Source: Macrotis lagotis
Taxonomy: Eukaryota; Chordata; Mammalia; Peramelemorphia; Peramelidae
DNA: 64,000 nucleotides
Reading direction: 5' to 3'
Assembly: GCF_037893015.1 (NCBI RefSeq)
Contig: NC_133658.1
Coordinates: 286,755,719-286,819,718, forward strand
Shown: in pieces, positions 1-64,000 of the stretch
How the letters are laid out: every line of letters starts with the position of its first letter
Position numbering within the stretch: position 1 is the stretch's first letter
Notes under the pieces: generated by a model
What the model was told of the DNA's origin: nothing
The model's input: the letters and a program-made list of their open reading frames with translations, nothing else
Databases searched by the model: none
Position numbers and translations under genes: made by a program

Positions 1-465
1 TCACTGTTCCTTGTCTACTACTTGCAGTGGCTGCCTGAAATCCCTCCATTAAAGTGGTTCCTTTGGGTTAATTCACTGTTTTCAGGAAAGCCCCTGTGAG
101 AGTACAGCATGGATTGAACTGACCATCTAGCAAAGAGTTCTGGGGAAATGGGACCTGGAATGGATGTTTGCTAAGGAGGGGGGGTCAGGAAAAGTCTGGC
201 ATAAGTTCTCTTCATAATTTTTCCGGGGTTCCTGGAATGCCCAGACTTCATCCCTGAGTCACTCATTCCATTGAAGGTAGAGATGGCACTAAACCCTGTG
301 ATAGTTTCTCCTCCTCAACCCCTTCATTTCCTCACCTCATCATGAGACAATGAAAGCCAAAGGCAGGGTGATAGTATTCCCCAAATCCTGGGAAGTCCCA
401 GCCCTGCTCCTACCTTGGGAAGCCAGACTTGTGAGCACTGATATCCCCCACCTCATGTGTCCCAG

Positions 466-574
466 CCCCCGGAGGAGGATGCAGCCATCGTGGGGGCTAT
501 GAGGCTCGTCTCTGTCCTAATCGCAGCTATCACCATGGATAGAGCAGGTCGGAAGATTCTTCTCTTTGTCTCAG
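466..574 (+). CDS. SLC2A6: SLC2A6 exon, loop 8-9 and start of the next helix
   Basis: Phase 0 at the start after CCCAG, ending with one base of a split Ala codon before GTATGG. Reads [20 protein letters not shown] and then the MFS loop motif D-R-A-G-R-K. Human has DLAGRK, so Arg here is nearer the general sugar-porter consensus. Confidence 0.94.
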
Positions 575-2942
575 GTATGGCTCCTGCCCCACTGCCCAGA
601 GATGACAGCATCCCCCATTCCCTGACTATGAAACCTCCTTGTCTTCTCGGTTCACAGCATTCATTATGTTTGTGGCAAACCTGGCTCTGGGGCTCTATAA
701 CCAAATGAATCCCCAGCTTCCAGCCCCCAACACCACCATGGAGCTGACCAACTCGGCCCTTGAGAAGTCAGGTTCAGGGAACTACCTTATGCTGGTGCCC
801 CTCTTTGCCACCATGCTCTTCATCATGGGTATGTGCTGCTTGAGCCTCTACCCCCCCCACACATGCACCCAGGGTATGGACAGGAATGAGGAGGGTTGAT
901 AGGGTGAGAGAAGTTAATCAGGATAACCCTGGAGAGCCTGGGTCATTGCCTGGAACCCAAACAAGTAACTGGGATTGTGACATGCTCTATTTTGTGCATA
1001 CCCAAGCGACGGTTGGTGTATATCTATAATGTGTGAAAACAGAAATGGTCTATGGTCTATGTGGAATGGTGGGTTGAGCCTATGTGAATCTGAGGGGATG
1101 TTTGTGTTGGGGGCCTGGTCTGGGGTGCATGTACAACTGTGTGTATGGGGAAAGGGGCCAATCTGATCAGGGCTCCCTCTAGACTGGTATTGTCAAAGAG
1201 CCCTAAGGTATTAAGAAACCCCAAGAGTAGCTGGTGTTAGGGATATAGAGTGGACAGTTGATCCCACAATAATCCAGTACTAAGAACAGTGGATAAAATG
1301 CTGGGTCTAGAGTCAGGAAGACCAAGTTCAAATCTGGCCTCAAACTTTCCTAGCTATGTCACCCTGGGCAAGTCACTTACCTGTTTAACCTTGTTTCCTC
1401 TTCTGTAAAAAGAGCAGTAGAAAGGAAATGACAAAAGTACTCCAGTATCTTTACCAAGAAAAGAGGGTCACAAAGAGTTGGACACAATTGAAATGACTAA
1501 CAATATCATGATAGAGCCAAACTTCCTGCATCGGGTTTGGAAGGGGTTAGACAGTAAGGGGCAGTCACTCCCTTGGAAAGCTGAGCTCTTTTTTCACAGA
1601 ACCATTCTCAGCATTTGCTACCCACCTTGGGTCTCTCTTGCTCTCTTTCCATAGGCTATGCCATGGGCTGGGGCCCTATCACCTGGCTTCTCATGTCGGA
1701 GATCCTCCCACTGAAGGCCCGAGGGGTGGCCTCGGGGCTCTGTGTTCTGGTCAGCTGGCTCACAGCCTTCGGGCTCACCAAGGCTTTCCCACTGGTGGTG
1801 GTGAGTCCCATTCCACCAAGCCCACTTACAGGGAATAAGGATAAGAAGCAAGGATCGAGGAAGGCTGGGAACTCCTGCAAACTGACCCCATCCAGTTCTA
1901 GATATCAATGGCTCCAGCCTCCTGCTGCTCCCTATCTCTGGGCAGGACATGTAATACTTCATTCCTTCCTTCATTAGTTTATTGGTTCAAATAGCACATG
2001 TTAAATGTTAGATATACATAATGCACTATGCTGGGTGCTGGAGACCAGGCTGCTCTTTGGAGTTTATAGTATCATAACAGAAAGAAAAGATAGCAGTGAA
2101 TAAAAGGCAAAATGTGACGTGGCAAAAGTGCAAGTCTAAGGAGGGAAGCTATTTGGAATGCAGGACAAAGGTCACTCCTGAGCTCTCTCTGCTGGTGCCA
2201 AGACATGACAGGAACTGAAAGCAATTTACTCACCTCAACCCAAATATCAAATAAATCTAGCTCGGCCCTCCTTAACACTGTCGCTGGTTGAGAATGAAGG
2301 AGTCACTTGTAGGCTGGGAGAGTCTGAGTGTTCTTGGGAGACATAAAATGTAAGTTGTCTTAAAGACGTAAGATGTCAAAGGTCTAGAGGGAAGTTTACA
2401 TTCTACACAGGGGAAGCAGCATCATGAGCAAAGTCAGAAGGCTGAGAAAGCCTAGCATACAGTGGGTACATAAAAAGGTTTATTAAATGTAGAGTGAAAG
2501 CCCATGGGACATTTTGTGAACCATTTCACTGGTGCAGAGGGTCCTAGTAGTATGAGATAAGGTGGCCTTGAAGGCTCTTGTCCTTGGAGGGATGGTTTCT
2601 GAATAGGGCAAGGATGTAATGAAAACATCCCTGAGGTTGCTTATTAAGCAACAATGCCACGTAGTTTCAAGACTCAGCTGTTTCCTGTGGCAGGAGGGTG
2701 GAACATCTGATTCTCCATCCAACAAAAAACGATACTGACTGGGCTGTTCTCATTCATTCCCTTTTTCTGTTCCCTATCTTCTGCAGAAAGCTGTTGGCCT
2801 TCAAGTACCATTTTACTTCTTTGCTGCCGTCTGCCTGGTGAATCTGATCTTCACGGGTTGCTGTGTGCCAGAAACGAGGCGCCGGTCCTTGGAACAAATT
2901 GAATCGTTCTTCAGAACAGGGAGAAGGTCATTCCTGAGATAG
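466..2942 (+). CDS. SLC2A6: SLC2A6 (GLUT6) sugar transporter, 3' part of the gene (four coding exons)
   Basis: Class III facilitative sugar transporter of the major facilitator superfamily, in human found mainly on intracellular (lysosomal) membranes. Four exons, 466-574, 658-828, 1655-1800 and 2787-2942, join in frame to 193 codons plus TAG. They give the C-terminal part of the protein: the D-R-A-G-R-K loop motif, the N-T-T glycosylation sequon in the long extracellular loop, the [15 protein letters not shown] helix, a PETRRRS motif in place of the usual PETKGR, and the tail [11 protein letters not shown], which matches human GLUT6 as I recall it. Earlier exons lie left of position 1; nothing in 1-465 looks like one. 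The gene runs tail to tail with CACFD1, as in human. The GWGPITW and [10 protein letters not shown] matches make GLUT6 far more likely than GLUT8. Confidence 0.96.
658..828 (+). CDS. SLC2A6: SLC2A6 exon with the glycosylated extracellular loop
   Basis: Begins after TTCACAG and completes the Ala codon. Contains a helix ([14 protein letters not shown]), a hydrophilic loop with an N-T-T sequon, and the helix [12 protein letters not shown]. It ends with the first base of a Gly codon before GTATGT. The loop is shorter than in human GLUT6, as I recall it. Confidence 0.94.
1270..1505 (+). repeat. MAR1-type SINE in SLC2A6 intron
   Basis: tRNA-like head (GTGGATAAAATGCTGGGTC, GTTCAAATCTGG), then the body with TCTGTAAAA and the end AAAGAGTTGGACACAATTGA, typical of the older marsupial SINE MAR1. 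Confidence 0.75.
1655..1800 (+). CDS. SLC2A6: SLC2A6 exon, helix 10 to 11
   Basis: Starts after TTTCCATAG and reads [20 protein letters not shown] then KARGVASG, the most conserved stretch of GLUT6. It ends phase 0 at GTG before GTGAGT. The G-W-G-P-x-x-W motif is the sugar-facing helix 10 signature. Confidence 0.97.
2787..2942 (+). CDS. SLC2A6: SLC2A6 terminal exon with stop codon
   Basis: Starts after CTGCAG with [20 protein letters not shown], the last helix, followed by the cytosolic motif [15 protein letters not shown] and the end RTGRRSFLR, then TAG at 2940-2942. Arg-Arg replaces the Lys-Gly of the human PETKGRS motif. Confidence 0.97.
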   Translation, partial: KAVGLQVPFYFFAAVCLVNLIFTGCCVPETRRRSLEQIESFFRTGRRSFLR

Positions 2943-3953
2943 GAGAGATCAGGCTTTGGGAGACTGGGGAGGGTCCTAGAGGCAGGGATCAGGAGTTGAC
3001 ATACTGGATGGAATTGGGAAGAACTGTACATTCTGACCAAGAAGTGGTTCCTAGCTCTAAGTCTCCAGAGAATTCTGGTCTCAGCCACCTGATACATAGA
3101 GAGTAGATTTGAATATGGTCCTCCATCTCCACCCAAAAACTTCTAGAATCCACATTGCCCACCAGACTAAAGAAGATTCTATGGGCCGAGCAAGCAAGCA
3201 TTGTCCAATGAGAATGCCAGAGACAAGGAGCTATTTCTTATTAATCAATTGGGAACAAAGAATCAAGATCTAAGAGAGCACTGGACAAGGAGCAAGAAGA
3301 ACCAGCTCCTGTGACTCTGCCACTAACCTTTCTCTCACCCCATCCATTATCTGATTATTCAGTGGACATCATAACTCCTACCCTGTCAGCAGAGTGATCA
3401 TAAGGAGCAATTAAAATAATGAATTTTTATTTGGGGATCCAGGAAGCCCTGCAATAACATGTAAATCCTTGTTACTGACTGGTATATATACCTCTGTAAG
3501 GAAATATGGTTTCTGGAGACTGGGAAGGCAAGGGCCCTACTCATCAATTAACTGGTCAAAGGATATTGTCTGGCACATTTATCAGAGACAGAACATGTTC
3601 AAGACCCCATCTCCAAACAGGTCCTATGAACTTATAATTGAAATCAAATGCCAGGTGGGTGGAAAGTGGTGACCTAGCTCTGAGTTTTTCCCCACCTGAC
3701 CTCACACTGCCTTTTCCTCAGAGGGGAGGGGGGAAAAAAAAAAGAGTATGGGAGCTGCGCAGTCCACAACCTCTTTATAGAGGAGAAATAAAATGAAAAC
3801 CCCTCCTGCTACTCAAATAGTCCACTTCTAAAGTCCTTTGTAAATGAAGATGATATACTTCATATGTTATTTCGAGGGGGATTGTGTTGTAGTGGAATTA
3901 AGTTGTCCCAAACCATCCACATTCACTTGTCCAGCTGTCTCATGATTAATAAA
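2943..3953 (+). other. SLC2A6: SLC2A6 3' UTR region with candidate poly(A) signals
   Basis: Sequence after the stop codon has no coding potential. Candidate poly(A) hexamers are ATTAAA at 3410-3415 and AATAAA at 3787-3792 and 3948-3953. Which one is used cannot be decided from sequence. Confidence 0.5.
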
Positions 3954-4950
3954 CTTTCAAGATAATTGGCTGGGATCAGGGTTCAATCTAGTTCTCTCAA
4001 ATGTTCTTACATAATAGAGTCAACCCCCTCTTTTACATCTACTACCACCTCCACCATTATCAAGTAAAGCTCCAGGGCAATCTTTTTCCCACCTTGAAGT
4101 TAATTTTCTATGCTGTGACTCTGGGAGAGCAAAGTTCCCTGATTCACAAAGGAGAAAAGTCCAGAACTTGATCTTTCATACAAATTTCCATAGATTGGTT
4201 GCCCATCTTCCATTAAATGAAAAGTTAAAATAGAACATTTTAGAGGGCATAGGACAAATCAATGGAAAAAGCTGGGCTCTCCACACCCCAGCTCAGGCTC
4301 GGTTCACAGCATTTGTCAGACTCAGAAGGTCAGTGATCAGCTGTCTCCTTCCACCCAGTTGTGATCTAGTCAGCTTTGCCCCAATAACCTAAGAGCGGTC
4401 TACTTTGGAAAACTTTCCTCACCTAGTCTTAATATCACTGTCAAGGGATAGTTGATGAGGAACTCCTCATCCCTGCCCCAAGAGAGCTAAATTTTGACTA
4501 AACTATGACACTTCATCAGTAGACTTAGAAAAAAATATTTGAAGGGGTGGAGTTAGAGGATGCAACCAATGGTTTTCAATATCTGAAGCAGGATTAAATT
4601 TGTTATAATTGGTTCCAGAGGTCACAGCCGAATCAAATTACCAGGAGAAAGGTTTCAGTTAAACATAAGAATGAATTTTTGTAGTCATGAGTGACTTCAA
4701 AATTTAGTTAGTATTCAAACTATTCAAAACCAGATTAGTCACCTGTCAAATTCACTGCAGAAGTGATTCCTGCTTGGGACAGGAAGTTAGATAACCACTA
4801 AATTCCACTCAATTCTAATATTCTATAATACCCTAAAAATCCCTAAGATTCTAAAATTCTGTAAGTGCCCAAGCACCCTGAAAAGTTCCTAAGCACTTTA
4901 TACCAGGAAGGAATTAACAGGTATAGAAATTAGTGTTTATGTGTATACAG

Positions 4951-4953
<3 letters not shown>

Positions 4954-5003
<50 letters not shown>
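4954..5003. repeat. (TG)n microsatellite
   Basis: About 25 uninterrupted TG units, at the 3' border of the LINE fragment that follows. Confidence 0.98.
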
Positions 5004-5004
5004 T

Positions 5005-5880
5005 TGGTTCTTGTCCTTTGTTATTAAAGATGACCAAAATGACATCACTATGTTTGAGACAAATTACAGTGTGTCCGATTGTGGCTGATCAGACCAATAT
5101 ATGGTTGGAATGCTCTACCACAAGTTGGGCACAAATATTCCATGTAAACACCTGGAGTGGGTATTCTAAACTTACGGATGTCATTTCCTTTGAGCTACTT
5201 CAATTCTGCCTTCCTCAAAGAGCACAGTACCCTCACTGATGAGAGCAGGCCATGCTGAGTGGTCCTGTGCCAGTGTTTCCCATTCTGTACAATCAGTTCT
5301 AAAGTTCTTCAATGAGATCTTCAAGGTGTCTTGGTATCAATTCTTCTGCCCCCCTTGTGAGTACTTGCCCTGTGTGAGTTCCCTATAATTTTTTTTTTTG
5401 GCAAGCGTATGTCTGATGTGCATACAATATGTCCAGTCCATACTAGTTGCACTCTGCAGTAAGGTAGGAATGCTAGGCAGTTTAGCTTGAAAAAGGACCT
5501 CAGTCTGGAATCTTCTCCTGCCAGGTGATCTTCAGAATCTTCCTAAGACAATTTAAATGGAAGCGATTCAGTTTTCTGACATGGCGCTGGTAGACTGTCC
5601 AGGTTTCACAGGGAACAATGAGGTCAGCACAATGGCTCTGTAGACTTTCAGTTTGGTTGTAAGTCTAATACCTCTTCTCTCCCACACTTTCTTTTGGAGC
5701 CTCCCAAATACTGAGCTAGCTCTGGCAATGTGTGTATTAACCTCATTGTCAATGTGTACCTCCTTGGAAAGGACACTGCCAAGGTAAGTGAACTTGTCCA
5801 TGGTACTCAAAACTTCTCCATTTGTTGACAGCCACACACACCTATCTGAAAGTTCTGCCTCCCACACCTAACCCAGTGAC
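5005..5880 (-). mobile_element. LINE fragment, end of reverse transcriptase and 3' region
   Basis: The - strand frame 5568-5867 reads STMDKFTYLGSVLSKEVHID, then ARASSVFGRLQKKVWERRGI and LTTKLKVYRAIVL, the thumb region of a non-LTR retrotransposon polyprotein. After a frameshift the sequence continues with VYQRHVRKLNRFHLNCLRKI-like coding. The family resembles RTE-like elements, but the clade is not certain. Old and 5' truncated. Confidence 0.7.
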
Positions 5881-5945
5881 CAGAAAAACTCCACGCTCTA
5901 CTATCTGTATCTCATATTTATATGTACACATATATGTATAGATGT

Positions 5946-5973
5946 GTAAATATATATATATATATATATATCA
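5946..5973. repeat. (TA)n microsatellite
   Basis: About 13 TA units preceded by TATGTACACATATATG-like sequence. Confidence 0.9.
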
Positions 5974-6339
5974 AGACTCTAGAGACTTTATAGAGATAGT
6001 TATTCAATCATTTTTATGTCTTATCCTTGAAGTCATCTCCTGTGGTACCATCTTTTGTGATCCTTATAACTGTCATATCTTGCCCCAAACTTCAATTTGG
6101 TAGGCAATCCATCTCACTTGTTTTCAGGCTCATGCATTCAGAGAAGTTAAAAAAAAAAGTCATTCTGACAAATGTCACATTTTATTGCTCAAAATGCAAA
6201 TTACACTGGAAATTCAAACAAGGAAAATCTAGATAAATAGAAAAAGTTCTGGAAGAGATAATAAATATTCAAGTCTAGAGCAAAAAACCCTCAGTGGCTC
6301 AGGATAATCAGATCTTTTTCAGACTCCCTTTGTCCCTTA

Positions 6340-6485
6340 TTCTAGATACTATGTGGTACAATGGGAAGAACATTGTTGAGTCAGGAAACCTGTGTACTAG
6401 ACTTCTTGGCTCCTGTCATAAGCTCTGTGTGACCTCTCTCCTCTCTAGCTCTCAAACTCATTTGTAAAAAGAATCATAGGATGAC
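6340..6485 (+). repeat. MIR-like SINE fragment
   Basis: Pattern TGGTACAATGGGAAGAACA, then GAGTCAGGAAACC, then TGTGACCTC and CTCATTTGTAAAA, in the order of a MIR. Confidence 0.55.
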
Positions 6486-9400
6486 CTAAAGAATCCTTCA
6501 AAGCAGAAACACTATATTATTCCCAGAAAGTGCTTTTGTCTAAGGCTTTTTGCTTTACTATAGCGATTCTAACATGCATTATGATTTGTAATTAGAAATA
6601 GTACTTTCACTGAAAGTGTCATGATATTTCAATTACTTTTAACCACCATGTAAATAAAACTGCTTCTTCTGGGTTTATCAGCTACTCTTGTGCACAGGCA
6701 ATAAATGAATTAAAATGATTTGTGAAAAAAAAATCCTTCAAAGCACCAATGCACCAAAAATCCTACATCTTCCTTTCTTGCTTTAGCTCAGATACTTCAG
6801 AAATCCCGAGGAAGGTGTCCACCCACTTTATGAAGGCTGCTTCTCAGGGTTTTGGGGTCCACTAATAGATCTGAACAAAACCCAGGAATCACATGTCACT
6901 AACACTCAACCTAAACGTCACCCAAATTCCCTGAGTAACTGCCTGAGCCACAGTACTAAATGTATAGGTAGGCAAACAAGACAAACTGTCAAAAAGGGCC
7001 AGAAAGGCCAATGTCAGACTTACAGGGGAATCATTCAGATATACTACCAGACTCCTCTGGACACTGTAACCCTTCTGTAGTACGGTCCCTACTGCTTAGA
7101 TTTTACTTGATTAAAGAAAAATCTTTTGAAAAGACAGAAATCTCCACTTCAATCTATAAGGAGGTAGAATGGTCTTTTATTCACTGCATACACAAGAAGA
7201 AAAGATAATCTTGTAAGTCTAGAAGAACATTTGTTGCCTTCTCCAGCAATGCTTTCAATACAATGCTCCTCAGATCCTTTTTAGGTCACTTATGGCTGAG
7301 TTACTGTAGTGGTTCATGAACTCAAAAACAACATCCCCAAAGAGGAATGAACTACTTCTTTGAAGACACATATGTCTTTCTCCAGAGTACTAAATTCTAT
7401 TTTAACCTTAAATATCTTGCTGAGACTAAGCTTAGTCTGGCTCTGTGGGCAGTGATGGCTCCATTCTATTATGTTTATTTCCACAATCAATCATACCATC
7501 ACTGTGACCCTGGTGAGATCCGACATTTGCTAGAAAATGTTTAAAGTCCCACTTATCTAATTTTCCATTTCTAGTGATGCCCAGAGCTCCTGATAAGGAG
7601 AATTTAATATCCAACTATTTGCTCAATCCTTTCTGGTAACATGGCTCCTGTAAAATTATGTTTAGTGTTTTATCTAAGACATCAGCTCTGTAGTGTTTTA
7701 ACTTGTATAATAGTTACATCTCTGATCGCTAATATAAAATCTTACAAAGGGATAAATCAATCCCTTGGTACTCAGAAAGGGTTAAGGCCTGGCCCACTAC
7801 AAGGGCACTACACTAGTTCTGAAATTTTTAACAGTGATAGGTCCTTGCATCCCCTTGGGACTAATAAAATGCTGATTGCTGCCATCAGTGACCAGAATAT
7901 CAGTTAAGGACAGTGATGAATGATGAGATGGAGCCAACTAGGCCACAGGAAGTCAGGCAGAAAAGTCAGATTATTGTCTTAAAAAATACAAAATAGTAAC
8001 ATATGCAATAAAACCCCAAAGGTTCCATTTGATCAAAAACTCACAGGTCAAGGTGAATTCAAGTAAGCAATGATCCTGCCAGTGGGGAAGTTTGAAGTAC
8101 AAATTCTCCTAAGGAAAAACACAATGGTTCAGTATGGGAGTCCAGCTCCCAGTCTATATATTCTCACAAGCTAAGTCCAAAGCCCTTGAGAGGTGGCAGA
8201 AAAAGTCTGTTCTCCATCCCTAACTCCTATATCTACCTGGAATCAGTAATTAAAACTACAGCAAAAATGTGAACTATTAGAAGAGGACCCAGTAAAGAAT
8301 CTCTCAGCCCACTCCCAAGCCAGTGTGGCGCCACTGGTGTGCAGGTCTAATTCATACAAGTCTAGTTCATGCTGGGTTGTCCTCTAGTACTCTCCATGCA
8401 GCAGTAACCCTGGAAGTCCTTCAGGGACTCTAGAGAGGATAATCTCATCCCAATATGGCATAGGATCAAGGGAAACTTTTACATTGGCTGAAGTCAGACT
8501 ACTGCATAGAGATTGAATGATTACTGTGGATGATGTGTAGGGTGAAATCACAGGCAAGGGAGGAGACATGCCTGAAAAGGAAGGGTGGCAAATGAGATTA
8601 GTGAGTAGTCCAGGAAGCAAAGAGCTTGTGGTGGAAGATGAAATGTTTCTATTGTGGGCTTCCTCTCCATGCCCAGATCCCAATCTGGATCAGTCGTTAA
8701 TGACACAATGTAGAGACATCTCAGGCAAAAACCAGCATCTCTGCATTGAATTTAGGGCAGTGCACCAACCATTGAGCTGTCTCACCTTGTATTCATTACC
8801 AGACACCTGCATTTGAACTGCTGCTTATACAAGATAATTCACTAGTTTAAGGGCTTGGAGGAAGAAAACATAAAATGGGGGGGAGGGAGTTATATCTCCA
8901 TATGGATAAGAACAGCAAGTGCAAACATTTAAGAAAGGATGGTAGAAGTAGGGACTTCAACTGGTGTGATTTCTGCTCACATCCATCTTGAGAGATAATG
9001 AATCCAAAACTATAGTCCAACAGATCATGAAGAACGGTTCAAATGTGGTAAGTTCTAAATTGGCCTGAGCTGTGGTCCATACCTGGGACACAAGAGGACA
9101 TCCTGTGTCAGAGCCCTTGCTCTGGGCTTACCTATAGGAAGGCTCAGAAATGCTTCTTCACTGCACATCTTAGCACCAAGCATCTCCTGCTGGTAGCAAG
9201 GCCTGACTATCCCCTGGCTCTGGGAAGCCAATGGGGGATCACCAAGTAACAGTAGGATGGCATGTCAAGTGATTTGCATAAAATCCCATGGAAATTCAGA
9301 GGGTAGTATGGAGAACATCACTGGGGCTGCTCTTCCCCCATCACTCCTGCAACAGTTTCAGGTTAATCTCTCTCTAGAGGGAACCAGTCAAGAACCTTCC

Positions 9401-10594
9401 TGGGTCTGTAGCATGGTAAGGTCTGTGGAGAACACAGTGGTCTAATTAGTCATTCAAGCCCTGAGTTCCAGCTGACCTCAGTTCTACCAGAATAGAGTCA
9501 AAGGAGCAAATGGGAGGAGAGAGATCTCACATGTTAAGAAGCTCAAGTCTATCTTTTCACAAGTCTTTTTTATCCCAAGTGAGATATAAAGGAGAGTCCT
9601 TTACAACTAGCTTCCAAGGATCCAGTTTTCCAAACTCCATAACTTCATGCAGAGTGGGGGAAAGAGGGTCAAGAGGTGAAGAGAAACAGACAGAAGGCTG
9701 AGTTGGGCCCAGATGAAGAGGAGGCCTCCTGCCTACACAGCATTGGCCCTGACTGCTAGTGAAGGCAGACTGAATGTCAGTTTCTGGCCTCTTGAAATGC
9801 AGTCCCTGCCATCAGTAAACCATACTTTGTTCCTGATTTATAAATGGCCTTGAATGTCAGTTTGATGGCAATAGATGTTAGGGGGACATTTTGCCCTGTC
9901 CTGTACAACAAGGTCAGAATCTAAGGCGTCTCCTATCTCTACAGATCAAGGATGAAAACTTGTTTGAAGTTAGTAGTGGAAATGGGAAAGCAAGCTTTAC
10001 TCCCACATCCCTACTGGATCATTAGATAATTTTCAAAATATACTAACTGGCAGTCAGTTACAAGTCTAGAGGGGCAGAAAATGTGGAAGAGATTGCCTGC
10101 TCTGCTCCACTTCCAACTGAAGAACTCATGGCCCAAGAATCTGGGCAGCCAAACTTCCTCCTGAGGACTCTTGTCTTCCAGACCTATCTTGGGGTTCATG
10201 ATTTCTGCTTCAATTTTCTGTCTGCCTCAAGTCTTATAATTTCATCCCTACATGACCTGGAGTTAATTAGGCAGATACAGGCCAAAAGATGCAAGTCTGG
10301 TGGAGGATGAAAGAGTGTCTTCAAGGAATAAGGTGAGGAAGATAGGCAGGAACACCTGAGTTAGTGTTTTCCAAGCACTCACTATATGCTAGGCACTGTG
10401 AAAGAGTTCCTACTTAAATGTTTTTCTCAAAGTTGCCATATACTGAAGCACATGTCCTTGTCCTCTCCATTCCACTTTGATCAAGTGTCTGTCCTCCCAC
10501 AGAAATGGAAGACCTGGTGGTCCAGGAAACTGGAACTAGGGAAGAAAGGTTCATCTTAAGGCCAGAAAGGAAGGCCTCAATCCTGGCCAGAAGC

Positions 10595-27415
<16,821 letters not shown>

Positions 27416-27475
27416 TCACGACAGAGCGCCCCCTCCGCCAGACACCGGCAGCTCCACGTCGCCCGGGGCGCGCTG

Positions 27476-27623
27476 AATTGTGGGGGATGTGGCTCAGGGG
27501 GTGTAGCACCGCCCTCTCATTAGCATATTGGGGTGTGGCTTGAGGGGAAGGAAGGGGCAGCCTGCACAGGTGCGAGCGGCTGCGGGATCCGCCCACCTAA
27601 TTAACATGGGGAGGAGCCTAGGG
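27476..27623. promoter_or_regulatory. three imperfect copies of a G-rich promoter module
   Basis: Copies at 27476-27501, 27521-27546 and 27598-27623 share a pattern close to TGGGG-TGTGGCT-GAGGGG. On the - strand (the CACFD1 sense strand) they read as CACCC or C-rich boxes of the Sp/KLF type. The middle copy is next to ATGCTAAT, an octamer-like element. They lie about 130-280 bases upstream of the CACFD1 ATG. Confidence 0.5.
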
Positions 27624-27659
27624 GAGGGGCAGGATGGGAGAGCATGCCGCCCCCAGCAG

Positions 27660-28044
27660 AGTAAAGTAAAACCAACAAAAAGATAACCAAGAAAGTGGTT
27701 ACATTAGTTACTTTGAACTTAGAAATTTGACATTAGATATATAAAAAAATGAAAGAATGTGCTTTTTCAAATACATATGAAATATTCATAAATTGATCAT
27801 ATGTAGGATAAAGAGATAAATTCAGAAAAGCAGATGGTAAGCTTCTGAAAAGGGGAGTCTTGGAGGCATTATCGAAATTTAACAGATGGAAAAGCCAACA
27901 CTATGGTAAAGGAACTCCCCAAGATGACTCTTCGAGTTTGTGATGACACATGGATATGTGGTGGGGGTCCTGACCCTGACCTCGAACATGAATCCATAAA
28001 TTGTCTTTTCATTTCATGGCTGCAGTAGTTGTCTGCAGTGATTG
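27660..28044. other. intergenic, nothing recognised
   Basis: AT-rich sequence upstream of the CACFD1 CpG island without ORFs or repeats that I can name. Confidence 0.5.
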
Positions 28045-30610
28045 TTCAGCCCAAAGAATATAAAATCTGCTTCTCTTTCTTCTCCTATTAGCCAGAAAGT
28101 GATGGGGCCAGATGCCATCATCTTAAGGTTTTTTTAAGTTAAGTTTTCAAGCTAATGCTTAAACTGTACATTTTCACTCTTATCGGGAAGCTTCTTAATT
28201 CTTCACTTTCTGCCATCAGAGTAGTATAGTTTGCATATCTGACATTGTTATATTTCTCCCAACAACCTTAATTCCCGCTTTTGATTCAACCAACCTAGCA
28301 TTTCTCCTTATGTACTCTGCATATAAGTTCCTCTTTCCAGTCTTAGTGGAGAACCTTTTTCCCCCCCTTGAGCTAGAGGTTAGTTATGAATTGAATAGTG
28401 TAATCTTTTAAGGTTGGATTTCCCTTTCTGGCAGCTGGAGGATAACTGCTAACTACAAACCTCAAGTTCCTCTTTCCCAGTCTTAGTTCAGACTATAAGA
28501 CCCTTTAAAATAAGCTTTCTGGTTACAAAAGGCATTCATTACCTGCAGGTCAAGGTCTTCTGGAATAATCTCACTGGCAGTTGAATGTTGCCAACAGTAT
28601 AAATTTGGGTTAAGAAAGCCTGAGAAAAGTGAACATCAGATGACCTGTCTTGTCCAGTTGAATTATATTGAAGAAAAGTTTCCCAAATTGCTGTAAATTT
28701 TTTTTATTCCTCTTTTCTGCATAAAAATAAGCCCTGTAGAGCAGAACTAAGAGAACATTGTACACATTAACAACCTTGTGAGTTGATCAACCTTGATGGA
28801 TGTAGCTCCTCTCAGCAATTCAGAGCTAGCACAACCCTAAGAAACCAGCTATGGACAATGCTATACCCATCAAGAGGAAGGAAAAAAACCCCCTACAAAA
28901 TCTAAATGAACACTACATTCACTTTTTTATAAATTTCTCTTACAGATTTCTTTCCTATCTCATGTTTTTTTTTCTTTTCCCTTAGTCCTAATACCTCATT
29001 CCAAAAAAAGACTAATCTGTAAATATATTAGAAACATTTACATACAATATTCACCTGGCTATTCACCCTGAGGGGAGGTGGGCAGGGAAGGTGGAAGGAA
29101 ATTATGTAACTTAAAAATATGCATATGTGTGTGTGGATGAAGGTTGAAAAACTTTCATAACATTTCATTGGAAAAATAAAATATCAATAAAATAAGCCCT
29201 GTAAATCACTCCCTTGTCACTGATTACTGAGAAATTAGTTGAACTGAATTAAAGGTAACCTGTCACCCATTACTATTAAATTACTTATTTAATTGGAAAC
29301 TTTGTGCCTCAGAATTATTTTCTATTTCAGACAATTAATTTAATATACTTCTCATTTAAGAAAATCTAATTTCTATTCTCTGGAATTTTGCATTCAGCTA
29401 GGAATATCTTTCCCTTTCTCCCTTACCTTATTTTCCCTTCTTTCTTCAAGTATCCTTTCCTCACCCTAAAACCTCCTCAGAGAGCCATTTTCCTTTCTTA
29501 CTCTTACTTTTCTTTGAGAAGTTTTTTGTTGCTGCTTCTTCTATAATATTTTGAACCTCCACCCATAATTCTTCAGGAACTTTATCTACCTGTTCTAATC
29601 CTTTAAATCTATTCAGCACCTCCACTTCATATTAACAAGGGATGTTTTCAGGTTATAGTTTTCTTTCAATTAAAGTCCATATTTTGCTGTAAGAAGTTCA
29701 TGATTTAGTCCTGTTTGAACTGACTATAGATTTTCCACCAATGGTTGCAAAATACATTATCCATCTGATTTTGATATTGACCATCTGGTGATATCCAACC
29801 TTTGGATTGTTGAAAAAGAATATTTACTCTTTTTCAAGAGTTATTTTGACAAAACTCTTACCTCTGTTCTGCTTCATTTTGAACTCTAAGGTCAAACTTG
29901 TCTGTTAATTCCAATTATCTTTTGATTTACTACTTTAGCATTCCAGTCCCCTTTGATGAATATATCTTTTTTTGGCATTATTTCCAGAACATGTTGAAAG
30001 TCTTCATAGAATTGAGCAACTTTAACCTCTTTGGCATCAGTAGATGGAGCACAGACTTTTTATTATTGTGATGTTGAAAATGATTTGCTTTGGATCTGCA
30101 CAGGTATCATTTGTTTTTCTGAGATTTTGCCTCAGTACTACTTTTCTCCCATTTTATCATTTATAAGGGCACTCCAATTTTTATAAGGGATTCTTGCCCA
30201 AAGCAGTATATGTAATGATCACCTGAATTAAATTCACCCATTGTCATCCATGTTCACTGATACTCAAGATGTCAATGTTTAAACTCTCCATCTCCTGTTT
30301 GAACACCTTCAACTTACCTTGATTCATAGATCTTAACAATCCAGGTTCTTATGCAATATTGACCTTTGTAGCATTATACTTTCCTATCATCACTAGACTC
30401 ATTCACAGCTAAGCTTTCTTTTGACTTTGGTAGAGACTTCATTCTTTGGGGGTGCTAATGTCCTCAGCACTGAGGGACTCACCTTCCAATGTCATATTTA
30501 TCATTTTGATATCATCCTTGGGATTTTCTTGGCAAAAATACTGGAATTGGTTCACCATTTCATTCTCCTGTGGATCACCTGAACTCTCCTGCCATGACAA
30601 AGCAATGATC
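28045..30610 (-). mobile_element. RTE/BovB-like LINE, broken in two by later insertions
   Basis: On the - strand the part 29360-30610 follows the endonuclease region of BovB: its + strand reads CATTCCAGTCCCCTTTGATG, CATCTGGTGATATCCAACC, AATTCACCCATTGTCATCC, AGATGTCAATGTTTAAACTC. The part 28045-28345 follows the BovB reverse transcriptase region: GCCAGAAAGTGATGGGGCCA, CTTCACTTTCTGCCATCAGA, GTACTCTGCATATAAGTTCC. The order fits one - strand element. About 28350-28720 is unidentified and 28730-29190 is an L1 tail. Old, with many breaks. Confidence 0.8.
28730..29200 (+). mobile_element. L1 3' UTR tail inside the RTE element
   Basis: GCAGAACTAAGAGAACATTG, TGATCAACCTTGATGGATG, AATGCTATACCCATCAAGAG and the end GGAAAAATAAAATATCAATA match L1 tails elsewhere in the window. 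Confidence 0.75.
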
Positions 30611-30942
30611 CAGGAAGGGGCTTGATTTTTTTTTACTCTAAGGAATACCATACCTCCCTCTCCCATAACCCCCCACACACACAGACATGTGCTCCCTGGC
30701 CCTAGTTACTTTTTAGGTTTTTTTGTATGTTGTTTTCCTTAGATTATAAGCTTCTGGAAGACAGGAACTGTCTCTTTTTCCTTATTTATATGCACAGTGT
30801 TAATTAACAGAATTATTATGAGAAAAGTACTTTAAAAGTACTTAAGTTGTCCCTAAAGAGAAAATACTTTAGGGTAGCCCTCTTTGGGAGTTAGTTTAGA
30901 TAGGACTAAATGAAGGACAGAAAACTGAAGCTGTTTCGTATA

Positions 30943-31628
30943 TTTATTAGTATAGGTGGAGTTGGGTGGTGCCTTGTATCTGTGTAAAGCCTCTTCTTAA
31001 TTACTCAGATAGCTCCCTGACTCATCCCCTTCTGAACACTGTTAGAAAGGGCACAAAGGACAAACCCAGAATGTCAGAGATGAAATGGGACTTCAGAGTT
31101 CAACTCCCTTAGAAATCTGAGACCTAGAGAGATCCAATGTCACACAATAAGTGAGTAGAAGAACCAGGTTCTCTTGGTTTTCAGGACACTTTCCCCAGGC
31201 AAAAGTGAGGCCCCTCTCCCCAAGGTATCAAAGAATTGAAGAACTCCCACCCCTAAACTATTATAAAAGGATTGACTAAATATTCTTTAAGAATTTAAGG
31301 CTCCTTCTCAGGCATTTCAACCTTCCCCTCTAGTTATGCAATACAGGTGGGGAATGAAACATGAGTGATACCACATAGTGGCAAAGATAGAAATAAGCCT
31401 AAAAACTGAGTAATTTCTTCTGACCCACACTCTTAAAAGTCTCCTTATGTTTAATTCCTTAATCCCTTTCAGGGAATGGATTATTATCTCTAAAGGGCAG
31501 ATGACTCAGACATGAGATATGATTGACAGAGAAGTCAACAGCAAAGTTAAGAATAAGCTCTCAGAGACCTAAGGAGCTCAGCCTGTCCCGCCTTAGGCCA
31601 AATCTATATGAACATTTTTCCCTTCACT
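30943..31628 (-). other. ADAMTS13: putative ADAMTS13 3' UTR
   Basis: Non-coding sequence after the stop. A candidate AATAAA on the - strand lies at 30943-30948. No longer ORF is seen. Confidence 0.4.
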
Positions 31629-31781
31629 TTATTTAAGGCTCCAGTATTGACCCCGAAAACTGCTGTGGTCCTCGTGGAAGGTCTCACTGAACTCAATTTC
31701 AGCTTGGCTCCCCACCGACTCCCAGTAGAATAACTGCTGTCCATGGAATTTTACTATCTTCATGTTGCGCAAGTCACGGAT
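31629..31781 (-). CDS. ADAMTS13: ADAMTS13 exon 29: end of CUB2 with stop codon
   Basis: 153 nt. Reads [20 protein letters not shown], then [20 protein letters not shown] and [10 protein letters not shown], then TAA at 31629-31631. Human continues for about 19 more residues after QYWTLQ. AATAAA at 31628-31633 (- strand) overlaps the stop. Confidence 0.95.
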   Translation of the reverse strand: MRDLRNMKIVKFHGQQLFYWESVGSQAEIEFSETFHEDHSSFRGQYWSLK

Positions 31782-34700
31782 CTAGAAGGAAAAAAGAATA
31801 TGAGGCTATGAACCCACATGGAAGTAGCTTTCAGACAAGATCTCCTTATTCCATGTCCCATTTTAAAAGACTGATGTTACTGAGCTACTATGGGGTTGAA
31901 AGAAAACTTGAACCTGTTACTATAAAAATTCAAGGGTTTTTATTTTGATTTGTTTGCTTTTTCTCATGTTTAGAAGAGGGACTACATATGGTGCAGTGCA
32001 GAACAGCTAGATGGTGTAGTGGAGAGAGAGGCCAGAGACTGGAGTCAGTCCAACTACAAACTCAGATATTTACTAAATATACCAAATTTCAAAAAAAAAT
32101 TCACAGAATCAGGGTCATGAGGAGATAATGTCCCTATGAATATCCTCAATTATCTCATAAGGGAAAACCAAAAGTATGTATATTATACTCACTCACTGAC
32201 AACTAGGGTTCAAATGCATTTCAATTATGCTGTAAATTGATTCTAATAAAATAGGGGAAAACCTTCTCTTTTTTGACTCCTCTCTAAAATTCCTTTCTTT
32301 CACTGATGTTCCATTGACTAGAATCTGTAACCAGTAGAGTTGTGCACACAGTAGGCACTTTTCTTTTGAATGAAGTATGTTTGTAGAATTCTAATACTAT
32401 AAGTGACCTCTGAGATCATCATCTCTAACCCTTTCATTTTGAATAAAAGAAAGTGAAATTACTATGGAATTGGATAACTGAGGATAAAAGAGCTATTTCA
32501 TATTTTGTCTTTTAGCCCTGAAACAGACCTCATACATAGTAGGCTCTTAAATGCTTGCTGATTGACTGTTCTCATTTAGCTTTCTGTCTCTAAGACTTAA
32601 CAGGACCTAAAACACTGAGGAGGATAAGAATCCACCTGGTCCTCCCCCTTTTCCTGTTGGCCTCACCAAAATGTAGCTGTCATTAGTCTGATTAGCTTCT
32701 GTCCCCAAATCAATGGTCAGAGCATGAATGGCTATCCGGGCTCCTGGAGCCACATTGATGAAGACTCGGCATCCTTCCTGGTTTCTCACATTCTGGCCCC
32801 GTGGAGGACTCACTATTTCTCCTCTAGGACCAAAGTGTTGTACATCACATTCTGGAGAAGAAAAAGTTTTGAAAAGACAAACCAATCATAGATAGACAAA
32901 TGCTTCAAGAATATGAAAAACACAATAAAATACAATAGAGAGAGCTATATTAACCTACAAAACAATGATAGATTCTATGACTTGTTCTGGCCCAGCCTAA
33001 CTTCTACAGTCAGTTGTTAAAGGATGGGTCATAAGTTTAGAAGGCTAAAAAGTGTGAGGGGAAAAGTCCATTTGTGGTCTTCCTTTATCCTTTCTGTGGG
33101 TAAAAACCATTTCCCTCCCCCTTGGATCTCACATAACACTTTTCCCCTCTTCTTTCATATACCTCTCATATAGTGCTGTGTATTATAGTTGTCTGTATGT
33201 GTATCACAAGAGGCAGTCCAATATAGTAAATAAAGAATTGGCATCAAAAAGAAATTTGTTCAACTCCCATCTCCAGAATATACTGACTGTGTGGTTCTTA
33301 TTGATCTGCATTGGTAGAGGAGGCTTCCTCAAAACTCAATGAAATCACAAATTCAGACTAAAATATATAGAAATGTTTCATCTCCCCTCTCCAGCTTGTC
33401 ACTCTCTTATCTCTAGGTTTTCAGGACACTACTCTTTCCTAGTTTTCCTCCTACCTACCTGATTGCTCCTTCTCTGTCTGCTTTGCTGTATCCTCATCCT
33501 TCAAAGTCCTGTTCTGGGCCCTCTTCTCTGCTACCACTATGCTTCTTTTCTTGGTGATCTCACTGGATTCCATGGATTCAATTACCAACTCTATACTGAT
33601 GATTCTCAAATCTACCTTTCCTTCCTCATGCTTTCTGCTTACCTTCAATATCATATCTCAAAAATTTCAAACTGAATGTTCATTAGACATCTTAAACTCA
33701 ATATATCCAAAACTGAAGTCACTATCTTTCCACCTAAAGCTCCCGTGTGCCTATCTTCCCCTTTATTATAGGTAGCACCAACATCTTCCCTGTCCCTCAG
33801 ACTCACAGCCTAGGAGTCAGCCACACCTATCTCCCCCCTCATATTCAATTTGTTGCCAAGTACTGTCAATTCCACCTTTGCAATATTTCTCAAATCCTCC
33901 TCCTCCTGTGCTCTGACACTGCCACCACCCAAATGCAGGCCCATTGTCTCTTTGTGCCTCAATAGCCTCCTGGTGGGTCAGCCTACCTCAGTTCATCACT
34001 CTGATCCATTCTCCATTTAGCCACCCAAGGGATATTCCTAAAGTGCACGTCTGACCACCTCCTACCTTTTCAACTTTCTCACACCTTATACTTCACTTGC
34101 CTCCATTCTGATCCAATAACACTGGCCTCTTGATTATTCCATTAACAAGGCATTCTAGCTCTGTCTCAGCATTTTTCCTGGATAGCCATCATGCCTGGAA
34201 CTCTTTCACCAATACCACCTATTGACTTTCCTTCTTCCTTTAGTCCTAGCTAAAAATCTCATCTGCATTATTAATATTTTTCTTCAGTCTAAACAATTAA
34301 ATACAAAACAAGTCCAAGTTTGTAGTATTTGCCAAATTCTGCCATGTTGAAATTTTTAACAGTTGATTCTCAAGACTCTGAAGAGATGGTTCCAACATCC
34401 CAGCCCCTCTTCCCCATCTACTCTGATACCTTTGTGATAATTTTCTGTGGCTACTTGACTCCAGTACTGTAGCACTACCCCATTTCCTGGGAATACCAAG
34501 CGTTGTCTCACCACCAAGGTGTTGGTTTTGGAGATGAATGTCACACCTGCCAAATTCTTGCAGGTTTTCCTCCAGGTTAGCCGTCCCCAAAACAGCAGCA
34601 TCTCCCCTAAAATAAGGCAGTGAAGTGGGGTTCAGACATTATTATAAAGCCCTCAATTTAAAGTCTGATTGAGGGCTTAGAGGTAAGAGAATACACAGGT

Positions 34701-37700
34701 TCCAGCTCCAGTTTCTGGGCCACCCCTCACGACCACAAGCACTTCAGCAATATTTTATTAAATGGTAGCACAGCTCTGTTCCCCTTCCTGCTGAGGAAGG
34801 GGAAATAGCCGAGGCATTGGAAAGGGTTCCTTTGTCACCAAGATCAGTTCTATCATTGCTGAGCACTCCAACCTAGAGATTAACTCCTTAAACAATTACA
34901 GACTCAAGCAATCCAAATTCTTGTAAGGATATCCATATGCACAGGCAAAGAAGGACATGAAAGGAAGCTTCAGAGAGAGGGTATAAGACAAGTTAAATGG
35001 TCACAAACAAACCAACACTGCAGTTGAGGGAGCTCTCTAGGACTTGAAAGGCCACCACCTCCCCCAGAGGTCGGCCAATGGCTACTGCACACTTCGCTAC
35101 CCGCATGCCAGTCATGTTGATCCTCCCTGTAGACTCAAGGTATTGCTTTCCACAGATACCTACAGAGGGAGCAAGAACCCACAATGATCACATATGCAAC
35201 TTAGGGACAGAGAAAGGAGAGAGAATAAGGAAATAAATGCTATTTGACTGTACTCAGAGATCTCAGAGCAAGAGTACTCCTGAAAGTTGCTTTATTGGTG
35301 TGGTTTTTTTTTTGTATTTGGTGAGTAATGTGATAAAATACTTTTTAATTGATATTAATTTTAAATCTTCTTCTAGGCTTTATCCTTCCCTTGTTTAGGC
35401 ATTAACATTTGTCTTGTAAAAGGGATCTATTCCTAAAATTATAAAAGGATGCTTTGTTTCTCCACTTTTGAGAATAATTTATGTAGTATTTGTGCTAATT
35501 GTTCTTTAAAAGTTTGGTAGAGGGGTGGCTAGGTGGCGTAGTGGATAAAGCACCGGCCTTGGAGTCAGGAGCACCTGAGTTCAAATCAGACCTCAGACAC
35601 TTAATAATTACCTAGCTATGTGGCCTTGGGCAAACCACTTAACTCCATTTGCCTTGCAAAAACTAAAAAAAAAAAAAAAGTTTGGTAGAATTCTTCTGTA
35701 AATCTATTAGGACCAGGAGGTTTTTCCTCTGGTAGTTTCTTTACAGTTGCTTCATATTCCCTTTTTGAGATTGGATAATTCAAATCGACTATTTGTCTTC
35801 TATTTGATTAATTTAGGTTATTTCACATTTTGGAAGTTATTCCTTTATTTCTCTTATGTTCTTAATTTTGGTAGTGTCATAACTGCATGGTGTGTTCTGA
35901 TAATTTTTTATTATTCTTTCTGATTTTGTTGTGATTGCACTTAGGTTCAGTTGCTATTTTATTTACTTTTTTCAAGTTTTTTGGGTTTTAGTCTCTTTTT
36001 CCTCTAATTTTTTACTATATTCTCATTTGTGCTTTTTTTAGATTTTCTATTTGTTGACTAATTTTTCAAAGTGCATATTAAGTTCATTAATCCTTTCCTT
36101 TTCTATTTTGCTAATTCATGTTTTTACATATATAATTTCTTAGCTGAGTCCAAATTTTGGCAAAAATTTCATCATTATCATTATCTCTCACATAATTATT
36201 TATTGTTTCTATGTTTTATATTTTAACCCATTCATTATTTAGGACTTCATTAGATCTTCATTTGGGTTGACATTTATGAAAAAGGAAGGGAGGGAGAAAA
36301 GAAGGAAGGAAAGAAAACATTCATTAAACACCTATTTTGTGCTAAGCATCATTAAGGGTTTTAGAGATATAATCTCAGTAGATCATTACAACTGTATTAT
36401 TATTATTATTATTATCCCCTTTTACAGTGAGAAAGCTGAGCCAGAAATTAAGTGACTTGAGCAGGGTCATATAGCCAGCAAGTATCCAAGGATGGTGAAC
36501 TCAGATCTTCCTGAGTATAGACTCAGTCTCTCTGTATTGGGCCACCTGGATGATTCTTTAATATCAATCACAACTTAAGGTCTATCCATAGGTTAGAATC
36601 CATAGTTTCATAGATCTAGAGCTGGGAGGGACCTTAGAAGTCATCCAGTCCAACTTCTTCACTTTAAAATGAAACTAAGGTCCAGACAGATTCAATGATT
36701 TGTCTGGGTTCACGACAGAATTGAAATTTCCTCTCAAGTCCTTTGGCCCCAAGTTCAGCTCTTTCCCATGGATCACCCTGTGGTACATGCTTCTTGATTC
36801 ACTAGCAAAGTAAAATTTGGGGCATGTTTTGGGTTGAGAAGATAGTTGCTACTGCCCCATTCCCCTTACTCCCCTCTTCCCCTGGTTTCAAGTTTTCAGC
36901 TTAGCCACAGTAGAAGCAGGGTCTACCCCAAGTTTTTTCTGACTCCCTTGTGAAGGCCATCATTCATCTGAATTGGTTCCAGTTGGAATTTCATCTGATC
37001 AAAAAGAAATTAAACATAACTAGACTTGCCAGGGCTCACTTCCTGCTTTGGAAGTTCCTTGGGTTGAATAGATGAAGAAAGGGGGTGGTAAGGAACAGTC
37101 AGGACTCCAAACTGGGCACTCTCAAAGGTAGGAACAGGAGCTGCTATTGATTGACTTATAGTAGAGGAGACTTCCTCTTGGGCCTTCAGTTTGGGGATGG
37201 CCTGCCTCTCACAGGGTCCAGCTGAGCAGCCCCTCACAGTCACCGGCTTAGGAATGTGCTGACAGAAGATAGCAGGTACTGGAGTCTGTGTCTGATGCGG
37301 TCTGACACAGAAATCATGGCGGCGCTGGATTCCATTCCCACATGAGGCAGAACACTGTAGAGGAAAGGTAGCTAAGTTGTAATATTTGGCAAATAACTGT
37401 CTTAAGGGTAAAACTCATATACCTTACAGGAAAAGGACCAGGATATTGGCATCTGCCTTTGATATTCCTATATCCCCTAAGGCCTTTCCAGTAACCCACT
37501 CTTATCTTCAAACACTCAAGTGGTGAAGCCCTGGGGTTGGCTTCTGCCCCACAGGAAACATATTAAAAGTTTCATGGCTAAGAGAAGATTGCTTCAGAAC
37601 TGAGGACCCCTTGGTGCTGACCATGGAGTGCTTTCTCATGTCGACTCTGCCCAACCCTTTGCTTCCTGTGGTTACCCAAATTGTCCACCAGCTGCTCTTT

Positions 37701-40700
37701 TAAATAGATGGTTCGTGGCACCTCCTGTTTCTCATCTGTCTGCCTGGTTTCACCCTCACTTGCTTGCCCTGATCTTGGGTCCCTGAATACTACTGCTGGC
37801 CCACCAACTAGTCAGGTGGACTACAGCAGAGCTTCCCTTCTCTCAGATCCAGACTCTCAATCCAGTCTTCAGATGTTAATACTGCTACCCCAAGTTCTGA
37901 AACAGACAGAGGGCTATAAATTGGGCTTAAATTTTTTTTCAAATAATTAAAGACCCCAGATGGGAAAACACAAATTTCCTTTCCTGTTTCCAGGAAGCAG
38001 TCCAAAGCTGGTCAAAGTGAATACCTCTGTCCAGGCACTGAAATGCCATTGGTAGGTACAGTCTGCTATGATGCAAGGGATACTAGCTGGGGGCCTCTCC
38101 AGGCCGGCGCAGGCTCCCTCTTCCATCTCTGCCTCTTCTCCATGACTCAGCTGCACACAGATCAGGGAGCGCAGGGCTGTACCCAGTCCACAGCTAGCTG
38201 AGCATGAGCCAGTCCACACTATTTTCCACCTATGTCCAAAAAACATCATTGATGCAGAGGCAGAACTTCATCATCCCATGATTCACAAGGATGTGCTCAG
38301 AATCAGATTCTGAGAGCTGGAAGGAGCTGCAGCTATTACCCAAGTCAGAACAGAAACAGACTTTTACTACATCCCCAACAATATAGTCATGCAGGCCCTG
38401 CTTGAAGACCTCCAGAGATGAGGATCTCATTAGTTGTTGCTGCAAAGTCCCATCCCAATGCCCCACACCTTTAAAAAATACTAATATATTTTTTTAAAGA
38501 TGCTACATATTTGAGAATCCTGGAACATCACGAGGGAAGAAGATTGAGAATTGCAAGGACAATACAAAGATATGCTGGGGATATAAACTGCTGGAAACAT
38601 ATTTTCAAAACTGACTTATGCATAATAAATGGCATAAAAGCCAGGTCTATCTTTAACTATCCACTGTAAAGTAAAAAAAAAAATACAAAAAAAAACAGAG
38701 AAAGCTGTCCAGTGAATCAGGGCAGTCCTGGACAGAGGATTTCAGAAAGATATGATAAGTCTTTAAGATGAGTGAGGTACAATAGGAAAGTAGGGAAGGA
38801 TGGTGAGCTATCCTAGTAGAGGCCAATGAAATCAAGGACCCATTCATACAAAAATATAATTATTAGTAAGTTTTTCCTTATCCTGAGCCAAAATTTGCTT
38901 CCACCTTTTGTTCCTAGTTCTACCCTCTATGGCCAAGCAGAATGAATTGAATCTTTCCTCCCTTCCACAAGAATCTGCTTGAAGATGGCTATCCTGTCTC
39001 CACCAAGTTTTCTCCTCTCTGCGCTAATCAACTTGAATTCCTCTGATTACTCATTATTCATATGACATGATTTCCAGTCCCCTCACTGGTATCATCAGTG
39101 TCCTTCCTGAGAGAGGTGGCACTGAATTAACCCTTGCAGGGACTACTAACCTAGGTGGGCAAGGGTTTAGGTTGCAGGGCTCCTGCTCCTCTGGGCGAGG
39201 CAGCCCTTGGCACTGGATATCAGGCACAATTTCCTCCTCATTCTCCCCAAGAGCCCTGGCACAGTAGAGGATCCTCCGGACAAGCCCTCCTCCACAACTT
39301 ACACTGCAGGATGCCAGCTTATGTCGCCATCTGGTGGAAAGGAGGTGGGCAAAAAAAAAATTAATTCCCCGATATGAAAAGGACAAGACAGACAGAGAGA
39401 GAACGTATAAAGCCCTTTGCAAACCTTACAAGACAATAAAAATGGAATCCAAGACTGACCTTTTATTGCTTCTTAGCCCAAACCCTTTGATTCATAAACT
39501 AAGGTCAATGGAACCCCTCCCATTTTACAAAGGGTGTTATCAGGGACAGTTAGGTGGTACAGTGGATAGAGTACCAGTCCTGGAGTCAGGAGGACCTGAG
39601 TTCAAATTTGACCTCAGACACTTAATAATTACCTAGCTGTGTGACCTAGGGCAAGTCACTTAACCCCATTCCCTTAAACAAAAATTAAAAAAAGAATGCT
39701 AATAAAGGATCATTTTATCTAAGAAAAAAGAGTTAATCTATCTGTACACCCATCACAAGGGACCCTCCCACTTCAGCAGCACAACCATACCAGTTAGGAT
39801 AATTACTTTTCATTCAGAAACAAAATGTACATAGGATACCATTTCTAAATACACATGGGGTCACCAAACTAGCCAATGGGAAACAATTTTTTGGGGGGAT
39901 AGTGTCTATCAAGACACTATCCAGAAGTCCTTTGATAACACTGGTATTAGAACATGAGATTAATGCTGGCCAATTCATCTGACTGATAAATGTGTTATAC
40001 CAGATTTTTTTGCAAGCACAGTTCACAATTTCTGGGGCCCTGGTTTCCCCACCGCTAGATCCAAAACTAAGTAAAAGCCGCCCTCTAATACGTTATAATT
40101 TAAGTCCTGGGGCGGACACTTCCTTCTTGTTGGGATGGATTTAACCTGAAGCCCAGGAGCACACAGGAGGCTAGAGACCTGGCAGGACAAGGCTCTGGAC
40201 TGCAGGACTGGTAGCTGCTAGGCCGTGGCATCCCCCCACATTTGGAATGAGGAAGCTTGATGGTCAGGCCTTTGTTCTGCCTCACACAATGGACAGAGAG
40301 TGGCACTTTTCCCCCTCCGCAGGTCACTGGACAAGGGGCCAGAGCTTTGATCTCCCACCTAAAGAGAAAAAAAAGGAAAGAATGACTGTTAGATAACAGT
40401 AGACTCTCCTTAGAGAACATGTTTCCTTACTACCCTGCTTTGGAAGCTAAAAATGTGAGGTCATCTAAGTGGCACAGTGGACAGAGTACTGGCCCTGGAA
40501 TCAGGAAGACTCATCTTCATGTGTTCAAATACAATCGGAGACATTTACTAGCCATGTGACCCCAGGAAAATCACTTAACCCTGTTTGTCTCAGTTTCCTC
40601 ATCTGTAAAATGAGCTGGAGAAGGAAATGGAAAACCACTCCAGTACCTTTGCCAAGAAAATCTCAAATGGGATCATGGAGATTTATGGCTGAAACCCACT

Positions 40701-43700
40701 GACCTGAACCTTTATCACAGGTTACTGTTTGTAAATATTAAAAGCTCTTTGTAGTCAACTGAGGAATAAATCTTTATATCTAATATTTCTGATAAGGGAC
40801 ATGAATAATATGTATCAGTAGCCACTAAACATTAACTGTCTACCATATACCAGGCCCTATGCCTTAGGGATACAAATAAAAAAAGGAAAGTCCTACCCTC
40901 AAGAAACTTACAATCTAATGGGGAAGGAAATACAGAAAAGCTTCAAAGCTGATAAAGGAAGGGAGGAGCTGGAGGGTACCAGGTGTGGGATTATGATATT
41001 CAGTTAAAACCGAACAGAGTAGCTGGTGGTAAATGAAGACATAGTTGGAAAATTCTGAGCCCTCTACAGAGGGAAGCTTTAGGAAGAGCTTATTGCTCCA
41101 TCCTCCAGACCTCCAGTAAAGAGGGAGGAGACAGTGGAAGGTTCTGATCAATTCCCATGACAAGTTTTCAGAGGATGAGCTTATCCTGCCGGGGGTGGGA
41201 AGGGGATGTATTGTTCAAGTATTCATAGACAACAGAAATATATGTATGAGCAAATGCTAATTCTCAGTAAAGCAAAGAATATGAACCAATGGTTCTCAAA
41301 AGAATTATAAATTATTAACAACTATGTGGGAAAAAATGCCCAAATCACCAATAGCAAGAATAATTTACAGCGATACATACCTAAAGTTTCACCTCATATT
41401 CAGAAAGTTGGAAAAGATAACAAAAGATGGGAAAAGTCAATGAGAAGTTGTAGAATGACAGGTACACTAATGAATTATTAATGGAGAGGGGAATTGGTAT
41501 AACCATCCTAGGAAGCAATTTGTAATTATGTAAATAAAATGACTAAAATGTTGATACCCTCTGACCCAGACATTTCACTGCAGATTTATACTCCAAGGAG
41601 GTCACTGACAAAAAAGCCTCTATATAAACCAAAATGTAGCAGCATTTTTTGTGGTAGCAAAGAACTGAAAATAAAGTAGATATTAATCAATTATTATGGT
41701 ATTTGAATGTAATAGAATATTATTCTGATATACAAAATGATGAAAGTGATGAATATAAAGAAGCATGAAAGGACTTAAATGAAATGATGCAAAATGAAGG
41801 AAATGAGACAGAAAATGTTATACACAATATCTAAAACAATGATTTATCTAAGGAGAACAAGAGTACATGGAAGGGAAAAATCACAGAATAATCAAAGCTA
41901 AATGTAGTGAAATTATAAATACTAAGTTTAACTCAAGAAAGTTGTGATAAGATATATTCCCTATCCTTTGGACAGATGGAGGACCAAGGAACACTGTATA
42001 TAATGTTGATTATTTTTCTTTTGGATATGTTTAATTGAATTTTTGTTCCTCTTTTTCCTCCTAAAAAATTATGATGAAAGAAGACTCACTGCAAAGACCC
42101 TCTGGAAAGAGGTCAGAGAGAAAATGGAGAAATCTAGATGATGTGAAAACAAAAGCTACCAACACATCTATTTTTTAAAGAAATTCTTCAGGGCCAGCTA
42201 GGTGGCACAGTGGATAGAGCACCAGTCCTGGAGTCAGGAGTACCTAAGTTCAAATCCAGCCCCAGACATGTAATAATTACCTAGCTGTGTGACCTTGGGC
42301 AAGTCACTTAACCCCATTGCCTTGCAAAAAACAATAAAAAAAACCAAAAGAAATTCTTCATAATTATGACTTGATGATGTAGTTTTGTTGGTGGTGTTGG
42401 TGCTGATGATTGCGCTGGGGGTAATGCTGGTGGTGATAATAGAGATAGGGCTGATGGTGATGGTGATGGTGATGGTGATGGTGATGGTGATGGTGATGGT
42501 GATGGTGATGGTGATAGTGAGGATACCCTGGAAGAGGAACAACTCCAAATATGAGGAAAGGCAGATGAACTATTTCTTGCTTTACCTAGGTGGACAGGAA
42601 GCAGCATGGCAGACCATCATCTGATTTGCAGGCTGGCTCACTGGGTTACACTTCTCTTCCTGAACCTCTTTCCGGCTGGCAAAGTCCAAACAAATATAGC
42701 GTAGCTCCCTTAAGCCTAGGGGGAAGAAACATAGGGTTCAGGGATTTGATGCTACCTTAGAGTTCATAGAGCTACAAGATTCATGGAGGTCATCTAAACT
42801 CACTTCTTCATTTTTTCAGATAAGTAAATTGAGGCCTAAATAGCTGAGCTAAATTGTATCTTCTTCTGCTCCCACTGGCCATTCTTCAACATAGACTTCT
42901 AGTTAATATAGTAAGTTTATGAGGCCAGTATAAAGAAGTAAGCAAGAACCATAACAAGAAGTAAGATTACAAATGGAAACCTAGAAGTCACATTCAAGCT
43001 ATCTCAAAGATCAAAGGAGTATAATGTACAAATTATCATTTTTAATAAAAATCACATCCCAAGACTATGTGCTAAATCAAAGGAAGTCATCAAGCTCTTC
43101 CTGGAGGGTCTATTGGTTCTATGATATATAAAGCTGAGGAAATTAAAATGTTCTGTCTCTGTCCCATTTTGTCAAGCCACACTCTCTTTGCAGTTCTCCC
43201 TTTGATAGTCTAAAGGTGTAGTTGAAGGAAAACATTAACATCTGCTGCTTGTCTGGAAGCCCCAATCACCTTAACTTGGTGCCATTCCCCCAAAAGATAT
43301 GTCCTTTCCTAAAGGGGAGATTTAATGTCTTCCAAGGGATAAGGGAGACTGGTGGTACTGATTCCCTAACAAAGATTACAAGAGGCAGAAAAGTCCTATA
43401 AAAACAACTGACACGCCTTTATTTTCAGAGGACATGAATGCCAACCCATTTTTCTTTATATAGCCAATTGTAATTCCCCAACTATCCAGACCCCCTCTTT
43501 TCCTGCATGTCAATAAAGAAGGCTCTCCCCCCTCCCCTTTCAGGATTTACTGAGGTAACTAATCTGACCCATTTTGTTAAGTTATATGCTTCATTGTTAA
43601 TAAATTGATTTTGCTTGGAGTATGTATCTCAATTAACCTTTATCAGATTTATTTATTTATTTTTTAGGTTTTTGCAAGGCAAATGGGGTTAAGTGGCTTG

Positions 43701-45107
43701 CCCAAGGCCACACAGCTAGGTAATTATTAAGACCGGATTTGAACCCTGGTACTCCTGACTCCTGGGCCGGTGCTTTAGCCACTACCCCACCTAGCCGCCC
43801 CTATCAGATTTATTTGCAATGAACTTCACCTAAGCTCAGAGATCCACAGTAAGGTCAGCAGAACACCAGATGCTGCTGATAACTAACTTTGAAATGATGT
43901 AGCTTTATTAATGAACTAATCCCAAGGTAGCACAGATAAGTAAGTATTCATCTGTCCCCCACCAAAACACTATAAAAATGAGATCACAAACTCCTCACTC
44001 TTCCATCACCACCTGGGTTCATTCCACCATGTGCTCCCAACTCCAATCCAAGGTTACATGAGTGACTCTTTGCCTCTCTTCCCCACCCTGCCTATCTTCC
44101 TTCACCATCCCCCCCATCCCCATGTCCTCTGCCTCTATACCTTAAAGTGTGATCCAACAAAGCACTGGATCCTGCTATTGGTCTTTCCTGGCAAATACCC
44201 AAAGAATCAGGCATGCCTGCCCCATTTCATAATTCCATAAATTAATTAGTACTTCAATAATCCCATGATTTCCTCCAATTTCTGAAGCTGCAGTCTGAGC
44301 CCAGGTCTTCTGATTCCAAATCTGGACACTCTTGCAACTACATCATGTTGCTTCTTCATATCAATGATATGTTGACATCACCTCTGGTTATATCTTTCTT
44401 GTTAACTAGACTGGTTATATTTCAGCTCCAAGTATCTTGTCTTTTCTTTTTTGGTCCTCCTCTCCTAGTGTCCAGCACTAGCACTTCATAATATTCAATT
44501 TAGCAACCTGAATAAAACTGAACAACTTCCAGAGAAAAGTAAAACTCATTCTAGGAAAGCAAAATCTTCCAGAAGTAGGTAAAAGCCCATGCCAACCATG
44601 GTGGTATCCTTGTGCTATGTCTGGAAACAAATGAAGGTCAACCCTGTTCTGATTTCTCTAGGAACTCTAACTACAAGCATGTTATTAATACAAAAAGAGA
44701 CCTGAATGCAACTCTTTCATTTCGTAAATGAAGAAACTGAGATCCATAGAAGTGACTTGCCCAAGATCATACAAATAGCAGCAGAGCTGAGATTCAACCT
44801 CAGGTCCTCCAATACCAAATCCAGTTGAAAGAGAAGTTTTTAATTGATCTAACTTATTCTGATTCTCATGGGAGCTCTGGTGATCAGAGAGATGAAAAGT
44901 TCATATACCTCAGCTCTTTATATTGAAGTTCCCAAAGATCCTCACCTGTACCACAGGAGACTGAGCATTCTCCAACCAGAGGGCTCCACACATGCACTGT
45001 TAGATTCTCCTTCCAGGAAGCTCCAAATTGGTCCATAGCTTCTTCCAGAAAAGATGCAGGTTCTTGCTGTGACAAAATAAGGAACCCCTCAGCCCCATCA
45101 TAAATGA

Positions 45108-45168
<61 letters not shown>

Positions 45169-48100
45169 AATTGGCTTGGGAAATAAAAAAGACTGAAACT
45201 TTTAAACTTACTGCACCTCCTTCCTGGAATAGATTATTTTCCTCAACCCCTGCCCTTTCCTAGTAATTAAGTACTCTATAAAAATGCCCTCCCAAAGCCT
45301 TCCAAGGAAGAGGCATTTTTCCCATATAAATTCAGGAAATTCATATTTTTGCTTTGTATTCTTTACACAAAGAAATTTGATTAGAAATTTGAGTGATACC
45401 TGATGATAGAATATGAGGGTTTGGAGTCCAACTAACAATGGATAGCATTCACATGGCATGTTGCGTTTGCAAAAGTTTTATATATTATATATCATTTGAC
45501 CTTCGTAAGAACCCTGGGAGGTAGGTATTGTACATATAAATAAGCTAAGGTTAAGTGACTTGCCCCAGGGTCACACTGCTAGTTAAGTATCTGAGGTCAG
45601 ATTCAAAACCAAATCTTACAGTATTCCAGCCCAGGGGGCAGACAGTCACTACACATGGCAAGAGGTGAGGAGGTTTTTCTTCCATAGAGCATAGCCTGTC
45701 ATCCACCAGGCCTTCTAGGTCATCCCCTTCTTGTATGCATGTCACATTCCTCTGGGCTATACCCAGACCACAGGCGGAAGAGCATGGACCAGGTTTTGAC
45801 ACCTTCCACCTGAAGACAGAATGTAAGAGTCAGGAGGTCCCATTTTTCTCTCTTTATGACTCTACTGAACCCCAAAGACAGAGAATGTCAGAATAAAAAA
45901 AAATAAGAAACTAAGACACTTCTCATCTTATCTCAAAAAAACCCCACCATTCCTGAAAGAAGATTGATAACAATAATAGCCTGTAGTTTAGGGTTTGCAA
46001 AGCACCATATAGATGTTATCTCATTTGATTCTTCCCACTCCTTGTGAGGTAGGTGCTGTTATTATCCCTATTTCACACATGAGGAAACTGAGGCTGACTT
46101 GCCACAGGTAAGACAGTTAAGTATCTGAAACAGGATTCAAACTAAGGTCTATTGGAATGTCTATTCCAATATGCTGTCTACTCTATCACTTAGAAGTGGT
46201 ATGGAAGATGAAAAAGTCTTCCTACAAGTTAGATCTAAAACAAGTATGGAGAGAGAATCTCAAGGAATCATGGAGGTGTCAGGCAAGACTGATCCTATGG
46301 AAAACTCCCTGAGGAGAAGGATTATTTTGTTCAGGTCTTTGTATCTCCTAGAACTACAGAGCCTTTCAAATAATTAGTATTTAATTAACATCTGTGAATT
46401 AAATAGAAGTGCACTAGGTAGGGTGATTTGAAAGATAGTCTCATTTATCCTACATAGGAAGGGTTACAAGGACATGCCTATCTCTGATATCTCTTACCTA
46501 TTGTCCTGTTATTGAATGACTTTCCTTTCCCACCCAGACCACCTTTAATGTCTCTCATAGAACAGGCAATAAAGGCAGGGGATGATGACTCCAGATGACA
46601 GCTTTTCAAATGAATATATGTCACCCAAGAATATCTTACTAGCTCTTTCTAACTAGTACATTTTGTTTGGGGAATAAAAGAGAAAGTTGAACAGGTTAGC
46701 TGGGTGACAGACACTCTGATGAAATGATACAAGAAAAGGAAATTCTAGTGGGCAAAAGAGAGTAAAGGGAAAGAAAAGAAGGATGGCAGAGAAGAGCCCT
46801 CAGTAAAGAAAGGCAGCTCTCTGGGCAGCTGTTTTGGCAGTGGCTAATAGAATACCTCTGGTATTCTGAGGGCAGGGAGGATGGTAAAGATAGTTAAGAG
46901 GAATGAGGAACAAAGAGGAAAGGACCCCAAGTCATAGTCAATCTAAGGTGTCCCATTTCACAATTCTGCCCACAGCTGGACCCATTACCTGGTAAGGCAG
47001 AGCTGGGGGTTGCAGGACTCAGTAGCAATGGGCTGGAGAGAAGCTTTGCAGTAGGATTCCGGTAACGTCAGGGTAAGGTTGCCCTCTACCTTCACACAAC
47101 TCACTGTCCGTTCTCTCACTCCTCCTCCACAGGTTGTGCTACAAGGACCAAAGTCTCCTGCTGTCCAACTAAGAAGGGAGGATGAGAGCCAGTGAGGCTT
47201 GGCCTTACCCTGGAAAAATTCCTGGGGCCTGGCTGGCTTGGGCAGACTCCCAAATAGTTCTGCTGCCTCCAGTCAATCAATAATGAACCTGGTAAAGTGG
47301 ACCAGGCTAGGGCTGGGAAACTAAGTTCCTCACATCTTGGAGTGGGGTATTTTTTTCCCTTTTGTTTGACTGCAGGCTACTGCCCTATAGAGTGAGAAAA
47401 TCAGGACAATTGCCTCAGGATCTATGCTTTGATAATTCCAAAGCTTTTATGGTTAGGTGGAGATTCAAGGAGTAGGTAGCAAAAAAGGAGAATGAAGTTG
47501 AAACAGACTTGAGAATCCTATACACATAATCCCAACCAAAGCTTCTATTTGTGACATCTTAATTCTCTCCAGTGTGAACACTTGGGAAAGGGGGTAAGAA
47601 ATACTCAGTAAAATCTAGCCCTAGCACCTGCCCTTAGGCATAATCCTCATCAGCTGCCTATATAGTTAAGTAGTAACATAAGTAAAGGAATGGAAATGAG
47701 ACTGACAGGTGAGAACTAAGCAGCCATTTATCTTCTGCTAAGAGAATTATAAAATCAAAATCATATCAACAGCACTCACTATGGTGGGCATGGCCCAGGG
47801 ACACAGAGTTCCTCCCATGGAAGGGGCTTCATAGTCCCCCCACAGTAGACATCATCAGTCCACTTGTTCTGGGCTTGGTCAAAGCAGCTATAATTCATTT
47901 GACGTACCCCTAAGAAGGAAAACAACATAAGGAAAGGTCTATCTAAGCTCTTCTGCCGAAGCTTTTAGGGTAAGTTCCATCTAGATCCTTAAAGAAAGAA
48001 GTAGATCCTTTTCTGCTGGTGAAGGAAGTAAAATATCAGCTTCTCAATCCTCACCTTCCCCACAGCTTACAGAACAGGTCCCAGATACCACTGCCCACAC

Positions 48101-48326
48101 CCAGGTCTGCTGCTGCTTAGGCTTGAAGTAGCTGAAAGTGATCTCAGGGCTGGTGAGGTTTCCATATTCGTTCCCATACTTTCTGTAAACCTGCATCAGA
48201 ATAGGAAGGAAGAGTTTAAAATAAACTGAGAGTTCAGGAAAATGGAGAATGAATCATTCAGGGATCAGTTCCTTTTTAAATGAAAATTTTTAATTGACAT
48301 CATTTGTTTTTATGTCACCTCTTTCC

Positions 48327-48376
<50 letters not shown>

Positions 48377-51300
48377 TCCCCTTCTTCTACATGGAAAGTC
48401 ATCCCTTATATCTATTATATATTAAAAATAGAGTGAGTTTTTTTTAAAAGAAGGAAAAAATGCAATTTAGGAAAACATCAAGCAAATTTAGTTTAGATAA
48501 GAGTCCACATCCATAGTTGGGCAAAGAAGGGAGAGTCAGATTTTGAACCTCTTGTCCAGGGCCAAGTTTGATCATTATAATCATGGCATATTTAGTATTT
48601 TTGTTCTCTCTAGGTACATTCCTATACTCATTGGTCACATTGTGTTCCTGATATTGCTTGCTTCACTTTGCTGCAGTTCACAAGATTTTCCATGCTTCTT
48701 TGAATTCTTCACATTTATCATAGTTTATTTGCATACCACAATTTTTTTAGCTATTAATCAATAGAGAGGCATCTATTCCAACTCTTTGCAAAAATAACAT
48801 ACTGATTTGGGTATCTGGACAGACAGACACACACACATACACACACACAAACAGCCATTCTTTTTGTCTTTGGTCTCCTTAGGGTCTATAGCTACCAATG
48901 GGATGGCTAGGTCAAAGGATACCCTTTCCTTTATGAGACCTTCCCAAATACTCCAGCTATCAATAACCTTTTTTCTTTGCTCAAACATATTTGTAGTCTA
49001 TAGCATATAAGCTAACATTTTTAATCATTTGCTATCTAACATGGTTCTTTAGTTATTTATATAAGTTCTGTCTCTTCCACTAGACTGTAACCTTCTTGAG
49101 AACAGATTCTATGTTATATACTTCTGTATATTCCAACAATCATAGACTATTACATTTACTATGAGAGACCTCAATTTTCTCATCTCAGAACAAGATAAAT
49201 CTAGCTACAAAATAAATAAAAAAGTTAAGGAGATGAAAGAATTTTAGAAAAATTAAATAACATATATCTCTGAAGTAAACTGAATAAGAATAGAAAGGAA
49301 TATACCTTTTTCTCAGCCTCACAAAAATTGACCATGTATTAGGGCATAAAAATTTTACAAACAAATGCAGAAAAAATAGAAACATTAAATGAAACCTTAT
49401 CATATCATAATATCATAAAAATTATGTTCAATAAAGGGTTTTAGAAGTATAAATTAAAAATTAATTGGAAACTAAATAATCTAATCCTAAAGAATAAGTG
49501 GATCAAAAAACAAACTAGAGAAATCATCAATAATGTCATTAAAAAAAATGACAGGAATGAGATGACAAACCAAAATTTGTGGGATGTAACTAGAGTACTG
49601 TTTAGGGGTAAATTTATTTTTCTAAATATGTACATCAATAAATGAGCATATCAATAAATAAAATATACAATTTTAAAAAATAGAAAAAGAGCCAATGAAA
49701 ATTTCCTAATTAAACACCAAAATAGAAATTCTGAAAACTCAAAGAAGAGATTAATAAAATTGAAAGAAAAGGGGTGGCTAGTTGGCACAGTGGATAGAGC
49801 ACTGGCCCTGGAGTCAGGAGTACCTGAGTTCAAATCCAACCTCAAGCACTTAATAATTATCTAGCTGTGTGACCTTGGGCAAGCCACTTAACCCCATTGT
49901 TCAGCAAAAACCTAAAAAAAAATTGAAAGAAAAAACAACAATCTAATAAATAAAGCTAGGAACTAGTTTTATGAAAAAAAATAATAAAGATAAGCCATTG
50001 GTTAATTTGATTTAAAAAACAAAGAAAACCAAATTATAAATATCAAAAGTGAAAAGGATGAATTTGCATTATTAGTGAAGATAAATTGAAGCAATTATTA
50101 GGAGTTATTTTGCCTAATTTCATGCCATAAAACTGAAAATCTAAGTGAAATGAATGAATATTTATAAAAATAAATTTCTCCTATTAACAGAAGAATTAAT
50201 AGACTACATAAATAACTCTATATTAGAAAAAAGAAATTGACAAGTTATAAATTAGGTCCCTAAGGGACCTAATTTTTTTAGCTTGTAAATTAATCTCAAG
50301 GACCAGATGGATTTACAAGTGAATTCTACCAAGCACCTAAAGAACAATTTATTCCAATTCTATTTAAATCATTTGAAAAAACAGATAAAGCAGGAGTTCT
50401 ACCAAATTCCTTCTGTGACACAAATATGATCCAGATATCTTAAGCAGGTAAAGCCAAAACATAGAAAGATAATTATAGACCAATTTCCCTAATGAATATT
50501 GATATAATAATTTTAAATAAAATTTTAAAATAAAATACTAGCAAGATTACAGCAATATATCACAAAGAACATAAACCATGATCAAGTAGGAGTTATGCTA
50601 GGAATGCAAAACTAGTTCTAGATTGGAAAAGCCATAAGCATAATTGGCCACATAAATAATCAAAACAACAAAAATCATATAATTATCTCAATAGATACAG
50701 AAAAAGCTTTTGACAAAATAAAACACCTATTCCTATTAAAAACACTAGAAAACCACAGCCATTCCTGGTTAAAAAAAAATTAGAAATAAATGGATCTTTA
50801 AAATGAACCATCAGTAAGCAGCATCTGTAATGAGGATAAGCTAAAAGCTTTCCCAGTAAGATCAAGGGAGAAGAAAGGATGTCCATTATCTTCACTATTA
50901 TTCTATATCATAATAGAAATGCTAGTTATAGCAGTAAGACAAAAAAAACTGAAGGAATAAGAATAGGCAATGAGGAAACAAAACTATCATTTTTTGCAGG
51001 TGATATGACGGTACTAGAGAATCAACTAAAAAAAAGCTCAAATAATTAACAACCTTGGCAAAATTATAGGATATAAAATAAATCCACATAAATATTAGCA
51101 TTTTTATATATTACCAATGATGTCCAATAGGAAGAGACAGAAGGGGAAATTCCATTTAAAATAACTACAGATGATATAAAATCCTTGGGAATATAACTGT
51201 CATACAAATCCAGAAACTATAATAATATATTTATAAAACCCTTTTCATAAAAATAAAGTCATATCTAAACAACTGTAGAAATTTTAATGGTTCATGAGTA

Positions 51301-53870
51301 GGCCAAGTCAATATAATAAAAATGACAATTCTATATAAATTAATTTTTCATTGCTGTACCAATCAGACTACAAAAAAATTCTTCTATAGACCTAGAAGGA
51401 AAAAAATAACAGAATTCATCTGGAAGAACAAATAGTCAAAAATATCAAAGGAATCAATGGAATAAAATGTGAAGGAAAGCAGCCTAGTTCACTAGATTTC
51501 AAACCATATTACAAAGTGGTTATCATTAAAACAATCTGGTACTGGATAAGAAATAGAATGATGAACAGTGGAACAGATAAGATATACAATACATAATAGC
51601 AAATTACCATGGTAATCTAGTTTTTTATAAACCCAAAGATCCAAGATCTGAGGGCATGAACTCCACATCTGACAAAAATTGATGGGAAAACTGGAAATTA
51701 GTTTGGCAGAAACTAGGCAGGTTGCTATCTCTAAGGAGGTAAGGGTAGAGAGTAGTCCCTTTGTGAATTCAAGTTACTCTGTAAGGACCACCATCAATAT
51801 TCTTATTTACCTCAGCACGTTATATATCCAACAACCATCTTAGATGACTTCTATTAAAAATTACTTTCCCAGGGCAGCTAAGTGGCACAGTGGATTGAGC
51901 ACAGGACCTGGAGTCAGGAGAACCTGAATTTAAATTCAGCCTCAGACACATAATAATTACCTAGCTGTGTGACCTTGGGCAAGTCACTTAACCCCACTGC
52001 CTTGCAAAAAAAAATTATTTTCCTAAAAATACAATATTGATTTTATTCCTCTGAGACTTATAAATCCCCATGTCTGGTTCAGAATAGCAAACAGGAGGGA
52101 GGACAAACTTTTAACAAATGTTATCCAGCTTTTACTACCTTATCTACCATCATTTTCATCATCACCTGTATTTCAATGTCCTCTTGGGTGGGTCCTCTGA
52201 TGTGGATCTCCTCTAAGAGGGGCATCTTTTCCTCGGTGAGGAACATCTTGTACTCAATTTGATTGTCTTCCAGGACTGAGGGGTAGGTGGTGTTTAACGA
52301 GATGCTTCTCTTCCCAGCCACCACATACTGTCCTCTTACCTTCACAGCTATGGTTCAGAAAAGTGTTAACATTAAAGGAAGAATATTAGCCATCTGTTTC
52401 TACTTTCTGTTCACAGAAAACTCTGGTCATCCAGGAATGAGTCTTAACCAGAAAGCCTTAGGGAATGGAGTCAGAGATGTGAGCAGGATCAATGGAAGTA
52501 GAAAGGGAAAAGTTACAACAAAAGAATTACAAGTTGGGATACTCTCTCAAATGACTGGTCACTGCAACTAAGAGTTAAGTCAGCTGGGATTTGTTCCTTC
52601 TGTGAATCCCATGGGCAGTATGATATAATGGAAAAGACAACAGATTTGTGGACAGACAATCTTGAGTTAGAATTCTGGCACTAATCAGTTTGCCAACCTG
52701 CAAAATAAAGGACAGCTGTACCTATAATCCTTTGAAAGTTGAAATATTTTCACTACAGTGTGAAATGTGCCAGTGATTGGCACATAGTCAACACTTAATA
52801 AATGCTTTTCATTCATGCAATGCTCACAAATAGTGCTAACTTCAATGGGATATTTACAGATATTATATGATGAGTTGTGGGCAAGATCCAGAAGGGCTAA
52901 CTAATTATGATGTTGCCCTTTTTTTTCCTGCCTACTTACCCAGGTGTGTGAAGAGAGGTTTCTGGTTGATTATATGCACAGTGGTAAAATTAGGAGGAAT
53001 TGTCAAGAATGTGACATACTCTAGGAGGAAATTCAAATAGGAGATGGGTCAGAGCCTGTGGAATTTATCTGGATGCTTCTTGTTTTCTCACTAGTACACT
53101 AATGAAAAGGAATCTTCTGTTAAGGAAAAGCACCATTCACAAGTTGGGAAAGGTTCTGCAGTACCTTGGGCCCTCCCTCCAGAGTAAGTGCCGCTCACTC
53201 TGCTACATGTGGTGTTGTCTCCCCCACAGACCTGGCACACATCCCTCACGTGTCCAGAATCCATTCTGCCATCACATCCAAATGCCTGATCAAAAGAGAA
53301 GGCAAAAAAATTGGATTCTGGATGAAACAAGCTTAGGACCTGACCTTCCCCTCTTTCCCCTTCCCAGGGTCATCTCAGACCCACCAAGATCAGTAGATGG
53401 GAAGACTCATCACTCCTGGGGGTACCTCCTTCCTTGCATTTACCTTTAACCCTGGCTGCTTGACTGCTTACAAGATTTAGATAATATGGCAGTCAACAAC
53501 TTTATTCCTTTCTATGAGATGGAGCACACCAGGCCTTACCATCTGCCCTGCCACAGAACCCTCCAATCCTCCAGACTTTACCAGTTTCCTTTCTCTATAC
53601 CTTTGCACTGTTATCAATCTACTTATCTAACCTGGGGACTAATGGGTCTCATCATCTACCCCAATGCTTTACTCATAGGATTTCTGGGCCTTTTTATTAA
53701 CCTGCAGCCAAACTCTTTTTTTAATGCATTATCTCCCCCAATTAGACTGTAAGCTCCTTGAGAGCAAGGACTCATTCACTTTTCTATTATTATTCCCAAA
53801 GCTGGCCACCTGGTCAGCACTCAATAAATTCTCATTCATTCATACATATACATATAAATATATATATATG

Positions 53871-53946
<76 letters not shown>

Positions 53947-54222
53947 CATAAAGGCAGTCTGGGCAAGTGTACAAATGGTGTGATTTGAAAGGAGGGCAAA
54001 GGGGATGATACCAAAGGCAAATATCACTTCTTTTGACATTGTAACTTGGATTTAGGAAAAACAGACAATTAGTATTTTATTAAGTGTCTTCTGTGTACAT
54101 GGCATTGTGCTAAGCACTGGGGGATACAAAAAGAGGCCAAAAAATAGTCCCTGCCCTCAGGGAGCTTACATTCTAATTGGAGAATCAAAAATTCCTTCAA
54201 GCTTCAGTCTGTTTGTCACACA

Positions 54223-54263
<41 letters not shown>

Positions 54264-56392
54264 GCCTTACATACCCTACATCTGCCCATCACACAGAGGC
54301 TCATGGTCCCCTCTGCCTGGTGATCTGCAGACACACATCGAGTTCCATCCAAGAAACTTTCCCCACGGCTCACTACGAAATTCTTTCCAGAGGCCCAGCA
54401 CATGTGCTTGCACAGATTATTTCCTAGGAAGGCAGAGATGTGAAAGAATCTGTACTATGCTACCTGATACCTAAGTAGAAGAAGAAAAGTGAAGGGAGCA
54501 GTGACAGCCTATGAAGGCCAGTTGGGGGTACGCCAGAGCTTTCATCATCTGGCCTTAGAAGTAGGTTTAGCTTGAAGATTGCTGAATTGGAAGCTATTTT
54601 TTAAGCTCCCATTTTTGTGTTGTAACAGAAGATACCTCAATATAAAAAGTATAAGACAAAAGTCCTGAATGAATGTTCGTTTATTTATTATACCTGTAGA
54701 GAAGACTTTAAAGTTTAGAATTAGGTTTGATATAATTGAGTTAAATCATGTCTCCCTGAGGGGAAAAAAAGGATATGAATAGTTCGCAAAAGAAAAAATG
54801 TAAACCATTAACAAACAGCCATAGGACATCTCCATATCATCAATGGCAATAAAAAAATGTCACTCAAAACAACCTGGAGGTTTTATTTCATTCCCAGGGA
54901 ATTGAAAAGATAACAAAACATAGAGTGATCAGTGTTGGAAAGACTGGAAAATCAGGTACACTAATGCATTGTTGGTGGAGCTATGAGTTTGCATTCTTAA
55001 AAACAATTTGGAATAATGCAAAAAAAAAAAAGCTGACTGAATTTACCTAGCTGTGTGATCTTGGGCAAATCACTCAACGCCATTGCCTTTCAAAAAAGAG
55101 AGTAGACTGAATGTCAATATCTTTTGACTCAGAGATCCCACCTGTAAGACATACTCCCCTAAGGACATGACTGACAAAGAAAGTTTCCACCAAATTTATA
55201 GTAGCATTGTTGTAGTAGTCAATAAATGGAAACAAAATAGATTCCTGTCTATTGGGAAATGTCTAAACAAATTGTGACATGTTATTGTGTGATAAGAAAC
55301 GTTAAATATGCTGAATACAGAGAAGCATGGAAAGACTTACACAAACTCATGTAAAATGAAATAAGCAGTCAAGAAAACAATCAACAAGTAACTACAGGTT
55401 GGCTAGGTGGCGCAGTGGATAGAGCACCAGCCCTGGAGTCAGGAGGACCTGAGTTCAAATCTGGCCTCAGACACTTAATAATTAATAATTACCTAGCTGT
55501 GTGGCCTTGGGCAAGCCACTTAACCTCCATTGCCTTGCAAAAAAAACTAAAAAAAACAACTAACTACAACAATGAAAACAGAAAGAGCAAAAACCACAAA
55601 ACAACTGAAAAAAAATTAATGCCGCAAAATAACACAGAGTACAGGGTGGCTAGGTGGAGTAGTGGATAAAGCACCAGCCCTGGAGTCAGGAGTACCTGGG
55701 TTCAAATCTGGTCTCAGACACTTAATAATTACCTAGCTGTGTGGCCTTGGGCAAGCCACTTAACCCTGTTTGCCTTGCAAAAACCTAAAAAAAAATAATA
55801 ATAGAGTAAACTTGGCTCTAAAGAAGAGATAAAGGAAGATGCTTACCCACTGTTCTGAAGTAGTGATAGGTTCAGGAAGATCCACAAGTGTGGAATATTA
55901 CATATAACATCAGATTTTTTAAAAATGTATTGATCAGTTTTGTTTGAGTTTTCCTTCTTTTTCTTAATTTTAAAATTCTTTGTTATAAGAGATTACTGGA
56001 GAAGAAGGGAGTGAGGGGAATACAGTAATGTATAGTTTAAAGAATTGTTATATATTTAGACCATGGATTGTCCTAAAAGCATTTGAGGTTTTTTGTAGGA
56101 AAGTTTGTGTTTTTTCTTTTTGTTATTCTTATATTCCTAAACCATGAGGCCCCATCCAAACTCCCTGAGTGATGTAACTATAGAGGTAATGACCACTTGT
56201 GTGGAAGAAAGGATACCTTACTCTAGGAATGTATAGGTAAGGAGGTAGACTCCAACCCAAGGGCATGAAAACAGACCCAGACCCTAACCCAAGGGCATGA
56301 GAACAGACCCTTATTTGTATGTAGCAATCTGTAAACTTCCACAGTAAGCATTGGAATAAGCCAACAGAAGGGAGCAGCAGGCCTACAAGCAA

Positions 56393-56442
<50 letters not shown>

Positions 56443-59400
56443 TTCCTTTCTTTCCTTCCTTCTATACCCTCTCAACCAATTGTAAAGCTCTAATATCCTA
56501 ACTTCTCAACTCAGAAATTTGATCGATAGGTAAAACCTAGTCTTCCCACTAGGGGATGTGGAAATTAACTAAAAATGAATTAAAAACTTAAAAAGAGGGG
56601 TGGCTAGGTGGCACAGTGGATAAAGCACCGGCCCTAGAGTCAGGAGTACCTGGGTTCAAATCTGGTCTCAGACACTTAGCTGTGTGGCCTTGGGCAAGCC
56701 ACTTAACCCCATTTGCCTTGCAAAAAAACTAAAAAAAAAAAAAAACTTAAAAAGCTTAAAACATAATGGGGAAGTGAGGAAAATCATTAGGAATGCCATA
56801 AATCATGAGAGAAGCTAACATTTTCCTTGCAAATCAAGGATTGCCCAGAGCTTCTAAAACAAGAGGACCATTTTCTTTCTGAGTTTGCTTCCCAAGTTTA
56901 GACCTTTAATACAACTAGGACTGGCAATAGAGCTGAATTCTGATGTCTGGCAAATGCAAGTACCCAGGACCTCAATGAGCAACTGTTTTCCTACACTGAG
57001 GCCAAGGTTAATCCCCAACATTCTAAAATTTAACTTTAATAAATGTGGCTTCTAATACATAGGTTCTGTACATGTTCTTTCTCATCTTTCTAGGTGTGAG
57101 CACTAACACAATAAAATAACCCACTTGCTCCTAAGTAATGGGAAAAATAAGCAGAACTGAATACCATTAAGTCCTCTCAACTCCCAATACAGTTGCTGAT
57201 AAGGGCCTATACCCCAAAATGTCTCCAGTATACTCTGTTATTCTATTCTTATTTTATAGTCTTAGAAAGACTTCTAGAGGAGTCACTATTAAGTAACTAG
57301 TTATATAAGTAGGGACATATCTCTAGTACATGTCATAAATGCTTGTTGATTGAGTGATCCCATGAACTGGAGGAGGCTTTAGAAACTACCTTATCAAATC
57401 AACTCATTTTACAAATGAAGATTATGAAGTCCAAAAATGTAAAGTAACTTGCCCAAAGTCACACTGGTAATAGGAGACAGAGCTGACTTTAAATCCAATA
57501 CTCTTGCCAATGTACCACAAAGAATGGAACACAAGGTTTAGAGGACCCAGATAGGGGAGATGGAAGGACACAAAGATAAATTCCAGCAGGGCAGCCACAA
57601 TACTGTGAGTCACAGAGAAAAGATGACCTCACTTCTCTCCTGGTATCTTCATCCCCTTCCTCTACCTTGGCTATACTGAGCAGCTGACTTCCAGCTGTAG
57701 AAGGTGGGGACCCCTGGAGTGAGGTAAAGTGGCTTCCCATCAGTTGCAGAGCATTGCTGAGCCATGAACTCTAGCTGGGTTTTCACACAAGCCTGCAGAA
57801 AAGAGGAACAGAGGCGATCCAGAGGACACAGAAAGTACACAAGACTATTGAGAGGAAAGCTCCAATTATTTAAATTTAGTCAAGAAAACTGGTCAGAAAA
57901 AAAAAATGGAGAATCCTCCAAAAAGACTTGGTGTAGCTCAGCTTCTCATGTAGTTCATAATAGATAGCATTAAGGCCTTTCTAGGATGAGCCTCAATGTG
58001 TCTCAAGTTAGTTTTTTTATATTATCTACTCCCTTAAAGTCCTGGAAGATAAGAGGATCTTGGGGTGCTTTGCCTGGGGAAGAGAGAATGATGAAGGCAT
58101 AACAGCTTTCTTCAGATACCTGAAGGGTATACTTATTTTATATAGCTCTGGAAAACAAAATTAAGATGCACAGATGAAAGTTAAGAGGCAGATTGCAACT
58201 CATTTCAAGGGGGGGGGGGGGGGGGGACTCTTAAACTGTGCCTTTATGAAAGGGAGTAAAGCTCCTGCAGATGGCAGCACAGATGTCCCTGCTTCTCCCT
58301 ACCCATCCAGGAGTATAGGATTTAGTCCTTTCTTATCTCTATTAGTTCAGAATTTCAGTAGGCAATTTTTGTGCTGGGAGAAAGACTATAATGACCTCTA
58401 GGGTCTTGATTAGTTAAACATTCACTGCAATGACTTGGCGCCTCCTGATAATAGGATTCAGGTTAACAGAGGTCTCTACCCACCAACTGATCTAAAAGGT
58501 GCATCCCTACCTGAGTGTTGCACAGCTCAGCCTTAAGGTCAGCACCTACACAGTCACGACCACCAAAGGCAGGTCTGAAAAGTACCATCAGGCAGAGTCA
58601 GGAGGGAAAGCAATGTGGACATCTTCCTTGTCATAATGTACCTACAGCCCTGCTCTTAGATAAGGGAAGAGCCTGAGATGTTCTCCCAGGCCCATCCAGT
58701 CCCAGGAATGAAGGTTCCATGTACCTGGGGTTGTTGCACTGCCTTCTTCTGGTGATGACTCCTCCTCCACAGGTTCGAGAGCAAGAGCTTGGAGGAGCCC
58801 AACTAGACCACTGTCCGTGTACCAAGGAAACTGGTGTCAACTCTTCCAGAGAACGACAGTGGCCCTTAGAGCACCACTAGAATTAAAAAAAAAAAAAAAA
58901 ACTATGTTGAAAATAGTGTTTAAAATGTCCATATATCCTTTGATCAAGAGATTCTACTGCTAAACATATGCTTCGAGTAGGGAGGGAGGGAGGAAAGAGA
59001 GACAGAGAAAGACAGAGAGAGAGAGACAGAAATTAAGACAGAGAGAGAGAAACGGAGGGAGGGAGGGAGGGAGGAAGGAAGGAAGGAAAAGAAAGGGAAG
59101 AAAGATAAATACATCAACATATTTGTAATAGTATTTTTCATTTGGAGAAGTGCTAAATAAATTATGGTACACAAATATAATGGAATATTACCTTCTATAG
59201 AAACAGTGACTAAAACGAACACAGAGAAGCATGGAAAGAATTAGATGAACTGACAAAGAAAGAAGCAAAGCCAGAAAAACAACATTCACAGACTATAACA
59301 ATTAAATAGAACAATCCAACAAAATTGAGACCGAGTACTGCAAAATTATGACAAAGTTGGCCCCACAGAAAGGAGGTGAAGAGGCAGTTCTATCCACCTT

Positions 59401-62400
59401 TGCATACGGAACTATGGAAATGGAACATTGCATAAAATGGGTTAGTTTTTTATTCTTTTTTTTTTTTTGGTTATACTTTCTTACAACGGACAGATCTTTG
59501 GAAGGGGGGTGGGGAGAGAAGGAAGAATACAATTGGGTGATTTTTTTTTAAAACATACTAATTGGCCTAGGTATGTTTTTTTTTTCTAAACCCACATTTC
59601 TACAAGGAAGCAAATAGTCAACACACAAAAAAAGGTGTCATTCATCTGTCAGTTCACATACTCTGTTGAGTGGTGAGGCCAGGGATAGGGGCCTCCTTGC
59701 TGTTCTTTCCATAAGACACTCTTTCCTCTGTCTCTGGGCACTTTCTGTCACTTTTGCCCAGACCTAGAATGCTCTCCCTCTCCCTCTCCCTCTCTAGCTC
59801 CTGGTTTCCCTGGCTTCTTTCAAACCTGGCTAACCCTTACCTTCTGTAAAAAAGCCTTTACCAGTTTCCCTTTATCATAATAAACTCATTATCCTTCCTC
59901 CAAACCCTAATTTCCTGATTTCCCTATTCTTGTAGAAAGTGTATCACCATTCTCTCAGTTACTCTGACTTCCAGCCTAGGTGTCATACTAAATTCTTCAC
60001 TCTTTTTCCTCACCCTTCCCCCACCAGAAAATCAGTAGGCAAGTCGTATCATTTCCTAGGACACTTCAACCACTCTAGTACAGATCCTCATCCACTCATG
60101 CCTGGACTATTGTGATAGCTGGTTGATTGGTCTCCTAGACTCAAATCTTTCCTCACCCTAATCCAATCAGTTGTCAAAATAATATTCCTAAAAATGCAGA
60201 TCCAATCACAGAACCATCACCCCATTCAATGAATTTTAGTAGTTCTCTATTACTTCAAGGATCAAATATAAAATCTTCTATTGGGCTTTGAAAGTCTTTC
60301 ATCATCTGATCCAGTGTTCTGACAGCTTCCTCCCCACTTGTTCACTACAACCCATCAATGCTGTTCTCCTTCCTGTTCTTGTCACAAAACTCCAGCTCTG
60401 ACTCCAAGCTTTTTCTCTTTGGATTTTTTTTTAAGGTTTTTGCAAGGCAAATGGAATTAAGTGGCTTGCCCAAGGCCACACAGCTAGGTAATTATTAAGT
60501 GTCTGAGGTCGGATTTGAACTCAGATGCTCCTGACTCCAGGGCGAGTGCTCTATCCACAGCGCCACCTAGCCGCCTCTACTCCAAGCTTTTTCATTGATT
60601 GTCTCCCACGTTTGTATGGAATGTGCTCTCTCCTTATCTCTGCCTTCTGGAATCCCTGGCTTTCTTCAAGACTCAGCTAAAATCCTACCTTCTGCAAAAA
60701 GTTTTTCCCAGTCCTTCTTAATATTACTGCCTTCCCCTAAAGATTGCCCACCTTCATTTATGCTTTATGTCATCTTTCCCATTTTATTGTGAGTCTTTGG
60801 GAGCAGAGATCCCCCCTTTTTGCCTTTCTTTGTCTCCCTAACGATTAACACAGTGTCAAGGATATAGTAGGTATTTTAAAAATGCTTGCTCCTTGACGCA
60901 AAGCAAAATTCTTGGTGCTTCTTCTAGTAAACTCCTTGAGGACAAAACTGTTAGTTAAACAGCTAAATAAGAGAGCTGTTATCAATCAACCAATAAGAAA
61001 AAAAATATTAGTTTTAACATATACCTCTTTAATGAAATTTTCTTATGAGATGTATTTGTTGAATATCAGTCACAGTACTCTAAGAAAATTGGAGGATATT
61101 TTCAGCTGTGTGGTTGTCAAATGTAGGTTAGAGTTGACTAAGTTCAGGGAAAAACATTTAGCAATCTATTTAAAAGTATGCCTTCTGTGGTATATTTGCA
61201 TTAAAGTTTTCTTTAAAAGCATTTATATTCTACAGAATACTATTCAAAAATGGATATGAGTTCAACCATGCCTTTATCATTTATTATTTTATGCAGCTGC
61301 TTGTCCACCACTCTGCAGTAGAATGTAAGCCTTTGCCATTGTTTAATCTTCGATATCTTTGTACAAGTGTACATAATAGATGCTTAATAGTTGTTTATTT
61401 TTCAGCTCTTTGTAACTATAAGTCAGCTAATGAAATTAGACTTGACTATATAAGAGGGTACAGAACAGAAAAGTAACTGATTGGAATGTTTACAGAAAGG
61501 GATGAGATAAGACAGCCACTTTTCCGACCTTGGAGGCACCAAATAGGATGGAAAAAAAAGTATCAACTGAGCAATAACTTCCCAGTCCATCACTAAGCTT
61601 CCTGAAAGGAAGTAATCAGGAAAGTAGACTAGATGAAAAAGATCAGTCCTAGTTAACCTTGTAAATTAAAAAGTTGATCATCTGCCTTACCAAATTCTTT
61701 CCTTCTACACCAAGCTAGTGTACCAGGTCCAGTCATCCTTGGGCAATCTGATAAAAAATCAATTTCTGAACTACAAAGATAAGATCTGACTGGAATTTGG
61801 TAGTTCCCACAAACTCAGCCTAAAGTAGAGATCTGTCTACATTAAGGAGAGATCCCACTCAATGAGAGAGACATGGAAACGGACAAAGAGAAGTCCAACA
61901 CTAACAGTATGGTGGTGTACCAGGAGGATCTTTTTCTCAAACAACTATTTCTCACCCTGCAGACTGAGTTAACTCTGCCTGACTAGAGGAATCCTCTTTA
62001 AACATTCAATGCAAACCTTGCTTTTTACCTTATTGATTCCACATTCAGTTCCATCTAGGAGTGGTATAAGGATGCGGCTACAGCTGGTTTGGTCCTGAGG
62101 GTCTGTATGGCAGGAGAGAACTTGGCACATATCCTGAGAAAGGATGAGAGAAAGCTGTAAGTTTGATATCACACTTTTAAGGCCCATATTTGTATGGGCT
62201 ACAGGGTCAGGGTACAAAGCTAGTTCTTCTTTCTAGGTTCTGTGGGGTTGGTGATGCCAGGTTACTCTGCAGCAGGGATCCTGATTACCATGGAGAGACA
62301 TGTAGGGAACTGGAAACTACCAGAAAGGCAATGGGATACAACAGCATTGGGTTTAGAATCTTAAATATTCACTGGTTCTGAGATCCTGGGTAAATCACTA

Positions 62401-63875
62401 TGATCCTATGATCCTAAGACACGAGGTTATCAGGGCAAGTGCAGCTGGGGACAGGTGATGGAGAAGTTTGGGCAGAGGGGAGAAGGAAGATCTGGGGCTG
62501 ATACTGGGTAGGAGTGGGGAGATATCAGGACAGATCTAAGGTTCTACCTACAACATCATCCCTGGAGAAGGTGCAGGCCACAGCAGCACTCCCAAAAGCA
62601 ACCCTGCATTGCTCATCTGCCCCATAGTAGAGGCCAGGCTCTGCCTGGGGAATTGTTCCTTCCAGGTGAGGCAGATCATTCACGCAGCTTGCCTTCCCTG
62701 TGCTGGCAAAGATCCCAGCAGACTTTAACATCCCTCTTATCCCAAGTGTCCCCAGGTCAACAGACCAGTCCCAAGGCTGTAGTCCCCAAGGCAGGATGAG
62801 ATTTGCTTTCGGGATCAACTCACTAAATGTGAAGCCAGAAGATCCCTCCTTATGCCACCTGTCTGCCTCTCCCTTGCCCCCTCCCTTCATTCACACAGCA
62901 TATCAGGTAGTAATGGAATGGCCTCATTCGTTTTACCTTACAAAGTGTAGAAACTGCTCTCGGCTGCACTCAGACCATGTGAGGCCAATGCTGTTTGGGG
63001 TGCCACCAGGGGCCATGATGTGGTCATTGCTGCTACAGCTGTGTTCAATCCCATCATGATCAATACCAAAACTGCACTCAAAGACAGGGTGATAAGAACT
63101 CCTTTTGTCTTTTTTTTTTTTTAGGTTTTTGCAAGGCAAATGGGGTTAAGTGGCTTGCCCAAGGCCATACAACTAGGTAATTATTAAGTGTCTGAGACCA
63201 GATTTGAACCCAGGTACTCCTGACTCCAGGGCTGGTGCTTTATCCACTGCGCCACCTAGCCGCCCCTATTTTGTCCTTTTTCTAGAAGAAATTTTGTTGT
63301 ACTTATCTTCTTTCCCCTCCTTTCCCCTTCTCCATTCCCATCTAGGTTATGTTTAAGAACACCTGGAATACCAGCTTTTCTTTGACTTTACTAGTCTCCA
63401 ATGGACTGAGATTCATGTGACAGTTCTCTATCATTGAAGTTACAACTTTCTATTCCCCTTATAAACATTATCCTAAAACTTTCCTAGTAAAAAGCTTACC
63501 TTCTTAACCAACTGGGGCTATGGAGTATATCTCCTATTCAGTAATGTGGCAATTTTTTCCCATGGTCTACTTCTAACCTCCTCAGGTCTCAATTCCATTT
63601 TATTCTCTGGTCCTACATCTAGCCAGTGTTAATTCTTCTGCCATATTTCATTTCTGAAATCATGCTGGCCCTCCAATAGATTTTACATCCTGTCAATTCT
63701 CCTACTTTGTCTGAGGAAGGTCACATACCTGTGCCCAATCTCATGAGCAATGGTAACCCCCAGATCAAAGCCTGTGTCTTCTGTGATAAGGCAGCTCCAA
63801 GAGGTGGAACATGCACCCCCAAGCTGGGTCACTCCCCGTACCTGTTTGTTGCCATCTGACAGCTCTAGATCAAAC
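31629..63875 (-). CDS. ADAMTS13: ADAMTS13, VWF-cleaving metalloprotease, from catalytic domain to stop (25 exons)
   Basis: Secreted zinc protease that cuts von Willebrand factor and so limits platelet string formation. The exons join in frame to 1286 codons plus TAA. In order they give the metalloprotease end with HEIGHSFGIDHD and the Met-turn, disintegrin-like domain, TSP1-1 with WSSW, Cys-rich domain, spacer, eight further TSP1 repeats, CUB1 and CUB2. Twenty-four exons correspond to human exons 6-29; one further exon at 40179-40358 adds a TSP1 repeat not in human. The 5' exons lie right of position 64000. All splice phases fit and no internal stop is seen, so the gene looks active. Neighbours CACFD1 and SLC2A6 confirm orthology with human 9q34.2. 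Confidence 0.98.
32667..32851 (-). CDS. ADAMTS13: ADAMTS13 exon 28: CUB2
   Basis: 185 nt. Reads [20 protein letters not shown], then [20 protein letters not shown], and ends NDSYIL. Matches human ECDMQLFGPWGEIVSPS and [18 protein letters not shown]. Donor GTGAGG. Confidence 0.97.
33400..34290 (+). mobile_element. L2 LINE, reverse transcriptase region
   Basis: The + frame 33463-33675 contains SPVLGPLL, then [20 protein letters not shown] and QIYLS, the palm of the L2/CR1 reverse transcriptase with the YxDD motif read as Y-T-D-D. Later parts give [20 protein letters not shown]. Old, with several frameshifts. Lies in the ADAMTS13 intron between exons 28 and 27. Confidence 0.85.
34430..34606 (-). 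CDS. ADAMTS13: ADAMTS13 exon 27: CUB1 second half
   Basis: 177 nt. Reads [20 protein letters not shown], then [20 protein letters not shown]. Human has VVRQRCGRPG, so the second Cys of this segment is Leu here, while the first (R-K-x-C) is kept. Donor GTATCA. Confidence 0.96.
35013..35159 (-). CDS. ADAMTS13: ADAMTS13 exon 26: CUB1
   Basis: 147 nt. Reads [20 protein letters not shown], then [20 protein letters not shown] and ESSLNCSV. Highly similar to human [27 protein letters not shown]. Donor GTTTGT. Confidence 0.96.
35290..36270 (-). mobile_element. L1 LINE ORF2 fragment (-), degraded
   Basis: The + strand reads GTTCTTTAAAAGTTTGGTAG, then after a SINE AATTCTTCTGTAAATCTATT and AGGACCAGGAGGTTTTTCCT, the antisense of an L1 ORF2 segment before the reverse transcriptase core. 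Confidence 0.8.
35522..35679 (+). mobile_element. WSINE-type SINE
   Basis: Full-length. Target-site duplication AAGTTTGGTAGA on both sides (35510-35521 and about 35679-35690), inserted in an L1. Confidence 0.93.
36340..36560 (+). repeat. MIR
   Basis: TTGTGCTAAGCATCATTAAG, CCCCTTTTACAGTGAGAAAG and GACTTGAGCAGGGTCATATA. Confidence 0.65.
36600..36795 (+). repeat. MIR-like SINE
   Basis: AGCTGGGAGGGACCTTAGAA, GTCATCCAGTCCAACTTCTT and CCTCTCAAGTCCTTTGGCCC. Confidence 0.65.
37021..37354 (-). CDS. ADAMTS13: ADAMTS13 exon 25: TSP1-8 and linker to CUB1
   Basis: 334 nt. Reads [20 protein letters not shown], then [20 protein letters not shown] and RGCSAGPC, followed by a Pro/Ser/Gln-rich linker of about 55 residues. 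The donor is taken as CTA|GTTATG because it gives K-S-S-I-C-G, matching human Q-S-S-A-C-G. The nearer GTCTAG would run into a stop in the next exon. Confidence 0.93.
38025..38229 (-). CDS. ADAMTS13: ADAMTS13 exon 24: TSP1-7 and start of TSP1-8
   Basis: 205 nt. Reads [20 protein letters not shown], then [20 protein letters not shown], and ends [15 protein letters not shown]. Matches human [19 protein letters not shown] and IADCTYRWHVGTW. Ends phase 0 before GTATTC. Confidence 0.97.
39151..39330 (-). CDS. ADAMTS13: ADAMTS13 exon 23: TSP1-6
   Basis: 180 nt, one repeat: [20 protein letters not shown], then [20 protein letters not shown], then [20 protein letters not shown]. Near-identical in key stretches to human ([26 protein letters not shown]). 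Donor GTTAGT. Confidence 0.97.
39541..39694 (+). mobile_element. WSINE-type SINE between the extra exon and exon 23
   Basis: AGGGACAGTTAGGTGGTACA to AAATTAAAAAAAG. Diverged; no clear target duplication. Confidence 0.88.
40179..40358 (-). CDS. ADAMTS13: ADAMTS13 extra exon: additional TSP1 repeat absent from human
   Basis: 180 nt without stops, acceptor TTTTTTCTCTTTAG, donor CAG|GTCTCT. It codes for one complete thrombospondin repeat: [20 protein letters not shown], then [20 protein letters not shown], then [20 protein letters not shown]. Six Cys have type-1 spacing and CPVTCG fits the O-fucose motif. It starts and ends in the same phase as exons 22 and 23, so it can be included or skipped without frame change. 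Human exon 23 clearly matches 39151-39330, so this exon is additional. It is only loosely similar to its neighbours, which suggests an old duplication, perhaps lost in the human lineage. The donor is weak at +3 to +5, so alternative splicing is possible. Confidence 0.88.
40457..40710 (+). repeat. MAR1-type SINE
   Basis: AAGTGGCACAGTGGACAGAG, CATCTGTAAAATGAGCTGGA, GAAGGAAATGGAAAACCACT, CCAGTACCTTTGCCAAGAAA: the standard MAR1 body. It lies 100 bases upstream of the extra ADAMTS13 exon (in transcription order). Confidence 0.85.
41280..42095 (+). mobile_element. L1 LINE ORF2 C terminus and 3' UTR, old
   Basis: AAATCACCAATAGCAAGAAT, GAATTGGTATAACCATCCTA, TTTATACTCCAAGGAGGTCA, AATGATGCAAAATGAAGGAA. 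Degraded. Confidence 0.7.
42191..42346 (+). mobile_element. WSINE-type SINE
   Basis: Full-length. Target-site duplication AAAGAAATTCTTCA on both sides (42177-42190 and 42347-42360). Confidence 0.93.
42450..42515. repeat. (GATGGT)n hexamer repeat
   Basis: About ten tandem GATGGT units plus imperfect flanks, 70 bases from the ADAMTS13 exon 22 donor. Both strands read open (Met-Val or Ser-Pro repeats), which is an artefact of the repeat. Confidence 0.97.
42586..42715 (-). CDS. ADAMTS13: ADAMTS13 exon 22: rest of TSP1-5
   Basis: 130 nt. Reads [20 protein letters not shown], then [20 protein letters not shown] and CPPR. Human counterpart [22 protein letters not shown]. Ends AG before GTAAAG, leaving the phase that accepts either the extra exon or exon 23. 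Confidence 0.96.
42760..42845 (+). repeat. MIR fragment
   Basis: CATGGAGGTCATCTAAACTC and CAGATAAGTAAATTGAGGCC. Confidence 0.5.
43655..43801 (-). mobile_element. WSINE-type SINE
   Basis: Reverse copy, TTTTTTAGGTTTTTGCAAGG to CCACCTAGCCGCCCC. Target-site duplication TATCAGATTTATTT on both sides. Confidence 0.93.
44690..44830 (+). repeat. MIR
   Basis: AATGAAGAAACTGAGATCCA, TGACTTGCCCAAGATCATAC and ACCTCAGGTCCTCCAATACC. Confidence 0.75.
44946..45066 (-). CDS. ADAMTS13: ADAMTS13 exon 21: linker and start of TSP1-5
   Basis: 121 nt. Reads [20 protein letters not shown], then [20 protein letters not shown]. The linker is poorly conserved with human, but H-V-W and C-S-V-S-C-G match. A long (GA)n tract lies about 50 bases upstream of the acceptor. 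Confidence 0.94.
45113..45165. repeat. (GA)n microsatellite
   Basis: About 26 uninterrupted GA units in the intron 47 bases upstream of ADAMTS13 exon 21. Confidence 0.98.
45440..45635 (+). repeat. MIR reaching the donor of ADAMTS13 exon 20
   Basis: AACCCTGGGAGGTAGGTATT, GTGACTTGCCCCAGGGTCAC and TATCTGAGGTCAGATTCAAA. Its 3' part runs to, or over, the splice site at 45619/45620. Confidence 0.7.
45620..45809 (-). CDS. ADAMTS13: ADAMTS13 exon 20: TSP1-4 and linker
   Basis: 190 nt. Reads [20 protein letters not shown], then [20 protein letters not shown]. It has the canonical C-x-x-x-C-G core, which in human is degraded to CTSAGG. The exon ends W-N-T, GTAAGA. Just beyond the donor the intron is MIR sequence. 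Confidence 0.94.
45970..46200 (+). repeat. MIR
   Basis: TTTAGGGTTTGCAAAGCACC, CTTGTGAGGTAGGTGCTGTT and ACACATGAGGAAACTGAGGC. Confidence 0.8.
46989..47168 (-). CDS. ADAMTS13: ADAMTS13 exon 19: TSP1-3
   Basis: 180 nt, one whole repeat: [20 protein letters not shown], then [20 protein letters not shown], and [16 protein letters not shown] is an O-fucose type motif. The 180-nt size with matching end phases recurs in the extra repeat exon and exon 23. Confidence 0.97.
47780..47909 (-). CDS. ADAMTS13: ADAMTS13 exon 18: TSP1-2
   Basis: 130 nt. Reads [20 protein letters not shown], then [20 protein letters not shown] and CPPY, matching human WVNYSCLDQARKEL and CPPYW. Confidence 0.96.
48055..48190 (-). 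CDS. ADAMTS13: ADAMTS13 exon 17: end of spacer and start of TSP1-2
   Basis: 136 nt. Starts [20 protein letters not shown]; human has VYRRYGEEYGNLT, so human R660 is Lys, while Y661 and Y665 are kept. Continues [16 protein letters not shown], the first part of TSP1-2. Donor GTGAGG. Confidence 0.97.
48260..48960 (-). mobile_element. L1 LINE 3' fragment (-), old
   Basis: The + strand shows TTTATTTGCATACCACAATT, TTTTTAGCTATTAATCAATA and GGGTCTATAGCTACCAATGG, the antisense of L1 ORF2 end and 3' UTR. A (TA)n tract lies within it. Confidence 0.65.
48332..48371. repeat. (TA)n microsatellite
   Basis: About 19 TA units. Confidence 0.97.
49190..51780 (+). mobile_element. L1 LINE ORF2, endonuclease end to reverse transcriptase, degraded
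   Basis: The longest L1 piece in the window. Recognisable stretches are GAAAAAGCTTTTGACAAAAT (EKAFDKI, reverse transcriptase), GAAAGGATGTCCATTATCTT (GCPLS) and TTGCAGGTGATATGACGGTA (remnant of the ADD active site). Many frameshifts. A WSINE is inserted at 49771. Confidence 0.85.
49771..49920 (+). mobile_element. WSINE-type SINE
   Basis: Full-length. Target-site duplication AAATTGAAAGAAAA on both sides, inserted in the L1. Confidence 0.93.
51871..52012 (+). mobile_element. WSINE-type SINE
   Basis: AGGGCAGCTAAGTGGCACAG to an A tail. Flanks AAAATTACTTTCC and AAAATTATTTTCC form a duplication with one difference. Confidence 0.9.
52166..52347 (-). CDS. ADAMTS13: ADAMTS13 exon 16: spacer domain
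   Basis: 182 nt. Reads [20 protein letters not shown], then [20 protein letters not shown], and ends [10 protein letters not shown]. Matches human [29 protein letters not shown] in sequence and length. Confidence 0.97.
52610..52805 (+). repeat. MIR-like SINE
   Basis: GTATGATATAATGGAAAAGA, CTTGAGTTAGAATTCTGGCA and TGGCACATAGTCAACACTTA. Confidence 0.6.
52940..53020 (-). CDS. ADAMTS13: ADAMTS13 exon 15: spacer domain
   Basis: 81 nt. Reads [20 protein letters not shown] then KPLFTHL. The Phe of K-P-L-F-T-H matches human F592, an exosite residue. Donor GTAAGT. Confidence 0.97.
53165..53285 (-). CDS. ADAMTS13: ADAMTS13 exon 14: end of Cys-rich domain and start of spacer
   Basis: 121 nt. Reads [20 protein letters not shown], then [20 protein letters not shown]. 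The last residue before the split Glu codon is Gln, where human has R568 (GRAREYV). Donor GTACTG. Confidence 0.96.
53500..53845 (+). mobile_element. L2-like 3' end
   Basis: GACTGTAAGCTCCTTGAGAG, CAAGGACTCATTCACTTTTC and CACTCAATAAATTCTCATTC. Confidence 0.55.
53853..53943. repeat. long (TA)n tract
   Basis: About 90 bases of TA units with a few C or G interruptions in the first 35 bases, in the intron between ADAMTS13 exons 14 and 13. Confidence 0.98.
54061..54190 (+). repeat. old dispersed repeat with a common mammalian head
   Basis: ATTTTATTAAGTGTCTTCTG, GCTAAGCACTGGGGGATACA and CCCTCAGGGAGCTTACATTC. The family is not named with confidence. Confidence 0.5.
54219..54258. repeat. (CA)n microsatellite
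   Basis: About 19 CA units ending 17 bases before the ADAMTS13 exon 13 donor region. Confidence 0.97.
54275..54423 (-). CDS. ADAMTS13: ADAMTS13 exon 13: Cys-rich domain, RGE in place of RGD
   Basis: 149 nt. Reads [20 protein letters not shown], then [20 protein letters not shown] and SLCVMGRCR. Human has [12 protein letters not shown]; here the tripeptide is R-G-E. Donor GTATGT follows AGG. Confidence 0.96.
55030..55100 (+). mobile_element. WSINE fragment, 3' half
   Basis: TTTACCTAGCTGTGTGATCT to TTGCCTTTCAAAAAAGAGA. Confidence 0.8.
55397..55555 (+). mobile_element. WSINE-type SINE
   Basis: Carries a small internal duplication TAATAATTAATAATTACC. Flanks AACAAGTAACTACA and AACAACTAACTACA form a slightly diverged target duplication. 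Confidence 0.92.
55643..55796 (+). mobile_element. WSINE-type SINE
   Basis: Second full-length copy, 90 bases after the previous one. Confidence 0.92.
56394..56439. repeat. (CA)n microsatellite
   Basis: About 22 CA units. Confidence 0.97.
56597..56744 (+). mobile_element. WSINE-type SINE with internal deletion
   Basis: Lacks the AATAATTACC segment (GACACTTAGCTGTGTGG). Target-site duplication AAAAACTTAAAAAG on both sides. Confidence 0.92.
57370..57515 (+). repeat. MIR
   Basis: CATTTTACAAATGAAGATTA, AACTTGCCCAAAGTCACACT. Confidence 0.7.
57666..57792 (-). CDS. ADAMTS13: ADAMTS13 exon 12: start of Cys-rich domain
   Basis: 127 nt. Reads [20 protein letters not shown], then [20 protein letters not shown] and SQ. 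Closely follows human ACEKTQLEFMSQQCARTDG. Acceptor CTGCAG, donor GTAGAG. Confidence 0.97.
58208..58226. repeat. long G homopolymer
   Basis: An uninterrupted run of about 19 G in the intron between ADAMTS13 exons 12 and 11. Confidence 0.95.
58511..58574 (-). CDS. ADAMTS13: ADAMTS13 exon 11: end of TSP1-1
   Basis: A 64-nt small exon reading [20 protein letters not shown] then Q. It ends phase 0 before GTAGGG. The human exon is equally short. Confidence 0.96.
58725..58876 (-). CDS. ADAMTS13: ADAMTS13 exon 10: end of disintegrin-like domain and TSP1-1
   Basis: 152 nt. Reads [20 protein letters not shown], then [24 protein letters not shown] is the C-mannosylation type motif and CSRTCG the O-fucose type motif of thrombospondin repeats. 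Ends RRRQCNNP before GTACAT. Confidence 0.97.
58890..59620 (+). mobile_element. L1 LINE 3' end
   Basis: TCCATATATCCTTTGATCAA, GAATATTACCTTCTATAGAA, GCATGGAAAGAATTAGATGA and 3' UTR. A polypurine expansion sits inside it. Confidence 0.75.
58977..59105. repeat. polypurine tract
   Basis: About 130 bases of GGGA, GAGA and GGAA units, nearly all purine on the + strand. Confidence 0.93.
59690..60905 (+). mobile_element. two L2 LINE 3' ends in tandem, one split by a WSINE
   Basis: A first tail at 59690-59940 (AGAATGCTCTCCCTC, TGGCTTCTTTCAAACCTGGC). A longer piece begins at about 59940 (TTCCAGCCTAGGTGTCATAC, CTGGACTATTGTGATAGCTG, CATCATCTGATCCAGTGTTC) and resumes after the SINE at 60585-60900. Confidence 0.75.
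60424..60578 (-). mobile_element. WSINE-type SINE
   Basis: Reverse copy. Target-site duplication CTCCAAGCTTTTTC on both sides, inserted in the L2. Confidence 0.93.
60906..61960. other. intronic sequence without recognised features
   Basis: AT-rich part of the ADAMTS13 intron between exons 10 and 9. Two open frames of 115 and 61 codons have no recognisable protein and are probably chance. Confidence 0.5.
62029..62133 (-). CDS. ADAMTS13: ADAMTS13 exon 9: disintegrin-like domain
   Basis: 105 nt, phase 0 to 0. Reads [20 protein letters not shown] then [15 protein letters not shown]. The Cys spacing equals human. Donor GTAAAA. Confidence 0.97.
62285..62415 (+). repeat. MIR-like fragment
   Basis: AATGGGATACAACAGCATTG, GGTTCTGAGATCCTGGGTAA. 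Confidence 0.5.
62552..62702 (-). CDS. ADAMTS13: ADAMTS13 exon 8: start of disintegrin-like domain
   Basis: 151 nt. Begins [12 protein letters not shown] and contains [20 protein letters not shown] then ACTFSRDDV, matching human [17 protein letters not shown]. Ends phase 0 before GTAGGT. Confidence 0.96.
62937..63071 (-). CDS. ADAMTS13: ADAMTS13 exon 7: third zinc ligand and Met-turn
   Basis: 135 nt. Completes the zinc motif as SFGIDHDG, then reads [20 protein letters not shown]. The Met-turn is H-I-M-A-P-G-G where human has H-V-M-A-S-D-G, so human D252 is Gly. The loop before the Cys is one residue shorter than in human. The donor used is AG|GTAAAA, fixed by phase. Confidence 0.96.
63110..63267 (-). 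mobile_element. WSINE-type SINE between ADAMTS13 exons 7 and 6
   Basis: Reverse copy starting only 39 bases from the exon 7 acceptor; its antisense T-rich tail faces the exon. Flanks CCTTTTGTC and TATTTTGTCC. Confidence 0.92.
63729..63875 (-). CDS. ADAMTS13: ADAMTS13 exon 6: catalytic domain with first half of zinc site
   Basis: 147 nt. Reads [20 protein letters not shown], then [20 protein letters not shown] and TIAHEIGH. Human R193 (in QVRG) and D217 (in GFDLG), two of the three gatekeeper residues, are kept. The catalytic Glu and two zinc His are in HEIGH. Donor GTATGT. Confidence 0.97.
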
Positions 63876-64000
63876 CTACAAAAAAAGAAAAAGAAAAAAG
63901 ACAGCTCATAGGGACAAGGCACAGGTAGGGCAAACAGGACAGATGCAAACATGGTCTCTCCCACCTTTGAGAGCCCTTAGGAGTTTTCCAAGTTGCTTTT
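63876..64000 (-). other. ADAMTS13: ADAMTS13 intron 5 end, no exon
   Basis: No frame like the human exon 5 end (GHADLVLYITR) is present, so exon 5 lies outside the window. Confidence 0.7.

Follow-up and report, generated by a model that had tools for sequence, protein, structure and literature searches.

A predicted ninth thrombospondin repeat exon in ADAMTS13 of the marsupial Macrotis lagotis

INTRODUCTION

ADAMTS13 is missing in thrombotic thrombocytopenic purpura. The tail of the enzyme, with its linkers, helps to hold it in a latent state. Published accounts, including PMC8051872 and PMC9958085, assign one plus seven TSP1 repeats to human ADAMTS13. Variation in repeat number as such is already reported for ADAMTS13: in other vertebrates the number of repeats between the spacer and the CUB domains varies while latency is kept, and CUB-spacer latency is described as extending from fish to mammals even though TSP repeat number varies appreciably (PMC8051872, which cites Muia et al. 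2019). The surprise of an additional repeat is limited because such variation among vertebrates is on record. No paper on marsupial ADAMTS13 repeats appeared, by title or abstract start, among the literature matches listed.

Here we analyze a candidate additional repeat exon, called X, in a 64,000-nucleotide stretch of Macrotis lagotis DNA (contig NC_133658.1; hereafter, the window). A naturally occurring nine-repeat enzyme that largely conserves the latency interface would offer a convenient means of testing whether the length of the tail matters, and it would also aid in reconstructing how the tail repeats evolved.

RESULTS AND DISCUSSION

Gene layout and placement of exon X

ADAMTS13 lies on the minus strand, with metalloprotease-to-spacer blocks running from 67.3 kb (beyond the window) down to 48.1 kb and the T2 to T8 and CUB1-2 blocks continuing down to 31.6 kb (Table 1). 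Exon X is an open frame between the counterparts of human repeats T5 and T6, with an acceptor at 40358 (TTTTTTTTCTCTTTAG|GTGGGAG) and a donor after 40179 (CCTGCCAG|GTCTCT, that is, CAG|GTCTCT). It is in phase 2 at both ends, as are the T3 and T6 exons, and the T2 to T8 exons join in one frame whether X is included or omitted. The original prediction of an intact exon, placed between the counterparts of human exons 22 and 23 and matching both neighbors in phase, was thus borne out: its coordinates were exact, AG precedes the exon, and GT follows it.

Table 1. Coordinates of ADAMTS13 features in the window.
Feature	Coordinates	Strand	Remarks
Exon X, predicted ninth TSP1 repeat	40179..40358	-	180 nt, phase 2-2
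Possible in-frame extension of X	40146..40178	-	33 nt; downstream donor CAG|GTTAAA; 11 stop-free codons; putative
T5 second exon	42586..42715	-	130 nt; upstream neighbor of X
T5 first exon and most of T4-T5 linker	44946..45066	-	
T6 exon	39151..39330	-	180 nt; downstream neighbor of X; 75% identity to human T6 (working sequence)
T7 exon and start of T8	38025..38229	-	
T8 exon and start of T8-CUB1 linker	37040..37354	-	3' end tentative
T4 exon	45620..45809	-	190 nt
T3 exon	46989..47168	-	180 nt; X-equivalent place in first block
T2 second exon	47780..47909	-	130 nt
Spacer end and first part of T2	48055..48190	-	
CUB1 and CUB2 coding blocks	31632..35097	-	35097-35011, 34607-34431, 32852-32655, 31781-31632
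Metalloprotease (from HEIGH exon), disintegrin, T1, Cys-rich and spacer coding blocks	52163..63886	-	

The predicted product of X is 60 amino acids long and carries six cysteines in TSR order (positions 9, 13, 24, 40, 52, and 57), all invariant across five aligned repeats. It also carries CPVTCG, an O-fucose-type motif, which fits the CxxS/TCG motif of TSP1 repeats. Against Pfam PF19030 (TSP1_ADAMTS), X scored 40.5 bits (E 3.4e-10; curated cut-off, 23.8), and the match spanned profile positions 1 to 55 of 55, in keeping with the predicted complete six-Cys repeat. A leave-X-out profile built from 14 other ADAMTS13 repeats of human (working sequence) and marsupial scored X at 43.8 bits (E 3e-13), against 4.1 bits for the highest of five reversed-frame control matches. 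By this profile the window holds nine TSP1 repeats, several of them split across two exons, and no tenth or relic repeat rose above the reversed-frame controls.

The AlphaFold model of X with four sister repeats had a pLDDT of 84 and a pTM of 0.51. In Foldseek, the best eight matches to the X model were TSR-bearing proteins, matched weakly (best E 0.2), and none of 62 PDB matches reached an E of 0.001 or less. A sequence search of the PDB with X gave no match up to E 1; the same search with the T8 open reading frame retrieved five sequences, thrombospondin-1 and circumsporozoite chains, all weakly.

Two other features of the layout were recorded. At the T8-CUB1 junction (35140-37040, minus strand), the frame closest to human (SS, then ACG) would need a very poor donor, CTA|GTTATG, and a better donor, GAA|GTGAGC, requires another acceptor. 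The T5-X intron contains 11.5 copies of a 6-nt tandem repeat, TGATGG (42452-42520), which on the minus strand lies inside an open, His-rich stretch that follows an acceptor-like CTTCCAG.

Comparison with human ADAMTS13

The human protein was represented by a working sequence of 1,427 residues, which agrees with the published residue at 22 of 22 and 18 of 18 positions in two comparisons and contains all six compared peptides of PMC9958085. Among the compared positions, the anchors N667 and L1221 flank T2 to T8, so there is no room for another 60-residue repeat in the human stretch.

The marsupial gene is the same gene as human ADAMTS13: T1 to T8 and both CUB domains align one to one, and the zinc motif is kept, split over two exons (HEIGH and SFGIDHDG). 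Identity between the repeats of the human working sequence and their window counterparts ranged from 45 to 85%, with T4 lowest (T1, 85%; T2, 56%; T3, 57%; T4, 45%; T5, 54%; T6, 75%; T7, 63%; T8, 71%). In contrast, X had no counterpart among T1 to T8 of the human working sequence, all of which paired elsewhere. Human ADAMTS13 thus lacks a repeat between T5 and T6 where the marsupial gene has X, which agrees with the original claim of eight human repeats with none at this place and with the published one plus seven. Nine repeats are no bar to membership in ADAMTS13, because repeat number is reported to vary among vertebrates.

Marsupial T4 keeps six cysteines and reads CSSACG; T4 of the human working sequence reads CTSAGG and is without some canonical cysteines. 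In neither species does T4 have Ser or Thr at the O-fucose place of the motif.

Origin and age of exon X

A protein search of the genome with X gave at least 21 matches at E values up to 10. The next after X itself were T3 (E 1.4e-6, 37% identity) and T6 (E 2.2e-5, 39%) of ADAMTS13, and matches outside ADAMTS13, judged from the match table alone, had E values of 0.005 and worse. With T3 and T6 of ADAMTS13 as its closest relatives in the genome, X is, on sequence grounds, a native ADAMTS13 exon encoding a predicted ninth TSP1 repeat, and shuffling from another ADAMTS gene was rejected for the same reason. No retrocopy or second copy of X was present among the genome matches listed, the next best being 37% identical.

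T3 and T6 share with X the form of a 180-nt, phase 2-2 exon but are only 38 to 47% identical to it by global alignment and are not recent copies. The best such identities were 47% with human T6, 44% with marsupial T6, and 38% with T3 in both species, which upheld the low similarity to neighboring repeats noted originally. When X and 500 bases on each side were used in blastn, 6 of 88 nonself rows touched the exon, all over at most 26 bases and at E 1.1 or worse; none of these lay at another TSP1 exon, and a recent duplication of a neighbor was rejected on this ground.

A phase-1 intron interrupts T2 and T5 at an identical position (CGxG), and in both blocks the 130-nt exon precedes one of 180 nt in phase 2-2, giving lengths of 130-180-190 (T2b-T3-T4) versus 130-180-180-205 (T5b-X-T6-T7). 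These sizes suggest a block duplication in which X would hold the place of T3 and T6 would be a further such repeat. A tree of the repeats (15 rows, 60 columns) joined T2 with T5 (89/97) and T4 with T7 (95/100), but only 2 of its 12 inner branches were well supported, and it missed the human-marsupial pairs of T3, T6, and T7. The approximately unbiased test for X as sister gave p-AU values of 0.37 for marsupial T6, 0.16 for T3, 0.04 for T5, and 0.02 for T7; the tree does not reject a recent origin of X with marsupial T6 or T3 as sister.

Human and marsupial T6 differ at 14 aligned sites; of these, X agreed with marsupial at 3, human at 3, and neither at 8. At the 26 such sites in T3, the counts were 5, 3, and 18. 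The even split at T6 sites gives no sign of a marsupial-only copy, the site counts favor a duplication before the lineages parted, and the roughly equal distance of X from human and marsupial T6 indicates that X probably predates their split. A caveat is that X is about as similar to T6 as the members of the least similar orthologous pair (T4) are to each other, so that a younger copy that evolved fast could look old. The original prediction had allowed either an ancestral exon lost toward humans or an early gain; of these, loss is better supported, short of proof, by the equal distance to both T6 repeats and the 3:3 sites. From sequence comparison, then, X probably predates the human-marsupial split and was lost toward humans, a loss that we infer because the repeat tree is too weak to decide.

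We consider it reasonably likely that X is a genuine coding exon that dates from an early block duplication or shortly after it, before the split, and was lost toward humans. By this account, an early duplication of the tail block would have turned T2-T3-T4 into T5-X/T6-T7, X would have arisen at that time or shortly afterward, ahead of the parting of the marsupial and human lineages, and it would then have disappeared on the lineage to humans. A bolder version, which we put forward only as speculation, is that the mammalian ancestor had an enzyme with nine repeats arranged as two duplicated blocks, that X was lost toward humans, and that in marsupials it became a regulated cassette giving two tail lengths.

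Splice sites and rival explanations

The original prediction described a good acceptor and a GT donor. The acceptor is excellent, with pyrimidines at 19 of 19 positions of the tract, and the GT is present, but few donors in the gene are weaker. CAG|GTCTCT scored -2.2 on a donor matrix (percentile 0.69 among GTs on the strand), versus 2.7 to 6.8 for six other tail donors (T2a, T2b, T3, T5a, T5b, and T6), all at percentile 0.96 or more; only 3% of donors drawn from the matrix scored as low as that of X. In a ranking of the best GT near each block end, the T4 donor scored 1.6 and the T7 donor -0.1. For X this ranking chose another GT (last exon base 40165; score, -1.9; third weakest of 27), and the best GT near the end of X was matched or beaten by 47% of 4,367 random control stretches. 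An alternative donor 33 nt downstream scored -0.4 and would add 11 codons in frame.

Some transcripts may skip X, since it is frame neutral and its donor is weak. A possible but doubtful reading is accordingly that X is a real, old cassette exon that is partly included, giving eight- and nine-repeat forms or a third form through the donor 33 nt downstream. The combination of a weak donor with a full polypyrimidine tract speaks for it, as does a frame that holds with X, without X, and with the in-frame alternative donor. However, a donor that also scores -2.2, TTG|GTTTGT, seems to serve the CUB1a exon, and because this exon is needed for CUB1, a low score is no proof of skipping. The cassette reading is compatible with an old exon lost toward humans, our preferred explanation, and differs from it in the extent to which X would be used. 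The same donor, which falls within the range of random GTs, might instead mark X as a relic exon, unspliced or dead only recently, in which the donor has been the first part to decay. We think this quite improbable, since X retains its frame, its W, all six cysteines, the CG motif, and an excellent acceptor. In a simulation of neutral decay (2:1 transitions, 0.12 indels per substitution, 80% of indels frameshifts), 2% of copies kept the frame, the W, and six cysteines at 0.10 substitutions per site and 0.4% did so at 0.15, which argues against long neutral decay.

A gain within the marsupial lineage, in which T6 (or T3) was duplicated and the copy then diverged fast, would account for the fact that T6 adjoins X, has an exon of equal size, and is nearest to it by identity, and the grouping of X with marsupial T6 was not rejected by the tree. 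Against this stand the even split at T6 sites, an identity of X to marsupial T6 no higher than to human T6, and the lack of residual DNA similarity to T6; we judge a marsupial gain unlikely. That X is an artifact of assembly hardly merits belief. No evidence in its favor was found, the 94-kb joined stretch contains no N, and the next best genome match, at 37% identity, is too distant for X to be a known repeat copied into the wrong place.

Tail length and latency

X is predicted to fold as a TSR and would extend the tail by one module; it may be O-fucosylated at CPVTCG. The lengthening of the distal tail that was originally proposed holds on this prediction, but an effect on latency, which that proposal implied, is not favored. 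Of 10 compared CUB contact residues named in PMC8051872, 9 are unchanged (W1245, L1248, W1250, K1252, R1272, R1326, R1361, E1387, and E1389); the tenth, H1364, is replaced by R at a position described there as poorly conserved. All 10 compared residues of the CUB1-CUB2 interface are unchanged. Among the six covered spacer residues, a set that excludes R568, L591, F592, Y661, and Y665 are unchanged, and L637 and R660 are replaced by M and K, respectively. The T4-T5 linker is 28 residues long in both the marsupial and the human working sequence. X therefore probably lengthens the tail and leaves latency intact, given the 9 of 10 unchanged contacts and the latency reported despite variable repeat numbers. 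With most CUB-spacer contacts preserved, and with flexible linkers in other parts of the tail that would allow fold-back, latency should persist.

Individual substitutions relative to human were also seen outside X. The spacer Lys aligned to R660 is encoded at 48179-48181 (minus strand); position 660 is Arg or Lys across species (PMC8051872), and R660K is, according to a paper title, one of five changes in a pre-activated ADAMTS13 variant. In a metalloprotease exon, Asp252 of the "gatekeeper triad" is replaced by Gly (63005-63007, minus strand), with R193 and D217 kept; the triad is called perfectly conserved between species in PMC6706451. In T1 (58634-58876, minus strand), Ser399, which bears an O-linked glycan in the human crystal structure, is replaced by Thr, and in CUB1 (34431-34607, minus strand) Cys1275 is replaced by Leu.
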